Of a DNA stretch of 64,000 bases, positions 1 through 64,000 are shown in pieces. The translations under genes were made by a program, and so were the position numbers. The notes under the pieces are model-generated. The model searched no databases, was not told the DNA's origin, and was given only the letters and a program-made list of their open reading frames with translations. Source of the stretch: Microbispora catharanthi (lineage in GTDB: Bacteria > Actinomycetota > Actinomycetes > Streptosporangiales > Streptosporangiaceae); contig NZ_VDMA02000007.1 in the NCBI RefSeq assembly GCF_006334915.2, positions 186,001 through 250,000 on the forward strand. The letters run 5' to 3'. Each line of letters starts with the position of its first letter. The first letter of the stretch is position 1.

Positions 1-672
1 ACCGAAGAACGTGAGCAGTTCCACGCAGACGCGGGCGAGCGGGGTGCCGAGCGCCTCGATCCTGGCGAGCACGTCGGCGGTCACCAGCGCCTGGTGACTG
101 ACGTTGAGCCCGACCCACGTCGTCGGCACGCCGCTGCCCAGCACCTCCGCCGCCGCCTCCGGATCGGCGTACACGTTGAACTCCGCGTACGGCGTGTGGT
201 TGCCGCGATCGGTGGAGCCGCCCATGATCACGACTTCTCTGATCCGCTCGCGGTCCTCCGGATGACGGCGGAGCAGCGTGGCGATGTTCGTCAGCGGGCC
301 GATGGCCACCACGGTCACCGGCTCGGCTGCGGCCGCCAGCGTGTCGTGGATGAGGTCCACGCCGTGGCGGGGGTCGAGCGGGACGCTCGGCTCCCCGAAC
401 GCCGGGCCGTCCAGGCCGCTCTCCCCGTGCACGTAGTCGCCGATCTCCAGCGGCGCCGCGAGCGGGCGGTCGCAGCCGGCGGCGACCGGCACGCCGGTGA
501 CGCCGGCCAGGCTCAGCATCCGTCGCGCGTTGAGCGCGGTCTTCTCCACCGTCTGGTTCCCCGCGACCGTCGCGACCGCGCGCAGGTCGATCGCCGGGTG
601 GGCCACCGCGAGCAGGATGGCCATGGCGTCGTCGTGCCCGGGGTCGCAGTCGAGGATCACCGGGATCGCCAT
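1..672 (-). CDS. nucleoside hydrolase (IUNH family), C-terminus outside window
   Basis: Incomplete: the gene runs off the left edge and 224 codons are visible. The family hydrolyses the N-glycosidic bond of nucleosides to base plus ribose in the cytosol. Seen: the N-terminal Ca-binding motif DCDPGHDDA at residues 8-16 (usual form DTDPGxDDA, with Cys for Thr here), VVAIGPLTNI at 121-130, IMGGS near 150 and EFNVYADPEAA at 164-174. The ATG follows the upstream stop by one base (TGA-C-ATG), so it is translated as part of the minus-strand operon that begins at the substrate-binding protein near 5309. Base specificity cannot be read from the sequence. Confidence 0.92.
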   Translation of the reverse strand, partial: MAIPVILDCDPGHDDAMAILLAVAHPAIDLRAVATVAGNQTVEKTALNARRMLSLAGVTGVPVAAGCDRPLAAPLEIGDYVHGESGLDGPAFGEPSVPLDPRHGVDLIHDTLAAAAEPVTVVAIGPLTNIATLLRRHPEDRERIREVVIMGGSTDRGNHTPYAEFNVYADPEAAAEVLGSGVPTTWVGLNVSHQALVTADVLARIEALGTPLARVCVELLTFFG

Positions 673-673
673 G

Positions 674-1423
674 TCAGAGCTCCTTCGCGAGCCAGCGGAC
701 CGCCCGGGTGAACAGGGTGCGGTAGCCGTCCCAGGAGACGAACTCGTCCGGGCACCAGTGCGGCGCGATGTCGGAGGCCCAGGCGAGCGTGCGTCCGGCC
801 CCGGCCTGCCGTACGGCGAGCAGGGGGTCGCCGGCGACGGTCGCGAGCAGCGTGGCGTCCTCGGGCAGCGCGAACCGGTTGTAGCCGAGCAGGTCGGGCC
901 ACTGGGCGGGAAGTCCGGCCACGATGGGGTGCGCGTCGTCGGCGAGCAGGCCGGGCACGCCCTGCGGGGTCTCGACGCGGTCGTCGTAGCGGGAGATCCG
1001 GGCGGGGAGCACCCGCTCCACCGCCGTGCCGGCGAAGGCGGCCTTCGCCTCGAAGCCCTGGAAGCTCAGGTAGCCGCCGGCCATGGCGAGGCCGCCGCCC
1101 TGCTCCACCCAGTCGGCCAGCAGGTCGATCCGGTTGACGGTCTTCTCGCTGGCCAGCCAGGTGGCCGGGTGCAGCAGGATGCTGTTGGCCCCGATGTCGG
1201 AGAGCACGATCACGTCGTAGGCCGCCAGCGCCTCGGGCGTGCCGGGGAACAACGCGGGCACGTCGTGCGCGGGCAGGTGGTCGACCTCGATGCCGTCGGC
1301 GACCAGGACGTCCCGCAGCGGATCGATTCCGGTGTGGTAAGTGGTCGTGGTGAACGAGTCGAAGCCCTTGAAGTGGGTCGACTGGCTCACCCACGATTCG
1401 CCGGCGACCAGCACGCGGGTCAT
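674..1423 (-). CDS. glutamine amidotransferase-like protein (PF07090/COG5426 type)
   Basis: 249 residues with a class I glutamine amidotransferase-like fold. Recognisable parts are the N-terminal VLVAGESWVS strand, SDIGANSILL near residue 80 and GGGLAMAGGYLSFQG near residue 110. No G-x-C-x-G nucleophile elbow is visible, so glutaminase activity is doubtful; related proteins accompany sugar and nucleoside catabolic operons with unknown roles. The upstream spacer to the phosphotriesterase-like gene is 31 bp. On the coding strand a purine-rich AGAAGGAGA stretch precedes the ATG. Confidence 0.8.
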   Translation of the reverse strand: MTRVLVAGESWVSQSTHFKGFDSFTTTTYHTGIDPLRDVLVADGIEVDHLPAHDVPALFPGTPEALAAYDVIVLSDIGANSILLHPATWLASEKTVNRIDLLADWVEQGGGLAMAGGYLSFQGFEAKAAFAGTAVERVLPARISRYDDRVETPQGVPGLLADDAHPIVAGLPAQWPDLLGYNRFALPEDATLLATVAGDPLLAVRQAGAGRTLAWASDIAPHWCPDEFVSWDGYRTLFTRAVRWLAKEL

Positions 1424-1454
1424 GGAAATCGTCTCCTTCTGTTCGTGTGTGTGA

Positions 1455-2525
1455 TCAGCGGCCGCGCGCGGCGGCGAGGAAGAGCTCGCGCGGGTTGTCC
1501 GCGAGCAGCCGGGTGGTGTCGTCGGCGGTCAGCCCGTGCCGGTGCAGGCGCGGGACGAAGTGCGTGAGGATGTGGGCGTAGCCGGTGCCGCCGTAGCGGA
1601 CGAGCATCGTCTTCAGGAACACGTCCTGGGAGAGCAGGACATGGTCCCCGAGCCCGGCGCGGACCAGCCAGGCCACCGCGGCGGCGTTCTCCTCGTCGCA
1701 CGGGGACTGGCCCTCACCCGGATAGAGGTAGTCCATGCCGCACATGTCGTAGCCGAGGTAGGCGCCGCGCAGGGCGAGGGACACCTGGTAGTCGCGGTCC
1801 GCCCCGCTGGGGTTCAGGTGCGAGAGCACGGTGCCGGCGAGCAGAGCGCCCTCCTCGGCGACGACGTCGAGCACGCGGTGGCCGTGCCGCACCCAGCCGG
1901 GGAGATGGACCGAGAGCGGCACGCCGGTGCGGGCCTGCGCCCGGGCCGCGCCGCGCAGCACCTTCTCCTCCTCGGCGGTGAAGTCCGGCGAGACGCCGAT
2001 CTCGCCGATCACTCCGGAGCGGACGCCGCCCACGCCCCCGTCGACGCCTTCGGTCAGGTCGCGCTCGATCTCGTCGGCGACGTCCGCCGCGGTCATCGAG
2101 CGGACCCTGGCGGGGTGGGTCTTCTGCAGGTAGAAACCGCAGCCCATGACGATGTTGAGCCCGGTGGCGCGGGCGATCGCGACCAGCTCGGCGGGCGCCC
2201 GCCCGATCCCCTCGGGGGTCACTTCGAGCAGCGTGCGCCCGCCGCGCTCGGCGAACCTGCGCACCTCCTCGATGGCGGTCCCCGTGTCGTCCAGTGACAC
2301 GTTGTCGCGGGAGAGGTAGGGGTCGTTGCGGAGCCTGCCGAGGAACTCCATCCGCACGGGGTCGCGGGCGATCAGCTCGCCCTCGGCGTCGCCCTCGGGC
2401 GCGGGGTGCCAGGCGCGGGCGCCGTCGTTGCGCAGGTGCTCGTGACAGAGCGTGATCCCGAGGTCGTCGGCGGACACCGGGCCGAGCACGGTCGTCACGT
2501 CCGGAGGCCGGGCTGCGGACGTCAT
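1455..2525 (-). CDS. phosphotriesterase-family metal-dependent hydrolase
   Basis: 356 residues, amidohydrolase superfamily, phosphotriesterase/lactonase branch. Metal-ligand positions can be followed: HEH at residues 28-30, GEIGVS in mid-protein (a Glu where many members have a carbamylated Lys), SVHLPG, LSHLNPSG and LSQDVF. The substrate could be a lactone, phosphoester or sugar derivative; the family is broad. The ATG overlaps the stop of the permease gene (ATGA), implying translational coupling with the importer, so its substrate is probably what the importer brings in or a product of it. Confidence 0.88.
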   Translation of the reverse strand: MTSAARPPDVTTVLGPVSADDLGITLCHEHLRNDGARAWHPAPEGDAEGELIARDPVRMEFLGRLRNDPYLSRDNVSLDDTGTAIEEVRRFAERGGRTLLEVTPEGIGRAPAELVAIARATGLNIVMGCGFYLQKTHPARVRSMTAADVADEIERDLTEGVDGGVGGVRSGVIGEIGVSPDFTAEEEKVLRGAARAQARTGVPLSVHLPGWVRHGHRVLDVVAEEGALLAGTVLSHLNPSGADRDYQVSLALRGAYLGYDMCGMDYLYPGEGQSPCDEENAAAVAWLVRAGLGDHVLLSQDVFLKTMLVRYGGTGYAHILTHFVPRLHRHGLTADDTTRLLADNPRELFLAAARGR

Positions 2526-3535
2526 TTCCTTATCGCTCCGAACCTCGCCCACACCTTGCTGTTGGCGAAGATGGCCAGCAGCAGGATGCCGCCCTGGACG
2601 ATCTGCACGTAGAACGGCGAGACGTGCAGCAGCACCAGGCCGTTGGCGATCACGCCGAGCGTGAGCGCGCCGAGGATCGTGCCGAGCATGCTCGCCCGGC
2701 CGCCGAAGAGGCTGGTGCCGCCGAGCACGACGGCCGTGATGACCTCCAGCTCGAAGCCGGTGCCGGCGTTGGACGAGCCGGAGCTGAGGCGGGTGGCGAT
2801 CAGCACGCCCGCGATCGCGGCCGCCAGGCCGGTGAGCACGTAGACGGTCAGCCCGACCTTCCGCGTGTTCACACCGGTGCGGCGCAGCGACTCGCCGTTG
2901 GAGCCGAGGCCGATGACGTAGCGGCCGAACGGCGTCCGGGTGAGGACGAGCCATCCGACGAGCGCGATGATCACGGCGAGGATGGCCGGGACGGGCACCC
3001 CGGCGATGCGGCCCTGGCCGATCTGGACGATCCAGAGGTCTCCGTCGATGGGGGTCGAGTAGCCCTCGGTGGCGCGCAGCGCCGTACCCCGCATGATCGA
3101 CAACATCGCGAGCGTGACGATGAACGGCGGGATGTTCTGGTAGGAGGAGAACCACCCGTTCACGAACCCGATCAGCGCGCCGAGCGCGAGGATCGCGACC
3201 AGGGCGAGGGTGGGGTTCCACCCGTGCTGCAGCACGATCGCGAGCAGCGACCCGGACAGCGCGACCGTCGAGCCGACCGACAGGTCGATGCCGGAGGTGC
3301 TGATCACGAAGGTCATCGCGGTCGCGACGACCAGTGTGGGGGCGATCTGCCGCAACAGGTTGAGCAGGTTGCCCGTCGTGGCGAACCGGTCGGCGGAGAA
3401 CGCGAAGAAGATCAGTAGGACCACCAGCACGACCGCGATCGCGATCGTCTGCGCGTGCCGGCCGATGTGGGCGTTGGCCCGGGCCGACCTGGTGGTGACG
3501 ACCCGCTGGCTGGTCCCGGTCCTGGTGGCGGTCAC
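2522..3535 (-). CDS. CUT2-type ABC transporter permease (RbsC-like)
   Basis: 337-residue integral membrane protein of the ribose/galactose permease family. It is hydrophobic throughout with about eight to ten predicted spans. Family stretches include SGIDLSVGSTVAL, GSNGESLRRTGVN and AVVLGGTSLFGGRAS. GTG at 3535 is chosen because a GGAGGGGAGG ribosome-binding site lies just upstream and GTGA overlaps the stop of the ATPase gene. It forms the channel of the importer with the ATPase at 3532-4311 and the lipoprotein at 4329-5309. Confidence 0.93.
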   Translation of the reverse strand: MTATRTGTSQRVVTTRSARANAHIGRHAQTIAIAVVLVVLLIFFAFSADRFATTGNLLNLLRQIAPTLVVATAMTFVISTSGIDLSVGSTVALSGSLLAIVLQHGWNPTLALVAILALGALIGFVNGWFSSYQNIPPFIVTLAMLSIMRGTALRATEGYSTPIDGDLWIVQIGQGRIAGVPVPAILAVIIALVGWLVLTRTPFGRYVIGLGSNGESLRRTGVNTRKVGLTVYVLTGLAAAIAGVLIATRLSSGSSNAGTGFELEVITAVVLGGTSLFGGRASMLGTILGALTLGVIANGLVLLHVSPFYVQIVQGGILLLAIFANSKVWARFGAIRK

Positions 3536-4311
3536 CGTCGCCTCCCCTCCTTCTCTCCCTCGTCGTGGGCGACGATCTCGGACACGAGCCGTTCGAGGCT
3601 CGTGTTCTGGGCGTCCAGGTCGGCCCTGAGCGTGCCCTCGTACATGACGCACAGCCGGTCGCAGACCCGGAAAAGGTCCTGCAGGCGGTGCGTGATGAGG
3701 ATCACCGAGACGTCCTGCGCCGAGACCGTCTTGATCAGTTCGAGGACGGTCTCGACCTCGGCGACGGCGAGCGCCGCCGTCGGCTCGTCGAGGATGAGCA
3801 GCTTGGGCCCGAAGGTGACCGCCCGGGCGATGGCGACCGCCTGCCGCTGGCCGCCGGACAGCCCTCCGACGGGGATGTCCGTCAGCGGGATCCGGATGTT
3901 CAGCGCGTCGAGGTGGCGACGGGCGTCCGCGTGCATCTTGCGCACGTCGAGCATCATCCCGCCGGCCTTGCGCGGCTCCCTGCCGAGGAACAGATTCCCG
4001 GCGACGTCGATGTCGTCGCAGAGCGCGAGGTCCTGGTAGACCATCTCGATGCCCAGCTCGCGGGCGTCCTTGGGGCTGGCGAAGGAGACCGGCCGGCCGT
4101 CGAAGACGATCTCGCCGGAGTCCGGCACGACGGCGCCGGCCAGCACCTTCATGAGGGTGGACTTGCCGGCCGCGTTGTCGCCGACGAGCCCCACCACCTC
4201 TCCCGGGCCGACGCGCAGCGTCACGCCGCGCAGCGCGTCGACCATTCCGTAGCGCTTGCGGATGTCGCGCATGACCACTCGATCAACGCGACCCGCCTCC
4301 TGGTCCGTCAT
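3532..4311 (-). CDS. CUT2-type ABC transporter ATP-binding protein
   Basis: 259 residues, a single ATPase domain, in contrast to the two-domain RbsA/MglA of enteric bacteria. Walker A is GDNAAGKST at residues 45-53 (usual GxNGAGKS; the Gly after Asn is Ala). The signature is LSGGQRQAVAIARA and Walker B is LLILDEPTAAL, followed by the switch histidine in ITHRL. It energises sugar or nucleoside uptake at the membrane. The stop overlaps the GTG start of the permease gene, and 17 bp separate its ATG from the binding-protein gene upstream. Confidence 0.94.
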   Translation of the reverse strand: MTDQEAGRVDRVVMRDIRKRYGMVDALRGVTLRVGPGEVVGLVGDNAAGKSTLMKVLAGAVVPDSGEIVFDGRPVSFASPKDARELGIEMVYQDLALCDDIDVAGNLFLGREPRKAGGMMLDVRKMHADARRHLDALNIRIPLTDIPVGGLSGGQRQAVAIARAVTFGPKLLILDEPTAALAVAEVETVLELIKTVSAQDVSVILITHRLQDLFRVCDRLCVMYEGTLRADLDAQNTSLERLVSEIVAHDEGEKEGRRR

Positions 4312-4328
4312 GCGAGTCCCTTCGCCGC

Positions 4329-5309
4329 TCACTTGAACGTGGCGCGGTACGGGTCGACGTTGTCCTTGGTCACGATCGTCACGGGCACGTCGATCTTCTT
4401 CTTCGCCTGGGCGCCGCCGATCAGGGCCTTGGCCTCCTTGACGGCCTCGTAGCCCTCGGTCTTCGGGTCCTGCTGGACCACTCCGGCGACGAACCCCTCG
4501 TCGATGCCGCTGATGGCCTCCTTGGTCAGGTCCCAGCCGAAGACCTTGACCCGGTCGCCCGCGTTCTGCGACTTCACCGCGGCGACCGTGCCGAGCAGGG
4601 CCGGCTCGCCGGTGGCGTACACGATGTTCATGTCGGACCGGGAGGTGAGCAGGTTCTCCGCGGCCGTCATCGCGGCCTCCTGCTTGTTCTGCCCGTCGAC
4701 CGTCTGCACGATCTTCGCGCCGGCGCCCTCGACGGTCTTGTTGAAGTCGTCCTTGCGGATGTTCTGGATGAAGGAGTTCAGCGCGCCCACCACGCCGATC
4801 TTCGGCGCGCTCAGGCCCTGCGCCTGGGCCCACTTGTTGACGAAGTCGCCCGCCTGCTGGGCCGCCGCCGCGTTGTCCACGCCCACCTGGGTGTCCACGG
4901 CGGGCGAGTCGACGATGGCGTCCACGGCGACGACCTTCAGCCCGGCGTCCTTGGCGATCTTCACGGCGGGCTTGATGCCCTCGACGTCGATGGCGACCAC
5001 GATGACCGCGTCGAACTGCTGCTGGACGAAGTTGTCGATGGCCTCGTTCTGCTTGGCCGGGTCGTCGTTGGCGTTGAAGATCGTGAGGTCGACGTTCGCC
5101 TCCTTCGCCGCCTGCTGGGCGCCGGCGTTCATCTCGTTGAAGAAGATCGCCTGCTGGTTGATCTGAACGATTCCGACCCGCGGCCGGTCTCCGCCGGAGC
5201 CTCCGGAGGCGCCGGAGTCGTCCGAGCCGCCACAGGCCGCCGCCAGCAGGCCGGTGGCCAGGATCGTCGTCGCCGCTGTCAGGCGGATGAGTCTCGTGGA
5301 TCGAGCCAT
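4329..5309 (-). CDS. ABC transporter substrate-binding lipoprotein (Peripla_BP_4, RbsB-like)
   Basis: 326 residues. The lipoprotein signal peptide ends in LLAAAC with Cys26 as the lipidated residue, followed by a Gly/Ser linker. The mature part has the two-lobe sugar-binding fold: RVGIVQINQQAIFFNEMNAG at its N-terminus, VIVVAIDVEGIKPAV and KVVAVDAIVDS. The fold matches ribose-, inositol- and autoinducer-binding proteins. First gene of the minus-strand operon; a perfect LacI-type operator lies about 40 bp upstream of its ATG. With a nucleoside hydrolase in the operon, a nucleoside or ribose-like ligand is plausible but unproven. Confidence 0.92.
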   Translation of the reverse strand: MARSTRLIRLTAATTILATGLLAAACGGSDDSGASGGSGGDRPRVGIVQINQQAIFFNEMNAGAQQAAKEANVDLTIFNANDDPAKQNEAIDNFVQQQFDAVIVVAIDVEGIKPAVKIAKDAGLKVVAVDAIVDSPAVDTQVGVDNAAAAQQAGDFVNKWAQAQGLSAPKIGVVGALNSFIQNIRKDDFNKTVEGAGAKIVQTVDGQNKQEAAMTAAENLLTSRSDMNIVYATGEPALLGTVAAVKSQNAGDRVKVFGWDLTKEAISGIDEGFVAGVVQQDPKTEGYEAVKEAKALIGGAQAKKKIDVPVTIVTKDNVDPYRATFK

Positions 5310-5350
5310 GAGATGAGCCTTTCGGGGGGCCGGGAGGGATGAGATCGGTT

Positions 5351-5366
5351 GGGTAATCGATTACCC
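5351..5366. promoter_or_regulatory. LacI-family operator O1 of the importer operon
   Basis: A perfect 16-bp palindrome, GGGTAATCGATTACCC, 41 bp upstream of the binding-protein ATG. The central AATCGATT with flanking G/C is typical of LacI-family sites. The adjacent LacI gene is the obvious binder. Confidence 0.82.
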
Positions 5367-5493
5367 GAGTTTCGGGCATGCTAGTGGGACCGAAAAAGCA
5401 CCGTCAAGGTGCGGTTTCCTCACAGAACCTCTATCGTTCCTTGTGATCCTGGCATCACAACGGTCGTCAAGGTCGATCGTTGGCAAAGATCAA

Positions 5494-5509
5494 GGGAAAT
5501 CGATTACAC
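5494..5509. promoter_or_regulatory. second LacI-type operator at the regulator start
   Basis: GGGAAATCGATTACAC shares the ATCGATTAC core with the operator at 5351-5366 but is imperfect. It ends one base before the ATG of the LacI gene, so binding would block regulator transcription or initiation: probable autoregulation, and looping with the first site about 140 bp away. Confidence 0.65.
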
Positions 5510-5510
5510 A

Positions 5511-6527
5511 ATGGGCGTGACGATTCACGACGTGGCACGAGCGGCCGGCGTCTCCGTGGCCTCGGCCTCCCGTGCCCTCTCTGGGCGGCGCAAGGTCACG
5601 CCCGAGATCGCCGAGCGGGTGGCGCGCGCCGCCGCCGAGCTCGGTTACCAGCCGAACGCGGTCGCCAAGGCGCTGCGCGACCAGACCACCGGCACCATCG
5701 GCATGGTCGTCCCGGGCATCGGCAACCCGTTCTTCACCACGATCGTCGAGGCCGTGGAGCGCGAGCTGCAGAACTCCGGCACCGACCTGCTGCTGTGCGC
5801 GTCCCAGTACAGTCCGCAGGTCGAGGCGCGCAGGCTGGGGACCCTGCTGGCCCGGCGCGTGGACGGGCTGATCATCAGCCCGTGCGACATCGAGGCCAGC
5901 GTCCCGGCGGTGCTCGACGCGGCCCGCCGGGTGCCGCTGGTGCAACTCGACCGCTACATCGAGGGCGGCGGGGCCGACTGGGTGGGCGTGGACGACGAGG
6001 CCGGGCTGGCCCTGGCGGTCGATCACGTGATCGCGGGCGGGGCCCGCTCGGTCGTCTTCGCGGGCAGCCGGCTGGTGAGCTCCTCCGCCCGGTTGCGGCT
6101 CAGCGGGTTCGAACGCACCGCGGCGCGGGCGGGCGTGGAGGTCCTGCCGCCGCTGCTGGGCGAGTTCACCCTCGAATGGGGCGTCGAGGCCGGGCGCAGG
6201 CTGCTCGACGCCGGCCGGCTGCCGGACGCTGTCGTCTGCGCGAACGACGAGATCGCCGTGGGCCTGGTGCGGTCGCTGCGGTTCGGCGGAGTGCGCGTCC
6301 CCGAGGACGTGGCGGTGGTCGGGTTCGACGACGTGGGACACGCGACGATGTGCGACCCGCCGCTCAGCACCGTGCGCCAGCCGGTGGAGGAGATGGCGGC
6401 GGAGGCCGTGCGCCTGCTCGGCCAGGTCAAGGCCGGCGACCCCCGGCCCGCGCAGCGCATCGCCATCGCTCCCAGGCTCGTCGTACGGCAGACCAGCCGG
6501 CCGGTGGCGGCCGGCGTCGCAGAGTAA
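5511..6527 (+). CDS. LacI-family transcriptional regulator
   Basis: 338 residues. N-terminal helix-turn-helix VTIHDVARAAGVSVASASRA with the hinge helix near residues 45-60, then a periplasmic-binding-protein-like effector domain (TIGMVVPGIGNPFF, DGLIISPCD, DAVVCANDEIA, VAVVGFDDVG). The ATG at 5511 is chosen because the HTH starts immediately after it; an upstream in-frame extension to 5409 reads through the operator region and is not protein-like. Divergent from the importer operon and flanked by two matching palindromes, so it almost certainly represses that operon and itself until its sugar or nucleoside ligand binds. Confidence 0.94.
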   Translation: MGVTIHDVARAAGVSVASASRALSGRRKVTPEIAERVARAAAELGYQPNAVAKALRDQTTGTIGMVVPGIGNPFFTTIVEAVERELQNSGTDLLLCASQYSPQVEARRLGTLLARRVDGLIISPCDIEASVPAVLDAARRVPLVQLDRYIEGGGADWVGVDDEAGLALAVDHVIAGGARSVVFAGSRLVSSSARLRLSGFERTAARAGVEVLPPLLGEFTLEWGVEAGRRLLDAGRLPDAVVCANDEIAVGLVRSLRFGGVRVPEDVAVVGFDDVGHATMCDPPLSTVRQPVEEMAAEAVRLLGQVKAGDPRPAQRIAIAPRLVVRQTSRPVAAGVAE

Positions 6528-6545
6528 GTGAGGGAAGGAGGCCGC

Positions 6546-7634
6546 GTGAACGAGGCGGTCGAGCTGGCACGCGAGCTGATCAGGATCGACTCCGTGGGCG
6601 GGGGCGAGGCCGCGGTGGCCGAACCCCTCGCGAGACGGCTGTCGGACGCCGGTTTCGCCGTGCGCACGCACGAGCACGCCCCCGGCCGCACCGGGCTGGT
6701 CGCCCGCTGGGGAACGGGCGAACCGGTGACGCTGACCGGGCACCTCGACACGGTGCCGCTGGGCGGGCAGGCGTGGCGGCACGCGCCGCACGGCGCGGAG
6801 ATCGACGGCGACCGCCTGTACGGGCGCGGTTCGAGCGACATGAAGGCCGGCGTCGCCGCGCTGGTGGTCGCCGCCGAGCGGCACGTGCGCGGCACCGGGC
6901 CGAAGGCCGCCCTGGAGATGGTCTTCACCGTGGGCGAGGAGACCGGCTGCGAGGGCGCGGCCGGCATGGTGGCCGCGGGCCTGGTGGGCAGGTCGCGCGC
7001 CCTGCTGGTGGCCGAGCCGACCGCCAACCGGGTGCTGCTCGGTCACAAGGGCGCGCTCTGGCTGGAGGCCACGACGCGAGGCACGACCGCCCACGGCTCG
7101 ATGCCGCATCTGGGCGACAACGCGATCTACAAGCTCGCCCGCGTGATCGGCGCCGTCGAGACGTTCGATCCGGGGGTGCCGGACCACCCCTGGCTCGGCC
7201 CGTCCACCGTGAACGTGGGAACGGTACGCGGCGGGATCAACGTGAACTCCGTGCCCGACCTGGCCGTCGCGACCGTCGACCTGCGCACCGTCGCCGGCCA
7301 GGACCACGGGCGGCTCCGCGAGCGGTTGCAGACCGCGCTCGGCGACGAGGCGACCCTCGGCGTGCTCGTGGACCTGCCCGCGATCTGGACGGAGCCGGAC
7401 GACCCCTTCGTCCGGGCCCTGGTCGAGGCGGGGGCGGGCGCGCCGGGCGACCACCCGGCGGCCAGCTACTTCACCGACGCCTCGGTCCTCGCCGCCGCCT
7501 GTGGCGGGGCGCCCACGGTCGTCTGCGGACCGGGCGAGCCCGAGCAGGCGCACGTCACCGACGAGTACTGCCTGGTCCACCGGATCGAGGAGGCCGTCGA
7601 GATCTACACCGCCGCCCTTGGCCGGTTCGCCTGA
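6546..7634 (+). CDS. M20-family metallopeptidase (ArgE/DapE/CPG2-like)
   Basis: 362 residues, co-catalytic zinc hydrolase. Seen: TGHLDTVP at residues 64-71 (His66 ligand, Asp68), GRGSSDMKAG at 93-102 with the bridging Asp98, GEETGCEGAAG with the catalytic Glu at 131-132, AEPT, and an H in the dimerisation-domain motif TTAHGSMP. It hydrolyses an N-acyl amino acid, a succinyl-amino acid or a dipeptide; which one cannot be told. GTG at 6546 is chosen because GGAAGGAGG precedes it at 6533-6541. It begins 18 bp after the LacI stop and is probably cotranscribed with it. Confidence 0.9.
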   Translation: MNEAVELARELIRIDSVGGGEAAVAEPLARRLSDAGFAVRTHEHAPGRTGLVARWGTGEPVTLTGHLDTVPLGGQAWRHAPHGAEIDGDRLYGRGSSDMKAGVAALVVAAERHVRGTGPKAALEMVFTVGEETGCEGAAGMVAAGLVGRSRALLVAEPTANRVLLGHKGALWLEATTRGTTAHGSMPHLGDNAIYKLARVIGAVETFDPGVPDHPWLGPSTVNVGTVRGGINVNSVPDLAVATVDLRTVAGQDHGRLRERLQTALGDEATLGVLVDLPAIWTEPDDPFVRALVEAGAGAPGDHPAASYFTDASVLAAACGGAPTVVCGPGEPEQAHVTDEYCLVHRIEEAVEIYTAALGRFA

Positions 7635-7760
7635 TCACGTGACCGGCCCGGCGACGTGGCCGCCACAGTCGTGTCACGATTGTCCACGGCGGACACCGGA
7701 CGGTTATGGTCGGACTGTGGCAAGTCGATCATCACACTGCCGGTGACCCGAGGAGGTCGC

Positions 7761-8951
7761 GTGCGCGACATGTCCCCGCCCCTGCACATGCGACGGGACG
7801 GATTCCATCCCGTCCCGGAGCTCTCCGCGTTGCGGGACGACGAGGGGGTAGCCCGGATCCGCACCATGTTCGGCACCGACGCCTGGCTGGTGACCAGATT
7901 CGAGGATGTCCGTACGGTGCTGAGCCATCCCGAGCTGTTCAGCAACGCGCTCGTGCCTCCGCTCCGGCCACCCGGCGCACCGCCGCCCAGTGCGGAGGAG
8001 GCCGCCGCGATGCGCGCCGGCAACCTGCTCGGCTCCGACCCTCCCGAGCACACGCGGCTGCGCCGGATGCTCACGGCCGAGTTCACCGTCCGCCGTATGC
8101 GCCGGCTGGAGCCCAGAGTCCAGCAGATCGTCGACGACCATTTGGATGCCATGGAGCGCGGCGGACCACCCGCCGATCTGGTGACGGACTTCGCCCTCCC
8201 CGTTCCCTCCCTGGTGATCTGCGAACTGCTGGGCGTGCCGTACGCCGACCGGGCCGGCTTCCAGGGAACGTCCAAGCGGATCCTGGACGTGTCCCTGCCT
8301 CCGGACGAACGCGCGGCCGCGGCGGCGGAGGCTCGGGCGTACATCGCAGGCCTGATCAAGACCATTCGGCACGATCCCGGTGAGGACCTGCTCGGGATGC
8401 TCGTACGCGAGCACGGCGACGAGTTGAGCGACGCCGAACTCACCGGCATCGGCACCCTGCTGCTGCTCGCCGGACACGAGACCACGGCCAACATGCTGTC
8501 TTTGGGCACACTCGCCCTGCTGCGGCACCCCGGCCAGCTCACGCTGCTGCGCGACGAGCCGGACCGCGTGGACGCCGCCGTCGAGGAACTGCTGCGGTGG
8601 TTGAGCATCGTGCATTCCGGAACCGTCAAGATCACCACGACCGAGGTCCGGCTGGGCGATCAAACCCTCGGCCCCGGCGAGACCGTCATCTGCTCCCTTC
8701 CCGCCGCCAACCGCGACCCGGGGCTCGTCCCGAACCCGGACGACCTGGACATCCGCCGGGATGTCATCGGCCACGTCGCGTTCGGACACGGCGTCCATCA
8801 TTGTCTCGGCGCCCCCCTGGCCCGCATGGAGATGCGCATCGCGTTCCCCGCCCTGCTGCGCAGGTTCCCCGGCCTGCGGCTGGCGGGCGAGCCCCTGTTC
8901 CGCTCCTTCACCGTCGTACACGGCCTGACCACGATGCCGATCGCCTGGTAG
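7761..8951 (+). CDS. cytochrome P450
   Basis: 396 residues, a soluble bacterial class I P450 (CYP105/107-like from general appearance). Motifs: I-helix AGHETTANM near residue 237, K-helix EELLRW (ExxR), and heme-binding FGHGVHHCLGAPLAR with proximal Cys348. GTG at 7761 follows AGGAGG at 7751-7756; ATG at 7770 is an alternative start. It would need a ferredoxin and reductase supplied from elsewhere, because none is adjacent. Substrate unknown; the gene stands alone between a peptidase and a convergent reductase. Confidence 0.94.
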   Translation: MRDMSPPLHMRRDGFHPVPELSALRDDEGVARIRTMFGTDAWLVTRFEDVRTVLSHPELFSNALVPPLRPPGAPPPSAEEAAAMRAGNLLGSDPPEHTRLRRMLTAEFTVRRMRRLEPRVQQIVDDHLDAMERGGPPADLVTDFALPVPSLVICELLGVPYADRAGFQGTSKRILDVSLPPDERAAAAAEARAYIAGLIKTIRHDPGEDLLGMLVREHGDELSDAELTGIGTLLLLAGHETTANMLSLGTLALLRHPGQLTLLRDEPDRVDAAVEELLRWLSIVHSGTVKITTTEVRLGDQTLGPGETVICSLPAANRDPGLVPNPDDLDIRRDVIGHVAFGHGVHHCLGAPLARMEMRIAFPALLRRFPGLRLAGEPLFRSFTVVHGLTTMPIAW

Positions 8952-9059
8952 GCGTCTCGCTCACCGCCAGGCACCCGGCCCTCCGGCGCGCGATGTGCGC
9001 GCCCAGGCGACGGAACGCTGACCGGTGATCATCGCTGGTGTGTCGTGGGCGCGGGCCGG

Positions 9060-10019
9060 TCATGGCATCACGACGAGTCGCCTGCCTTTGAGGTCGGTTC
9101 GCTGCCAGGCGGTCTCGATGTCGCTCAGCGGGACCTTCTCCACGTCGAAGGTGAGCTCGCCGGACCGCGTCCACGTCACGATCTGCTGGTACGCCTCGTT
9201 CATGGTCTGCGGGTCGAGTCCCTTGGCCGCGCCGTAGATCTCCACGCCGGAGGTGCGCAGGCTCGACCCGGCGAGGGCGAGCTCAGTGCCGGCCGACTCG
9301 CCGATCTGGACCACCCGGGTCGGCTTGCCGAACGCGAACGACCGCGGCACCAGCGCCCGCAGCAGGATCTCGCTGGGCCTGCCCCACAGGTAGTCCACGA
9401 CGACGTCGTAGCCGTCCCCCTTGGCGTCGAGGTACGCCTGCGCCAGCGCCTCGTCGGAGACCGCGGTGTTGATCACCGCGTCGGCCCCGATGGCCTGCAC
9501 CTCTCGCAACCGGTTGTCGTCGCGGCCGGTGGCGACGATCCGGCCCGCGCCCAGCAGCCGGGCCACCTTGACCGCGAGCCGCCCGGCGACCCCGGTGGCG
9601 CCCTGCACCAGCACCGTCTCCCCGGGAACGAACCCCGCGGCCGCTTTCATCGACATCGCGGTGACGGCCGAGGCCATCACGGTCGCCACGGCCGGGTCGA
9701 TGCCGTCGGGGATCGGCACGTAGGAGCCCTGGGGCACCACGGCCTTCTCGGCGAGCGCGCCGTAGGGCGGGCGGATGTCGCCGAACCCGACGAGCGTGCC
9801 GTCCGGGAGGGCGCCGATGCCGTCGAAGGCAGGGATCGCCGGAAACCGGCCGATGTACTTCTCGCTGGCGTAGTGCGTGCCGGCCGCGATCGCCTTGTCG
9901 ACGTTCTCGACGGCGACCGCCTTGACGTCGATGATCACCTCGCCGTCGCCGGCCACCGGATCGGGGAAGTCCTCATAGCGCGGGATGCCGCCGGCCTCGT
10001 GGAGCACCGCTGCCTTCAT
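9060..10019 (-). CDS. zinc-independent medium-chain alcohol dehydrogenase/quinone oxidoreductase
   Basis: 319 residues, MDR superfamily. GroES-like N-terminal domain (residues 1-110), then a Rossmann domain with VLVQGATGVAGRLAVKVAR near residue 145. Structural and catalytic zinc ligands are not evident, which fits the quinone-reductase branch acting on enones or quinones with NADPH. The start overlaps the stop of the His-rich peptide gene (ATGA), so the two are coupled and probably controlled together by the divergent TetR through the tetO-like sites. Convergent with the P450. Confidence 0.88.
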   Translation of the reverse strand: MKAAVLHEAGGIPRYEDFPDPVAGDGEVIIDVKAVAVENVDKAIAAGTHYASEKYIGRFPAIPAFDGIGALPDGTLVGFGDIRPPYGALAEKAVVPQGSYVPIPDGIDPAVATVMASAVTAMSMKAAAGFVPGETVLVQGATGVAGRLAVKVARLLGAGRIVATGRDDNRLREVQAIGADAVINTAVSDEALAQAYLDAKGDGYDVVVDYLWGRPSEILLRALVPRSFAFGKPTRVVQIGESAGTELALAGSSLRTSGVEIYGAAKGLDPQTMNEAYQQIVTWTRSGELTFDVEKVPLSDIETAWQRTDLKGRRLVVMP

Positions 10020-10264
10020 CCCAGCTCCTGACCGAACAAGCGGGCGATCCGCGTCTGCCACGCCGCCAGGACGCGAGGCGGACGGGCCGGAGAGTGGTTG
10101 AACCCGTGGTGGTGCGAACGGTGGTGCGTGGGCGAGTGCCGCCACCCGTGGCCGTGGCGGCCCTGGCCCTGGTGCCCGGCCGGCCGCTCGGCATGCGCGG
10201 GAACCCCCGGAATGCGGTGGGTCGCCCAGTGCAGCAGGTCGCGGAGCGAGTGTCGGTGTCTCAT
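10016..10264 (-). CDS. small histidine-rich protein, function unknown
   Basis: 82 residues, starting MRHRHSLRDLLHWA after a good AGAGGAGG ribosome-binding site. The middle is rich in His, Arg and Gly (for example HHRSHHHGFNH) and the C-terminal 25 residues look amphipathic helical. No signal peptide or membrane span. The stop overlaps the ATG of the downstream reductase. Histidine density suggests metal binding or a sticky regulatory peptide, but this is a guess. Under the tetO-like operators. I do not recognise the family. Confidence 0.7.
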   Translation of the reverse strand: MRHRHSLRDLLHWATHRIPGVPAHAERPAGHQGQGRHGHGWRHSPTHHRSHHHGFNHSPARPPRVLAAWQTRIARLFGQELG

Positions 10265-10287
10265 CGGTGCCTCCTCTGACGGTGATT

Positions 10288-10304
10288 CTCTATCACCGAT
10301 AGAG
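10288..10304. promoter_or_regulatory. tetO-like operator, distal copy
   Basis: CTCTATCACCGATAGAG, a 17-bp near-palindrome with one mismatched pair around the central C. It lies two bases from a second similar site, between the divergent TetR and the His-rich/reductase operon. Confidence 0.8.
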
Positions 10305-10306
10305 AA

Positions 10307-10323
10307 CTCTATCACTGATAGGG
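10307..10323. promoter_or_regulatory. tetO-like operator, proximal copy (same core as Tn10 tetO2)
   Basis: Read on the minus strand this is CCCTATCAGTGATAGAG, which from memory is identical to the 17-bp core of the Tn10 tetO2 operator. It sits directly upstream of a TetR whose recognition-helix region resembles classical TetR, arguing for autoregulation and control of the divergent operon. Confidence 0.82.
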
Positions 10324-10344
10324 TATGGAAGGGAGGTGCCGGAA

Positions 10345-10977
10345 TTGGCTCTGGACAAGCAGCGGATCGTCACCGAGGCCGTCGCACTACTCGACGCCGA
10401 GGGTCTCGACGGCGTGACCACGCGCAAACTGGCCGCCCGGCTCGGCGTACAGTCGCCGACTCTTTACTGGCACATCCCGAACAAGGCGGCGCTGGTCACC
10501 GCGATCGCAGAGGCGATTCTTGAGCAGCAGTTCCCCGAGCCGGCGTCGCCCGCGCCGGAGGAGCGCTGGCAGGACTGGCTGATCGGCCTGGCCGAGCGGC
10601 TGCGGCGCGCGTTGCTGGCCCACCCGGACGGAGCCCGGATCATCTCGGCCTCCCAGCTGTCCCTCAAGATGGCCGCCATCTCCGAACTGGCGATGAGCAC
10701 GCTGGTCGAGCGGGGCATTCCCTTGCGGCACGCTCGCCTGATCGTGCTGACGGTGTTGCGCTTCACCGTCGGCTACGTCCTGGAGGAACAGGCCGGCCCC
10801 CCCGACGCGGACGCCCTGGACGGCTTCGACATGGCCGCGTACGCCGCGGCGTACCCCACCGTGATGGCCGGCGTGACCGAGTACTTCCAGCCTGGCCGCA
10901 CCGTCGACGATCTGTTCCGCGACTGCCTGGAACAGATCGTCCATGGTCCTGCGGCGCAGTCCGGCCCCACGTCCTGA
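10345..10977 (+). CDS. TetR-family regulator with TetR_C ligand domain
   Basis: About 210 residues. The DNA-binding part, LDKQRIVTEAVALL through TTRKLAARLGVQ and SPTLYWHIPNKAALV, follows classical tetracycline repressors closely, including the PTLYWH recognition helix. The C-terminal half fits the TetR_C (PF02909) helical bundle. The start is uncertain: TTG at 10345 has GGGAGG at 10331-10336 at good spacing; GTG at 10336 overlaps that ribosome-binding site and is less likely. No TetA-like pump is nearby; the divergent targets are a His-rich peptide and a reductase, so the inducer is probably not tetracycline itself. Confidence 0.9.
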   Translation: MALDKQRIVTEAVALLDAEGLDGVTTRKLAARLGVQSPTLYWHIPNKAALVTAIAEAILEQQFPEPASPAPEERWQDWLIGLAERLRRALLAHPDGARIISASQLSLKMAAISELAMSTLVERGIPLRHARLIVLTVLRFTVGYVLEEQAGPPDADALDGFDMAAYAAAYPTVMAGVTEYFQPGRTVDDLFRDCLEQIVHGPAAQSGPTS

Positions 10978-11150
10978 TCGGTCAGCCGCGCCGCAGGCGA
11001 GTGAGCGTACGACTGGACGCGACCGGCGTGTGCTGCTTCATCATGAACGCCGGCTCCGCGACGCAGATCACCGGGTTCGACACGTGGATGCCGCGCGACT
11101 GGTGGCGCCATCTCAAGACCCGATACCGCTACTGATGCCGTCCGTGCCGA

Positions 11151-11184
11151 GGGGCGGGAGCGGCGGACATGCCGCTCCCGCCCC
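11151..11184. terminator. hairpin downstream of the BadF-like kinase gene
   Basis: Perfect 14-bp inverted repeat (GGGGCGGGAGCGGC with its complement, 6-base loop) 17 bp past the kinase stop. It lacks a clear T-run but fits actinomycete terminators. Confidence 0.6.
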
Positions 11185-11200
11185 GCGGCCCGGGGCCCGG

Positions 11201-12088
11201 TCAGGCCCGCGGAGCGGCGAGGAGCTCCCGGGCCAGCCGCACCGCGCCGTCCACCGGGTCGGCGTCGAGCAACGTGACGGGGAGGTCCGGGTGGCTCTTG
11301 CCCAGCGCGTCGGCCAGGGCGGTGAACAGCCGGGGTTGCGTCGTGAGCACCCCACCCGCCGCGACCACCGCCGTGGCCGAGGCCCCACGGGAGATCAGCG
11401 TCTCGACCAGCTTCGCCAGCGCCCGTCCCCCCTCCTCGATAACCTGCAGCGCGACGCCCGACCCCTGCTGCGCCGCCCGGAAGACGACGGGAGCGTGACG
11501 GCCCCACTCCTCCGCGCTGGGCGAGCGGGTCAGCGCGTGCGACAGCCCCGGCACCTCGTCCGCGTGGAAGGACGCGAGCAGGCCCAGCGCCAGCTCGTCG
11601 GGCGGGAGGCCGGCGTCGTGCCGCAGGCAGGTGGCGCGCACGGCCTCGCGTACGAGCCCGGCGGCCGATCCCTCGTCGCCGAGCGCCCATCCCCAGCCGC
11701 CGGCGAGGAGGGGCTCGCCGCCGGGACCCGTGCCCGCGGCGACCGACCCCGTGCCGGCGATCACGCCGATCGCCCCGGGGACGCCGGCCGCGTGCGGCAG
11801 GAGGTGGGCGTCGTTGACCACCCGCACCGGGACCGCGAGCCGCGCGCTCAGCAGGTCGCGCAACCTACGGCACAGGGACGCGCTGTCGCATCCGTGCGCG
11901 CCCACGCCCAGGGCGGCGTACGGCACCCCCCACTCGCGCAGGTCCGACACCAGCCATTCGGCCAGGTCGTCCATGTCCGAGCCCAGGTCGCTGGGCACGA
12001 CGCGGTCCGCGACGTGGCCCTCCTCCCCGGCCGCACGCCAGTGGGTCTTCGTCCCGCCCACGTCGACGCCGACGGCCATGCGGCTCAT
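11201..12088 (-). CDS. BadF/BadG-family sugar kinase (N-acetylglucosamine kinase-like)
   Basis: 295 residues, ASKHA ATPase fold. Phosphate-1 motif GVDVGGTKTHW at residues 7-17, VIAGTGSVA, GGWGWALGDEGSA and the adenosine motif AAGGVL. Members phosphorylate GlcNAc, glucosamine or MurNAc-type sugars in the cytosol. The ATG overlaps the SIS-gene stop (ATGA). Last gene of the CUT1 operon, which as a set suggests import, phosphorylation and deamination or isomerisation of an amino sugar. Confidence 0.85.
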   Translation of the reverse strand: MSRMAVGVDVGGTKTHWRAAGEEGHVADRVVPSDLGSDMDDLAEWLVSDLREWGVPYAALGVGAHGCDSASLCRRLRDLLSARLAVPVRVVNDAHLLPHAAGVPGAIGVIAGTGSVAAGTGPGGEPLLAGGWGWALGDEGSAAGLVREAVRATCLRHDAGLPPDELALGLLASFHADEVPGLSHALTRSPSAEEWGRHAPVVFRAAQQGSGVALQVIEEGGRALAKLVETLISRGASATAVVAAGGVLTTQPRLFTALADALGKSHPDLPVTLLDADPVDGAVRLARELLAAPRA

Positions 12089-13086
12089 GCGGTCCCCGCG
12101 GCGAGGGTGTCCACCTTCGTGTCGCTCACCGAGAACAGGAACTCGCCCACCGGAACGTTCCGCGCGGCGGCCACCTTGGCGACGAGCCGCTGGAGCACGC
12201 TGTTCTCGACGATCGCGCGGGCCACCGGGGTGAGTCGCGGGATCTCCACGTGCGGGACCGGCGCCGCGCAGGGGCCCACGTAGAGCACCCGGTGGCCGGC
12301 CTCGGCCAGTTGCGCGGCCAGCGCGGCCTCGCGCTCGTCCCCGATGACGATGTGCGCGGTGCGGCCGGCCGACTCCATCGGCCCGTGGAGATACTGCCGG
12401 GTCTCGTACGCCGTGGCGGGAAGCCGGCAGGCCTCCCGCAGCATCAGCGCGCCCTCCTCGGCGGCGCTCAGCGACGCCCCGGCGCCGACGACGTCGGCCG
12501 CGACGCTCTCCGCGACGTCCTCCAGGAGGCCGTCCACGGCGTCATCCGCCCGCTTTCCGGTCTCGTCCAGGTGGTCCGCCAGGGACTCCCAGGAGTCTGC
12601 CGGCGCGCCGAGCGCCCACGTGTCGGCCAGCATCCCGAGGGCGGCGAGCGTGACGGTGAAACCGGAGGTGGACACCTTGGAATCGGGCACTCCCCCACAG
12701 CTCAGCACCGTGCCCGCCAGTTCGGCCAGCGGCGATTCCGCGATGTTCACCACAGCCAGCCGCCGCTCCGCCTCCACCTCCCGCAGGGCGTCGATCGTCT
12801 CCGCGCTGCGTCCCGACTGGGACACCCCCGCCACCAGGTCGACGTCGGCGGCCGGGACGGACGCCGGGATCTCCCCGTATCCGGCCCTGCTCGCCCAGAT
12901 GCCGTACGCGCGCAGTTGGTGCACGCAGGCCGCGAGCGCGGCGTGGCTGGCGCCCATGGCCACGAACAGCGGGCGGCGTGGCGCGGACCAGGAGCCCGTG
13001 AGCTGCTCGCGCAGGGTGCGCACCGCGGAGGCCAGCGCCTCGGGCTGCCGGTCGAGCGCGTCGGACATGGAGATGTCGTGGGACAT
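12085..13086 (-). CDS. SIS-domain sugar-phosphate isomerase/deaminase-like protein
   Basis: 333 residues with two SIS lobes, like AgaS or the isomerase half of GlmS. The N-terminal lobe shows PLFVAMGASHAAL and GVSQSGRSAETIDAL; the C-terminal lobe shows YLHGPMES, a family sequence around the active site. ATG at 13086 follows GAGAAGG; an in-frame GTG at 13101 is possible. No glutaminase domain is present, so it probably uses ammonia release or isomerisation on an amino-sugar phosphate. It overlaps the kinase gene and lies 24 bp after the permease gene. Confidence 0.85.
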   Translation of the reverse strand: MSHDISMSDALDRQPEALASAVRTLREQLTGSWSAPRRPLFVAMGASHAALAACVHQLRAYGIWASRAGYGEIPASVPAADVDLVAGVSQSGRSAETIDALREVEAERRLAVVNIAESPLAELAGTVLSCGGVPDSKVSTSGFTVTLAALGMLADTWALGAPADSWESLADHLDETGKRADDAVDGLLEDVAESVAADVVGAGASLSAAEEGALMLREACRLPATAYETRQYLHGPMESAGRTAHIVIGDEREAALAAQLAEAGHRVLYVGPCAAPVPHVEIPRLTPVARAIVENSVLQRLVAKVAAARNVPVGEFLFSVSDTKVDTLAAGTA

Positions 13087-13110
13087 CGAACCTTCTCTCA
13101 CAACCGAGGG

Positions 13111-13956
13111 TTACTTGACAGCACCCGCGGCCAGCCCGCGGGTGATGTGCTTCTGGAAGATCAGCGCGATGAGCACCGGCGGCACGGCGGCGAGCAGGCC
13201 GCCCGCGGCCATCAGGCCGAAGTCGAGGCTGTAGCGGCCGGTGAACTCGGCCAGCGCCACGGGAACCGTCTTCGACGCCGGGGACGAGGTGAAGATGAGC
13301 GCGTAGAAGAACTCGTCCCACGCCATGAGGAACGCCAGGAGCCCCGCGGAGATGAGGCCCGGACGCGCCACCGGCAGCACCACCCGGATCAGCGCGCCGA
13401 CCCGGCCGCACCCGTCGATGCGGGCGGCCTCCTCGAGTTCGGCCGGCAGGGCGCGGAAGTAGCCGGACAGCAGCCACAGGACGAAGGGCGTGGTGAAGGA
13501 GCAGTAGACCACGACGAGCGAGGTCCGCGTGTCGAGCAGGCCGAGCGCGGCGCCGGTCATGTACATGGGCACCACGAGGGCCAGCGGCGGCATCATGTAC
13601 GTCAGCATGAAGACGAACAGCACCAGCCTGCGCCCGGGGAACCGCAGCCGCGCGAACGCGTAGGCGCCGAGCACGCCGGTCACCAGGCTCACCGCGACGC
13701 TGCACCCGGCGACGACCAGCGAGTTGACCAGGACCACGCGGAAGTCGCCCGCCACGCCGCCCGCCGCCTGCGTGAAGATCGCCGCGTAGCGGTCCAGCGT
13801 GGGCGAGTCCGGCCACAGGTCGGGCGGCTTGCCGAGCAGGCCGGCCTGCGGGGACACGCTGGCGAGCAGCAGCAGGGCGAACGGCCCGAGGACGACGGCG
13901 GCCAGCAGCGCCCCGCACAGGTACATCGAGGGGCGGTAGAAGCGAGAGGGTCTCAC
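13111..13956 (-). CDS. CUT1 sugar ABC transporter permease (MalG-like)
   Basis: 281 residues, about six membrane spans. The cytoplasmic EAA loop EEAARIDGCGRVGALIRVVL is complete, which marks a binding-protein-dependent permease. The GTG start overlaps the stop of the first permease gene (GTGA). It pairs with the 13953-14900 protein. The ATPase is not encoded here; as in many actinomycete CUT1 operons a shared MsiK-type ATPase elsewhere probably serves it. Confidence 0.94.
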   Translation of the reverse strand: MRPSRFYRPSMYLCGALLAAVVLGPFALLLLASVSPQAGLLGKPPDLWPDSPTLDRYAAIFTQAAGGVAGDFRVVLVNSLVVAGCSVAVSLVTGVLGAYAFARLRFPGRRLVLFVFMLTYMMPPLALVVPMYMTGAALGLLDTRTSLVVVYCSFTTPFVLWLLSGYFRALPAELEEAARIDGCGRVGALIRVVLPVARPGLISAGLLAFLMAWDEFFYALIFTSSPASKTVPVALAEFTGRYSLDFGLMAAGGLLAAVPPVLIALIFQKHITRGLAAGAVK

Positions 13957-14900
13957 GCCGTTCCCCCCGAGTCGGTGCGGAGCATGCGCAGGTACACCAG
14001 CGAGAGCACGAAGATGAACAGCACGGTGAGGTAGGCGGCCGCGGAGCCGAGGCTGAACTCCTGGTTGGAGAAGGCCTTCAGGTAGGTGTAGAAGGCGATC
14101 GTGGTGGTCCCGGAGTCGGGGCCGCCCCTGGTCATGATGTAGATGATGTCGAAGACCTTGAACGCCTCGATGGTGCGCAGCACCAGGACGACCGCGATCG
14201 CCGGCTTGAGCATCGGGATCGTGATGGACAGGAACCGGCGCACCGCCCCCGCGCCGTCCATGGCCGCCGCCTCGTAGACGTCGTCACCGATGGTCTGCAT
14301 CGAGGCGAGCAGCAGGATCGCCACGAGGGGCGTGGTCTTCCACGCGTCGACCAGCGCCACCACGAACAGCGCCTGCGTCGGGCCGCCGACCCAGTCCTTG
14401 TACGAGTCGAGCAGGCCCAGGTTCATCAGAAGGCCGTTGAGCGCGCCGTACTCGGGGTGGAGGATCCACCGCCACATGTTGGCGCTGACGATGGTGGGCA
14501 GCGCCCACGCCAGGACCACGAGACTGCGGAAGAACCACTGACCGCGGATGCGCTGGTTGAGGAACTGCGCGAGCAGCAGGCCGACCGCGAGTTCCACCGC
14601 CGTGGAGAAGACGGTGAACACGGCGGTGCGCCACACCGTGGCCCAGAACTCGGAGTCCGACAGCAGCGCCGTGTAGTTCGACAGCCCGGAGAACGAGAAC
14701 GCGGTCTGCAGCGCCGAGGTGGCGTCGACGAGGCTGAGCACCAGCGTGCGGCCCATGGGATACAGGACGACGCCGAACACGACGATCATCGCCGGGGCCA
14801 GCAGCGCCAGGGCGAGCGGCCACTGACGTTCGACCTTCCCCCGTCTCGCCCCGGCCGCCGGCGGCGCCGTGCTCGCGGGGCGTCGCAGTGTCAGGGACAC
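13953..14900 (-). CDS. CUT1 sugar ABC transporter permease (MalF-like)
   Basis: 315 residues with six predicted spans after a basic N-terminal tail. The EAA loop is YEAAAMDGAGAVRRFLSITI. The GTG start at 14900 is 3 bp after the binding-protein stop. First permease of the importer; coupled to the second by GTGA overlap. Confidence 0.93.
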   Translation of the reverse strand: MSLTLRRPASTAPPAAGARRGKVERQWPLALALLAPAMIVVFGVVLYPMGRTLVLSLVDATSALQTAFSFSGLSNYTALLSDSEFWATVWRTAVFTVFSTAVELAVGLLLAQFLNQRIRGQWFFRSLVVLAWALPTIVSANMWRWILHPEYGALNGLLMNLGLLDSYKDWVGGPTQALFVVALVDAWKTTPLVAILLLASMQTIGDDVYEAAAMDGAGAVRRFLSITIPMLKPAIAVVLVLRTIEAFKVFDIIYIMTRGGPDSGTTTIAFYTYLKAFSNQEFSLGSAAAYLTVLFIFVLSLVYLRMLRTDSGGTA

Positions 14901-14903
14901 CGG

Positions 14904-16199
14904 TCAGCCCCCGATGACGCGGTCGACCTTGGCCGCGGCGTCGGAGAGCGCCTGGGCCGCGGGTGTGCCGCCGACCAGGCAGGACTGCAGCCCGGCCTGG
15001 ATCTCCTGGCTCACCGCGTTGTACTGCACGACCTGGGGGCGCTCGATCAGCGAGCCGTACTGGGCCTTGTCGGCCGCCACCAGCGGTGCCTGCGCCCCGC
15101 TGGTGAGCTTCGGGTCCTCGTAGGCGCTGTTCCACACCGGCAGCGACCTCTCGACGTACTGGAGCTGGTTGTCCTTCCCGCACAGGAAGGCGACGAGCTG
15201 CCACGCGGCGTCGGGGTGCTTGGAGGTCGCGGTGACCGACAGGCCCATCGACCCGTCGACCGCCGGCCCCTGACCGCCCGGCCCCTTGGGACTGACCGCG
15301 GGCTTCAGCTCTCCGACGATCTTCGACTGCTTCGGGTCGTTGGACTCGCTGTACATGTAGTCCCAGTTGAGCGCGATCGCCGCGTCGCCCTGGACGACGA
15401 CCTTCTTGACGTCGTCCTCCAGGAGCTTCGTCGACGAGGGCGCGCTGAGCCCTTCGTCGAGCGTGCGCCTCATCCACTCCAGCGCCTGCAGCCCGCCCCC
15501 CTGGTGGAAGGCCGCCTTGCCCGCGTCGTCCAGGAAACGGCCGCCGAACGCGCCGAGGAGCTGCGCGTAGTCGCAGATCATCGCCTCGGCGTGCGCCCAG
15601 CTCCACACCAGCGGATGCTCGACGACCTTCTTGGCCTTCAGCGTCCTGGCGGCCTCGAGCACGCCGTCCCAGGTCGACATCGCCGTCTCGTCGACCCCGG
15701 CGTCCTTCAGCATCCGGGTGTTGTAGAAGAAGATCTTCCCGCCGGGGATCCACGGCATCCCGTACCTGCGGTCCTTGTACGTGATGGAGCCGAGCGTGCC
15801 GGGCAGGATGTCGTCCAGCCAGGCCTGCTGGTAGCGGTCGGTGACGTCGAGCAGCATGTTCTTGCCGGCCAGCTCCGCCGGCCAGATGCAGTCGATCAGC
15901 ACGACGTCGTACGTGCCGGCCGGCGCCGAGATGACGATCTTGTCGTGCAGGGCCTCGTACGCGACGAAGGTCGGCTGGACCGTGATGTCCGGGTGGGCCT
16001 TCTGGAACGCCGCGAGCATGCCGCGGATGTCGTCTTCGCTGTAGCTGGCCTGCTTCATGAACAGGGCGTTCAGCGTGACGGGGCCCGAGGAGCCGCCGCT
16101 GCCGCGGGAAGGCCCGGACACGGCGCAACCGGGCAGGGCCGCGGCCGCGCCGAGGACCAGCGGCAGGCTCAGGAGCCTCCGGCGTGAGATCGAGTGCAT
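14904..16199 (-). CDS. CUT1 extracellular sugar-binding lipoprotein
   Basis: 431 residues. A twin-Arg-containing n-region (ISRRRLLSLPL) precedes a hydrophobic stretch and the lipobox LPGCAV, so it may use Sec or Tat export before lipidation. The mature protein is a SBP_bac_1 type oligosaccharide-binding protein. First gene of the operon; a ROK-type palindrome lies 17-35 bp upstream of its ATG. The ligand is probably a chitin- or glycan-derived amino sugar, inferred from the kinase and SIS partners. Confidence 0.9.
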   Translation of the reverse strand: MHSISRRRLLSLPLVLGAAAALPGCAVSGPSRGSGGSSGPVTLNALFMKQASYSEDDIRGMLAAFQKAHPDITVQPTFVAYEALHDKIVISAPAGTYDVVLIDCIWPAELAGKNMLLDVTDRYQQAWLDDILPGTLGSITYKDRRYGMPWIPGGKIFFYNTRMLKDAGVDETAMSTWDGVLEAARTLKAKKVVEHPLVWSWAHAEAMICDYAQLLGAFGGRFLDDAGKAAFHQGGGLQALEWMRRTLDEGLSAPSSTKLLEDDVKKVVVQGDAAIALNWDYMYSESNDPKQSKIVGELKPAVSPKGPGGQGPAVDGSMGLSVTATSKHPDAAWQLVAFLCGKDNQLQYVERSLPVWNSAYEDPKLTSGAQAPLVAADKAQYGSLIERPQVVQYNAVSQEIQAGLQSCLVGGTPAAQALSDAAAKVDRVIGG

Positions 16200-16215
16200 A
16201 ACCAGCCTCCAGTTA

Positions 16216-16234
16216 GTTAGGTCATTTACCTAAC
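16216..16234. promoter_or_regulatory. ROK-regulator operator
   Basis: GTTAGGT-5-ACCTAAC, a perfect 7-bp inverted repeat with a 5-base spacer, between the divergent importer operon and the ROK gene. An additional TTAG repeat abuts the left arm. Confidence 0.75.
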
Positions 16235-16277
16235 GAAGTAGGCTAGGATATGTCAAGAGCAGATCCGAAAGGATCAA

Positions 16278-17447
16278 GTGGAAGCGGGAGCTGCGGGGAT
16301 CCGGATGACATCACTGAGCACGAGTGCACGGGCGGTGCTGGCGGAGCTCACCCGGCGCGGCCGGGCCACCCGGCCCCAGATCAGCCAGGCGCTGAGCCTG
16401 TCCAAGCCCACGGTCTCCACGGCGATGTCCGAGCTCGAGGAGCTCGGCCTCGTGCGCGAGGACGGCTCCGTCCAGGGGCACACCGGCCGGTCGGCGCTGC
16501 TGTGGCGCATCGGCGAGGGGGCCGGTCACGTGCTGGGCGTCGACGTCGGCGTCACCCGCACGCGCATCCACGCGCACGCGCTGAGCGGCGAGCGGCTGCT
16601 GGGGGTCAGCCGCGACGTCACGTCCCCGGCGTCCCGCTCCGGCGCGGCGGACCTGACGGCCAGCGCCGACGCCGCGGGCGCGCTTCTGCGCGAGACGCTG
16701 CCGCGGCTCGGCGACAGCGGGCCGCTGCGGCAGATCGTGATCGCGCTCCCGACCGTCGTGACCGACAGGGACCCCGCCGCCGCCTCGCAGTCGCCCGAGG
16801 TGCACGACATGCTCAAGGCGCTGTCCCTCCCCCCGGCTCCGCTGCTCCTGGAGAACAACGTCAACTGCGCGGCCGTCGCCGAGGGGAACCTCGGCGTGGC
16901 GCAGGACGCCGCGCAGTTCGCGTACGTGCAGGCGGGCGTGCGGATAGGAGCGGCGCTGGTCATCGGCGGACGTTTGCTGCGCGGGGCGTCCGGCTGGGCC
17001 GGCGAGGTCGCCCACCTGCCCTTCCCGTGGGACGCCGGCCGGGAGCCCGTCCCCGAGGGCCTGGAGCGCTTCCTCGGAGCAGAGCACCTGCTGCTGCGTA
17101 CGGCGGCCGCGTGGCCGGCGTCGGAGGGCGCCCCGCCCACGAGCGCCGAGGAGCTGTTCCAGCGGGCCGGCGAGGGCTGCCCGCCGGCGCAGCGCGCCGT
17201 GACCGAGCACGCCACGCAGGTCGGGCGGCTGGTCGTCGCGGTCGTCGCGCTAATCGATCCCGGCCTGGTGGTCCTCGGCGGCGGGGTGGGCTCCAACCCG
17301 CTCCTCGTGCAGGGCGTCCAGGAGACCCTGAGCACCCTGTCCGTCCCCGTCGAGATCCGCCGGAGCGGTCTGGGGGCGACGGCCACCGTCGAGGGCGCCG
17401 CCGTGCTCGCCCGCGAGCAGGCTCTGCACCGCTTGATCCACGCCTGA
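16278..17447 (+). CDS. ROK-family transcriptional regulator
   Basis: 389 residues: N-terminal winged helix (residues about 14-75, TRPQISQALSLSKPTVSTAM) and a ROK sugar-kinase-like domain (VLGVDVGVTRTRI, LLLENNVNCAAVAEG, VVLGGGVGSNP). The ROK zinc signature CxCGxxGC is missing: after GEVAHLPFPWDAG the sequence has no cysteines. GTG at 16278 follows AAAGGA; ATG at 16305 is an alternative. Divergent from the CUT1 operon with a clear palindrome between them, so it is the likely local repressor, with an amino sugar or its phosphate as effector. Confidence 0.9.
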   Translation: MEAGAAGIRMTSLSTSARAVLAELTRRGRATRPQISQALSLSKPTVSTAMSELEELGLVREDGSVQGHTGRSALLWRIGEGAGHVLGVDVGVTRTRIHAHALSGERLLGVSRDVTSPASRSGAADLTASADAAGALLRETLPRLGDSGPLRQIVIALPTVVTDRDPAAASQSPEVHDMLKALSLPPAPLLLENNVNCAAVAEGNLGVAQDAAQFAYVQAGVRIGAALVIGGRLLRGASGWAGEVAHLPFPWDAGREPVPEGLERFLGAEHLLLRTAAAWPASEGAPPTSAEELFQRAGEGCPPAQRAVTEHATQVGRLVVAVVALIDPGLVVLGGGVGSNPLLVQGVQETLSTLSVPVEIRRSGLGATATVEGAAVLAREQALHRLIHA

Positions 17448-17465
17448 ACGGCCGGTGAAGTCCGA

Positions 17466-18770
17466 TCAGGTGGTGGGACGCGGATCAGGTTGCGCCGGCG
17501 CGGGGCGGTGGGTGCGCAGCCGGACGGCGTGATCGAGCACGCCGTGGTCGTAGGCGGTCTCGGCGTGCAGCGCCAGATCGACGCCGGACACCTCGTCCTC
17601 CTCGCTCACCCGGAAACCCATCAGCCGGTGGATCAGCTTGCCGATCCCGTAGGTGACCGCGAAGGCGTACAGCGCGACCACCGGGACCGCCATCGCCTGC
17701 TTGCCCAGCTGGGCCAGCCCGCCGCCGTACAGCAGGCCCCGGGGACCGTCGGCGCCGGTGAGCGTGCGGGTGGCCAGCAATCCGATGAGCAGGGTGCCGA
17801 CGATGCCCCCGACCAGATGCACGCCGACCACGTCGAGGGAGTCGTCGTAGCCGTGCCGGAACTTCCAGCCGACCGCCTGCGAGCAGACCATGCCCGCGAC
17901 CAGTCCGATCGCCAGGGCGCCCAGCACGTCGACCGAGCCGCACGACGGTGTGATCGCGACCAGCCCGGCCACGACGCCCGAGGCGACGCCGAACGTGGTG
18001 GGATGCCCGTCGCGGCGCTGCTCCACCAGCAGCCAGCCCAGCAGGCCGGTGCACCCCGCGGCCAGGGTGTTGAGGAAGACGGCGGCGGCGGTGCCGTCCG
18101 CGGCCAGCGCGGAACCGGCGTTGAATCCGAACCAGCCGAACCACAGCAGCCCGGCGCCGAGCAGCACCAGGGGCAGATTGTGCGGTCGCATGGCCTCGGC
18201 CTTGAACCCGATCCGCGGCCCGAGCACCAGCGCCATGGCGAGCCCGGAGGCCCCCGAGGTGATCTCCACGACCAGGCCGCCCGCGTAGTCGAGCGTGCCC
18301 ATGGCGTGGATCCAGCCGCCGGGGCCCCACACCCAGTGCGCGATGGGGGCGTAGACCGCGAGCGCCCACACCGGGACGAAGACCAGCCAGGCCGAGAACC
18401 GGGCCCGGTCGGCGATGGCGCCGCTGATCAACGCCGCGGTGATGATGGCGAAGGTGAGCTGGAACGTCGCGAACAGCAGCGTCGGCACCTGCCCGGTGAC
18501 CGACCCTGTGGTGATGTCGTGCAGCCCCACGTGGGCCAGGCCGCCGATCAGTCCCCCGATGTCGGGGCCGAACGCCAGGCTGTATCCGGCGGCCAGCCAG
18601 ACGAGGGTGACCAGGGCGATCGAGACGAAGCTCATCATGATCATGTTGAGCACGCTCTTTGCCCTGACCATCCCGCCATAGAAGAAGGCCAGGCCCGGCG
18701 TCATCAGCAGGACGAGCGCGGTACAGGCCAGGAGCCAGGCGGTGGCACCGCCATCTACCTTCACCGGCAT
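17466..18770 (-). CDS. amt: ammonium transporter, Amt family, with Glu replacing the first pore histidine
   Basis: 434 residues, eleven-span Amt/Mep/Rh protein moving ammonium across the membrane. Family stretches: AFFYGGMVRAKSVLNMIMM near residue 28, LLWFGWFGFNAGS near 208 and the C-terminal GMDL-like region (SGVDLALHAE). The twin-His pore motif is altered: LDYAGGLVVEIT places Glu169 where E. coli AmtB has His168, while His318 (VVGVHLVGG) is kept. No glnK or glnD follows, unlike the common amtB-glnK arrangement; the next gene is the convergent ROK. A GlnR-type box lies upstream, so nitrogen limitation probably induces it. Confidence 0.93.
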   Translation of the reverse strand: MPVKVDGGATAWLLACTALVLLMTPGLAFFYGGMVRAKSVLNMIMMSFVSIALVTLVWLAAGYSLAFGPDIGGLIGGLAHVGLHDITTGSVTGQVPTLLFATFQLTFAIITAALISGAIADRARFSAWLVFVPVWALAVYAPIAHWVWGPGGWIHAMGTLDYAGGLVVEITSGASGLAMALVLGPRIGFKAEAMRPHNLPLVLLGAGLLWFGWFGFNAGSALAADGTAAAVFLNTLAAGCTGLLGWLLVEQRRDGHPTTFGVASGVVAGLVAITPSCGSVDVLGALAIGLVAGMVCSQAVGWKFRHGYDDSLDVVGVHLVGGIVGTLLIGLLATRTLTGADGPRGLLYGGGLAQLGKQAMAVPVVALYAFAVTYGIGKLIHRLMGFRVSEEDEVSGVDLALHAETAYDHGVLDHAVRLRTHRPAPAQPDPRPTT

Positions 18771-18843
18771 GATCGCCTCACACTCCTCACGGTGGTCGTC
18801 CGCAGGTTCCGCCACGGGCGCACCATGAGACTCACCGTTGGCC

Positions 18844-18881
18844 GTTTCATGGCGTATTCGGGAGTGTTACTGCGATGTTTC
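18844..18881 (-). promoter_or_regulatory. GlnR-type nitrogen box upstream of amt
   Basis: Reading the minus strand: GAAAC, 6 bases, GTAAC, 6 bases, GAATA, 6 bases, GAAAC. The 11-base spacing and half-sites agree with the actinomycete GlnR consensus of alternating gTnAC and GaAAC. It is 74-111 bp upstream of the amt ATG. Confidence 0.65.
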
Positions 18882-18906
18882 TTATTGCGAGGGCGTTACC
18901 GGCTCC

Positions 18907-19683
18907 TCACCGAACGCCATGCTCGACAAGTTCTTCGGCCAGGAGCTCCCGTACGCGCCGCCAGGCGTCATCGGCCGCCCTGGCGTCGAACGTGTCGCGG
19001 CGGTCGCAGAGGAACCCGTGACCGACGCCGGGATATTCAACGATCTCGTGGCGTACGGCGGCGGCCCGCAGCGCGTCCGCGATCATCCGGCGATGGTCCG
19101 GCGGGACGACGCGGTCCTCGGCGCCCACGAGGACCAGCACGCGCCCGGTGATGCCGGGGGTCAGCGCGAGCGTCGGTTCCGGACGGCTGAGGGGGATGTC
19201 GGCGGCCGGGATCCAACCGCCGTAGGCGACGGCCACCGCCGCGAGGTCCAGGCGGGTGGCCGCGAGGTAGGCCACGTGGCCGCCGAGGCTCAGGCCGACC
19301 ATGCCGACGCGCACGCAGCCACGCGCACGCAGGTGCTCCATGGCGGCGCGCACGTCGTGCACCACCTGATCCCGCGTCAGCCGGTGCAGCAGATCGAAGC
19401 CGCGCTCGCGGCCCGCCGCGTCGTGCGGGAGCTCGATCCCGGGGGCGTCGCGGTGGTAGAGGTCGGGCGCCAGCGCGACGTATCCCTCCGCGGCGAGCCG
19501 CTCGCAGACGTCGCGGACGTGGGCGCTGACGCCGAAGAGCTCCATCGCCACCAGCACGCCGGGAAAGGGCCCGGGGCCGGCCGGGCGGGCGAGGAAGGCG
19601 CCCATCCGTGACCCGTCGGCGACGGTCACCTCAGCCGACTCTGTGAGGATCCGGTGCGGAGCGCGCGAAGATCGTGTAGTCAC
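18907..19683 (-). CDS. dienelactone hydrolase-family alpha/beta hydrolase
   Basis: 258 residues. Oxyanion-region MELFGV with the family Glu, nucleophile elbow GLSLGGH with Ser where true dienelactone hydrolases have Cys, an Asp in VGAEDRVVP and His in GVGHGFLCD. Likely a carboxylesterase/lactonase of unknown substrate in the cytosol. GTG start at 19683. Divergent from the XRE/MmyB-type regulator with a 74-bp gap, an arrangement in which that regulator commonly controls the neighbouring oxidoreductase or hydrolase. Confidence 0.87.
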   Translation of the reverse strand: MTTRSSRAPHRILTESAEVTVADGSRMGAFLARPAGPGPFPGVLVAMELFGVSAHVRDVCERLAAEGYVALAPDLYHRDAPGIELPHDAAGRERGFDLLHRLTRDQVVHDVRAAMEHLRARGCVRVGMVGLSLGGHVAYLAATRLDLAAVAVAYGGWIPAADIPLSRPEPTLALTPGITGRVLVLVGAEDRVVPPDHRRMIADALRAAAVRHEIVEYPGVGHGFLCDRRDTFDARAADDAWRRVRELLAEELVEHGVR

Positions 19684-19757
19684 GGGACGACGCTAACGTC
19701 ACCCCATAGGCGTAACCACAGGACGTTCATGCTAGTAACCGCAGTATCAGGATCACC

Positions 19758-20594
19758 ATGACCGATGCCGTCGATCCCGCGCGGCTGAGGGAGCTCGGCG
19801 ATTTCCTCCGCTCCCGGAGGAACCGCCTGCGCCCCGCCGACGTCGGGCTTCCCTCGGGCGCCCGGCGCCGCACCCCCGGCCTGCGGCGGGAGGAGGTCGC
19901 GACGCTCGCGGCGATCTCCCCGACCTACCTCGCCTTCCTGGAGCAGGGCCGGGACGTGCGCCCCTCGCGTCAGGTCCTCGACGCGCTGGCCGGCGCTCTG
20001 CGCCTCGGCACCGCCGAGCGCGCGCACCTGCACGAACTCGTCCACCGCGCCGCACCACCGGTCGTCGCGTCCGGTGGGGAGACCCTTCCCCCCGCCGTCG
20101 CGGCGCTCGTCGACCGGCTCGATCCGTGTCCGGCCTACGTCACGGGACGGCGCTGGGACGTGCTCGCGGCCAACCGCGCCGCCCGCGCCCTGTGGACCGA
20201 CTGGCTCCTGCTGGCGCCCGACGCCCGCAACATGCTCTGGTGGATGTTCACCGACCCGGCCGCGCGAACCGTCTTCGTCGAGTGGGAGCAGGAGGCGTCC
20301 GCGCAGCTCGCGCGCTACCGTTCCGCCGCCGCCCGCCACCCCGGCGACCGCGGCTTCGCGGAGTTGACCGCGCGGCTCAAGGCCGCCAGCCCGGAGGTGC
20401 GCGCATGGTGGCCGCGGCACGACATCGCGCCGCTGAGTTCGGGCACCAAGAGACTGCGCCATCCGCTCCTCGGCGAGCTCGAAATGCGGCACGTCGTCCT
20501 TCTCACCGCCGACGACGTCGAGCAGAAGCTCGTCGCCTTCCTCGCCGCGGATGCCGACCAGGCGCGGATCGCCGAGCTGATCGCCGCCGAGTAG
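19758..20594 (+). CDS. XRE-family regulator with MmyB-like ligand domain
   Basis: 278 residues. Helix-turn-helix in residues about 8-75, with the family sequence RTPGLRREEVATLAAIS followed by YLAFLEQGRDVRPS. The C-terminal domain (about 110-278) has RRWDVLAANRAARAL and a conserved WW-region near RAWWPRHD, as in MmyB-like ligand-binding domains. It probably binds a fatty-acid-like or hydrophobic ligand and regulates the divergent hydrolase gene. Confidence 0.9.
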   Translation: MTDAVDPARLRELGDFLRSRRNRLRPADVGLPSGARRRTPGLRREEVATLAAISPTYLAFLEQGRDVRPSRQVLDALAGALRLGTAERAHLHELVHRAAPPVVASGGETLPPAVAALVDRLDPCPAYVTGRRWDVLAANRAARALWTDWLLLAPDARNMLWWMFTDPAARTVFVEWEQEASAQLARYRSAAARHPGDRGFAELTARLKAASPEVRAWWPRHDIAPLSSGTKRLRHPLLGELEMRHVVLLTADDVEQKLVAFLAADADQARIAELIAAE

Positions 20595-20605
20595 CGGCCC
20601 TGCGT

Positions 20606-20638
20606 CCTCCTCCCCCGGTCCTGAATCGAGGGAGGAGG
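20606..20638. terminator. hairpin between convergent XRE and catalase genes
   Basis: CCTCCTCCC and GGGAGGAGG (9 bp, 15-base loop) lie between the two convergent stops and could end transcription in both directions. Confidence 0.5.
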
Positions 20639-20663
20639 CACTGCGGACGCCCGATGTGAAGCG

Positions 20664-22925
<2,262 letters not shown>

Positions 22926-23025
22926 TCGGCGAGTTCCTCCATGGAGCGGCACGGACAGGTCCGCGCCGCAATACCCGCAGGTAGGAGGCCGAAACATCGG
23001 CCCGCGCCGCCGGACGCCCGGGCTG

Positions 23026-23649
23026 TCACGCCTCCCGGATGCTGATGGCGGCGCGGTGGTGGCGTGGCGCCTCGACCTCGTCGAGCAGCGCGATCGCGAA
23101 GTCCGCGTACGTGATCCGGCTGGTCATGTCGCCGTGATCGGCGAGCAGGTACCGGCCGGTGCGCGTGCCGCCATGGTCGAAGTCGCCCGCGGGTGCCACA
23201 TACGCCCAGTCCAGGTCGCAGGTCCGAAGCTCATCGAGGCCTGCGGCGTGCCCCAGGTAGAAGGCGCGGTACTCGTTGGGGTAGCCCGGCTCGTCCATCA
23301 GGGGAGCACCGGACGCCCCGGGCAGGACCGACGCGAGACCGACCACCACCAGGCGGGGTACGCCCGCCTTCGCCAGGCCGGTGGACAGGGCGCGGGCCGA
23401 CGCGGTGAAGAAGTCGTGCGGTGCCACGGACAGGTCCGCGGCGGCGCTGATGGCGGCGTCGTGCCCGGCGGCCGCACGCTCGATGCTCGCCGGGTCCGTG
23501 ACGTCGCCCGCCACCACCCGCACGTCGCCCAAGTCGCTGTGGCGTGCGGGGTCGCGCACCACGGCGGTGACCTCATGACCGCGCCGGCACGCCTCCGCGA
23601 CCACCTGCCGCCCGGCCCGGCCACCCGCGCCGAAGACCACGATGTTCAT
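23026..23649 (-). CDS. NAD(P)H-binding NmrA/SDR-like protein
   Basis: 207 residues, a short atypical SDR. N-terminal dinucleotide motif FGAGGRAGR at residues 6-14, VVAGDVTDPAS and a C-terminal SRITYADFAIALLDE typical of YwnB/PF13460 proteins. It may sense redox state or reduce quinones. Divergent from an HxlR regulator with about 100 bp between, a very common pairing. Confidence 0.88.
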   Translation of the reverse strand: MNIVVFGAGGRAGRQVVAEACRRGHEVTAVVRDPARHSDLGDVRVVAGDVTDPASIERAAAGHDAAISAAADLSVAPHDFFTASARALSTGLAKAGVPRLVVVGLASVLPGASGAPLMDEPGYPNEYRAFYLGHAAGLDELRTCDLDWAYVAPAGDFDHGGTRTGRYLLADHGDMTSRITYADFAIALLDEVEAPRHHRAAISIREA

Positions 23650-23752
23650 GGCGAACCACCTCTCACCAGGGCCGGAGCCCGTGTGCCCGGCCGATGCCCC
23701 GGACGCTATCCGGAGCCGCGGTTACCACCGGGATACCGGCTATCGTGAGGCC

Positions 23753-24139
23753 ATGAGGGAACCCCTGCCCGCCGACATGTTCGACGAGCTGTGTCCGTCC
23801 TCGCTCAATCCGATCCGATTCGGTGACAAGTGGGCGCCGCTGATCATCCGCTGCCTCGAGCACGGGCCGCGCCGGTTCTCCGAGCTGCGCATACCGCTGA
23901 ACCGCGTCACTCCCAAGGTCCTCACCCAATCGCTGCGGTCCCTCGAACGGGACGGTCTCGTCAAGCGCACCGTCTACGCCGAGGCCACCCCGCATGTCGA
24001 GTACGAACTGACCCCCCTCGGCCGCAGCCTGCTCGAACCGTTGGCGGCCGCCTGCGCCTGGGCGGCGGAGCACTGGGACGAACTGCTCGACGCCCGCGAG
24101 TCGTACGACGACACCGCCCGCCTCGACCGCACCGGCTGA
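23753..24139 (+). CDS. HxlR-family winged-helix regulator
   Basis: 128 residues. HxlR pattern: a single Cys near the N-terminus (ELCPSSLNP), then FGDKWAPLIIRCLEHGPRRF, VTPKVLTQSLRSLERDGLV and YELTPLGRSL. Cys-based quinone or diamide sensing is known for some members. ATG at 23753 after GTGAGG. Divergent from the NmrA-like gene, its probable target; convergent with the esterase at 24165-25307. Confidence 0.92.
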   Translation: MREPLPADMFDELCPSSLNPIRFGDKWAPLIIRCLEHGPRRFSELRIPLNRVTPKVLTQSLRSLERDGLVKRTVYAEATPHVEYELTPLGRSLLEPLAAACAWAAEHWDELLDARESYDDTARLDRTG

Positions 24140-24164
24140 CGCGGGCGGCGGAAGCCGACCCGGG

Positions 24165-25307
24165 CTACGCGGGCAGCCATCGCACCGGGGACACGCGGCG
24201 CAGGTGCACGAGAACATCGAACGCGTCGGGCAGCGAGGCGACGGCGAGGTGTTCGGCGGCGTCACGAGAGGAGTCGTAAACGCCGCTGATGACGCGTGTC
24301 TTCGCGGGGCCCTCCCATCGGCGGCGCAGGTCGCCGGAGCGCAGGTCCAGCCACTGGGCGGGGCGGCCGGCCGCGTCCAGCCGGGCGTCGAGCCAGTTCG
24401 GGTCCGGCTCCGGCACGGTGGCGACGCCGAGATCGCCGTGGTGGAAGCCGATGGCGACGGAGACGTACCCCACACCGTGGCGCTGGCGCAGCACGCTGCC
24501 GACTGTGGGCCGGGGACCGCGGTGGGGAGCCAGGCCCAGGGTCGTCGGGGCCGCCGAGGTGTGCGCGATGCCGTCCCAGTAGGCCACACGGTGGCCGGTC
24601 CTGCGCCGATGATCGCTGATCGTCTCCGCCCACGTCCGGGCGTCGCCCGCGTAGTCGTCCCGTCCGGCGACGCTGCGTTCGTGGAAGCCCACGATGAGGC
24701 GCATTCTGGCCAGGACGGCGTCGCCGGGCAGTCGCTCGACGATCGCGAGCGCGTCGCGGGCGTGCTCCGCGAAGGGCCGGCCGGGGTGCAGGCCTCGCGC
24801 GCGTTGCACATGTTCTTCGATCTTGTGGGCGCTACGGATCGGCTCCAGGTGGAAGGCCAGCTCGGCCAGCAGGTGTGGGGCCGTGCGGCGGACGTGTTCG
24901 AGCACGGCGTCGTAGTCGTCGGGCCATGCCTGCGCGGGCTTGACCCCCAGGATCCGGACAGGGTCGTCCGGATGGTCCTGGTTGAATGTGCGGATCCAGT
25001 CGAGCGCCGCGGCCATCTCGGCGGTGCGCCAGGGACGCCAGGCGCTCTCGAGAGCGGATGCGGCCGTGCCCGCGCCGCCGGTGACGTACGCGTCGAGCGT
25101 CGCACCGACTGCGGCGTCGTCCTGCAGAGCCAGTGCCCGGAAACCATGCCTGCGGACCAGCCGGTGGAAGAGCTCGTCGCGTACGCCGAAGGTCTCGTGG
25201 GCGAACCTCGTGGACTCCCCGAGCCCGGCGATCGTCGCGCCGGCGGCGATCGCCTCCGCCAACTCGTCGAGGGCGGTTTCGGACAGAGGGCCGGGTGCGG
25301 CGGTCAT
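24165..25307 (-). CDS. erythromycin esterase-family protein
   Basis: 380 residues. Family features: IAGLGESTRFAHE near residue 30 (active-site GExxH-like region, with the HE of AHETFG), FHRLVRRHGFRALAL and a central catalytic HERSVAG-like segment. Ere enzymes hydrolyse the macrolactone ring; chromosomal actinomycete members often act on other esters. The ATG overlaps the stop of the FMN-reductase gene (ATGA), so both are controlled by the TetR at 25990. Resistance function is inference only. Confidence 0.82.
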   Translation of the reverse strand: MTAAPGPLSETALDELAEAIAAGATIAGLGESTRFAHETFGVRDELFHRLVRRHGFRALALQDDAAVGATLDAYVTGGAGTAASALESAWRPWRTAEMAAALDWIRTFNQDHPDDPVRILGVKPAQAWPDDYDAVLEHVRRTAPHLLAELAFHLEPIRSAHKIEEHVQRARGLHPGRPFAEHARDALAIVERLPGDAVLARMRLIVGFHERSVAGRDDYAGDARTWAETISDHRRRTGHRVAYWDGIAHTSAAPTTLGLAPHRGPRPTVGSVLRQRHGVGYVSVAIGFHHGDLGVATVPEPDPNWLDARLDAAGRPAQWLDLRSGDLRRRWEGPAKTRVISGVYDSSRDAAEHLAVASLPDAFDVLVHLRRVSPVRWLPA

Positions 25308-25891
25308 GCCAGGGCTCCTTCGCGGACCGGCTGAAGCGCCCGCGACCAGACCACGACGTCGTCCAGCAGGGCGGCGAGGGTCTTGCGCTGGTGCGGGCCG
25401 GGAGCGAGGACGCCCGGCTCGGTGGGGACGGAGAAGGTGAAGTCGTCGTGCAGGGACAGCGCCACCTGGGTGCGTACGGTGGCGACCTTCAGCTCGGCCA
25501 GGATCAGCCGGAGGTGTTCGGCGGCCCTCGTCGCGCCGTGCAGGCCGTAGCCGACGATGCCGGCCGCCTTGTTGTTCCACTCCGCATAGATGAAGTCCAG
25601 GGCGTTCTTCAGCGCCCCCGGGATCGAGCGGTTGTACTCGGGTGTGACGAACACGAACCCGTCGTAGCGGGCGATCACCTCGGCCCAGCGGGTGGTGTGC
25701 GCGTTGCCGTACAGACCGGATGCCGCCGGGTGTGTCTCATCCAGCAGAGGCAGCGCGAAGTCGGCCAGGTCGACGATCTCGAAGTCGGCCGTCGGACGCT
25801 CCTGAGCGGCCACCGAGGCGACCCACTCGGCCACGGCGCGGCCGCGACGGCCGGGGCGTGTGCTGCCGACGATGATCCCGATCTTGGGCAT
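25304..25891 (-). CDS. NAD(P)H-dependent FMN reductase
   Basis: 195 residues with the flavodoxin-like fold. GSTRPGRRG at residues 9-17 binds the flavin phosphate; FVFVTPEYNRSIPGALKNAL is the family signature. It transfers electrons from NADPH to quinones, azo compounds or chromate in related proteins. GAGGAGG lies before the ATG. First gene of a two-gene operon ending with the esterase, under the inverted repeats at 25911-25970. Confidence 0.93.
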   Translation of the reverse strand: MPKIGIIVGSTRPGRRGRAVAEWVASVAAQERPTADFEIVDLADFALPLLDETHPAASGLYGNAHTTRWAEVIARYDGFVFVTPEYNRSIPGALKNALDFIYAEWNNKAAGIVGYGLHGATRAAEHLRLILAELKVATVRTQVALSLHDDFTFSVPTEPGVLAPGPHQRKTLAALLDDVVVWSRALQPVREGALA

Positions 25892-25910
25892 GATGCCTCC
25901 TCGACGCCAT

Positions 25911-25970
25911 TTACACCGATCGATGCAGAGATTACGTCGATCGGTGCAATCGATGCAAGCGTCGGTGTAA
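25911..25970. promoter_or_regulatory. overlapping inverted repeats, TetR operator region
   Basis: TTACACCGA at 25911-25919 faces TCGGTGTAA at 25962-25970, and CACCGATCGA at 25914-25923 faces TCGATCGGTG at 25937-25946. A third ATCGATGCA lies between. Several overlapping sites for the TetR encoded just downstream are likely. Confidence 0.7.
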
Positions 25971-25989
25971 CCGAGTAGTCTCAGCGAAC

Positions 25990-26616
25990 GTGACGGAGAG
26001 AAGGAAATCGGCCGGCCTGCCCGACAAGCGCCGGGCGATCGTGGCCGGGGCGCTGACACTCTTCGCCCGTGACGGCTACACCCGCGCCGGCCTGGACGCG
26101 ATCGCCGCCGAGGCAGGCGTATCCAACCGCACCATCTACAACCACTTCTCCGACAAGGCCGAGTTGTTCCAGACGGTTATCCAGGAGAGCACGCAGCGCG
26201 TCGCCGACACCATGGTCGACATCATCGACCGCCATCTGAGCAAGGTCGTCGACCTGGAGACGGACCTGGTCGACTTCGGGCTGGCCTGGCTCTCCTTGCT
26301 GACCTCCGACCTGGCCCCGCACTTCGCGCTCATCCGCCAGATACACGCCGAGGTGGAGCACATCCCGCCGGCCGCGCTCACGTTCTGGCAGGACAGCGGC
26401 CCCGGCCGCACCCGGCGGGAACTGGCCGAACGGCTACGCCGCGTCGCCGAGCGCGGTGAACTCGCGATCGATGATCCTGCGCGCGCCGCCGGGCACCTGA
26501 TGCTGCTCATCTCCGCCGACAATCTGACCGATCGAGCCGCCCTGCAGGACGAGGACGCGGTCAGAGCGATGGTCACCGCGGGGGTGCGCACCTTCCTCTA
26601 CGGCTACAAGCGCTGA
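25990..26616 (+). CDS. TetR-family regulator
   Basis: 208 residues. HTH at about 15-60: AIVAGALTLFARDGYTR, then IAAEAGVSNRTIYNHFSDKAELF. The C-terminal domain resembles AcrR-type TetR_C_39-like regulators. GTG start at 25990. Divergent from the FMN reductase-esterase pair, which it probably represses via the repeats in the 98-bp gap. Confidence 0.92.
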   Translation: MTERRKSAGLPDKRRAIVAGALTLFARDGYTRAGLDAIAAEAGVSNRTIYNHFSDKAELFQTVIQESTQRVADTMVDIIDRHLSKVVDLETDLVDFGLAWLSLLTSDLAPHFALIRQIHAEVEHIPPAALTFWQDSGPGRTRRELAERLRRVAERGELAIDDPARAAGHLMLLISADNLTDRAALQDEDAVRAMVTAGVRTFLYGYKR

Positions 26617-27156
26617 GCACGGCCGGCCGGTCCGGACCGACACCCCGAGCCGCCCGCACCGGCGGAAGAGGCCCTGCATGCTGTTCAACACCGACGCCGC
26701 CCTCGTGAGCCCGGAGATCGACGCCGATTGGGCATGTCGAGCCACCACCCGCATCCAGGCCGGACTGTTCACGCACCTGACCACCGAGGCGGACCGATGA
26801 CCACCGGCACTTCGACGGCCACGGCCGCGGGCGCATGCTGGTGCCGGCGCCGATCTTCATCGCGCTCGTCCTGGCGGTCGTCGCCGGCCTCGGGGCACCG
26901 CTGGGCGCCACCGTCGTCGCCGCGCTTACGCTCAGGCAAGCGTCTCACCCGACAACGGCCGAACCCCAGAGCGACGGCACCCCCGGTGTCGGCCGCCGAG
27001 GGAGCTGAGCCGCCCCTCAAGGCTGTGGTGCTCGCTAAGGAAGCTCGTGCCACCGCTCCGGCAGCACACCCAAGATCCCCGCCGGGTCGTCCTCGGCGTG
27101 ATGCACCGGATCGGCCGTCATGCCTCAGCGACGGAGGCGGGTCAGGGAGATCCGGC
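26617..27156. other. 540-bp region without a convincing full-length gene
   Basis: Contains two short plus-strand ORFs (26679-26801, about 40 codons, and the one listed at 26835-27008) but no operon-like gene. Codon quality falls in the second half (26930-27150). It looks like a decayed gene between two TetR units; I cannot name the ancestor. Confidence 0.4.
26835..27008 (+). CDS. possible small one-span membrane peptide
   Basis: 57 residues beginning MLVPAPIFIALVLAVV, with one strong hydrophobic segment (residues 3-32) and a polar tail. No ribosome-binding site is obvious and no homologue is recognised. It may be the remnant of a larger transporter gene. Confidence 0.3.
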   Translation: MLVPAPIFIALVLAVVAGLGAPLGATVVAALTLRQASHPTTAEPQSDGTPGVGRRGS

Positions 27157-27579
27157 TCATCGAGAGCCACCTTTGCTCAGAACATGCCGGGTGAAGCGGG
27201 CCGCGTCGATCAGGGCGCGCTCGTGGCTTCCGGTGCTGATCAGGTCCTGGCCGTCGTGGGCGGTCACCTCGAAGCTCAGGCGCCGGCCGTCGACGCCGCT
27301 CAGCCGGGCGTGGCAGGTGACGCTCAGGCCGGGCGGGGTGGCCGCCTGATGGCTGACGGCGATGTGGGTGCCGACCGTCTGCTCGCGCGGCCAGTCCAGG
27401 TAGGGCATCAGCGCCCGTACGCATGTCCACTCCAGCAGCCCGACGAGAAATCCGGTGGCCAGCACCGGCGGCATGGTCGCGAACTCCGGCGACTCGGGGT
27501 ACAACGCCGCGACGATCTTGGTGTGCGGAATCTCGAAGGTGAACTCGTGCTCCAGCCCGATCGGCACCTCACGCATCAT
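27157..27579 (-). CDS. hotdog-fold thioesterase (FlK-like)
   Basis: 140 residues. It aligns by motif with fluoroacetyl-CoA thioesterase FlK: Thr42 in the LATGFLVGLLE segment, Glu50 eight residues later and His77 in VSHQAATP, the spacing of the FlK Thr-Glu-His triad. Substrate unknown; most FlK homologues are general acyl-CoA thioesterases. The start lies inside the end of the upstream TetR gene (11-bp overlap), so the two are cotranscribed. ATG at 27576 is an equal alternative start. Confidence 0.85.
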   Translation of the reverse strand: MMREVPIGLEHEFTFEIPHTKIVAALYPESPEFATMPPVLATGFLVGLLEWTCVRALMPYLDWPREQTVGTHIAVSHQAATPPGLSVTCHARLSGVDGRRLSFEVTAHDGQDLISTGSHERALIDAARFTRHVLSKGGSR

Positions 27580-28144
27580 CCACTCCTATCAGCCGGGCCG
27601 CGGCCTCCTTGGCCCGGAGCATCGCCTGGCGGTCGTCGTCGACCACCACCCGGGCGTTGGCGCCGTCGATGAGCAGCAACAACGCGTAACCCACCTCCTC
27701 CGGCCGGTGCAGGCCGGCCCGCTCGGCCAGTTCGGTCAGGGTCCGGCGCAGCCAGTCCTTGTAGGCGGAGATCACCGCGCGGGCCGGATGGCCGGGATCG
27801 GGCAGTTCGACGGCGGCGTTGGTGAACGGGCAGCCTCGAAACCCCTCGCGCCCGTGTCCCCGCGCCAGCCAGTCGAAGACCGCCAGCACCGTCTTGGGGT
27901 CATCGGCACGGCATTCGGCGAGGAAGGCGGTCAGGGCGGCCTGCCACGATCGCCTGCGCCGGTCGAGCACAGCGGCCACCAGGTTCTCTTTCGACCCGAA
28001 CTGGGCGTACAACGTCGGCTTGGACACCTGGGCTCGTTCCACCAGGGTGTCGACACCGGTCGCTCGGATGCCCTCGGCGTAGTAGACCTCGGCAGCCACT
28101 TCCAGCAGTCGCTCCCCGCTGGGACTCAACGGGCGATCTTCCAT
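27569..28144 (-). CDS. TetR-family regulator
   Basis: 191 residues. HTH near residues 10-55: LLEVAAEVYYAEGIRATGVD, then AQVSKPTLYAQFGSKENLV. The C-terminal GFRGCPFTNAAVEL is characteristic of the subgroup with a conserved Cys. First gene of a two-gene unit with the thioesterase. Just upstream is ACAGGTCTGT (28157-28166), a short palindrome that may be its operator. Confidence 0.92.
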   Translation of the reverse strand: MEDRPLSPSGERLLEVAAEVYYAEGIRATGVDTLVERAQVSKPTLYAQFGSKENLVAAVLDRRRRSWQAALTAFLAECRADDPKTVLAVFDWLARGHGREGFRGCPFTNAAVELPDPGHPARAVISAYKDWLRRTLTELAERAGLHRPEEVGYALLLLIDGANARVVVDDDRQAMLRAKEAAARLIGVDDA

Positions 28145-28280
28145 GGTCGGATACTGACAGGTCTGTAAACCGAACACAAGAGGTCGGAGCCGGCCCACCG
28201 TGTCCATCCCCGCGCCGATCGAACGCGGGATACGTACTACCCGGCAGGCTTTCGCCGGCCGGGCCGTACGTCGGGGCTCG

Positions 28281-28691
28281 TTACTCGACGAGCAGTTCGA
28301 CAGGCATATTGCCGCGGGTGGCGTTGGAGTACGGGCACACCTGATGGGTGGCGTCCACCAGATTCCGCGCCTGCTCCTCGGTGAGATCGCCGGGCAGCTC
28401 CACGCGCAGGACGGCGTCCAGCTGGTAGCCGCCCTTGCCGTTGGGCGACAGGCCGACCTCCGCGGTGACCGAGGCGTCGGACACGTCGAGGCCCTGCGTA
28501 CCCGCCACGAGTTTCATGGAGGTGGCGAAGCAGGCGGCGTAGCCTGCGGCGAAGAGCTGCTCGGGGTTGGTGCCGTCGCCGTTGCCGCCCAGCTCCTTCT
28601 GCAGGGCGAGCTGGACGTCCAGCCGGCCGTCCGAGGAGACCGCCCGGCCGTCGCGGCCTTGTGCGGTGGCGGTGGCAGTGTAAATCCGCAT
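28281..28691 (-). CDS. ohr: organic hydroperoxide resistance protein, Ohr/OsmC family
   Basis: 136 residues, the usual Ohr length. Catalytic Cys54 in GYAACFATS and resolving Cys119 in HQVCPYSNATRGN are both present, as is the helix EQLFAAGYA. It reduces organic hydroperoxides with dihydrolipoyl or thiol donors in the cytosol. Divergent from the TetR at 28940; two tandem palindromes at 28850-28877 lie between. Control by TetR is unusual, since Ohr is commonly controlled by OhrR (MarR family). Confidence 0.95.
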   Translation of the reverse strand: MRIYTATATAQGRDGRAVSSDGRLDVQLALQKELGGNGDGTNPEQLFAAGYAACFATSMKLVAGTQGLDVSDASVTAEVGLSPNGKGGYQLDAVLRVELPGDLTEEQARNLVDATHQVCPYSNATRGNMPVELLVE

Positions 28692-28849
28692 GGGTTTTCC
28701 CTTCGTGATTGCGGGGTTCTCGCGCCCAGGGCCGGCAGCAGCGCGACGGCCAGGGTCACGACGGTGACCGTTCAGAGGCCGGCCCGATAGCCGCCCCCGC
28801 CACAGCGGCGATGGCGCGCGCCGGCTAAGCGGCAGCGGGCACTCTTTAC

Positions 28850-28877
28850 GGACCGATCGGTCCGGACCGATCGGTCC
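28850..28877. promoter_or_regulatory. two tandem 14-bp palindromes, TetR operator
   Basis: GGACCGATCGGTCC occurs twice, exactly abutting (28850-28863 and 28864-28877), each perfectly symmetrical. GACCGATCGGTC-type sites are typical for TetR subgroups. It lies between ohr and the TetR at 28940. Confidence 0.85.
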
Positions 28878-28939
28878 CAATACTGAGGGCAGGGCGGTAG
28901 GCTGTCAACCAAGATTGCTCAACACGGGAAGGACAGACG

Positions 28940-29533
28940 GTGACGCGCAGACCGGCCCCCGGCACCCGGCGACGCATCCTCCAGACGGCAGCGCGCCTGT
29001 TCGGCGAGCAGGGCGCGCGGGCCGTGGGCATGCAGCAGATCGTCGAGGAGACGGGGCTCGGCAAGAGCGTGCTCTACCGCGAGTTCACCGGCAAGGACGA
29101 TCTGGTGAAGGCATGGGTGGGCGAGTTGCACGACCATGCCTGGTCACAACTCGACAGTGCGATCGCTCGCCATGAGGGCGATCCCGCCCGCCAACTCCTG
29201 GCCATCGTGGAACACGCTCAGGAGACCGCCCGGACCTCGGACGCCCATGGCTGCACCTTCTACAACACCTCGGCGGAGTATCGCGATCCCGACCATCCCG
29301 GCCGCCGGGAGGCCGTCGCCCACCTCGACCAGCTACGCGAACGGCTGCGCGCCCTCGCCGCCACCGCACGCGCCACCGACCCCGGCGCCCTGGCCGACAT
29401 GCTGATGCTCGTCATCTCCGGCCTGTACGCCAACGCGGCCACGCTCGGCCCCTCCGGCCCTGTCTCACGTTCCGTCGCCGCCGCCCGCATCCTCATCGAT
29501 CAGCACATTCCGGCACACGCCAGCGCATCGTGA
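28940..29533 (+). CDS. TetR-family regulator of ohr
   Basis: 197 residues. HTH RRRILQTAARLFGEQGARAV and ETGLGKSVLYREFTGKDDLV; the effector domain has AHGCTFYNTSAEYRDPDHPG, which contains the single Cys in a position seen in thiol-sensing TetR proteins of the same general type. GTG start at 28940. Divergent from ohr across the tandem palindromes, so it is probably a peroxide-responsive repressor of ohr and of itself. Confidence 0.92.
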   Translation: MTRRPAPGTRRRILQTAARLFGEQGARAVGMQQIVEETGLGKSVLYREFTGKDDLVKAWVGELHDHAWSQLDSAIARHEGDPARQLLAIVEHAQETARTSDAHGCTFYNTSAEYRDPDHPGRREAVAHLDQLRERLRALAATARATDPGALADMLMLVISGLYANAATLGPSGPVSRSVAAARILIDQHIPAHASAS

Positions 29534-29634
29534 GGTCAGGACGGTCGCGTGGTCAAGAACCGCCGGTCGACACCACGACTGGCCGCCCGGAGCGACGGCG
29601 ACCGCCATCAGGTGAACGAATCCGGATCGCTACC

Positions 29635-30156
29635 ATGCCGATCATGGAGAAACCGGATCCTCGCCGCACCGCATTGCTCCTTATCGATCTCATGACGCGC
29701 ATCGTCGAGCAACCCACGGCACCACATGCCGGATCCGCCGTGGTCGCCCGCTCCCTCGCGCTGGCCGACGCGGTGCGAAAGGCAGGAGGTCTCGTCGTCG
29801 CCGTGCGGGTCGAGCGGCCAGGCGTTGCGGAGCAGCCACCGGGCAGCGAACTGGTGGAAGGGGTGCTCGGCGACCTGGAGATCGTGAAGCACACCTGGGG
29901 CGCATTTCACAACACCGGGTTGGAGGAGGCATTGCGTAAGCACGCCGTCGACACCTTGATCATCACCGGGATCGCCACGAACTTCGGCGTCGAGCAGACC
30001 GCGCGCTTCGCCGACGAGTTCGGCTTCACGGTGATTTTGCCCGAGGACGCGGTCACCGCACTCGACGCACACGCCCATGAGTTCGCCTTCGACTACATCT
30101 TCCCGCGCATCGCCACTGTCAGCACCACCGCCGAGGTCGTGGCAGCACTGGAGTGA
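29635..30156 (+). CDS. isochorismatase-like hydrolase with Gly at the cysteine position
   Basis: 173 residues. Catalytic Asp18 (ALLLIDLMT) and Lys85 are present, but the nucleophile position in GIATNFGVEQTAR is Gly118 rather than Cys. True isochorismatases and several YwoC-like proteins have this Gly form, while amidases of the superfamily need Cys. ATG at 29635; an ATG at 29644 is also possible. Monocistronic after the ohr regulator. Confidence 0.85.
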   Translation: MPIMEKPDPRRTALLLIDLMTRIVEQPTAPHAGSAVVARSLALADAVRKAGGLVVAVRVERPGVAEQPPGSELVEGVLGDLEIVKHTWGAFHNTGLEEALRKHAVDTLIITGIATNFGVEQTARFADEFGFTVILPEDAVTALDAHAHEFAFDYIFPRIATVSTTAEVVAALE

Positions 30157-30207
30157 GAGCAAGCAGTAAGCGGCCGGGCGCGCTCCAGGCCCGGCCGAGA
30201 CGGATGT

Positions 30208-31482
30208 CTAGTGGGACAGCAGGCCCTGCAGCGTCTGCCGTGCCGCGGAGGCGTACCCGCCCTGCAGGTGCAGCGCGTACGCCTGCAGGCTGAAGCCCTT
30301 CCCGAGCCGTTGCGCCGCCTTGGCGAAGAGGGCCTGCATCTGCCCCGCGAAGTAGGCCTTGGCGAGGTCTTCCGCGGTGAAGACGCCCAGGTCGATCAGC
30401 GCCTCTACCCCCTCACGCTCGGACTGGTACTGCTCTTTAGGGCGGACCAGCTTGTGGCTGTCACCGGCCCCGGCGACCAGCATGCGCGTGAAGTATTCGG
30501 TAGCGCCCTCGTTGAAGCCCCAGCCGAGGATCTTCAGGGTCGCCGGATGCGCCAGGCTATGCACGGCCTCGTGATATTCGACTCCGATGCCGAGCTGGTC
30601 GAGTTGGATGAAGATGTGGTCGCCGAAGCACACGCCCGGGGTGTTCGCACCGTATTCGAAGAAATCGTCGTCCTTCCTCCGCGCCTCCTCCACCGCCTCG
30701 GCCGAGGCGGGCATCTTCTCCAGCACGAAGACAGCTCCCATCTCGTCGGAGGTCACGTAGTGCACGTGCTCGTCCTGGAGCCACTCGTCCTGTGGGACGT
30801 AGGCGCTGATGAGCGACTTGGTCTCCGCGAAGAGTGCCCTGATGGTCTCCGCCTTGAGCGTGTTCGCGAGCCCCAGGCTCTTGGCCTCGACGACGTGCTC
30901 GTCCACGTACCCCGACAGCGTGTCGGGGTTGATCAGGACGGATTTGCCGCCGACTGTGATCGAGACGCTGAAGGGTGACAACTGTGTCTCGCCGGGGATC
31001 TGTCTCGACTCGGTGCCCCGGCAAAGATAGGTCCCGGGCGGCACAGTGACCTGCTGCCCGGTGTCGTCGATGCCCTTCAGGATGCGTCCCAGAGTGACGG
31101 TCTGATCACCCCGCTCGCCCGGCTCGTACTCGGCCCGCCTGCTCTCCCAGAACGGAAGTAGTGCCTCGGCCTCGGCTGCGTAGCTCTCGCCGATACTTGC
31201 CGCGGTTGCCTTGTAGGCGGGGTCGCCCAAGGCGCCACGCTCGATCCAGTACTCCATGAGCCCCTGGTAGCTGCCGCACACGTAGAGAGTGCGGTCCGGC
31301 CCCTCCAGCCACGCCTCCGGATCGACCTCGATGAAGCCGTAGTCGAAGGAGGCCCCGAGGTCGTTGTCCGAGGCGGCGCCCAGGCCACCCGTATCGTCCT
31401 TCTCGTACGCGGGGAGTGCCTTCTTGACCTTGGGCCTTCCGGGGTACGGAGGATTGGTGATCCAGCCTGCTTCGAAGCCCAT
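30208..31482 (-). CDS. uncharacterised protein with gluzincin-type HExxH motif
   Basis: 424 residues; I do not recognise the family. Near the C-terminus HEAVH (His304, Glu305, His308) is followed 17 residues later by NEGATEY with Glu325, the arrangement of a zinc metalloprotease active site. There is no signal peptide or membrane span. The N-terminal 290 residues have mixed composition and no known motifs. ATG at 31482 follows GAAGGG. It could be a protease, a secreted toxin-like effector or an inactive relative; context gives no help. Confidence 0.75.
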   Translation of the reverse strand: MGFEAGWITNPPYPGRPKVKKALPAYEKDDTGGLGAASDNDLGASFDYGFIEVDPEAWLEGPDRTLYVCGSYQGLMEYWIERGALGDPAYKATAASIGESYAAEAEALLPFWESRRAEYEPGERGDQTVTLGRILKGIDDTGQQVTVPPGTYLCRGTESRQIPGETQLSPFSVSITVGGKSVLINPDTLSGYVDEHVVEAKSLGLANTLKAETIRALFAETKSLISAYVPQDEWLQDEHVHYVTSDEMGAVFVLEKMPASAEAVEEARRKDDDFFEYGANTPGVCFGDHIFIQLDQLGIGVEYHEAVHSLAHPATLKILGWGFNEGATEYFTRMLVAGAGDSHKLVRPKEQYQSEREGVEALIDLGVFTAEDLAKAYFAGQMQALFAKAAQRLGKGFSLQAYALHLQGGYASAARQTLQGLLSH

Positions 31483-32006
31483 GACGCACCCTTCGGTCGG
31501 GGGATAGACAACCGTGAGTATGTTCGCGATCGCGCATCGCATCCACCCCTTTCCGGAATCGCGTCAATCGGCCAGAAGACCGGCGCGTCGGCCTCTGCGT
31601 CAGAGAGAACGTGAGGTGGTATTCGACCTGGTCGACCGGACGGCCGTCGCCGAAGTCGTGCCTTCGTGCCGCACTCGACTCCATGAAGCCGCACACGGCG
31701 TAGAAACGGCGTTACCGCGGTGTTTCACGCAGTCGTACGTGGCCGATGCCACTCGGCGGGCGCGCGTCCAGCGCGGCGAGCATGACGCTGCCCTGCTCCC
31801 CGGTCAGCACGTTGCGCCACTTGGTGCGCCGTTGTCTCACGCCTTCGACGGAGAATTCCGGGCGGAGAAACCGGCGTAGGCCGCCGTCCAGGTCGCCACA
31901 TGAATCTCGCCTAGAGCGCGTCTGACACGTGATCACCAAATGCCGGGACCAGGACGGTACCTGGAAAGGTGGGGAGCGTTGTCGAACGCCCCGAAGGAGT
32001 CGCAGC
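31483..32006. other. 524-bp region without a supported gene
   Basis: Both strands contain open stretches of 100-200 codons but none has a good start, and they continue in antisense over the neighbouring genes. The segment upstream of the HExxH gene is probably promoter; the rest may be decayed sequence. Confidence 0.4.
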
Positions 32007-32483
32007 GTGAGCGGCTGGAGCGACACCGGCAAGCAGCCGGACGAGGACGAACATCAGCGCTTCAACCGCTACCTTCAGCAGCTGGCGGATGTCTGCCAAG
32101 AAGACGAAGCCGAGATGGTGCGGGTGATCCTGCGCGATCCCGATGAGGTGATGGCGCAGTCGGCGGTGGCCCGGCATCTGGACCGACGGGCACACCAGTT
32201 GCTCACCGACCCCGGATTCGGCGACTGGTTCCACACCATGGCAACCGAGGTGGGAGAGCAGGGGTTCCTCGGGCGCCGCCTGTACGAATGGACGTTGCTC
32301 AGGTCGATCGCCGTCAACGCCCCTTGGAAGCCGGAGGATGTCCTTGCCGCCTCCGACTGGTTCCAGCGCACGGCTGTGCAGATCCTGACGTCACCGACTG
32401 CTCTGCGGCTGCTCGCCGGCGATGGAAGGACACGACGTATTCGCACCGCCGCCGACCGCCGGCTCGCCGAGGAACGCCGGTAG
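32007..32483 (+). CDS. hypothetical acidic helical protein
   Basis: 158 residues, no recognised family. Acidic, with heptad-like stretches (FNRYLQQLADVCQEDEAEMV) and a conserved-looking GFGDWFHTMATEVGEQG segment. GTG at 32007 follows AAGGAG. It ends 29 bp before the left att-like repeat, so it probably marks the host side of the integration site. Confidence 0.6.
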   Translation: MSGWSDTGKQPDEDEHQRFNRYLQQLADVCQEDEAEMVRVILRDPDEVMAQSAVARHLDRRAHQLLTDPGFGDWFHTMATEVGEQGFLGRRLYEWTLLRSIAVNAPWKPEDVLAASDWFQRTAVQILTSPTALRLLAGDGRTRRIRTAADRRLAEERR

Positions 32484-32512
32484 CCAACTCGTTTTAGTCC
32501 ACCACAGGTCTT

Positions 32513-32554
32513 GGCGATTCCTCAATCGAATCAGTGACCTCTTCGGTGTGAACG
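32513..32554. repeat. left att-like repeat (tRNA-Val 3' half remnant)
   Basis: Matches 37288-37329 at a constant offset of 4775 bp. The last 29 bases (32526-32554) match 28 of 29, including TCAGTGACCTCTTCGGTGTG; the preceding GGCGAT also matches with mismatches between. The conserved core covers the anticodon arm through the T-arm of the tRNA. Confidence 0.85.
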
Positions 32555-32655
32555 CGGGTTGCGCCTCCGTCTGCGATTCTGCGAGCGCCATTGCGTGTCG
32601 TTAGTGCGGGCGCCGTCCCGACCAGTGCCTGATCGGACGGTCCCGGATCACGGGG

Positions 32656-32684
32656 TTCGCTGACTTTTCGCTGACTCCTGCGCC
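32656..32684. repeat. duplicate of the integrase 3' tail
   Basis: This 29-bp stretch matches 37126-37154, inside the C-terminal codons of the integrase pseudogene, at 26 of 29 bases (TTCGCTGACTT...CGCTGACT). It lies 100 bp inside the left att repeat. Confidence 0.6.
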
Positions 32685-32754
32685 AGCCGGCCGGTCCCTC
32701 TCCGCCGACGAAGGGTGCAAATGTGCTCGCGACCGTACCGGCCTTTGCCCACTC

Positions 32755-33273
32755 TCACTTACTATCCGAGTACGAAAGCCCAACTCGCTCAAGCAATTCA
32801 AAGAACAGATCCTCTGCGAGAGGGTCTGCTTCACGACGTAGGATCTCCGCAATCGGATCAGTTGAAGTGTGATATCCCGCATCAGCCGCCCACCTTACTG
32901 CCGCCTCAGCCGCCTCCTCAGGTGAGAGGAACAGTTGACCCATTTCGATGCCGTCCTCCCGGAGGTATCCAGCCATGGAATGCGGGGCCAGGCAAGCTGA
33001 CCATGAACCAGTCGAACGACTGGAAGCCTCTAACGCTACACAGTCGCTGTCCATCACGAAACCAACAAGAGCGGGTGCACCAGTTTCCTGAACCAGGTTC
33101 TGCGCAAGAACTCTTGGACTTGGCAAGGAGTCCACAGCGTCCAATTGCCAGACCTGCCACCCGCCCGCTGGATGATTACATTCGTGGGTATAGCCGTCGT
33201 AACCCTTCAACGCCTCCAACTCGGGCACCCGGACGTCACACCGTGCGACAACAAGCGCTCCCCAGAAACCCAT
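32755..33273 (-). CDS. hypothetical protein inside the integrated element
   Basis: 172 residues from ATG 33273, not recognised. The reading frame is coherent, with a conserved-looking C-terminal half (LFLSPEEAAEAAVRWAADAG, FFELLERVGLSY). Cysteine and tryptophan content is ordinary and there are no membrane spans. The start lacks a clear ribosome-binding site; the frame remains open upstream towards the IS, so the true N-terminus may have been displaced. GC content is lower than in the flanking chromosome. Confidence 0.6.
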   Translation of the reverse strand: MGFWGALVVARCDVRVPELEALKGYDGYTHECNHPAGGWQVWQLDAVDSLPSPRVLAQNLVQETGAPALVGFVMDSDCVALEASSRSTGSWSACLAPHSMAGYLREDGIEMGQLFLSPEEAAEAAVRWAADAGYHTSTDPIAEILRREADPLAEDLFFELLERVGLSYSDSK

Positions 33274-33367
33274 GGCACTACATGTTGCCCTGTTGCCCGG
33301 CCTTCGCATACCCCTGCCCCTGATCACCTCGTACGCCGTCGACCCATCGCGGAGCGGCAGCGGGCCG

Positions 33368-33399
33368 GGGTCACGTCCACGGAGGTGGTGTATGAGTCT
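33368..33399. repeat. IS256 terminal inverted repeat, left
   Basis: Pairs with 34758-34789, matching at 27 of 32 positions. Confidence 0.8.
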
Positions 33400-33425
33400 G
33401 CCACCGCGTGATCCGTTTCTGCAGG

Positions 33426-34667
33426 TTAAGCGGTGAGGGTGCCAGGGAGTTGCTCCTGGTTCGGTGTGTCGCCGCAGATCACGCGGAGGCGTGCTTTGGC
33501 GAGAATGTCCAGGCCGATATAGCGGCGGGCTTCGGTCCATTCGTCGGTCTGCTCGGCGAGTACGGCGCCGACGAGCCGGATGATGGCGGCGCGGTCGGGG
33601 AAGATGCCCACAACGTCGGTGCGCCGGCGGATCTCCTTGTTCAGCCGCTCTTGGGGGTTGTTGGACCAGATCTGCTTCCAGATCTCCCTGGGGAACTGGG
33701 CGAATGCCAGCAGGTCGTCGCGGGCGCCGTCGAGGTGGTCAGCGGCGGCCGGGTACTTGGCCGCCAGGGCGTCGATGACCCAGGCGTGCTGGGTACGCAC
33801 CTGCTCTGCGGTCGGCTGGTCGAAGATGGTCCGCACCAGGGTGGCCACCCACGGCTGGGCCGATTTGGGCACGGTCGTCAGCAGGTTGCGCAGGTAGTGG
33901 GTGCGGCAGCGCTGCCAGGACGCGCCGGGCAGGGTGGCGCCGATCGCCTCCACCAGGCCGAGGTGGGCATCGGAGATGACCAGCTGAACGCCGGATAGGC
34001 CGCGGGCCACCAGGCCGCGCAGGAATGCCAGCCAGCCCGCGCCGTCCTCACGTGAGGTGACCTCCAGCCCGAGGATCTCCCGCTGGCCGTTGGCGTTGAC
34101 CGCGGTGGCGACCAGGGCGTGCACGTTGACCGTCCGGCCGCCTTCGCGGACTTTCTGGGTGAGGGCATCCAGCCACACGAAGGTGTACGGGCCTGCGTCC
34201 AGCGCCCGGGTGCGGAAGGCCTCCACCTGCTCATCCAGCACCTTGGCCATGGCCGAGACCTGGCTTTGGGAGATTCCGCCGATCCCGAGCTGCTCGACCA
34301 GCTTGTCCACCCGCCGCGTTGACACGCCCAGCAGGTAGGAGGTGGCGACGACGCTGATCAGGGCTTGTTCAGCCCGGCGGCGGCGTTCCAGCAGCCAGTT
34401 GGGGAAGTACGAGCCCTGCCGCAGCTTGGGTATCTCGAGCTCGACGGTGCCGGCGCGGGTGTCCCACTCCCGCTTGCGGTAACCGTTGCGGGAGTTGGTC
34501 CGCTCGCTGCTGCGCTCGCCGTAGGAGGCCCCACACAGGTTGTCGGCTTCGGCCGACATCAACGCCTGAGCCATGGTCTTCACCATGGATCGCAACAGAT
34601 CCGGATCCTGCGCCTGAATCTGCTCCGCCAGCCAGGCGGCAGGGTCCACACTGTCGTTCACGGCCAT
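33426..34667 (-). CDS. IS256-family transposase
   Basis: 413 residues, the full length of the family (about 400). DDE signs: Asp in FVWLDALTQK, Asp in VISDAHLG, then WQRCRTHYLRNLL and the Glu region NNPQERLNKEIRRR. An N-terminal region with ATSYLLGVSTRRVDKL provides DNA binding. ATG at 34667, after AAGGAGAAG. The reading frame is intact, so the element may still be able to move. Confidence 0.96.
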   Translation of the reverse strand: MAVNDSVDPAAWLAEQIQAQDPDLLRSMVKTMAQALMSAEADNLCGASYGERSSERTNSRNGYRKREWDTRAGTVELEIPKLRQGSYFPNWLLERRRRAEQALISVVATSYLLGVSTRRVDKLVEQLGIGGISQSQVSAMAKVLDEQVEAFRTRALDAGPYTFVWLDALTQKVREGGRTVNVHALVATAVNANGQREILGLEVTSREDGAGWLAFLRGLVARGLSGVQLVISDAHLGLVEAIGATLPGASWQRCRTHYLRNLLTTVPKSAQPWVATLVRTIFDQPTAEQVRTQHAWVIDALAAKYPAAADHLDGARDDLLAFAQFPREIWKQIWSNNPQERLNKEIRRRTDVVGIFPDRAAIIRLVGAVLAEQTDEWTEARRYIGLDILAKARLRVICGDTPNQEQLPGTLTA

Positions 34668-34757
34668 CGCTTTCTTCTCCTTCGATCTTGACTTCGCAAT
34701 CACGAAGGATCACGCGATGGCCGTCCTCATTTCACGACGCCACGCCTCTACCAGCGG

Positions 34758-34789
34758 AAACTCTTACACCACTTCCGTGGACGCAACCC
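34758..34789. repeat. IS256 terminal inverted repeat, right
   Basis: Reverse complement reads GGGTTGCGTCCACGGAAGTG and onward; pairs with the left end. Confidence 0.8.
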
Positions 34790-35018
34790 GGGCCCCGGGG
34801 GACGGAGGGGCAAGGCCGGCCTCGCGTGTACGTCAACCTGGTCGCGGTTCCTCGGTCATCGGATGCCATCGGTCACGGCCGGCCATGAGCCGGAGGAGCC
34901 GGTCTGCTGGGCTTGCGCCGGGCGCGGCTGGATCTCATGGGACTAGACACTGGACCTGCGGGTTGTCCTACCTCGATGCTTGGCACAGCAGCTTCGGTTG
35001 ATGCTTTGCACCCCGATC
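34790..35018. other. 229 bp between IS and the next hypothetical gene
   Basis: No gene seen. Contains low-complexity GC-rich sequence near 34795-34810. Probably element-derived spacer DNA. Confidence 0.4.
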
Positions 35019-35444
35019 TCAGTGCGCCCACCTGTCGTATCCGGATGGGAACTCTCCGCGGAGCAGGCTGATGAAGGCACGACCGCATGCCAGCAGCGGG
35101 CCGGTGGGTAGGTCCGCGTTGAATGACTCCTGTTCGCCGCCCGTGCCGAAGGAGTTCGCCAGATCCTTCGGGATCGCCGGAGACCACGCGAGCAGCCGCC
35201 GCTGGACTCGCTCCGACAGGTCAAGGGCAAGTGCGACGCGATCGGGCTCTGTTCCGAGATGCTTGTCCATGCAGGAGGACACGCATCCCATGAAGCCGGC
35301 CGTGGCCTGTATCTCCCAGTCAGTTCGGGCGCCAGCGAGCCATGCGGGAGGCTCGGGGATCGTCTTGACCTCCTGCGCCAGGAGGTACAGCCACACTTCT
35401 GCCTGATAGTCGTGCACCCAGAAACCAGACCCGCGGTAGTCCAT
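35019..35444 (-). CDS. hypothetical protein inside the integrated element
   Basis: 141 residues from ATG 35444, with GGGGAG eight bases upstream. No recognised domain; a Trp- and Tyr-rich N-terminus (DYRGSGFWVHDYQAEVWLYL) and a conserved-looking middle (WEIQATAGFMGCVSSCMDKH). Two Cys residues are close together. Probably cytosolic. It is within the AICE remnant but is not one of its usual genes. Confidence 0.6.
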   Translation of the reverse strand: MDYRGSGFWVHDYQAEVWLYLLAQEVKTIPEPPAWLAGARTDWEIQATAGFMGCVSSCMDKHLGTEPDRVALALDLSERVQRRLLAWSPAIPKDLANSFGTGGEQESFNADLPTGPLLACGRAFISLLRGEFPSGYDRWAH

Positions 35445-35639
35445 GTTCGAGCTCCCCACATAGGAAGTAGATCACGTACCCCCGCGGAGGGTCTTCACGG
35501 GATTCTGGCCGTAGCTGTAATCCGCATTGTCCGCTGTGAAGATGCTGCGTCACAGGATGGTGATCTGCTGAGGAGATTGCACGACGAGGCGACCATTGAC
35601 GGGTCCCGCCCTTCCGGAGGGGGTAGGGCCGGGATATCA

Positions 35640-35873
35640 CTACGAGTAGACAAGATGCACACCGTCGTGCTGTCTGACCGCTGGTGCGCGGTCGTGCAGG
35701 GCGTCGAGCACTCGCACCGCGAAGGCTTCGGTGACCATTTCAGCCACTTCGGCGGGCGTAGCCCAATGAAACCGCTGGACCTCATTATTGAGGGAGAGTT
35801 GTCCGCCGGTGGCCTTGCAGCGAAAGACCAAGGCGACGATGCCGCGGGCCATGTTCTTGTAGACGCCGGTCAA
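35640..35873 (-). pseudogene. NUDIX hydrolase, N-terminus missing
   Basis: About 77 residues remain, starting near LTGVYKNMARGIVALVF and ending AVRQHDGVHLVYS, which match the C-terminal half of actinomycete NUDIX proteins. The catalytic GX5EX7REUXEEXGU box lies in the missing part. The break occurs exactly where plus-strand RepSA-like sequence starts, so a deletion fused the two. NUDIX genes are known passengers of AICEs. Confidence 0.8.
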
Positions 35874-35877
35874 AGCG

Positions 35878-36620
35878 ACCGCCCGCTGCCCCGCCTGCGC
35901 CGAGGTCTACCGCCGCGACACCTTCCGCCTCATCCGCCCCGGCCTGCTCGGCGGAGACAAGGGCGTACCCGAAACCGTCCGCACCCACCCACGTGTGTTC
36001 GCCACCCTGACCGCCCCGAGCTTGGGCCCGCTTCGAACGGCACGACGCGGGTGACCCGTGCATCGGCCAACCCCTCGACCCGGACACCTACGACTACACC
36101 GGCCGCGTGTCGTGGAACGCCCACCCCGGGAACCTGTGGCGCCGCTTCACGATCTACCTGCGCCGCCACCTGGCGGCCTCGGCCGGGCTCACTCGCAAGG
36201 ACTTCGACCGCATGGTTCGGGTGTCCTCCGCCAAGGACGAAGGCGTCATCCCGCCTCCGGCCTGGGCCACCGTCGACCTGCTCAGCGACGCCATCCGCAC
36301 CGCCGTCAAGGCCGTACGGCTGGATGCTCCCGACCTCGGCCAGCCGACCCGGCACCTGGTGTGGAGCGATCAGGTCGACGTACGGCGGATCGACCCCGGC
36401 GAGCTTCACGACGGACATCACCTGTCCGGGCGCGCCGTGGCGACCTACGTCGCCAAGTACGCCACCAAGGCGGCGGAGACCTCCGGCACGCTTGACCGGC
36501 GGGTCAAGCCGCACGACCTGCCCACGGTCCACGAGCAGGGCGTCTCCGAGCACGCGGCCCGGCTCATCCGCACACTTCTCCACCAAGAGCCGCACCTACT
36601 CGACCACCCGTACGGCTGCC
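35878..36620 (+). pseudogene. RepSA-like replication initiator, broken
   Basis: Starts inside the family with CPACAEVYRRDTFRLI and VFATLTAP, then a frame change near 36020. A middle part (WNAHPGNLWRRFTIYLRRHL, ASAGLTRKDF, then PPPAWATVDLL) and a C-terminal piece (AHFSTKSRTYST, in yet another frame) follow. The segment that should carry the HFHAV metal motif is deleted between VRVSSAK and PPPAWAT. So no functional rolling-circle initiator is made. Confidence 0.82.
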
Positions 36621-37194
36621 CAAGCGGCGGCGCAAGGCGGGCGACGACCGGATCATCAGCCGTGAGGACCTGGCCGTGCTACTCCCCCACGTCCCTGGCC
36701 GCTACCGGGCGCTCGTCGGCCTCGCCGCCGACACCGGCCTTCGCTGGGGTGAATGCATGGGCCTGCGCTGGGACGCCGTCGACCTCGACGCCGGAACCGT
36801 ACGGGTGGAGCGGGTGGCCGTCGAGGTGGCGGGCACGGTGACGCACAAGCCCTACCCAAGTCCAAGGCCGGCCGGCGGGAAGTCCCCCTTCCGCCCTTCG
36901 TCGTCGAACTGCTCGCTGTGCACGGAGGCCGTGGCTCACGTCGCCAAGCACGCGGCCGAGGGGCTGAGGTTCCACGATCTGCGCCACTGCTACGCCACGT
37001 GGCTCGTCTCCGACGGCGTCCCCGTGAACGACGTGGCGCGCCTCCTCGGGCACGAGCAGATGTCCACGACGCTCAACCGTTACACGCACTCCTCGCGCGA
37101 CCGCTACGGCAGGGCTCGGGCGGTCTTCGCTGACTTCTCGCTGACTTCTGCTCCAGATCTGCTTCAGAAACCGGACAATCCTCCTCGCCGCTGA
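36614..37194 (+). pseudogene. tyrosine integrase, N-terminal domain missing, frameshifted
   Basis: Retains LPKRRRKAGDDRIISRED, the box-I region GLRWGECMGLRWDAVD with catalytic Arg, and the C-terminal HDLRHCYATWL and LLGHEQMSTTLNRYTH with His-Arg and Tyr. The core-binding N-terminal domain is absent and about 36855-36930 has a frame change plus a short deletion. It ends 92 bp before the tRNA-Val gene, its natural target. Confidence 0.85.
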
Positions 37195-37244
37195 TCTCCA
37201 CGGCGAGGACGGCCCGAGCTAGCGCCAAAGCTTTGAACAGCGAA

Positions 37245-37278
37245 AAGGCCCGTTGGAGACGTGTCTCCGACGGGCCTT
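37245..37278 (-). terminator. terminator of tRNA-Val(CAC)
   Basis: 16-bp stem with one G-T-type mismatch and a 2-base loop; on the minus strand it is followed by CCTTTTCG, giving a short T-run right after the tRNA gene. Confidence 0.75.
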
Positions 37279-37285
37279 GATCGTG

Positions 37286-37357
37286 TGGGCGATACTGGGA
37301 TCGAACCAGTGACCTCTTCGGTGTGAACGAAGCGCTCTCCCGCTGAGCTAATCGCCC
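37286..37357 (-). tRNA. tRNA-Val (anticodon CAC)
   Basis: 72 nt. Acceptor GGGCGAT pairs with ATCGCCC, D-stem GCTC/GAGC, anticodon stem CTTCG/CGAAG with loop TTCACAC (CAC), T-arm ACTGG-TTCGATC-CCAGT, discriminator A. CCA not encoded. Its 3' half is the target site of the integrated element. Confidence 0.95.
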
Positions 37358-37822
37358 GGGATCGCCTGCGCCTTGCGGCGCCGACGGGGAAAACCATACC
37401 GCACTCGAGGGGGTGATGGCGAAAGCACGGGCCGGTCGGCTCGATCGTCCCGCCTTCGTCAACACCTTCGAAAGGTTCGCCAGACCCTCCCCGGCGTGGG
37501 GGTGTGGTGTCATAGCATCGTGATGCTCCATGCTCGACCTATACGCACGACCTGAGATCATTCGCCCGCAATGGCATCGCCGGCGCGGCCCCGCCGACAC
37601 GCAAAGCAGAGGTAAGGACAAGCCTGTTGGTGATGTTTGAGCTGGTAGATGACCGAATGTCAAGCTGTGATGTGCGTTACAGAAGGGCCTGGAGGCGGAA
37701 TCTTTCCTACGGGTCTCTTCGTTCGTCTCGTAGCACGAGCGCCCGGCGAGGCCCGACCGCACAGTGAAGACGCAGTGAAAGCCCCTGACAGGGGACCCGA
37801 CGACGAAAAGGTTTGGCTGACG
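37358..37822. other. 465-bp intergenic region upstream of the ssgB-like gene
   Basis: No gene with a good start. Probably holds the ssgB promoter and the tRNA promoter on opposite strands; a lower-GC patch at 37610-37700 is a plausible promoter location. No clear consensus could be assigned. Confidence 0.4.
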
Positions 37823-38239
37823 ATGAACAGCACCACCGTCTCTGCCGAGCTAGGCCTTCGGCTTGTGGTCCCCGACCGTACGACCGTCCCCCTGCTCGCC
37901 GGCCTGAGTTACACGGCCGAGGATCCGTACGCCATCCGGATGGCCTTCCACGTGGGGAATGACGAGCCGGTCGAGTGGATCTTCGCCCGCGAGCTGCTGA
38001 CCGTGGGCATCGTGCGGCGCGTGGGAGACGGAGACGTCCAGGTGTGGCCGGCCCGTTCGGACGGCGAGCGGACGCTCAACATCAGTCTCACCTCGCCCTT
38101 CGGCCAGGCCCTGTTCGAGGTGCCCCTGGCCCCCCTCACCGAGTTCCTGCATCGGACCTACGAGCTCGTCTCCGCCGGCCGTGAGACCGACTTCATGGAC
38201 CTGGACGAGGAGCTCACCAACATGCTTTGGAGCTCTTAG
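37823..38239 (+). CDS. ssgB: SsgA-family sporulation/cell division regulator, SsgB-like
   Basis: 138 residues, the SsgB length. Seen: ELGLRLVVPDRTTVPLLAGL, DPYAIRMAFHVG, VEWIFARELLTVGI and a C-terminal acidic tail DLDEELTNML. In Streptomyces SsgB recruits FtsZ to future sporulation septa. ATG at 37823. Its stop overlaps that of the convergent DUF305 gene. The assignment to SsgB rather than a paralog rests on length and the N-terminal sequence. Confidence 0.9.
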   Translation: MNSTTVSAELGLRLVVPDRTTVPLLAGLSYTAEDPYAIRMAFHVGNDEPVEWIFARELLTVGIVRRVGDGDVQVWPARSDGERTLNISLTSPFGQALFEVPLAPLTEFLHRTYELVSAGRETDFMDLDEELTNMLWSS

Positions 38240-38901
38240 GGACTAGCCAGCCTCCGCTGGATTCCCCGCATCCGCGCGATCTCGATCTGCTGACCGGAGA
38301 CGACGTCCTGGGCCATCGCCCGCATGGCCCGGTCCCGTCCCCGGCGCAGTTCCTGTGCCGCCATGCCCACCGCGCCCTCGTGGTGCCGGATCATCAGCGT
38401 GAGGAACAGCGTGTCGAAGGCGCGCCCCCGCGCCGTACGCAGCCGGGTGAGGTCCTCCTCGCTCGCCATGCCGTAGCCGCTCATCCCGTGATCACCCGTG
38501 CCGTGGTCGTGCGCGGGCGGCGGGGTGCGGCCCAGGCTCCGCAGCCACGACTCCATCACGGCGATCTCCGGGCGCTGCCCGTCCGCCACACGGTCCGCCA
38601 CCGCCGTCACTAGCGGATCGCCGGTCCGCGCCGCGGCCAGCCCCGCCATCTCCAGCGCCTGCCGGTGATGCGGGATCATCGCCTCGGCGAACCGTACGTC
38701 CGCGGCCACGGGCCCCGCCTCCGCCGGTGAGCGGGCCGGCCCGGAACCGGACTGTCCGGGGGCGCCGGGGACGATCACCGGGGCGTCGGCGCGCGCCGGT
38801 GGAGCGGCTTCGGGCGAGCAGGCGGCCAGCGCCGGCGCAACTGCCAGCACAACCGTTACCAATCCGGTCCACACCGGCCGCGGGCTCGACATAACTTCCA
38901 T
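38236..38901 (-). CDS. DUF305 lipoprotein
   Basis: 221 residues. Lipobox LAAC with Cys28, then a Pro/Ala/Gly linker. Two DUF305 ferritin-like motifs, AEAMIPHHRQALEMAG and LTLMIRHHEGAVGMAA, each HHxxA with nearby Met/His, linked by a His/Met-rich loop (HDHGTGDHGMSGYGM) able to bind copper. Extracytoplasmic. A start at 38892 (MSSPRP) is possible. Divergent from the LVIVD-type lipoprotein, whose gene starts 32 bp away; the two are often found together. Confidence 0.9.
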   Translation of the reverse strand: MEVMSSPRPVWTGLVTVVLAVAPALAACSPEAAPPARADAPVIVPGAPGQSGSGPARSPAEAGPVAADVRFAEAMIPHHRQALEMAGLAAARTGDPLVTAVADRVADGQRPEIAVMESWLRSLGRTPPPAHDHGTGDHGMSGYGMASEEDLTRLRTARGRAFDTLFLTLMIRHHEGAVGMAAQELRRGRDRAMRAMAQDVVSGQQIEIARMRGIQRRLASP

Positions 38902-38933
38902 AGTGGGCGATGATCCGCGGACATGGGGGCGAC

Positions 38934-40313
38934 GTGAGCAGACCGAGGCTGAAGGCCGCGCTGGTGGCGTCCGTCCTCCTCCTGGCCCCGGCCTGCGCCT
39001 CCGGCGAGCCCGCGCCGTCCCCGGCGGCCGCCCCGACCGGCATCCCCGCCCAGGACGAGATCAGGCACAGCCCCAACATGACACTGGTCGCCAACGTCCC
39101 CCTGGCCGCGCCGTTCGACGGCCCGGACGACTGGGGCACCGACATGGCCTTCCAGGGCCGCTACGCGTTCGTGGGCAACTACGGGGGCTTCACGGTGCAC
39201 GACATCGGCGACCCCCAACACCCCAAGGCCGTCGCCCGGGTCGAGTGCCCCGGCGGGCAGAACGACGTCTCGGTCTCCGGCGACCTGCTGTTCCTGTCGG
39301 TGGACGAGCCCCGCACCGACGACACCTGCGCGAGCGACGCCGGAGACCCGGCGGCCGCGGGGGCGTGGGAGGGCATCCGCGTCTTCGACATCTCCGACAA
39401 GGCCCACCCGCGCTACCTGAAGTCGGTACGCACGGAGTGCGGCTCCCACACGCACGCCGTCGTGCCGGGCAGGGACGCCGGGACGGTCTACCTGTACGTC
39501 TCCTCCCCCGGCCCGGAGCCGGACACGACGAACTGCCGGCCGCCCCACCAGAACATCTCGATCGTGGAGGTTCCCGTCGCCGATCCCGGGAAGGCGCGGG
39601 TTGTGGCCAAGCCCGAGCTGTTCGCGGGCAGGCCGGCGGGCGAGGAGGAGACGGGCGGCTGCCACGACATCACCGTCTACCCGGACAAACACCTGGCCGC
39701 GGGCGCCTGCTTCGGCGACGGCGTCCTGCTGGACATCTCCGACCCGGTGCATCCCACGCTGCTGCAGACCGTGCGCGACGAGAAGAACTTCTCCATCTGG
39801 CACTCGGCCACGTTCAACAACGAGGGCACCAAGGTCGTCTTCAGCGACGAGATGGGCGGCGGGATGGCCGCCACCTGCCTGCCCTCGGTCAGCGCGACCA
39901 AGGGCGCGGACGCGATCTACACGCTGACGCCGGAGCGCAGGCTCGTCCGCCAGGGCTACTTCAAGATCCCCCGGGTCCAGAGCGCCGAGGAGAACTGCGT
40001 GGCCCACAACGGCGCGCTGGTGCCCGTCCCGGGCCGCGACGTGATGGTGCAGGGGTGGTACATGGGCGGAGTCTCGGTCTGGGACTTCACCGACTCCGCC
40101 CATCCCCGGGAGATCGCCTACTTCGAGCGCGGGCCGCTGCCGCCGGATCTTCATCTCGGCGGCTCCTGGTCGGCCTACTACTACAACGGCTACATCTACT
40201 CCAGCGACATCACCAAGGGCCTCGACGTGCTGCGCCTGGACGACCGCCGCACCGATCCCGCCAAGGCCGTGCGTCTGAAGGAGCTCAACGCCCAGAGCCA
40301 GCACGCCTACTGA
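38934..40313 (+). CDS. LVIVD-repeat lipoprotein (beta-propeller-like)
   Basis: 459 residues. Lipoprotein signal ending LLLAPAC with Cys21. The mature part has repeats of the form VFDISDKAHPRYL, LLDISDPVHPTLL and VWDFTDSAHPREI, expected to form a beta-propeller at the outer face of the membrane. GTG 38934 has GGGGG upstream; ATG at 38910 is an alternative. Function of the family is unknown; it is often next to DUF305 genes as here. Confidence 0.88.
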   Translation: MSRPRLKAALVASVLLLAPACASGEPAPSPAAAPTGIPAQDEIRHSPNMTLVANVPLAAPFDGPDDWGTDMAFQGRYAFVGNYGGFTVHDIGDPQHPKAVARVECPGGQNDVSVSGDLLFLSVDEPRTDDTCASDAGDPAAAGAWEGIRVFDISDKAHPRYLKSVRTECGSHTHAVVPGRDAGTVYLYVSSPGPEPDTTNCRPPHQNISIVEVPVADPGKARVVAKPELFAGRPAGEEETGGCHDITVYPDKHLAAGACFGDGVLLDISDPVHPTLLQTVRDEKNFSIWHSATFNNEGTKVVFSDEMGGGMAATCLPSVSATKGADAIYTLTPERRLVRQGYFKIPRVQSAEENCVAHNGALVPVPGRDVMVQGWYMGGVSVWDFTDSAHPREIAYFERGPLPPDLHLGGSWSAYYYNGYIYSSDITKGLDVLRLDDRRTDPAKAVRLKELNAQSQHAY

Positions 40314-40317
40314 CGGA

Positions 40318-41148
40318 TCACGGGTCGAGGTCGGCCGCCGAACGCTCGGCGAAGACCTTCATGGCCTCCAGCGTGACCGGCCCGGGCGCCTGCGGCAGCA
40401 CCTTCCCGTCCACGGCCCTGATCGGCTGGATGTCGCGGGTCGTGGAGGTGAGGAACGCCTCCTCGGCCTCGTACAGCGCCGAGATCGGCACGTCGGCCTC
40501 CTCGCCGCCGCACCATTCGAGGGTGAGCGCGCGGGTGACGCCGGCCAGGCAGCCGGAGGAGAGCGTCGGGGTGATCAGGCGCCCGCCGGTGACGATGAAG
40601 ATGTTGCTCCCGGTGCCCTCGCACAGGTTTCCGGCGAGGTTCTCGAAGATCGCCTCGGCGCCGCCGCGCTCCTTGGCGTACGCCAGGGCCTTGGCGTTGT
40701 CGCCGTAGGAGGTGCTCTTGACGCCGGACAGCGCGCCGCGCTCGTTGCGGGGCCAGGGCACCACGACGACGTCGGCGGTGGCGGGGAACGGCGCCTGCTC
40801 GCCCACGATGGCGATCGCGTTCGTGCCGGCTGACCCCCGGTCGGAGCCGAGCGGTCCGGGGCCGCTGGTGTAGGTGATCCTGATGCGCGCCAGCGGCCAC
40901 TTCGGCGCGGCCGCCAGGCAGCGGCGCACGCCGTCGGCGATCGCGGCGAGGTCGGGCTCGGGCAGGTCCATCCGCTTGGCCGACAGCGCCAGCCGGTCGA
41001 GGTGGCGGGTCAGCGCGAAGGACTCCCCGTTCACCGCCTTGACCGTCTCGAACACGCCGTCGCCGACCATCAGCCCGTGGTCGTACACCGAGACCACGGC
41101 CTTGTCGGGCTCGTACAGCTCTCCGTTCACCCAGATGGGTACAGACAT
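40318..41148 (-). CDS. pabC: aminodeoxychorismate lyase / class IV aminotransferase (PabC-like)
   Basis: 276 residues, fold-type IV PLP enzyme. PLP Lys in the VKSTSYGDNAKAL segment and the C-terminal TSTTRDIQPIRAVDG with EGTGSNIFIV. Converts 4-amino-4-deoxychorismate to p-aminobenzoate and pyruvate for folate. It follows the pabB-like gene by 15 bp, which supports PabC over a branched-chain aminotransferase. ATG at 41148 after GGAG. Confidence 0.85.
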   Translation of the reverse strand: MSVPIWVNGELYEPDKAVVSVYDHGLMVGDGVFETVKAVNGESFALTRHLDRLALSAKRMDLPEPDLAAIADGVRRCLAAAPKWPLARIRITYTSGPGPLGSDRGSAGTNAIAIVGEQAPFPATADVVVVPWPRNERGALSGVKSTSYGDNAKALAYAKERGGAEAIFENLAGNLCEGTGSNIFIVTGGRLITPTLSSGCLAGVTRALTLEWCGGEEADVPISALYEAEEAFLTSTTRDIQPIRAVDGKVLPQAPGPVTLEAMKVFAERSAADLDP

Positions 41149-41163
41149 CTCCTGCTCCGTTCG

Positions 41164-42204
41164 TTACCGATGTCGCGGCCCGCCCGCGGACGCGAGGCCG
41201 ATGAGCCGAGCGGCCTTGAGCTCGGTCTCGTGCCATTCCCTCAGGGGGTCGGACCCCCAAGTGATGCCCGCGCCCGTACCGAACCGGATCGTGTCGTGCT
41301 CGATCCAGAAGGTGCGGATGCCGACCGCCAGCGCCCCCTCGCGCCGGTCGGCGTCGACCCAACCCACGGCCCCACAGTACGGCCCGCGGGGCTCCGGTTC
41401 GAGCTCGTTGATGATCCGCAGCGCCGAGGACTTCGGCGCTCCGGTCACCGAACCCGGGGGGAAGGTGGCGGCGAAGATCTCCGGCCAGCCGGCGCCGCCG
41501 GCCAGCCGCGCCCGCACCGTGGACACCAGGTGCACGAGCCCGGGGTGCTCCTCGACCGCGAACAGCGAGGGCACAGTCACAGAGCCTACCTCCGCCACAC
41601 GGCCGAGGTCGTTGCGAACGAGGTCGACGATCATGAGGTTCTCGGCGTAGTCCTTGTCGAGGAGATCGTCCGCCGTCACGCCCGTGCCCTTGATCGGCCG
41701 CGACTCGACCACCGCGCCGCTCCTGGACAGGTACAGCTCCGGCGAGGCGGACACGACCGTCAGTCCCGGCACGCCCACGACGGCCGCGTACGGCGCGGGG
41801 TTCCCCTCGGCCAGCCGTACGGCGAGGGCGAGGGGGTCCACGTCCGGCGAGGGCAGCGGCGCAGACAGGACGCGGCAGAGGTTGGCCTGGTAGACCTCTC
41901 CCCGCTCGATGTAGTCCCTGATCCGCTGGACGCCCCGCTCGTATCCCTCCCGGTCGAGGGACGTGGCCCAGGCGTCGCGGGCGGGTCCCCGCCACGGGCC
42001 GCGCGGCGGAGGCAGCGGAGCGGGCCGCACCGTGTCGAACCGCGCGCAGACGACCTTCCCCTCGTACGACACGACCACCGCCCACCAGCCGGAGCCGTCG
42101 AGGGCGGCCAGGTCGGTGGTCACCTCCCGCAGGCCGGTGGCCAGATGCCCCCCGATGTGGGCGAAGGCGTCGTACACGTGTCCATTCTCGCGCCCCTGGG
42201 CCAT
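41164..42204 (-). CDS. pabB: aminodeoxychorismate synthase component I (PabB-like)
   Basis: 346 residues, chorismate-binding family. The PIKGT motif with the Lys nucleophile of ADC synthases is present (ESRPIKGTGVT), with DLVRNDLGRV, PSLFAVEEHPG and the GSVTGAPK. N-terminal part is short relative to TrpE. It aminates chorismate with ammonia from a PabA not encoded nearby. Operon with the PabC-like gene. Confidence 0.88.
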   Translation of the reverse strand: MAQGRENGHVYDAFAHIGGHLATGLREVTTDLAALDGSGWWAVVVSYEGKVVCARFDTVRPAPLPPPRGPWRGPARDAWATSLDREGYERGVQRIRDYIERGEVYQANLCRVLSAPLPSPDVDPLALAVRLAEGNPAPYAAVVGVPGLTVVSASPELYLSRSGAVVESRPIKGTGVTADDLLDKDYAENLMIVDLVRNDLGRVAEVGSVTVPSLFAVEEHPGLVHLVSTVRARLAGGAGWPEIFAATFPPGSVTGAPKSSALRIINELEPEPRGPYCGAVGWVDADRREGALAVGIRTFWIEHDTIRFGTGAGITWGSDPLREWHETELKAARLIGLASAGGPRHR

Positions 42205-42232
42205 CCCGTGGTTCCCCGGCCGAAGCCGTGAA

Positions 42233-43132
42233 TCAGACGGCCCGGCGCGCCAGCAGGCCGAGCAGCGCGCGGGCGGCGGGGAGCGGAGCCGTACGCGGCA
42301 TGGCGGCGTACACGTTGCGGCGCGGCGCGAACTCGCCGAGCGACCGCAGCGCCACGTCCCCGCGTACGGCGGGCGCGGCCATGGCGGGCACCAGCGTCAC
42401 CCCGAGCCCCGCGGCCACGTAGCCGAGCTTGCCGGTCCACTCCCCGATCCGCAGGTCGACCCTGGGGGCGAAGCCGGCCCGGGCGCAGGCGGCGCCGAGC
42501 ATGGTCACGGTGCCGGGAGGGGCGCCCTCGATCCAGCTCTCGTCGCGCAGGTCCCGCAGGTCCACCTTCTCGCATCCGGCCAGCGGGTGGTCGGCGGGCA
42601 GGGCGACGAGCAGCTCGTCCTCCATCAGGCGGGTGACCTCGACCTCGGGACCCGCCCCCAGCCCGGAGGGGTAGTCGCTCACCACCGCGATGTCGATCTC
42701 CGCGCGGCCGAGCCCGTCCATGAGCACGGTGCTCAGGCCCTCCACCATGCTGACCGCCACCTCAGGGCGGGAGGCCCGCAGCTCGCGCAGGGCGGCGGGG
42801 ACCAGCACGGCGTTGGCCGTGGCGAACGCGCCGACCCGCAGCCGCCCGCCGCTGCCCTGGTGGATGGCGGCCAGCTCCTCCCCCGCCCGGCCGAGCCGCT
42901 CCAGCACCTCACGGGCGTAGCGGTGCAGCGTACGGCCCGCCGGCGTCAGCCGCACCCCCCGGGGCAGCCGCGCGAACAGCGGGCCGCCCGCCTGGGCCTC
43001 CAGGGACGCGATGCGCCGGGACACGGCTGACTGGGTGTAGTTGAGCTGCATCGCGGCGGCCGTGAACGACCCCGTACGGGCCACGACGTCGAGCAGCACA
43101 AGCGCGTCGGTGTCGAACATGCTCCGATCCAT
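42233..43132 (-). CDS. LysR-family regulator
   Basis: 299 residues. N-terminal HTH LLDVVARTGSFTAAAMQLNYTQSAVSRRI (split as LLDVVARTGSFTAAAM and QLNYTQSAVSRRI), then a LysR substrate-binding domain with IDIAVVSDYPSG. ATG at 43120 (MFDTDA) is an alternative start. Divergent from the dehydrogenase-RidA fusion with about 70 bp between; it is the likely regulator of that gene. Confidence 0.93.
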   Translation of the reverse strand: MDRSMFDTDALVLLDVVARTGSFTAAAMQLNYTQSAVSRRIASLEAQAGGPLFARLPRGVRLTPAGRTLHRYAREVLERLGRAGEELAAIHQGSGGRLRVGAFATANAVLVPAALRELRASRPEVAVSMVEGLSTVLMDGLGRAEIDIAVVSDYPSGLGAGPEVEVTRLMEDELLVALPADHPLAGCEKVDLRDLRDESWIEGAPPGTVTMLGAACARAGFAPRVDLRIGEWTGKLGYVAAGLGVTLVPAMAAPAVRGDVALRSLGEFAPRRNVYAAMPRTAPLPAARALLGLLARRAV

Positions 43133-43204
43133 GAGCGAGGGGAATGGACGCCATGCAATCTAGTCGCTGGTGGAATGGTTTCTTCCTCCAATAACGTCCA
43201 GGAC

Positions 43205-44425
43205 ATGATTGCTTTTCTTGGTTTGGGGCGTATGGGCGTCCCCATGGCCGGCCGCCTCGTCGCCGCCGGTCACAAGGTGACCGTGTGGAACCGTACGCCA
43301 CGGGACGTGCCGGGCGCGGAGGCGGCCCCCTCCCCCGCCGCGGCCGTCGCCGGAGCGGACGTCGTGATCACCATGTTGAGCGATCCGGACGCCGTGTCCG
43401 AGGTGGTGCGGGCGGCGCTGCCGGGGCTGCGGCCGGGGTCGGTGCTGGTGGAGATGTCCACGATCGGCCCCGACGCGGTGCGGCGGCTGCGCGGCCTGCT
43501 GCCCGAGAGCACGGGCCTGGTCGACGCCCCCGTGCTGGGCAGCGTGGGCCCGGCCGCCGAGGGCAGTCTGGCCGTGCTCGCGGGGGGCCGCCGAGAGGAC
43601 CTCGACCGCGTGTCGGACGTGCTGCGGGTCTTCGGGACGGTCCACGAGGCGGGCGGGCCGGGAGCGGGCGCCGCGACCAAGCTCGCCGTGATGAGCGCGC
43701 TGGTGACCGCCCAGGTGGGGCTGGCGGAGACGCTGGCCTACGCGGACGACCTCGGGGTCGGCCGCACCGCCCTCCTGGACGTCCTCCGGGCGACGCCGCT
43801 GGCCGGGCTCGCGGAGCGGCTGCGGCCGGTGGTCGAGTCGGGCCCGTTCGAGACGAGGTACGCCCTCGGCCTGGCCGCCAAGGACCTGCGGCTGGCCACG
43901 GAGGGGCCGGGGAGTCGCCAGACGGTGACCGCCGCCGCCCGTGACCTGCTCGCGGAGGCGGTCACGGCCGGGCTGGCGGGGCACGACCTCACCGCCGTCG
44001 TCCCGTTCGCGGCGTCCCGGACGGTACGAACCCCCACGCCGAAGGAGGTGCGGGCGGTCAACCCGCCCTCCGTTCCGGCGACCAACGGGTTCTACTCCCA
44101 CGCCGTACGCTTCGGGGACCTGCTGTTCGTGTCCGGGCAGGTGGCGCTGGACGAGGACGGGAAGGTCCTCGGCGAGGGCGACATGACCCGGCAGTCCGAG
44201 GTCGTGATGGAGAACCTGGGGCGGATCCTGGCCGACCAGGGCTCGTCGCTCGACCGGATCCTGCACATCAGGACGTTCCTGACCGACATGGACCGGCTGC
44301 GCGAGTACGGCGCGGTCCGCAGCCGGTTCATCACCGGCGAGCCGCCCGCCAGCACCACCGTGGAGGTCGAACGGCTGTTCAGGCCCGGACTGATGATCGA
44401 GGTCGAGGTGGTCGCCGCCCTCTGA
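43205..44425 (+). CDS. beta-hydroxyacid dehydrogenase fused to a RidA domain
   Basis: 406 residues. N-terminal domain (about 1-280): NAD-binding MIAFLGLGRMGVPMAGRL, NRTPRD, and the family Lys in AATKLAVMSAL, as in 6-phosphogluconate/3-hydroxyisobutyrate dehydrogenases. C-terminal domain (about 285-406): RidA/YjgF with LLFVSGQVALDEDGKV and a terminal LMIEVEVVAAL. RidA hydrolyses reactive enamine/imine intermediates, so the fusion could couple a dehydrogenation or imine reduction to imine removal. ATG at 43175 is an alternative start. Divergent from LysR. The single frame runs through the junction without break. Confidence 0.88.
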   Translation: MIAFLGLGRMGVPMAGRLVAAGHKVTVWNRTPRDVPGAEAAPSPAAAVAGADVVITMLSDPDAVSEVVRAALPGLRPGSVLVEMSTIGPDAVRRLRGLLPESTGLVDAPVLGSVGPAAEGSLAVLAGGRREDLDRVSDVLRVFGTVHEAGGPGAGAATKLAVMSALVTAQVGLAETLAYADDLGVGRTALLDVLRATPLAGLAERLRPVVESGPFETRYALGLAAKDLRLATEGPGSRQTVTAAARDLLAEAVTAGLAGHDLTAVVPFAASRTVRTPTPKEVRAVNPPSVPATNGFYSHAVRFGDLLFVSGQVALDEDGKVLGEGDMTRQSEVVMENLGRILADQGSSLDRILHIRTFLTDMDRLREYGAVRSRFITGEPPASTTVEVERLFRPGLMIEVEVVAAL

Positions 44426-44429
44426 GGCC

Positions 44430-45977
44430 TCAGCCCAGGGGGCCGACGGCGGACTCGGCGGCGGCGACCACGGCGCCGGTCTCGACGAGCCGGACGACCG
44501 CCTCGATCTCCGGTGCGAGGAAGCGGTCCGGCCCCGGCCCCGCCACCGGCTCGCGCAGCGCCTCGACCACCGCGCCCGTCCCCGGCGCGGGCGCGTACGG
44601 CCTGCGCAGGTCGAGCGCCCTGGCGGCGGTCAGCAGCTCGATCGCGAGCACGCGGGTGAGCCCGTCGACGGCGCGGCGCAGCTTGCGGCCCGCCGACCAG
44701 CCCATCGAGACGTGGTCCTCCTGCATGGCGGAGCTCGGGATCGAGTCCACGCTCGCCGGCACCGCCAGCCGCTTGAGCTCGGACACGATCGCCGCCTGCG
44801 TGTACTGCGCGATCATGTGGCCGGAGTCGACGCCCGGGTCGTCGGCGAGGAACGCCGGGAGGCCGTGGCTGCGCGCCACGTCCAGCATGCGGTCGGTGCG
44901 CCGTTCCGCGATCGACGCGAGGTCGGCCGCCGCGATGGCCAGGAAGTCCAGGACGTACGCCACCGGGGCGCCGTGGAAGTTGCCGTTGGACTCCACCCGC
45001 CCGTCGGCGAGCACCACGGGGTTGTCGATGGCGCTGACGATCTCGCGGGCGGCGACGGCGGACGCGTGGGCGAGGGTGTCCCTGGCGGCGCCGGCGACCT
45101 GGGGGGCGCAGCGCAGGGAGTAGGCGTCCTGGACGCGGGTGCAGGAGCCGTCGCGGTGGAAGGCCATCACGCCCGATCCGGCGAGCAGCGTCCGCATGTT
45201 GGCCGCCGCCAGGGCCTGGCCGGGATGGGGCCGCAGCGCCTGCAGGTCGGCCGCGAACACGTAGTCGGTGCCGAGCAGCGCCTCCACGCTCATCGCGGCG
45301 CTGATGTCGGCGGTGGTGAGGAGCCGGGACAGGTCGTGCAGCGCGAGCACCAGCATGCCCAGCATGCCGTCGGTGCCGTTGATCAGCGCGAGCCCCTCCT
45401 TGGCGGCCAGTTCGACGGGCTCGACGCCGTGTTCCTTGAGCGCCTCCGCGGTGGGCCGCAGGCGCCCCTCGGCGTCCCTCACGACGCCCTCACCCATGAT
45501 CGTCAGGGCGACGTGGGAGAGCGGGGCGAGGTCTCCCGAGCAGCCGAGGCTGCCGTACTCGTGGACGACCGGGGTGAGCCGGGCGTTCAGCAGGGACTCC
45601 AGCACCCGGGCCGTGGCCGGGCGCACACCGGTGTGCCCGGTGGCGAGCGTGCGCAGGCGCAGCAGCATCATGGCCCGCACGACCTCGGTCTCCACCTCGG
45701 GCCCGGAGCCGGCCGCGTGCGAGCGGATGAGGCTGCGCTGGAGCTGGGCGCGCAGCGAGGGGTCGATGTGCCGGGTGGCGAGGGCGCCGAAACCGGTGGA
45801 GACGCCGTAGGCCGGGGTGTCGGCCTCCGCGAGCTCCTCGACCCGCCCCCGCGAGGCGGCCATCTCGGCGATCGCGTCGTCCGTCAGACGGACCTGTGCG
45901 CCGTACCTCGCGACCCGGACCACGTCGTCGAAGGCGAGCGGTCCCGGGCCGACGGCCACGACCTCGTTGTCGTGCAT
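44430..45977 (-). CDS. hutH: histidine ammonia-lyase
   Basis: 515 residues, full-length HAL. The self-forming MIO site is Cys146-Ser147-Gly148 (GSLGCSGDLAPLSH), the actinobacterial variant of Ala-Ser-Gly. Further: TPAYGVSTGFGAL, NGTDGMLGML and VRSHGLPAFLADD-like (ARSHGLPAFLADDPG). Converts L-histidine to urocanate and ammonia. No other hut gene is adjacent. It ends 4 bp from the convergent dehydrogenase-RidA gene. Confidence 0.95.
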   Translation of the reverse strand: MHDNEVVAVGPGPLAFDDVVRVARYGAQVRLTDDAIAEMAASRGRVEELAEADTPAYGVSTGFGALATRHIDPSLRAQLQRSLIRSHAAGSGPEVETEVVRAMMLLRLRTLATGHTGVRPATARVLESLLNARLTPVVHEYGSLGCSGDLAPLSHVALTIMGEGVVRDAEGRLRPTAEALKEHGVEPVELAAKEGLALINGTDGMLGMLVLALHDLSRLLTTADISAAMSVEALLGTDYVFAADLQALRPHPGQALAAANMRTLLAGSGVMAFHRDGSCTRVQDAYSLRCAPQVAGAARDTLAHASAVAAREIVSAIDNPVVLADGRVESNGNFHGAPVAYVLDFLAIAAADLASIAERRTDRMLDVARSHGLPAFLADDPGVDSGHMIAQYTQAAIVSELKRLAVPASVDSIPSSAMQEDHVSMGWSAGRKLRRAVDGLTRVLAIELLTAARALDLRRPYAPAPGTGAVVEALREPVAGPGPDRFLAPEIEAVVRLVETGAVVAAAESAVGPLG

Positions 45978-46039
45978 CGTCCCACTCTTTCACGTCGTAC
46001 CGCTCGCGCCGTGCGCGCGTGGCGAGTAACCAGCGTATC

Positions 46040-46828
46040 TCAGCTTAGGTCCTTACATCCAAAGATCCTTTCCAGTCCCTCCCGCCCCGCGCCGGTCAGC
46101 CGCAGGGCGCGCGGCACGGTGCCGCGCACCAGCCACTCCCGTGCCAGGAGCCGGTCCAGGACCGCGGCGCCGAGCGCCCCGCCCAGGTGCGGGCGGCGCT
46201 CCAGCCAGTCGAGGCAGTCGGGGGCGAACCTGCGCCGGGCGCGGCGCACCCGCTCCACGTCCACGCCGAGCTCCGTCAGCGCCTCCGCGCCGCTCGCGGT
46301 CAGCAGGCAGCCGCCGTCGGCCTCGATCAACCCCCCCTCGCGCACCAGCGCGTCGTACAGTTCGACCCCCGCCCGGCCGGCCAGGTGGTCATAGCAACTG
46401 CGGGCCTCCCGCAGCAGCCGCGCCTGCCGCGACTGCCGCAGGGACCGTACGGCGACGCGCCCGCTGATCCGGGCCAGCACCTCCAGGGTGCGGGCGACGT
46501 CGGGGCCGGCGAGGCGGTAGTAGCGATGCCGTCCCTGTTTGACCACGGTCACCAGGCCCCCGTCGAGGAGCCGGGCCAGGTGGGAGCTCGCGGTGGGGGC
46601 GCTCACGCCCGCGATCCTGGCCAGCTCCCCCGCCGCCAGCGCCCTGCCGTCGAGCAGCGCGGTGAGCATGGCGGCGCGGGCGCCGTCGGCGATCAGGGCC
46701 GCGACGGGGGCGATGTCGGCGTCCCCCGCGATCTCGGCGTCCCCTCCGATCCCGGCCGTCCCGGGCTCAGGAGCGTCCCCGGCGGTGCCGGGGACAGCGG
46801 CGTGCGTGCGGTCATGTGTCACGGACAT
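46040..46828 (-). CDS. ArsR-family winged-helix regulator with extended C-terminus
   Basis: 262 residues, long for ArsR (about 110). Acidic low-complexity N-terminus (1-45), HTH ALAAGELARIAGVSAPTASSHLARLLDGG, KQGRHRYYRLAGPDV (winged helix), then a further 120 residues with DCLDWLERR, resembling the DUF-like tails of some actinobacterial ArsR. No metal-binding Cys pair is seen. Target unknown; hutH lies downstream in the same direction, 62 bp apart. Confidence 0.85.
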   Translation of the reverse strand: MSVTHDRTHAAVPGTAGDAPEPGTAGIGGDAEIAGDADIAPVAALIADGARAAMLTALLDGRALAAGELARIAGVSAPTASSHLARLLDGGLVTVVKQGRHRYYRLAGPDVARTLEVLARISGRVAVRSLRQSRQARLLREARSCYDHLAGRAGVELYDALVREGGLIEADGGCLLTASGAEALTELGVDVERVRRARRRFAPDCLDWLERRPHLGGALGAAVLDRLLAREWLVRGTVPRALRLTGAGREGLERIFGCKDLS

Positions 46829-46977
46829 GCTTCGACGCTAACGCGGGGACGGTTCGACGGAGCTGGAAGCATCGGCCGGAACTCGCGACGTGAGCAGGGA
46901 GAACGCCGCTGATTTGGGGAGTCGGCGGGAGATTGGATAAAGTCTTCCCGTGAGCCCGGCCGGACAGAGCCGGGGAT

Positions 46978-47049
46978 GCGGAAGTGGCTCAGTGGTAGAG
47001 CATCACCTTGCCAAGGTGAGGGTCGCGGGTTCGAATCCCGTCTTCCGCT
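46978..47049 (+). tRNA. tRNA-Gly (anticodon GCC)
   Basis: 72 nt, acceptor GCGGAAG/CTTCCGC, loop TTGCCAA with anticodon GCC, T-loop TTCGAAT, discriminator T. No encoded CCA. Confidence 0.95.
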
Positions 47050-47062
47050 CGGAGCTTGACAC

Positions 47063-47133
47063 GGTGGAGTGGCCGAGAGGCGAGGCAGCGGCCTGCAAAG
47101 CCGCGTACACGGGTTCAAATCCCGTCTCCACCT
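47063..47133 (+). tRNA. tRNA-Cys (anticodon GCA)
   Basis: 71 nt, acceptor GGTGGAG/CTCCACC, loop CTGCAAA with anticodon GCA, T-loop TTCAAAT. 13 bp after tRNA-Gly. Confidence 0.95.
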
Positions 47134-47147
47134 CTTGGTTCGTCCAA

Positions 47148-47219
47148 GGGCGATTAGCTCAGCGGGAGAGCGCTTCCCTGACACGGAAGAGGTCACTGGT
47201 TCAATCCCAGTATCGCCCA
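47148..47219 (+). tRNA. tRNA-Val (anticodon GAC)
   Basis: 72 nt, acceptor GGGCGAT/ATCGCCC, anticodon stem CTTCC/GGAAG, loop CTGACAC with GAC. Differs from the CAC gene at 37286-37357 mainly in the anticodon arm. Confidence 0.95.
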
Positions 47220-47234
47220 CCAGAAAGTACGACG

Positions 47235-47263
47235 AAGGCCGGATTCCCCAGGAATCCGGCCTT
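47235..47263 (+). terminator. terminator of the Gly-Cys-Val tRNA cluster
   Basis: 13-bp stem AAGGCCGGATTCC with 3-base loop, followed by TTTCGG, 15 bp after tRNA-Val. Confidence 0.8.
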
Positions 47264-47601
47264 TCGGTCATACGCCCGGCATCCGCGTGCCCGCCCCGCC
47301 GGACTCCCACCTCCGCGCCCGCGGAAGCGCGACGCCCCTGCGGCCCGCACCGGTTCTGGAACCAAGATCCACCGCTACATACCCGATCCAGCCCATGTAA
47401 ATCGATTGCACCATTTGCGGGACGCTGTCGCAAAAACATCCCTATTCGGCCCAAGTAGGACATCGAGGTTGATTAAATAGCAACCTCGCGAGGCACGAAC
47501 ACGTCTTTGGGGATGACCACTATCGCTACACTTCCCTAACTGGGTGGCGATCCGTGAGGCAGGCAGCCCACCTACTATGAGCGAAGCGGTGGGATCCAGC
47601 G
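47264..47601. other. 338-bp intergenic region, lower GC
   Basis: No gene. GC is clearly lower at 47390-47540 (for example AAATCGATTGCACC and TTGATTAAATAGCAACC), so it is a good place for the promoter of the MFS gene. Confidence 0.45.
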
Positions 47602-48957
47602 ATGCACGGTGTGGCCCGGCGGCCTGGCCGCCCCAAGTTGGGGCGCAACTTCGGGCTACTGTGGTCGGGGTCCGTCATATCCCTGGTCGGAACGGTCAAC
47701 ACCACCGTCGCGGTCCCCCTTGTGGCGCTCATGCTCACCGGGTCCGCGTTCGACGCGGGTCTCACCGGGTTCGCCGGAACGCTGCCACGCCTCGTCATGC
47801 ACATTCCCGCCGGCTTCATCGCCGACCGGGTGGACCGACGCAAGGTGCTGGCCTTTGCCCAACTCGGGCGATTTGTGGTGGCCGTATCGGTCGGATTCGC
47901 GCTGTTGTCCGGGAATTGCACGATCGAGTGGCTGATCGTGGGGGTCGTCCTCGAAGGTTCCTTCGCCGCTTTCTTCGAAATCGCGGAGATGTCGATAGTG
48001 TCGCAGGTCGTCCGGAGGGACGATCTCGACGAGGCCTCGGCACGCAACGAGGGCCGCAATTTCGTGGCGACCCTCTCCGGGCGTCCCCTCGGCGGCGCGC
48101 TCAGCGCGCTGGGCGCGGGTTTCCCCTTCTTCGCCGCGGCGGGGGCGCTGCTGGTTTCGACGGGTCTCTTCTACCGGCTCGGCCGGCGGGATCCCCTCGT
48201 TCCGCTCCCGCCGCGCGACCGCACCACGGGGTTCCGGCGTCGGGCACTGGTCGGCTTCGGGATCCTCCGGGACGACCCGTTGCTCCGCCGTACGGTGGCG
48301 ATCTGCGCGCTCACCAACTTCCTGTTCCAGGTCGTCACCCTCGACATGATCGTGATGGCCAGGCAGGATCAGGTCTCGCCGGCCCTGGTGGGCGTTCTGC
48401 TCGCGGCCTCGGGGGTCGGCGGTCTGCTGGGCGCCTCGTTCGCGCCCAGGCTTCTCGGCTGGCTGAAACAGCCCGGCAGGGCCGTGAGCGCATGTGTCAT
48501 CAGCTGGTGGTTCGCCTTGTGCCTCTTCGCGGCTGTGCATCATCCGCTGGGATGGCTTCTCGCCTGGGCGGCGGTGGGATTCACCGGATCGCAGATGAGC
48601 GTGTTGCGCGGGACTTATCAGGCGACGGTCGTACGGCCGGAATGGCAGGGCCTGGTGAGCGGCTTCAACCAGTTCCTGACCCATGGCGCCGTCTTTCCGC
48701 TGGCGCACATCTTCGGCGGCGGTGCGATCGAGGCCCTCGGCCCGACGACGATCGCCGTGGCCACCGCCGGGACGGCGACCGCTCTCCTGGTGCTGAACAT
48801 CGCCAGGGGCTGGCACAACTTGCAGTGGAGCGACCAGAGCCTGCACAAACCCGGGCAGGCACCGTTGTGCCGGGAGGGCTCGGATAGGAGCATTGGCCCG
48901 TGGTTGTCTGGATCGGCCTTATCACGTCGCTCATCACCGGCACGAGTGCCGTCTTAG
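47602..48957 (+). CDS. MFS transporter (EntS/MFS_3-like)
   Basis: 451 residues, about twelve membrane spans. Family loop-2/3 motif GFIADRVDRRKVL near residue 72 and SARNEGRNF; the domain organisation resembles drug and siderophore exporters such as EntS. The C-terminal 40 residues are polar. Its 3' end overlaps the next gene by 58 bp. It is adjacent to the RiPP genes, so export or immunity is possible but unproven. Confidence 0.87.
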   Translation: MHGVARRPGRPKLGRNFGLLWSGSVISLVGTVNTTVAVPLVALMLTGSAFDAGLTGFAGTLPRLVMHIPAGFIADRVDRRKVLAFAQLGRFVVAVSVGFALLSGNCTIEWLIVGVVLEGSFAAFFEIAEMSIVSQVVRRDDLDEASARNEGRNFVATLSGRPLGGALSALGAGFPFFAAAGALLVSTGLFYRLGRRDPLVPLPPRDRTTGFRRRALVGFGILRDDPLLRRTVAICALTNFLFQVVTLDMIVMARQDQVSPALVGVLLAASGVGGLLGASFAPRLLGWLKQPGRAVSACVISWWFALCLFAAVHHPLGWLLAWAAVGFTGSQMSVLRGTYQATVVRPEWQGLVSGFNQFLTHGAVFPLAHIFGGGAIEALGPTTIAVATAGTATALLVLNIARGWHNLQWSDQSLHKPGQAPLCREGSDRSIGPWLSGSALSRRSSPARVPS

Positions 48958-49397
48958 CGGTGATCGCGACTCAGTCGGCCACGACGCGACGCGAAGCGGC
49001 GGCCAGGGAGCGAGAACGGCAGGACGCCGCGGATCGCGAGCGCAGGGGGCGGCACGAGCGGCTGATCGAGGCGGCCATGAAGCTGCGTGCCCACCTGGAG
49101 TTCATCGGAAGATCACGCTGGCCGGACATGGACGCGCGGCTCGCGCGGCTGGAGGAACTCGCCACCGAGGTCTCCGTCGCGTCGGGGATCACCGCCCGGC
49201 ACGAGGACCCGGACACCATCAGAGCGGCACGCGCTCTGTCGAAGATCGCCGTCGAGCTGGCCGCCGAGGTGGCCGCCGCCGTCGGTCCCGAAGGGGAACT
49301 GCGCAGCCTCATCCCCTTCGGGCCGTTCGATGAACGGCTGGACGAGTTCCTCGCGCTGGCAGGCCGCGGCTCAGCGGTCGTGCCCCTGGTCGAGTAG
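48900..49397 (+). CDS. small protein with N-terminal membrane span and coiled-coil
   Basis: 165 residues, not recognised. One hydrophobic segment (residues 2-23, WIGLITSLITGTSAVLAVI), then a strongly charged helical segment (ARERERQDAADRERRGRHER), a likely coiled-coil, and an Ala-rich helical tail. It begins within the end of the MFS gene, so it is translated from the same mRNA. Its own tail overlaps the convergent nSTAND gene by 27 bp. Confidence 0.7.
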   Translation: MVVWIGLITSLITGTSAVLAVIATQSATTRREAAARERERQDAADRERRGRHERLIEAAMKLRAHLEFIGRSRWPDMDARLARLEELATEVSVASGITARHEDPDTIRAARALSKIAVELAAEVAAAVGPEGELRSLIPFGPFDERLDEFLALAGRGSAVVPLVE

Positions 49398-51344
49398 GCG
49401 CCTGGCCGACTCCTTCTGCCGGGGAGACAGGGGCGGCTCCGTGGCGGCGATCGCCTGCCGGGCCAGCTCGGCCGCTTTGTCGCAGTCGCCGCTGAGGGTC
49501 TCGACCCGGGCGGCGTAGAGGAGGGCGGGCCCGTTCGTCGGCCCCTCCGCCACGATGGCGTCGACCTCACGCTCCGCCTCCGCGGGGCCGAGCTGTTCGA
49601 GGGTGGCCAGGGCCAGCGCACGGGCGGCCCGGGTCGCGGGCCAGGTGCGGCTGCTCACCCGCCGCAGGTCGCGCATGGCGGCCTCGGCACGGCCCTGCTC
49701 GGCGTTGAACTCCCCGCGCGCCCGCAGGGCCGTCAACTGATCGCCCTCGTCCCGCAGGACGCTGTCGAGTTCCGTCATCGCCCGGCTCCGGTGATCCGTC
49801 AGCCAGAGCGCACGCGCCAGCTCCGTGCGCAGGGCGAGGTCCCGCGGCAGGAGGCTCTTGGCCTCCTCGAATTTGCGCACCGCCGACGAAAGCTCGCCCA
49901 TCTGGGCCATCACCTGCCCGATCGCGCTCAGCATCCGGCCCGCCGCCGCGGAGTCGCCGAGGTCGGCATGGCACTGCAGCGCCAGCCGATACCAGGAGAG
50001 CGCCTTGTCGAGATGCTGCCGGACCGTCTCTTCCTGGTGCGCACGATCCGAAGGACTGTCCGCCTCGGAAAGGATCGCCTGCACGGCACGAGCGCGTTCG
50101 ATCTGGATGTCGCCGAGCAGGGTGTGGATCTCCGCCACCGATGTCGCCTCGGCGACTTCCAGGGCGTTGAAGGCCTGTTCTTCCGCGCCGTCCAGATCTC
50201 CCGCGGTGAGAGCGGTCACGGCGGATCCCACGCCTGCCCTTGTGCCGGGAGGAGCGATCGATTGAAGGCGGGTGAGGGCGGACCGGAAGTCGTCGTGCAG
50301 GAGGCGTATCCCGTCACCCAGAACCGACCGCAGGAGATGCCGGTCCTCGAGGGCGTGCACGATCGGGTTGCTCATCCCGGCGGTCTCCGCCGTCCCCTGT
50401 TTGACGGAGTGCCCGTCCGCGAAGGCCGCGACGGCCCACGCGTGCAGCGAGGCGGGATCCTGCCCGAAGGCGCCCCCCACCTCGGCGAGCACGCCGCTCA
50501 GGAAATACGCGAGGGCGTTCCCGGAGTCGGCGAGCCTGAAGACGTGCTCGGGGCGGATGAGCTGGAGCGTCGGGGGTAGCCTCGCCCAGAGCCACTGGCA
50601 GACGATCTGCAGGACGACCGGCTCGACCGCGTCACCGCCCAGTACGTCGAGGAGCTGGGCGGCGGCCTCCGAGGTGAACCTCCGCGCGGTCCCCTCGGCT
50701 GGACGGCGGATCGCGTCGAGCGCGGCCTCCGCGCCCAGGGGTCCGATCGTCAGCCATTCGGCGCGGCCGACCAGAGCGCCGTAGTGACCCAGGTCGTCGC
50801 GCCGGCTCTCCCGGACGACCAGGAGCAGCCGTAGCTCCGGATGGCTGTCGAGCGCGTCGACGAGCTCGTCGACAAACGGCTCCCGGAACTGCGCCCGATA
50901 GGGGCCGCCCAGGAAGAACTCCTCGAACTGGTCGACGGCGACGAGCAGCGGGCCGGGCTGCCGGCGGAGCAGGCGGGTCACATAGTCCGTCAGGCTCATG
51001 CCCGCCAGAACGCCGACGGGTTCCAGCGGCGCCAGTGTGGTGAGCAACGAGAGCGTCCAGGGGTTGTGGCCGGGCGGAAGGGCCGCGACCGGACCGCCGA
51101 TGAATCGGCCCACCCGCCCGACGCGCGCGTGCGGGAGTCCCGGGAGCACGCCTGCCTGGAGCAGCGATGTCTTGCCCGATCCGGTGTCGCCGCTGAGGAC
51201 CGTCAACGGAAACCGTGACCACGACCGGGTCAGTTCCCGTGACTCCTCGGCCCGGCCGAAGAAGACCGCGGCGTCGGCCGTCTGGAAAGGGCTGGCTCCG
51301 GGATAGGGATGCCGTCGGCTCCCAGGAGCGTCATGAGCGCTCAT
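49371..51344 (-). CDS. nSTAND-type ATPase with C-terminal TPR-like repeats
   Basis: 657 residues. N-terminal YPGASPFQTADAAVFFGR leads to Walker A GDTGSGKTS at 52-60, Walker B LLVAVDQFEEFF near 131-142, RESRRDDL, and a winged-helix-like region to about residue 380. The last 280 residues are helical repeats with TPR-like spacing (QMGELSSAVRKFEEAKSLLP, DLALRTELARALWL). nSTAND proteins act as signalling switches. ATG at 51344 lies inside the precursor gene, 14 bp before its stop, so synthesis is coupled to the precursor. Confidence 0.87.
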   Translation of the reverse strand: MSAHDAPGSRRHPYPGASPFQTADAAVFFGRAEESRELTRSWSRFPLTVLSGDTGSGKTSLLQAGVLPGLPHARVGRVGRFIGGPVAALPPGHNPWTLSLLTTLAPLEPVGVLAGMSLTDYVTRLLRRQPGPLLVAVDQFEEFFLGGPYRAQFREPFVDELVDALDSHPELRLLLVVRESRRDDLGHYGALVGRAEWLTIGPLGAEAALDAIRRPAEGTARRFTSEAAAQLLDVLGGDAVEPVVLQIVCQWLWARLPPTLQLIRPEHVFRLADSGNALAYFLSGVLAEVGGAFGQDPASLHAWAVAAFADGHSVKQGTAETAGMSNPIVHALEDRHLLRSVLGDGIRLLHDDFRSALTRLQSIAPPGTRAGVGSAVTALTAGDLDGAEEQAFNALEVAEATSVAEIHTLLGDIQIERARAVQAILSEADSPSDRAHQEETVRQHLDKALSWYRLALQCHADLGDSAAAGRMLSAIGQVMAQMGELSSAVRKFEEAKSLLPRDLALRTELARALWLTDHRSRAMTELDSVLRDEGDQLTALRARGEFNAEQGRAEAAMRDLRRVSSRTWPATRAARALALATLEQLGPAEAEREVDAIVAEGPTNGPALLYAARVETLSGDCDKAAELARQAIAATEPPLSPRQKESARRLLDQGHDR

Positions 51345-51546
51345 CGGCCGGGTCGGCCCCATCACGCCGCGCCGGACCCGCGACGGACTGGAAGCCGGCG
51401 ACGGGCGCCGCCGACTTGGTGTCGGCGAGGATCCTTTGCAACGCGAGGAACAGGGCGGAGTCGTCGCAGCTGTCCAGCGTTTTCGGATCGAGTTTCGGCA
51501 GACCGATCGTCCCGGAGCGCTGAATAACGGCCTGTTCGAACACCAC
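51331..51546 (-). CDS. fxsA: FxsA-like RiPP precursor with internal FQS motif
   Basis: 71 residues. N-terminal half is the leader (LPKLDPKTLDSCDDSALFLA, typical of FxsA: LDDSxLxxAL then a RIL motif), followed by AAPVAGFQSVA at about 47-56 with Phe52, Gln53 and Ser54. FxSxx proteins normally end two residues after the Ser; here GPARRDGADPADERS follows before the stop. GTG at 51546 or 51543, with GGGAG upstream. The stop is inside the next gene. The assignment rests on the leader, the motif and the neighbourhood, so it is an inference, not a search result. Confidence 0.75.
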   Translation of the reverse strand: MVFEQAVIQRSGTIGLPKLDPKTLDSCDDSALFLALQRILADTKSAAPVAGFQSVAGPARRDGADPADERS

Positions 51547-51776
51547 GCCACTCCCGCCCGATTAATCCGATTCACAGGTCCTGAGATCTCATAGACCGTA
51601 TCTAAACTATAGGCATCCTTCCCGCGGGTGTCGAGACGGGCGTCCACCAGGAACGCTCCGATTTGGCCGACCCTATTGCATTGTCTACAGAGGCCGAAAA
51701 AAGCGATCCAAGAATGTGGGCGGCAAAGGTTGCATACTGAAGAACAATAGACTTCTTCACGGGTAGGAGGACGCTG
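51547..51776. promoter_or_regulatory. divergent promoter region, AT-rich for this genome
   Basis: 230 bp between the divergent precursor and FxsT-like genes. Its GC is far lower than flanking DNA (for example ACTATAGGCATCC and GAACAATAGACTTC). The FxsT-like gene start has TAGGAGG at 51763-51769. Confidence 0.55.
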
Positions 51777-54293
51777 GTGCCGGCGCTTGAGACCCCTGGT
51801 CCGGAACCTCGCATCTGGGGAAGTCGCATTCCGCTTCGCAACGCGAACTTCACGGGCCGCGAGGCGGCTCTCCGTGAGTTGCGCGAGCAGATGTTCGAGG
51901 GGCCGACCGCGATCCTCCCGCATACTCTGCGCGGCATGGGGGGCGTCGGCAAGACGCAGCTCGTCATCGAATACGCGCATCGGTTCAAGGGCGACTACGA
52001 CGTCGTCTGGTGGATCGCCTCCGACATCCCCCTGCTCATTCCCGGCGCGCTGGGCGCGCTGGCGGAGAAGCTGGGCCTCCCGCCCGCCAAGGTCGTCGGC
52101 ATCGACGAGGCGAGTCGTTCCGTGCTGGACGCTCTGCGCAGGGGCGACCCCTACAAGCGCTGGCTCCTGATCTTCGACAACGTCAACAAGGCCGAGGACA
52201 TCATGGAGCTGATCCCGGCCGGGCGACCGGAACAGGGACATGTACTGATCACCTCGCGCAACCCTCGCTGGGAGGGCGTCGCCAACACCATGGTGATCGA
52301 CGTCTTCGATCGCGAGGAGAGCATCGAATTCCTCGGCAAGCGCGCCGGGAGGATGACGCCGGAGGAGGCCAGGCAGCTCGCCCACGAGCTCGGCGATCTC
52401 CCGCTGGCCCTGGAGCAGGCCGGGGCGTTGCAGGTGGAAACGGGCATGTCCACCGAGGAGTACCTGGATCTGCTGCGCAGGCAGCCGCTCGAGGTGATGG
52501 ACGAGAACCAGCCGATGGAGTACCCGCGGTCGATGACCGCGGCGTGGCGTCTGTCGATCAACGCCCTCGAGGACCAGCTGCCGGAGGCCCTGCAGGTTCT
52601 CAGGTGCGCCGCCTTCTTCGGCCCCGAGCCGATTCCCATCGACCTGTTCCGCTGGGGAAGCTCCGGGGGTGTGGGCCCGCTGCTCGCCCCCATCCTCGGC
52701 AACCCGATCCTCCGCACGCGGGCGCTTCGCGCGATCAACAACTTCGCCCTCGGGCGGATCGACGACCGCGCCATCCAGATCCACCGGCTGGTCCAGAGGC
52801 TGCTCAGGGCCGACCTCGAGCCTGAGCAGAAGCAGGTGTACGTACGCGAGGCGCAGATGCTGCTCGCCGCCGCGAGCGGGCTCCAGCCGGAGGACGAGGC
52901 CAACTGGGGCGTCTTCAGCAGGTTCGTGCCCCATCTCGACCCCGTCGGCGCCGCGACCACGACGAACGGCCGACTGCGCGATCTCGCCCTCAACGTCGTC
53001 CGCTACCTCTACCTCATCGGTGACACGGAGTCGGCCCGGAGCTTCGCGGCCAGGTTCAGGGACGACTGGAGCCACTTGTCCGGCGTGGACGACCGCCACG
53101 TCCTGACCGCGGAACACCACCTGGCCAACAGCCTCCGGCAGGACGGGCGTTTCGACGAGGCGTTCACCCTCCTCGAGGGGACGCTGAAACGGGGGCGGCG
53201 CGTTCTCGGCGAGGACGACGACGTGGTGCTGCTCCTGACCAACTCGTTCGGGGCCAGCCTGCGGGCCAAGGGCATGTTCAGGGAGGCCGTCGCCCACGAC
53301 GAGGACTCACGGCGCCGGCATGCGAAGAAGTACGGGGAGGACGACCCCCGCACCTTGCGCACGATCAACAACCTGGCCCTCGGCTACGCGCTCGTGAGCG
53401 ACTACGACAAGGCGGTCGAGCTCCAGACGCAGGTCCACGAGGTTCGCAACAGGCCGGGAGTCGGCAGCAAGCTGGACCTGCTCGTCTCCTTGGGAGGCCT
53501 GTGCCAGGCCGTCCGCCTGAACGGGGATTACCAGGCGGCGTACTACCTCGGCGTCGACGCCCTGGAGTACGGCAGGGGCGAAGTAGGCGTGGACCACGTC
53601 CACACCTTGGCGGTCGCGGTCGACCTCGCCATCGCCATGCGACGGCTGGGCCGGATCGAGGACGCGCTGGAACTGGCCCGCGACACCTACAACCGGTATG
53701 AGTCGATCCTGACGGCCGCTCACCCGCACACGGTGTCGGCGGCGATTTGCCTGGCCAACGCGCTGCGGACCGACGGCCGGCTCAAGGACGCCCTGGCGTT
53801 GACCCGGGTCATCGCGGACGGATTGCCGCGCATCTACGGGCCCGGCCACCCGTTCACGGTGGCGGCGCGCGGCAACCTCGCCCTTCTGCAGCGCGTCAAC
53901 GGCGACCCGGCGGCGGCCAGGACGCTCAACGAGCACGTCCTCGAGAGCCTCGACGAGACCCTGGGCCGAAAGCACCACTACTCGTTGACCGTCGCCATGA
54001 ACCTGGCCAATGATCGGCACGAGCTCGGTGAGCACGAAGCGGCACTCGATCTGGACACGCAGACCCACGCACTCCTGCAGGAGCTGCTCGGCGCCGAGCA
54101 TCCGATGACCCTCGGGTCGGCCGCGAACCTGACCGACAGCCTGAGGACGGCGGGCAAGACCGAGGACGCGCACGCCCTTCACAGGGCGACACTCGCCGTC
54201 TACGACAGGAGACTGGGCGTCCGGCATCCCGACACCGTCCTGGCGAGGTCGGGCGGCCGCCTGGACTTCGACTTCGATCCCCCTCGCTTCTGA
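51777..54293 (+). CDS. fxsT: FxSxx-system tetratricopeptide protein, FxsT-like (NB-ARC + TPR)
   Basis: 838 residues. N-terminal NB-ARC-like NTPase with Walker A GMGGVGKT at 53-60, Walker B region WLLIFDNVNK and GLPLALEQAGA-like (GDLPLALEQAG). The rest, from about 400, is a run of TPR repeats (for example FDEAFTLLEGTLKRGRRVLG and YDKAVELQTQVHEV). The C-terminus is FDFDPPRF. GTG start at 51777 after AGGAGGACG. The exact role of FxsT in the pathway is unknown; signalling or an adaptor for the maturation complex is possible. Confidence 0.85.
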   Translation: MPALETPGPEPRIWGSRIPLRNANFTGREAALRELREQMFEGPTAILPHTLRGMGGVGKTQLVIEYAHRFKGDYDVVWWIASDIPLLIPGALGALAEKLGLPPAKVVGIDEASRSVLDALRRGDPYKRWLLIFDNVNKAEDIMELIPAGRPEQGHVLITSRNPRWEGVANTMVIDVFDREESIEFLGKRAGRMTPEEARQLAHELGDLPLALEQAGALQVETGMSTEEYLDLLRRQPLEVMDENQPMEYPRSMTAAWRLSINALEDQLPEALQVLRCAAFFGPEPIPIDLFRWGSSGGVGPLLAPILGNPILRTRALRAINNFALGRIDDRAIQIHRLVQRLLRADLEPEQKQVYVREAQMLLAAASGLQPEDEANWGVFSRFVPHLDPVGAATTTNGRLRDLALNVVRYLYLIGDTESARSFAARFRDDWSHLSGVDDRHVLTAEHHLANSLRQDGRFDEAFTLLEGTLKRGRRVLGEDDDVVLLLTNSFGASLRAKGMFREAVAHDEDSRRRHAKKYGEDDPRTLRTINNLALGYALVSDYDKAVELQTQVHEVRNRPGVGSKLDLLVSLGGLCQAVRLNGDYQAAYYLGVDALEYGRGEVGVDHVHTLAVAVDLAIAMRRLGRIEDALELARDTYNRYESILTAAHPHTVSAAICLANALRTDGRLKDALALTRVIADGLPRIYGPGHPFTVAARGNLALLQRVNGDPAAARTLNEHVLESLDETLGRKHHYSLTVAMNLANDRHELGEHEAALDLDTQTHALLQELLGAEHPMTLGSAANLTDSLRTAGKTEDAHALHRATLAVYDRRLGVRHPDTVLARSGGRLDFDFDPPRF

Positions 54294-54321
54294 CTCCGCC
54301 CGCGCGACCCCGGCCTCGCCC

Positions 54322-55635
54322 TCAGTCGAAGCCGGGATTGCGCTCCAGCCACCGGCGCCGATGCTCCTGGGACACCCGGCGCACGGCGGAGGCCACGGTC
54401 GCGGGCACGTGATCCGCGGACCAGGACTCCAGCGTCTTGAGCATCACCGAGACGAAGATCCTGCCTTCGTGGTTCAGGTCGCCGGTGTCGAGGAGCGTGG
54501 TCGCGACCAGTTCGGCCGCCTCCCGCCAGCGGGCGAACTCGAAATGCGCCGCCTCGGCCGCCTCCCCGGCCTGCAGGTGGCGTTGCCGGCGCCAGAACCG
54601 GGTGACGCCGAGGAACGCGTAGCTGCCCTGGAGCAGCCCCTCGACCGGCCGCGGGTCCTCCCGCCAGGGCGCGTAGTAGCGGGTGCCCCGATCGGGACCG
54701 ATGAGCCGGACGATGTCGAGGACGGCGCACAGCTTGACGTGCTGCACCTCGTGCGTGAGCGTCAGCGCGGTCATGAGACGGTCCCGCGTGAACGACAGCG
54801 CGACACAGCCGAACGTCTCCCGGGAGCTCGCGCTGCGCAGCCCGACGGGCACGGGCGTCAACGGGGTGATCGTGGTCACGAGGGACCGGACCTCCTCGGC
54901 CGGCACGGGGTGATGCTCGGTGAGGAGCCCCCACGCGTCGTCCAGAGCTTCACGCCAGCCGGCCACGACGTCGCCGGGCAGCCGGTCCTCCAGGTCCTCC
55001 CCGGGCATCCGCGCCGGGTGCAGGTCGTCCAGGAGGAGGGAGATCCGCGTGTCGGTGTCTCCGAGCCCGAGCGTCCGCATGCCGAGCCAGCCGGGCGCGT
55101 CACAGGACGCGTCGGCGGGTATGCGGATCCGCTCCTCGCCCACCTCCACGAGAGCCCTGCCGTGCTCGACCGTGACCATGCCCATCCGGTCGGTCGCCAC
55201 CGAGGTCGTGGAGCCCACCGTCGGAAGGAGGACCCGGCCCGCCATGGTCGGGACCCGTATCCGGCAGGGCCGTCCGGTCCGTACGGCGATCGCGGCCACC
55301 ACGGCGGCGAGCTGCCCGGGGCGGGCGCACGACGCGCCCGCCCGCAGATCGCGGATGGTGCTCAGCGCCCACGCGGAGACGGCGGGGTTGGAGACGACGT
55401 CGATGGCGATCGCGGGGTGGCGGCGCAGGAAGTGCGTCAGCAGATCGTAGGCCTGCGCCGTGATCGGGGCGTCGGGGTGATCGATGCCGCGGGTGAGACG
55501 CTCGATGCCCCACAGGAGGAGCGCCTGCTTGCTGCGCTGGGCCGCGACGAGCTCGCGGAGTATCTCCGGCGTGGAATCCCCGGTGGCGAGGAGCATGAGG
55601 GCGTCCTCGGACAGCTCGTGGCAGGGAAGGCTCAT
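54322..55635 (-). CDS. HExxH-motif peptide hydroxylase-like protein (aKG-HExxH type)
   Basis: 437 residues. HEVQH at His295-His299 in ALTLTHEVQHVKL, near GPDRGTRYYAPWREDPRP, a pattern of the TIGR04267-type family associated with RiPP clusters. Known members with this motif act as iron- and 2-oxoglutarate-dependent peptide beta-hydroxylases rather than proteases. The N-terminal 250 residues are of mixed sequence. The ATG overlaps the maturase stop (ATGA), so the two are made together. Here it is separate from the maturase; in some systems the two parts are fused. Confidence 0.82.
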   Translation of the reverse strand: MSLPCHELSEDALMLLATGDSTPEILRELVAAQRSKQALLLWGIERLTRGIDHPDAPITAQAYDLLTHFLRRHPAIAIDVVSNPAVSAWALSTIRDLRAGASCARPGQLAAVVAAIAVRTGRPCRIRVPTMAGRVLLPTVGSTTSVATDRMGMVTVEHGRALVEVGEERIRIPADASCDAPGWLGMRTLGLGDTDTRISLLLDDLHPARMPGEDLEDRLPGDVVAGWREALDDAWGLLTEHHPVPAEEVRSLVTTITPLTPVPVGLRSASSRETFGCVALSFTRDRLMTALTLTHEVQHVKLCAVLDIVRLIGPDRGTRYYAPWREDPRPVEGLLQGSYAFLGVTRFWRRQRHLQAGEAAEAAHFEFARWREAAELVATTLLDTGDLNHEGRIFVSVMLKTLESWSADHVPATVASAVRRVSQEHRRRWLERNPGFD

Positions 55636-56834
55636 CTCCACGCCTCCAGGTCGCGTTCCATCGTCCGCCGGATGTGGTCGATCAGAGCGCGGAGATCGGT
55701 GCAGTAGACGGACGGATTCTTGAAGCCGTTTCCCGCCCGGTAGCGGTGCGCGTAGAGGCCCGCGCCACACACCTCCACCACAGGGCAGGCCAGGCACTCC
55801 GCTGACATGGCCGTCAATCCGATCTGGCGGGCGGCGAAGCCCGGGAGGGCGAGCGCTCGATCGAGGGGGTCGGTGCGCACGTGCAGACCGGTGACGGTGG
55901 CGCCGTCGTACGCGGCCTTGAGGTAGTCGGACTGCTCGATCGAGCCGTCCGTCTCGATGACGAGGACTCCGACGGGCGACAGACCGATGCTTTCGAGGCC
56001 GGACGCGCCCCCCAGGAGCAGGTGCATGATTTCGGCGAACAGCCGGATCGACGTTCGCGGGCGCCGGTACCAGTGGTCGAAGATCTCGATCAGCCAGTCG
56101 GCGTAGGGCGTGGACGCGTCGGGGGGCCGTCCCGGCGGGGGATCGGACCAGGTGCCGTGGGGCAGCAGGAAGTCGATGCTCGGCGGCTCGAACTCCAGCA
56201 ACGCCTCGTATGTGGAGAGCGGGTCGTTCCTGAGATCGATCGTGCAGAGCAGGCCGGCGAACAGACGGCTGTGATCGGCCGTGAGCCGCCGTAACGACTC
56301 GACGACCCGGCCATGGCTCGACTCCCCGTTGCGGAAAAGCCGGTGGCGGCCGGTGGCCGTGGCGTCTCCGTCCAGGCTCACGCCTATTCGGACATTCAAT
56401 TCGTCGAATAAGGCGAGGTACTCATCGGAGAGGCGCAGCCCGTTCGTCTGAATGGTAATGCGTACGGGGCAGTCGACGCCGGTTCGCAGGATTTCGACCA
56501 GCGCCCTTATTCGTTCGGACCCGGCCAGCAGCGGTTCCCCGCCGTGGAACACGACCTCGACGGAGGACAGCCGGTGTGCGCGGACGTGCTCGCCGATCCG
56601 GCCGGCCGTCCACCTCGCCACCGCCGTGGACATGGAGCGGGGCTGGTCCACCCAGCGCGAGTCCTTGAGTTCGTACATGTAGCAGTAGCGGCACGCGAGG
56701 TCGCACCTGCTGTGGATCTTCAGCACGAAGGTCTGGAACGGCGTGGGACGCCAGCCCTCATCATGAAGTCCGGCAACGTCGAGAGTTGCTGGCCATTCCG
56801 CGCCCGGGGGGGATGCCGCGAGGTCCACTGCCAC
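55632..56834 (-). CDS. fxsB: FxsB-type radical SAM/SPASM cyclophane maturase
   Basis: 400 residues. Radical SAM motif C44-x3-C48-x2-C51 (SRCDLACRYCYMYE), FHGGEPLLAG, IQTNGLRLSDEY and GVSLDGDATATGRH. C-terminal SPASM cysteines include Cys347, Cys350, Cys356 and Cys378. The length is below the fused FxsB forms. GTG at 56834, or GTG at 56828. The ribosome-binding site is weak. Upstream is an AT-rich stretch with no other gene, a good promoter. Confidence 0.87.
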   Translation of the reverse strand: MAVDLAASPPGAEWPATLDVAGLHDEGWRPTPFQTFVLKIHSRCDLACRYCYMYELKDSRWVDQPRSMSTAVARWTAGRIGEHVRAHRLSSVEVVFHGGEPLLAGSERIRALVEILRTGVDCPVRITIQTNGLRLSDEYLALFDELNVRIGVSLDGDATATGRHRLFRNGESSHGRVVESLRRLTADHSRLFAGLLCTIDLRNDPLSTYEALLEFEPPSIDFLLPHGTWSDPPPGRPPDASTPYADWLIEIFDHWYRRPRTSIRLFAEIMHLLLGGASGLESIGLSPVGVLVIETDGSIEQSDYLKAAYDGATVTGLHVRTDPLDRALALPGFAARQIGLTAMSAECLACPVVEVCGAGLYAHRYRAGNGFKNPSVYCTDLRALIDHIRRTMERDLEAWR

Positions 56835-56976
56835 CTGTTCGCACGCGTCGGGTCGTCACGCCATGAAGTGCTCGATTTCGCTTCTAATAGTTTACGCCCG
56901 ACCGCCGAATAAAACATCTTTTTGTTGTTATGGCCGCATTACCGGGACGAGGCGGCAGTCGCAGGGCGCGGCCGTA

Positions 56977-57008
56977 AGGCCGCCCGCCATGGCCTGGTCG
57001 GGCGGCCT
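56977..57008. terminator. hairpin after the small ORF
   Basis: 10-bp arms AGGCCGCCCG and CGGGCGGCCT with a 12-base loop, 15 bp past the stop of the 57024 gene on the minus strand. Not followed by a T-run. Confidence 0.5.
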
Positions 57009-57023
57009 CTGGTGGGCCTGCGG

Positions 57024-57257
57024 TCAGTCGGCGCTGGCGGAGAGCTCGTCGAAGAGCTCCAGCGCCGCCTGACGAACGTCTGCGGGTGAGATGCCGTCTA
57101 GGGTGCTGCGGGCCTGAGCGGCGTCACGGGTCGTGGCGAAGGTGATCGCGACAGACTTGGCGGCGGCGTGACGCAGCGATCCGGTTGGCGCGCTGTCGGC
57201 CAGTGCCTCCGCGCTCGCGGCCAGGTCGAGGTTGTCTTTGCCGAACTTAGTGGTCAA
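57024..57257 (-). CDS. small helical protein, unknown
   Basis: 77 residues, Ala-rich, predicted helical (KFGKDNLDLAASAEALADSA). TTG start at 57257 has AGGAG six bases upstream. No motifs. Probably monocistronic. It lies upstream of the fxsB promoter on the same strand but separated by a hairpin, so a link to the RiPP genes is weak. Confidence 0.6.
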   Translation of the reverse strand: MTTKFGKDNLDLAASAEALADSAPTGSLRHAAAKSVAITFATTRDAAQARSTLDGISPADVRQAALELFDELSASAD

Positions 57258-57361
57258 AGCGTTCTCCTGGGATGATGGCGGCTTGGCCCATTATCCGCGA
57301 TGGCCCCCGCGCGCGGTGCGGCACCCCGCGTTGTTCGCGTGTCCCCGTCCTTTTTCGCCGT

Positions 57362-58129
57362 TCACTCCCCCGATGGGCGTCCGGCGAGGCGGCTCCGAAC
57401 GACGAGGTCGTGCAGGGCGTCGTGGGCCGACGGGGCGTCCGGCAGCGCGGAGGCGTCCCGGGCGTCCTCCAGGCGGGCGGTGAGCGCGTCGAGGTCGGCC
57501 GCGAGCCGTTCCCCGCCGGGCGCGCCGTCCGGCAGCCCGCCGTGCTCGGCCGCCCGCTTGGCCTCCACCAGGCCGGGCAGGTACGGCGGCCCGCCGTCGA
57601 GGAGCAGGGTGAGATCGGCGACGAGCTCGCCCGTACGCATGAGGTGGATGCCCGTCAGCAGCACCCGGAACGCGTAGAGCAGCGGCTTCAGCTCCCCCGT
57701 GCGGTCGGACAGCCGCCGCTGGGTGCGGGCGAAGCCGAGGTAGTGGTGGGCGTGGTGCCGGGTCAGGCAGCCCCGCGCGAGGGCGCGCATCTCCTCGTGC
57801 AGCGGGGAGGTGGTCACGACCAGCGGCGACAAGAGCTGCTCCAGCACGTAGCCGTTGCGGCCGAGCAGGAGCCGGCAGAACTTGGCGAGGTCGTGGGTCA
57901 CGAGGTCGACCTCCACGCCCTCGCGAATCCACGAGCGGGTCACGGTCTCCTCACCCGTGCGCAGCCCGACGACCTCCTCGGCCGGCAGTATGTGCACGCC
58001 CCGCAGGTCCACGTCCGAGTCCACCGAGGGGAACCCGTACAGATGCGCGCCGCTCACGGTGGCGAACGCGAGCGGGTGCCGCTCACCCGCGGCCACCTCG
58101 GGCAGCCAGGACGGCAGGACGGCGGTCAC
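57362..58129 (-). CDS. nucleotidyltransferase-superfamily protein (PF10127-like)
   Basis: 255 residues. Nucleotidyltransferase core: ATVSGAHLYGFPSVDSDVDLRGV, where GS..G..S..DxDxRG is the family pattern; the second acidic strand is EVDLVTHDLAKF. Partner helical domain follows. Function of YcgL-like proteins is unknown; some are toxin-like or modify RNA. GTG at 58129. Paralog of the next gene, 22 bp away. Confidence 0.85.
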   Translation of the reverse strand: MTAVLPSWLPEVAAGERHPLAFATVSGAHLYGFPSVDSDVDLRGVHILPAEEVVGLRTGEETVTRSWIREGVEVDLVTHDLAKFCRLLLGRNGYVLEQLLSPLVVTTSPLHEEMRALARGCLTRHHAHHYLGFARTQRRLSDRTGELKPLLYAFRVLLTGIHLMRTGELVADLTLLLDGGPPYLPGLVEAKRAAEHGGLPDGAPGGERLAADLDALTARLEDARDASALPDAPSAHDALHDLVVRSRLAGRPSGE

Positions 58130-58151
58130 GGCGCCCCTCCTTCGATCATGC

Positions 58152-58829
58152 TCATAGAGCCGACCTCCGCACGTCGATCAGGAACTCCTCCACGGCCGCC
58201 CGGTCCGGTCGTCCGGGCAGCGCGCTCCCGGGCCGCTCGTCCAGCTCGGCGAGCAGCCGCCCACGCCACTCCAGCACCTCGGGCCAGGGCGTCTCCCCCC
58301 GCCGTACGGCGAGCAGCCGGTCGCGGTGGGCGCCCACCTCGATCAGTGGCTCCCCGTGCCCGGCCAGGTGGGCGGCGCACAGCAGCAGCCGGATCATGTG
58401 CATGGCCATCTTCCAGCGCCTGACGTCGCCGCCCGGCCGGGGCGGGTCCTCCGGCCCGAGACGGCGGAACTGCCGGGCGGCCGATCCCGCGAACGCCCGC
58501 TCCGCCTTCCCAGAGAGGAACGCGCGGCGCAGCGCCAGCAGCCGCTCACCCACCGGGGTGACCAGCTCCACCAGCGGCGACCACAGGCACTCCAGCGCGG
58601 CCGGATTGCCCTCGAGCGCGAGCACGCAGAACCGCTCGACCTCCCACGAGAACTGCTCGGGCAGCGGCCCCTCCACGTGGTCCGGCGGCTTGTCGAGCCG
58701 CCAGAACAACGGAGTGGGCGTCACGAACACGCCCCGCCTGTCGACGTCCGACTGCTCGGTCTCCAGCCCGTACGCGCGCGAGCCGATGACGACCGACAGG
58801 ACGGTGCCGCCGGGGGCCATCGGGGTCAT
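58152..58829 (-). CDS. nucleotidyltransferase-superfamily protein, paralog
   Basis: 225 residues; same family as its downstream neighbour: VVIGSRAYGLETEQSDVDRRGVF. DHVEGPLPEQFSWEVERF has the second acidic strand. ATG at 58829 or 58820. The two genes are cotranscribed; divergence of the sequences is large, so the duplication is old. Confidence 0.83.
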   Translation of the reverse strand: MTPMAPGGTVLSVVIGSRAYGLETEQSDVDRRGVFVTPTPLFWRLDKPPDHVEGPLPEQFSWEVERFCVLALEGNPAALECLWSPLVELVTPVGERLLALRRAFLSGKAERAFAGSAARQFRRLGPEDPPRPGGDVRRWKMAMHMIRLLLCAAHLAGHGEPLIEVGAHRDRLLAVRRGETPWPEVLEWRGRLLAELDERPGSALPGRPDRAAVEEFLIDVRRSAL

Positions 58830-58890
58830 GTCGCCGGATCTTGTCACGAAGGTAGGCTCCCGGTCCGGGACGCGGAAAGGTAGCGATTTA

Positions 58891-60384
58891 ATGGCCGACT
58901 TCGGACATGAGCTGTGGTTCGGGGCGTTTCTCACGCCCGACGCGGCGGGGCACCACCGGATCGTCCGGCAGGCCGTGCTGGCCGACGAGATCGGGCTCGA
59001 CATCATCGGCATCCAGGACCACCCCTACCTGCCGGCGTTCCTCGACACCTGGACGCTGCTGTCCACGCTCGCGGGGCGCACCGAGCGGGTGCGGCTGTTC
59101 CCCGACGTGGTGAACCTGCCGCTGCGGCCGCCGGCGGTGCTCGCCAGGGCCGCCGCGTCCCTCGACATCCTGAGCGGGGGCCGGGTCGAGCTGGGGCTCG
59201 GCTCCGGGGCGTTCTGGGACGGCATCGCGGCCATGGGCGGCCCGCGCCACAGCCCCGGCGAGGCCGTGGACGCGCTGGAGGAGGCCATCGCGGTCCTCCG
59301 CGCGCTGTGGACCCCGGGTGACGAGGGCGTACGGCTCGACGGCAGGCACTACCGGCTGGAGGGCGCGCGGCCGGGGCCGTTCCCCCCGCATCCGATCGGG
59401 CTGTGGCTCGGCGCGTACAAGCGGCGCATGCTGGAGCTGACCGGGCGGCTCGGCGACGGATGGGTGCCCTCCTCCGGGTATGCCGCGCCCGGCGAGCTGG
59501 GCGCGATGAGCGCGATCCTGGACGCCGCGGCCGAGCGGGCCGGGCGCGACCCCGCCGGGATCCGCCGCGTCTACAACATCGAGGGCCGGTTCTCCGGCGT
59601 CGCCGGGAAGGGGTTCCTGGACGGGCCGCCGGCCCTGTGGGCCGAGCAGCTCACCGGACTCGCGCTCCGCCACGGCATGAGCGTGTTCGTGCTGGCCGTG
59701 GACGACGACAGGGACCTCAAGGTCTTCGCCGAGGAGGTCGCCCCCGCCGTACGCGAGGCGGTGTCGCGGGAGCGCGCCCGGGGGCCACGGGAGGACGCCG
59801 ACGGCCCGATCGAGCTCGCGAAGGCGACACCGGCGAGGGCGGTGCTCGACGAGGCCACCCGGCCACGGCTGCCCAAGCGGGACATCGCCGCGCTCCCGGC
59901 TCGGCAGCAGGCGAACGGCCGGCGGCTCGTGCTCATCCACGACCACCTGCGCCGGGAGCTGACCCAGATCAGGGACGCCCTGGAGCAGGTCGCCGCGGGA
60001 CGCTCCGACGCCGCCGCGCTCCGCTCCATGATCAACGAGCTCACCCTGCGGCAGAACTACTGGACGCTCGGCACGTTCTGCGCGTCGTACTGCCGCCTGC
60101 TGACCACCCACCACACCATCGAGGACGAGCACATGTTCCCGATGCTGGCGGCGGCGCAGGAGTCGCTGGCGCCGGTCGTGGCCCGCCTGGAGCAGGAGCA
60201 CGAGGTAATCGCCGGCGTGCTGACGGAGCTGGACGCCGCCCTCGTCGCGATGATCGAGGACCCGGATCGGCTCGACGCCGTGCGCGACCGGGTGGACCTG
60301 CTGTCGGACGTGCTGCTGTCGCACCTGCGCTACGAGGAGGAGGAGCTCGTGGAGCCCATCGCCCGCCTCAACCTCGACATCTGA
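58891..60384 (+). CDS. LLM flavin-dependent monooxygenase fused to hemerythrin-like domain
   Basis: 497 residues. N-terminal luciferase-like domain (about 1-300): LWFGAFLTPDA, VELGLGSGAFWDG and GWVPSSGYAAPGELG, as in F420/FMN-dependent LLM enzymes. A linker of about 40 residues follows. The C-terminal domain (about 345-497) is hemerythrin-like: LIHDHLRRE near residue 351, HHTIEDEHMFPM, EQEHEVIAG and SHLRYEEEELVEP provide the His/Glu ligands of a di-iron site. It may combine a flavin oxidation with oxygen or NO sensing, or protect against it. ATG at 58891. Divergent from the nucleotidyltransferase pair. Confidence 0.87.
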   Translation: MADFGHELWFGAFLTPDAAGHHRIVRQAVLADEIGLDIIGIQDHPYLPAFLDTWTLLSTLAGRTERVRLFPDVVNLPLRPPAVLARAAASLDILSGGRVELGLGSGAFWDGIAAMGGPRHSPGEAVDALEEAIAVLRALWTPGDEGVRLDGRHYRLEGARPGPFPPHPIGLWLGAYKRRMLELTGRLGDGWVPSSGYAAPGELGAMSAILDAAAERAGRDPAGIRRVYNIEGRFSGVAGKGFLDGPPALWAEQLTGLALRHGMSVFVLAVDDDRDLKVFAEEVAPAVREAVSRERARGPREDADGPIELAKATPARAVLDEATRPRLPKRDIAALPARQQANGRRLVLIHDHLRRELTQIRDALEQVAAGRSDAAALRSMINELTLRQNYWTLGTFCASYCRLLTTHHTIEDEHMFPMLAAAQESLAPVVARLEQEHEVIAGVLTELDAALVAMIEDPDRLDAVRDRVDLLSDVLLSHLRYEEEELVEPIARLNLDI

Positions 60385-60520
60385 GAACCCTGGACATCTG
60401 AGAACGGCTCCGAACCCCCGGCGACGGAGTGTTCACGGAGAGACGTGTTTCGCACCAAAGGACGACGCGGTTCTGGAATGATCTCGAGGAAAACCATCGG
60501 ACGTCGAGAGACCGTGACTG

Positions 60521-61777
60521 ATGCCCCCCATTGACCAAATAACCGCCTTCGCGTCGGCCCATACGGTCGAAACGATCATCATCAGCGTCATCGCCCTGGT
60601 CTTGCTGGTCCTGGCCTTCTTCGCCCTGCGCGCCCTGATCCGCCTGTTCCGCCGCTGGGCGGCCGGCCGGCCCACCGAGGACATTCTGACCATCGTCGCC
60701 GCCAGCATCGCCACCGGCGTCTCCGCCCAGGGCATGTGGCGCTTCTCCGGCGACGTCCTCGGGTTCGACGGCCCGCTGCGGCTCCTGTTGTTCGCCTTCA
60801 TCGAAGTCGCCGTCATCACCAGCGCAGTACGCGCGCGCCGCAACATGCGGGAGAACTACTCGGCCGGCATCGACGGCCTGGCCGTGTGGGTGCTGACGTC
60901 CCTGTCGGCCGTCCTGTCGAGCATGGACGCCCGCAGCGTCGCCGAGGCCGTCTTCCGTCTCGCCGCGCCGCTCGTGGCCGCCTGGCTGTGGGAGCGCGGC
61001 ATGGCCATCGAGCGGGTCCGCATCACCGGCCGGGGCCGCATCAACTGGCGGCTCACCCCCGAGCGCGTGCTGGTCCGGATCGGCCTGGCCGAGGCGAGCG
61101 ACCGTACGGCGAGCGAGGTGGACGCCCACCGCAGGCTGACCAGGGTGGCGCTGGCCGCCAAGCGGTTCCGCGCGCTGCGCGAGGCCGGGGCGTCCGACCG
61201 CAAGCTGCGCGCCGCGATGGCGAGGCTCGACAAGGCGATGGACCAGGCGGTGGAGTACACCGGCCTGGCCGTGGACGAGAAGCGGCAGGAGGCCCTGCTG
61301 TCCCAGATCGGCGCGCTCTACAACACCTCCGCGCTGATCGACCTCGCTCCGCCGGTCCCCTGGGCGCCCGAGCCCGAACAGCCCGCTCCCCCGGCGCTGC
61401 CCGCCGCGACCATCGCCGAGCTGATCGACGACGAGGACGAGGACGTCCCGGCCGAGTCGGCGCCGCCCGTCGTCGACACCGCCCAGCGCGCGGCCCAGTT
61501 CCGGGCCGCCCGGCAGTACTGGGACCAGCAGATCGCGCGCAAGTACGTCCCCCGCGCCGCCGACATCGCCCAGGAGGTGGGCATCCCGCTCCTCGCGGCG
61601 AAGGAGTGGCGGGCGCTGTGGAAGCTCGAACCCCAGGCGTACGCGCTGATCGAGGCGGCGTACCGGGAGCACGGGATCGTCGACACCGGCACGTTCCCGG
61701 CCATCGAGGTGCCCGAGCGCGAGCGCGTGCTCGTCGTGAACGGCTCCGCATCGGGAGCGGCCGCGCACGACTCCTGA
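60521..61777 (+). CDS. membrane protein with C-terminal helix-turn-helix-like segment
   Basis: 418 residues, not recognised. Spans near residues 15-40, 80-105 and 115-160. A hydrophilic Pro-rich segment at about 280-330 precedes a C-terminal stretch with YVPRAADIAQEVGIPLLAAK, which looks like an HTH. DUF2637-like architecture (membrane domain followed by a cytoplasmic tail) is known in actinomycete mobile-element proteins, and related genes occur near transfer genes; none are here. Confidence 0.65.
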   Translation: MPPIDQITAFASAHTVETIIISVIALVLLVLAFFALRALIRLFRRWAAGRPTEDILTIVAASIATGVSAQGMWRFSGDVLGFDGPLRLLLFAFIEVAVITSAVRARRNMRENYSAGIDGLAVWVLTSLSAVLSSMDARSVAEAVFRLAAPLVAAWLWERGMAIERVRITGRGRINWRLTPERVLVRIGLAEASDRTASEVDAHRRLTRVALAAKRFRALREAGASDRKLRAAMARLDKAMDQAVEYTGLAVDEKRQEALLSQIGALYNTSALIDLAPPVPWAPEPEQPAPPALPAATIAELIDDEDEDVPAESAPPVVDTAQRAAQFRAARQYWDQQIARKYVPRAADIAQEVGIPLLAAKEWRALWKLEPQAYALIEAAYREHGIVDTGTFPAIEVPERERVLVVNGSASGAAAHDS

Positions 61778-61861
61778 CGGGGAGTCTGCCCGGCTTCACC
61801 GACGGGAAGGGGGCGGCGGGACCGGACGGACCGGTCCCGCCGGCCTGTATGAGCCGGGATT

Positions 61862-62345
61862 TCACGCCGGCGACGCCATGGCCTGTTCGCGACGGGCGAC
61901 GGCCGGCATCAGGGTGAAGGCGACCAGCGCCAGGGGCAGCGCGTAGGCGGCCTGGCGTAAAGGATCAGGCCGATCAGCAGGAAGACGAGCGCTGCCATCA
62001 GCACCCGATCGCGTGCCGGGATCGCGTAGCCGTCGCGGGCGGGCTTGGCGCTCGCGGTGTCGTAGCCGCGGGGGACGCCGACGGCCACGATCACGGCGAA
62101 GGCGAGGCTGGTGGTCACGTCCAGAATGACCAGGAGCCAGAAGCCGTGGGCGAGCAGGAGTCCGGCGATGGCGCCCGCGGCGGCGGTGCCCACGTTGACC
62201 GCCAGTGCATGAGCCCGAATGCCTTCGGCCGCAGGTGCGGCGGAGTGGTCTCGGCGACCAGCGCCGAGGCGGCGGGCCGGTAGACGTCGCCGACCAGTCC
62301 CATGGTCAGGGCGGCGGTCATCAGCCAGGGCAGGTTGCCGGCCGA
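61862..62345 (-). pseudogene. MFS transporter fragment
   Basis: Minus-strand reading shows the C-terminal part of an MFS protein in two or three frames: LPWLMTAALTMGLVGDVYRP, then a frame change near 62190, then GTAAAGAIAGLLLAHGFWLL, a second change near 61960 and QAAYALPLALVAFTLMP with the end REQAMASPA. Both ends of the ancestral gene are missing. No start. Confidence 0.75.
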
Positions 62346-62596
62346 AACGCCGTCATTGCCGTGCGCACGCTGTGGGGGCGACACCGTTCCCGACCGGGTC
62401 GTCTGCCCCCCTGTGCCGGGCCTTCCCGTGGTTCCAGCGCGGCCGGCTTCTGGTCGCCGCCCGGAGGACGAGGGTGGCGGGGTCGCTTTCCCGGCATAGC
62501 GGGGCAAGGACACTCCTACTTTCCCGTGACATCGCGGGCGCGGGGGCGGACGTCCTCTCCTGCGGCGGCCACACCGTCACGCGTTGGGAGGAGCTC

Positions 62597-63100
62597 ATGG
62601 AGATCTCGGGGGACGGCGCGGGAAACCGCGTGGCCCGGCTCGCGGGTGGGCGGGACCAGGTGGGGCGGGCGCGCAGGCTCGTGTCGGCCGCGCTCGGGCG
62701 CGGCCATCCCCGGCATGACGACTGCGTGCTGCTGACCAGCGAGATCGCGACGAACGCGGTCGTCCACTCCCGTTCCGGGGACGGCGGCACCTTTACCGTC
62801 ACCGTCTCGTGCCTGCCCGACCGCGTGCGGGTCTGCGTGGAGGACGACGGCTCGGCCGGGCCGCCGTGCGCCGGTCATCCGCTCCCCAGCGGGTCGAGCC
62901 AGGGCGGTCGCGGCCTGCCGCTGCTGGACCTGCTGGCCGACCGGTGGGGGCTGGTCCGCGAGGCCGGCCGCAACGAGGTGTGGTTCGAGTTCTGGTCCGA
63001 CGGCGACCGGCGGGCCGCCGCGCTCGCCCGTCGCCGGCCGGCCGCATGGGTGGGGCCGGTGGTCGCGGCGCGCGGCTCGGCCGGCGCGACCTCCGGCTGA
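62597..63100 (+). CDS. GHKL ATP-binding protein, anti-sigma-factor (RsbW/SpoIIAB-like)
   Basis: 167 residues. N-box LLTSEIATNAVVHS, G1 box VEDDGSAG and G2 box GGRGLPLLDLLADRWG. Proteins of this type bind sigma factors or act as orphan serine kinases. ATG at 62597 with GGGAGG upstream. A C-terminal 45-residue tail is low complexity. No anti-anti-sigma or sigma gene nearby. Confidence 0.88.
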   Translation: MEISGDGAGNRVARLAGGRDQVGRARRLVSAALGRGHPRHDDCVLLTSEIATNAVVHSRSGDGGTFTVTVSCLPDRVRVCVEDDGSAGPPCAGHPLPSGSSQGGRGLPLLDLLADRWGLVREAGRNEVWFEFWSDGDRRAAALARRRPAAWVGPVVAARGSAGATSG

Positions 63101-63290
63101 CCCGATCCTCCCGGGCTTCCCCGCCGGGGGGCGGCCCTCCGGACGCCGGGCGGGGAGCCGTGGCGCCCAGATACGTGCCGCGATACGGCATCGGTGGCTG
63201 TTTCGGTGGTACTACACCGACGTCGGGTGATTCCGAAGGCAAGGAAGGGGCAAAACCAACTAAATAAATCGGGAAAGTAGGAGGACTCCC
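63101..63290. other. 190-bp promoter region of the sulfotransferase
   Basis: No gene. Contains an AT-rich AACTAAATAAATC stretch at about 63257-63269 and AGGAGG before the sulfotransferase start. Confidence 0.4.
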
Positions 63291-64000
63291 ATGGCCCTGC
63301 CCGACTTCCTGGTCATCGGGGCGCCGAAGGCCGGCACCACTGCCCTGCACGCGGCGCTGGCCCGCCATCCGCGGCTGTTCATGTCTCCCGTCAAGGAGCC
63401 GAAGTTCTTCCTCACCGACGGCCCGCCTCCGGCGAAGGGCGGGCCGGGGGACGCGGAGACCTACCGCGAGCACGTGTGGCGGCGCGCCGACTACGAGGCG
63501 CTGTTCGCGGACGCGGCGCCCGGGGCGCTGCGCGGCGAGTCCACCCCTTTCTACCTGTACGACCGCGCGGCCCAGCGGCGGATCCGGGAGGCGATCCCGG
63601 CCGCGAAGCTCATCGTCTCGCTGCGCGACCCCGTGGAGCGTGCGCACTCCAACTGGACCCACCTGTGGTCGGCCGGCCTGGAGCCGATCGGCGACGTCAT
63701 CGAGGCGTGCGCGGCCGAGAAGCGGCGGATCGCCGAGGGCTGGTCGCCGTTCTGGCACTACGTCGGCCTCGGCCGGTACGGCGAGCAGCTCGCGCACCTG
63801 TTCGCCTTGTTCCCCCGCGAGCAGGTGCTGGTCTTCCGCTACCGGGACCTCGTGGACCGCCCCGCCGCCACGCTCGATCGCATCTGCGCGTTCCTCGGGG
63901 TGGAGCAGGGGCTGGTCAGCGAGGTGCCCAGGGAGAACGTCACGGCCCATCCACGGCACAGCCGCGGGCACCGGATCCTGGCCCGGCTCGCCCGGCTCGG
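63291..64000 (+). CDS. sulfotransferase, C-terminus outside window
   Basis: Incomplete: 236 codons visible, running off the right edge. PAPS-binding 5' site VIGAPKAGTTALH at residues 8-20 and the 3'-phosphate site SLRDPVERAHSNW near 110. It transfers sulfate from PAPS to a hydroxyl or amine of an unidentified acceptor. ATG at 63291 is preceded by GGAGGACTCCC, an AGGAGG-type site. Related proteins act on glycopeptides, polysaccharides or lipids. Confidence 0.92.
   Translation, partial: MALPDFLVIGAPKAGTTALHAALARHPRLFMSPVKEPKFFLTDGPPPAKGGPGDAETYREHVWRRADYEALFADAAPGALRGESTPFYLYDRAAQRRIREAIPAAKLIVSLRDPVERAHSNWTHLWSAGLEPIGDVIEACAAEKRRIAEGWSPFWHYVGLGRYGEQLAHLFALFPREQVLVFRYRDLVDRPAATLDRICAFLGVEQGLVSEVPRENVTAHPRHSRGHRILARLARL

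Follow-up and report, generated by a model that had tools for sequence, protein, structure and literature searches.

The 64,000-nucleotide stretch of Microbispora catharanthi DNA analysed here (the window) carries a 9.7 kb island, adjoining a tRNA-Val gene, that holds an FxSxx-type gene set, including two large ATPases, and an MFS gene. The gene cluster is of a kind common in actinobacteria; it should make a small cross-linked peptide and comes with two immune-type ATPases. Many relatives encode a predicted NAD-destroying enzyme, others, like the window, a small probable membrane protein, which hints that the peptide is part of a cell-defence switch. The window locus is read here, with about even confidence, as a variant FxSxx system whose peptide, once modified, would gate a defence switch of the STAND type, most plausibly one triggered by phage.

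The island and its genes

A sequence-only reading had placed an FxSxx-type locus at 49371-56834. The five genes that it named (FxsB, HExxH, FxsT, nSTAND and precursor) are real and lie inside these limits. The unit itself is wider, from about 47.27 to 57.0 kb, and two further genes belong to it, one for an MFS protein and one for a small protein with a hydrophobic N-terminus. The features are as follows.

47270-57021, no strand: the complete unit, read as a single island with approximate borders; tRNA-Val (47148-47222) lies on one side and a conserved ORF of 77 aa (57024-57257) on the other
47602-48957, plus strand: MFS transporter (Pfam MFS_1, 89 bits), inside the island; candidate exporter or immunity factor
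48900-49397, plus strand: Mem165, a small helical-bundle protein whose N-terminus is hydrophobic; its gene is tail-to-tail with nSTAND, and it is a candidate effector
49371-51344, minus strand: nSTAND1-TPR ATPase, 657 aa (Pfam nSTAND1, PF20703, 107 bits, cut-off 27.1; TPR); start ATG at 51344 or 51362
51331-51546, minus strand: FxsA-like precursor, 71 aa, by profile of 35 relatives; start GTG at 51546 or 51543
51334-51378, minus strand: 15-residue C-terminal tail after the core, GPARRDGADPADERS, read directly
51379-51393, minus strand: core motif F-Q-S-V-A, read directly and aligned with relatives' cores; predicted Phe-Ser three-residue cyclophane site
51547-51776, no strand: divergent intergenic region between precursor and FxsT; the divergent nSTAND-FxsT order is found in 80 of 80 fetched loci
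51777-54293, plus strand: FxsT, NB-ARC plus TPR ATPase, 838 aa (NF040586, 929 bits, cut-off 300; Pfam NB-ARC and TPR_12)
54322-55635, minus strand: stand-alone homologue of aKG-HExxH-type peptide hydroxylases, 437 aa (TIGR04267, 161 bits, cut-off 40)
55632-56834, minus strand: FxsB radical SAM/SPASM cyclophane maturase, 400 aa (TIGR04269, 461 bits, cut-off 370)

The scores above bear out the earlier naming of the maturase, the hydroxylase-like gene, FxsT and the nSTAND-TPR ATPase. Motifs could be read directly: CDLACRYC in FxsB, an intact HEVQH in the HExxH protein, and Walker A (GDTGSGKTS) and Walker B (LLVAVDQFEEFF) in nSTAND. FxsB scores 259 bits against the radical SAM domain of ChlB (9gm3), while the HExxH protein scores 148 bits against PDB 22nu and a weak 23 bits against ChlH (8s5f). 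By homology, cyclophane chemistry on the window peptide is the predicted outcome. A 1308-aa ORF was rejected as a single protein because its upstream part is antisense to FxsT. PADLOC gave no match to nSTAND, FxsT, the HExxH protein or Mem165 of the window, and no defence family for either ATPase; FxsB matched viperin models alone, weakly, as a radical SAM relative.

The precursor, whose 3' end overlaps the nSTAND start, is a divergent FxsA-like member; its leader and F-x-S core align with those of relatives. Against TIGR04268 it reaches 14.8 bits, under the cut-off of 28. The profile of 35 relatives gives it 27.8 bits, compared with 11.1 for the best of 2000 shuffles, 7.4 for the runner-up among 321 window ORFs and 10.0 for the runner-up among stop-to-stop stretches of the window. 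The earlier reading would have failed had the maturase matched another SPASM family and the 71-residue ORF lacked any similarity to FxsA-like precursors; this is not the case, as TIGR04269 is passed and the precursor profile matches. The F-x-S motif proposed earlier is present but not C-terminal. Because 15 residues follow FQSVA, the window precursor is not strictly of the FxSxx-COOH type. Among 77 precursors (76 relatives, some of them weak matches down to 12 bits, plus the window), the core is the exact protein end in 62, and tails of 1 to 23 residues are found in 12, the window's included. The window core closes with Ala, whereas 61 of the 62 exact cores close with I, V, L, Y or F. A database protein of equal length (P0001) is 97% identical to the window precursor and keeps the tail with one change. 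Loss of a canonical stop after FQSVA by frameshift was also considered; by eye no frame restores a canonical end, and P0001 retains the tail.

At the same site in congeners, the island is absent without trace from six of the seven fetched, and the seventh has a (deletion) scar. The GC content of the island is 68.9%, compared with 72.1% and 72.6% in the flanks. Repeat-flanked integration at tRNA-Val was considered. The stretches 47141-47320 and 56651-57120 share no exact repeat of at least 10 bp, and the window contains a single copy of the 16 bases that close the tRNA stretch tested.

Layout and the third slot in related loci

Eighty loci, from 66 genomes of 23 genera, were fetched by their nSTAND match. 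In all 80, nSTAND and FxsT are adjacent and divergent with orientation kept, and a precursor was found in 76. In the family as sampled, nSTAND matches occur in 119 of 297 genomes, 116 of which also contain FxsB; a scan of genome contigs gave 49 distant nSTAND relatives, which are outside these counts. The converse fails, with 83 of 199 FxsB-positive genomes lacking an nSTAND match at E<=1e-30. The divergent layout and second TPR ATPase, taken at first for an unusual arrangement, therefore turn out to be regular in nSTAND-positive genomes. What sets the window copy apart is the precursor tail and the absence of a SIR2 gene, and both recur in relatives.

In 63 of the 80 loci a third slot holds either a SIR2 gene or a gene for a small protein that is probably membrane-bound. 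A ThsA-like SIR2 gene lies between precursor and nSTAND in 44 of these loci, on the basis of 11 scanned proteins and, in the remaining loci, of a profile of those 11. All 11 contain SIR2_2 and match ThsA models, and ThsA structures rank among their best solved relatives. With the same profile, the window has no SIR2 match at E<=1. A small helical protein with a hydrophobic N-terminus is encoded beside nSTAND in 19 loci, 14 of the Mem165 family and five of a second type (Mem2), which unlike Mem is encoded on the nSTAND strand. SIR2 and Mem or Mem2 never occur in the same locus (0 of 80), and 17 loci have neither.

Mem165 has no match in NCBIfam, Pfam or PADLOC. Its AlphaFold2 model (pLDDT 84.9, residues 1-20 low) consists of helices at 5-70, 77-99, 104-127 and 141-153, and a fold search of the PDB with this model gave nothing at E<=0.001. 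Mem165 is putatively membrane-anchored: the N-terminus read in its sequence is hydrophobic, hydropathy peaks of its relatives are moderate, and the low-pLDDT residues belong to its long N-terminal helix. A membrane-type neighbour is not peculiar to loci without SIR2, because three SIR2 loci (L063, L064 and L070) carry a different hydrophobic protein of 274-276 aa in the equivalent convergent position.

In a quick nSTAND tree, the 19 Mem rows (the window and 18 loci) all fall into a single starred clade of 24 rows, none of them with SIR2. The window row has a long end branch in this clade, and its placement is unsure. Seven changes suffice for three labels. Because the Mem type, window included, lies in one nSTAND clade, the SIR2/Mem difference may be one old exchange. 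For the same reason, Fisher p-values overstate the exclusion, which does not represent many independent events; the 19 Mem loci also pool two sequence families.

Proposed working and competing explanations

In the proposed working, FxsB would form a cross-link from Phe52 to Ser54 in the precursor, and an oxidative modification would come from the stand-alone HExxH protein; both assignments come from homology. The modified peptide would be kept in the cell as ligand or inhibitor for FxsT, the nSTAND1-TPR ATPase or both. A disturbance, presumably phage infection, would turn both ATPases to their active state. The ATPases would then activate an effector. For most relatives this would be the ThsA-like SIR2 NADase; for the clade of the window it would be Mem165, of which both the membrane location and the effector role are putative. 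The cell would stop growing, die or suffer membrane damage. From the sequence alone, a tie to sensing or defence had already been suggested, and the ThsA-like SIR2 gene that 44 of the 80 related loci have in the slot between precursor and nSTAND lends it support. In line with this, Kaur et al. (2020, PMC7159879) predict a role as toxin or signal in conflict systems for peptides of the FxSxx type whose genes are coupled to AP-ATPases. Counted against the defence switch are the missing PADLOC matches, the precursor's score under the TIGR04268 cut-off, the lack of a fold match for Mem165, the 17 loci with neither SIR2 nor Mem, and the frequent MFS gene near nSTAND (43 of 80), which would fit an exported product. 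In nine further loci (L065, L182, L183, L188, L195, L197, L206, L208 and L214) FxsB is present with no adjacent HExxH match, which also counts against it. A fuller version is offered tentatively, as possible but doubtful: the cyclophane peptide would be the regulatory ligand of a two-ATPase, NLR-like immune switch with an exchangeable killing part (SIR2 NADase or Mem165), and the stand-alone HExxH protein would remove or use the precursor tail.

A rival explanation is a secreted product. The MFS transporter would export the cyclophane peptide as an antibiotic or signal, and the STAND ATPases would regulate or assemble its production. In the 43 loci the MFS gene lies on the 3' side of nSTAND, at a distance below 900 bp. 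Matches in the first 40 loci (739 kb) to an MFS profile, one built from MFS proteins of those same loci, fall at this spot in 20 of 21 cases, with one elsewhere. Darobactin, a cross-linked RiPP, is described as an antibiotic in PMC9055067. However, no MFS match was found within 900 bp of nSTAND in 37 of the 80 loci. At E<=0.01 neither ATPase has a Pfam match to a DNA-binding domain, none of the scanned genes matches a peptidase, and the ThsA-like SIR2 gene at its place beside the precursor in 44 loci also speaks against a secreted product. A secreted product is considered unlikely.

Somewhat less likely still is a peptide toxin, as proposed by Kaur et al. (2020, PMC7159879), where the HExxH protein would be a metallopeptidase freeing a C-terminal peptide, itself the effector, to amplify the ATPase response. 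The intact HEVQH motif would suit such a role, and the related HEXXH enzyme PflC is reported in PMC12636437 to be capable of backbone cleavage. The NCBIfam family name, though, is now aKG-HExxH-type peptide beta-hydroxylase, and a radical-SAM-fused member hydroxylates Asp and His according to the same paper. Freeing of a toxin would also leave SIR2 or Mem unexplained.

In a further reading the window copy is decaying: its divergent leader, the Ala that closes the core and the extra residues behind it would mark a precursor that has ceased to be processed. The TIGR04268 score under the cut-off, the unusual core ending, the long nSTAND branch and the deletion scar in another congener are all consistent with decay. 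Every large gene is nevertheless intact with its motifs, 11 other precursors have tails (1 to 23 residues), and the tail is equally long in the 71-aa homologue with 97% identity. Decay is regarded as improbable.

That nSTAND, SIR2/Mem and MFS are passengers of a hypervariable site, by chance beside FxSxx genes, is very improbable given the constant nSTAND-FxsT orientation in 80 of 80 loci from 23 genera, the co-occurrence of nSTAND and FxsB in 116 of 119 genomes and the overlap of precursor and nSTAND genes in the window, even though the locus is in a variable site beside tRNA genes and 12 nSTAND loci of another family (f17) have SIR2 in eight, FxsT in five and a precursor match in none, counts that cover only about 1.5 kb upstream, a reach that can be too short to include FxsT in SIR2-type loci of the first family as well.

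The nSTAND-linked subtype with a ThsA-like SIR2 gene or a small probable membrane protein (63 of 80 loci) offers a direct test of what FxSxx cyclophane peptides do in the cell. If the peptide does gate STAND ATPases, RiPP chemistry would be part of bacterial innate immunity, beyond antibiotic chemistry alone.

Comparison with known systems

The combination of nSTAND, SIR2, radical SAM enzyme and peptide was not found in the open literature searched; a SIR2/nSTAND link may be published elsewhere. Individual parts have known counterparts. FxSxx-COOH RiPP systems (TIGR04268, TIGR04269, NF040586, TIGR04267) are matched by FxsB, FxsT and the HExxH protein above their cut-offs and by the aligned leader and core of the precursor. 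The window differs in that its precursor fails TIGR04268, with 15 residues after the core, and in its separate HExxH protein; many family members have their FxsB match in an open frame longer than 700 aa. The cyclophane synthase ChlB and the aKG-HExxH hydroxylase ChlH resemble the window enzymes at the bit scores given above (weakly for ChlH). In the passages of PMC12636437 on them they are one fused protein, with no account there of STAND genes beside ChlB; the window enzymes are separate and accompanied by two STAND ATPases.

The nSTAND1 NTPases of predicted counter-invader systems, as treated in parts of Kaur et al. (2021, PMC8195603), have Pfam PF20703 in common with the window ATPase, which unlike them is without an N-terminal effector domain and goes together with a RiPP precursor. 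Neither 'FxSxx' nor 'radical SAM' occurs in the paper's main text. The ThsA SIR2 NADase of Thoeris is resembled by the SIR2 gene in 44 of 80 relatives (11 scanned, the rest by profile), but the window has no SIR2 gene, and the partner genes encode RiPP enzymes and STAND ATPases in place of ThsB. From the standalone AP-ATPase peptide-processing and VMAP ternary systems of Kaur et al. (2020, PMC7159879) the window differs in that no gene of the unit has a vWA or a MoxR domain (Pfam). The term 'SIR2' does not occur in the main text there, and its section on these systems does not mention nSTAND1 as a fixed partner. What that paper does describe in common with the window is the same precursor type, a radical SAM-SPASM enzyme, an AP-ATPase with TPR and a HExxH-type protein (there zincin-like), together with a proposed function in conflict.

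Gene content of the locus

A short peptide precursor is clustered here with a radical SAM/SPASM maturase (FxsB) and two large TPR ATPases, FxsT (NB-ARC) and an nSTAND1-TPR protein (nSTAND). In window coordinates the genes are:

47602-48957 (+), MFS gene
48900-49397 (+), small gene, Mem165
49371-51344 (-), nSTAND1-TPR ATPase; Pfam nSTAND1 107 bits (cut-off 27.1)
51331-51546 (-), precursor, 71 residues; 27.8 bits with a profile of 35 related-locus precursors
51777-54293 (+), FxsT; NCBIfam 929 bits (cut-off 300)
54322-55635 (-), HExxH protein; NCBIfam 161 bits (cut-off 40)
55632-56834 (-), FxsB; NCBIfam 461 bits (cut-off 370)

The sequence-only reading had named the FxsB, FxsT, HExxH, nSTAND and precursor genes correctly; four pass NCBIfam or Pfam cut-offs. 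The model searches that it proposed succeeded for FxsB, FxsT and HExxH, but the precursor fell below the TIGR04268 cut-off (14.8 against 28 bits). Because of this low score a profile was built from the 35 related-locus sequences. With it, the runner-up to the precursor among 321 window ORFs reaches 7.4 bits, the next-best stop-to-stop stretch of the window 10.0 bits, and the best of 2000 shuffles 11.1 bits. The window ORF is therefore a genuine, if divergent, precursor. The single homologue returned by a protein search (71 aa, 97% identity) has the C-terminal tail with one change; it carries the precomputed Pfam label PF27839.1, which our own Pfam run did not give to the window ORF. FxsB scores over its cut-off in one copy in the whole 9.25-Mb genome. 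A profile search found no SIR2 gene in the window, and PADLOC recognised neither ATPase. The predicted structure of Mem165 is helical (mean pLDDT 84.9, the first 20 residues low), and a fold search with this model gave no match.

Layout in related loci and the third slot

Among 297 genomes sampled from the family, 119 have an nSTAND relative (E<=1e-30) and 199 an FxsB (E<=1e-60). FxsB is also present in 116 of the 119; another 83 genomes have FxsB and no nSTAND match at that threshold. For comparison of gene order 80 loci were used, the best 78 nSTAND matches after the window's own plus two weaker ones from the same genus, covering 66 genomes and 23 genera. FxsT is divergent from and adjoins nSTAND in every one, and a precursor match, in some cases weak (12-16 bits), lies between them in 76. 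HExxH and FxsB are each found in 63, the shortfall partly reflecting the ends of stretches or contigs. The gene layout with a second TPR ATPase, first taken to be unusual, is thus the rule among these loci. Since FxsT adjoins nSTAND in 80/80 loci and 83 genomes have FxsB with no such nSTAND match, the second ATPase is a fixed component of the nSTAND-linked subtype and not of every FxSxx system.

Several loci vary this plan. FxsB adjoins FxsT with no HExxH match beside it in nine (L065, L182, L183, L188, L195, L197, L206, L208 and L214). Head-to-head FxSxx pairs, FxsB(-) adjoining a second FxsB(+) and HExxH(+), occur in L037, L038, L040, L044 and L045. Beyond FxsT, on the same strand, L058, L060 and L067 carry another FxsT-like stretch, which scores 210-221 bits, together with an extra SIR2 match.

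A third slot is exchangeable. In 44 of the 80 loci a SIR2_2 protein occupies the gap between precursor and nSTAND; the nSTAND-to-FxsT distance in these loci is about 1.3-1.6 kb overall, and 4.7 kb in L053. All 11 SIR2 proteins scanned matched both the Pfam SIR2_2 and the ThsA models, with ThsA structures among their best solved relatives; the others were assigned by a profile made from those 11. In 19 loci the neighbour of nSTAND is a small protein whose N-terminus is hydrophobic and whose helices are charged: 14 have the window's Mem family, convergent with nSTAND, and five a second family, Mem2, on the nSTAND strand. SIR2 and either Mem family never occur together (0/80), and 17 loci have neither. 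The Fisher p of 7e-9 is not a tally of independent events and overstates the exclusion, because the Mem rows share one clade: in a quick nSTAND tree all 19 (18 loci plus the window's own row, with one short row omitted) fall in a starred clade of 24 with five rows having neither and none having SIR2. This would fit one old SIR2/Mem exchange, retained through much divergence. The window's own row has a long branch, its exact placement unsure. In L063, L064 and L070, all SIR2-type, a hydrophobic protein of 274-276 aa from a cluster other than Mem165's is tail-to-tail with nSTAND; its convergent place weakens a simple replacement of SIR2 by a membrane-type neighbour.

The island and its site in congeners

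The sequence right of the island (57900-61800) is matched in 15/15 genus genomes, the window's own counted, and the homologous site was fetched from seven of the 14 others. In six of the seven, blastn and tblastn with the unit's seven proteins (E<=1e-10) found no trace of the unit. At the L179 site an MFS fragment is fused directly to the right-hand-end sequence, a deletion scar. Alignment ends place about 0.6 to 0.7 kb of different content at four other sites and 3.9 kb at L180. Given the empty sites and the scar, roughly 47.27-57.0 kb behaves, on this comparison, as a single unit, and both the MFS gene and Mem165 are therefore taken as part of it. Its GC content is 68.9% (flanks, 72.1% and 72.6%), and no border repeats were found. 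Of the 14 other genus genomes, 11 have an FxsB at a different genomic position; at the seven sites fetched, none lies at the unit's site.

The tRNA-Val site is variable in congeners, with other content at L174 9711-10452 and L180 9937-13791. Right of the island is a tandem RlaP-type (RNA repair nucleotidyltransferase) gene pair (57362-58129, 58152-59012); by the tRNA-Gly/Cys/Val cluster are genes for an aromatic amino acid lyase (44430-45977) and an ArsR/HTH_20-type regulator (46040-46828).

Core motif, predicted chemistry and proposed role

The window precursor has FQSVA followed by the tail GPARRDGADPADERS, with its stop codon within the start of the nSTAND gene; by strict definition it is not an FxSxx-COOH peptide. 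The window precursor and 76 relatives make a set of 77. In 62 of these the core end, at the fifth residue from the aromatic, is the exact C-terminus; 12 have tails of 1-23 residues, two are short and one lacks the aromatic. Where the aromatic is present (76 precursors), the third core position is most often Ser (38), followed by Asn (18), Ala (12), Gln (7) and Asp (1), and His replaces Phe in three. Triceptides are, as a rule, cross-linked at the third residue's beta carbon, and the core variation fits such a link better than a strict requirement for Ser or a free C-terminus. Tails of 4 to 23 residues occur in L048, L052, L053, L058, L060, L062, L067 and L183; L052, L053, L058, L060 and L067, with FxQxx cores, form one SIR2 lineage in the nSTAND tree. 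Odd cores among L193, L203, L211, L201 and L055 are GHDSSI, GHQSSV (twice), an FQD end and one without an aromatic.

FxsB is close to the radical SAM domain of ChlB (259 bits) and should form a Phe-Ser cyclophane on the precursor. The HExxH protein scores 148 bits to 22nu and weakly, 23 bits, to ChlH. According to PMC12636437, enzymes of the ChlH family hydroxylate Asp and His once the cross-link is in place, and relatives oxidatively remove a C-terminal tetrapeptide, small residues being favourable. By analogy, and as speculation, the A-G step ahead of the window precursor's tail might be a cleavage site.

The cyclophane peptide would serve FxsT or nSTAND as a ligand or as a brake, with SIR2 or Mem165 as putative executioner; we give this defence switch about an even chance. 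The defence idea of the sequence-only reading is strengthened by the related loci. In the part of Kaur et al. 2020 (PMC7159879) that concerns such peptides, a toxin or signal role in conflict systems is proposed; the words SIR2 and FxsA are absent from its main text. Elsewhere in the class, 12 nSTAND loci of family f17 (about 1.5 kb upstream covered) have SIR2 in 8/12, FxsT in 5/12 and a precursor match in 0/12. SIR2-nSTAND pairs outside the window's family (L221, L224, L229, L231, L233) had neither FxsT nor precursor detected within a 5-kb stretch. There is room for an exported peptide product: an MFS gene is near nSTAND in 43/80 loci, and of the MFS profile matches in the first 40 loci 20/21 are at the same spot by nSTAND. 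The locus is a tail-bearing, SIR2-less form of an already known kind of system.
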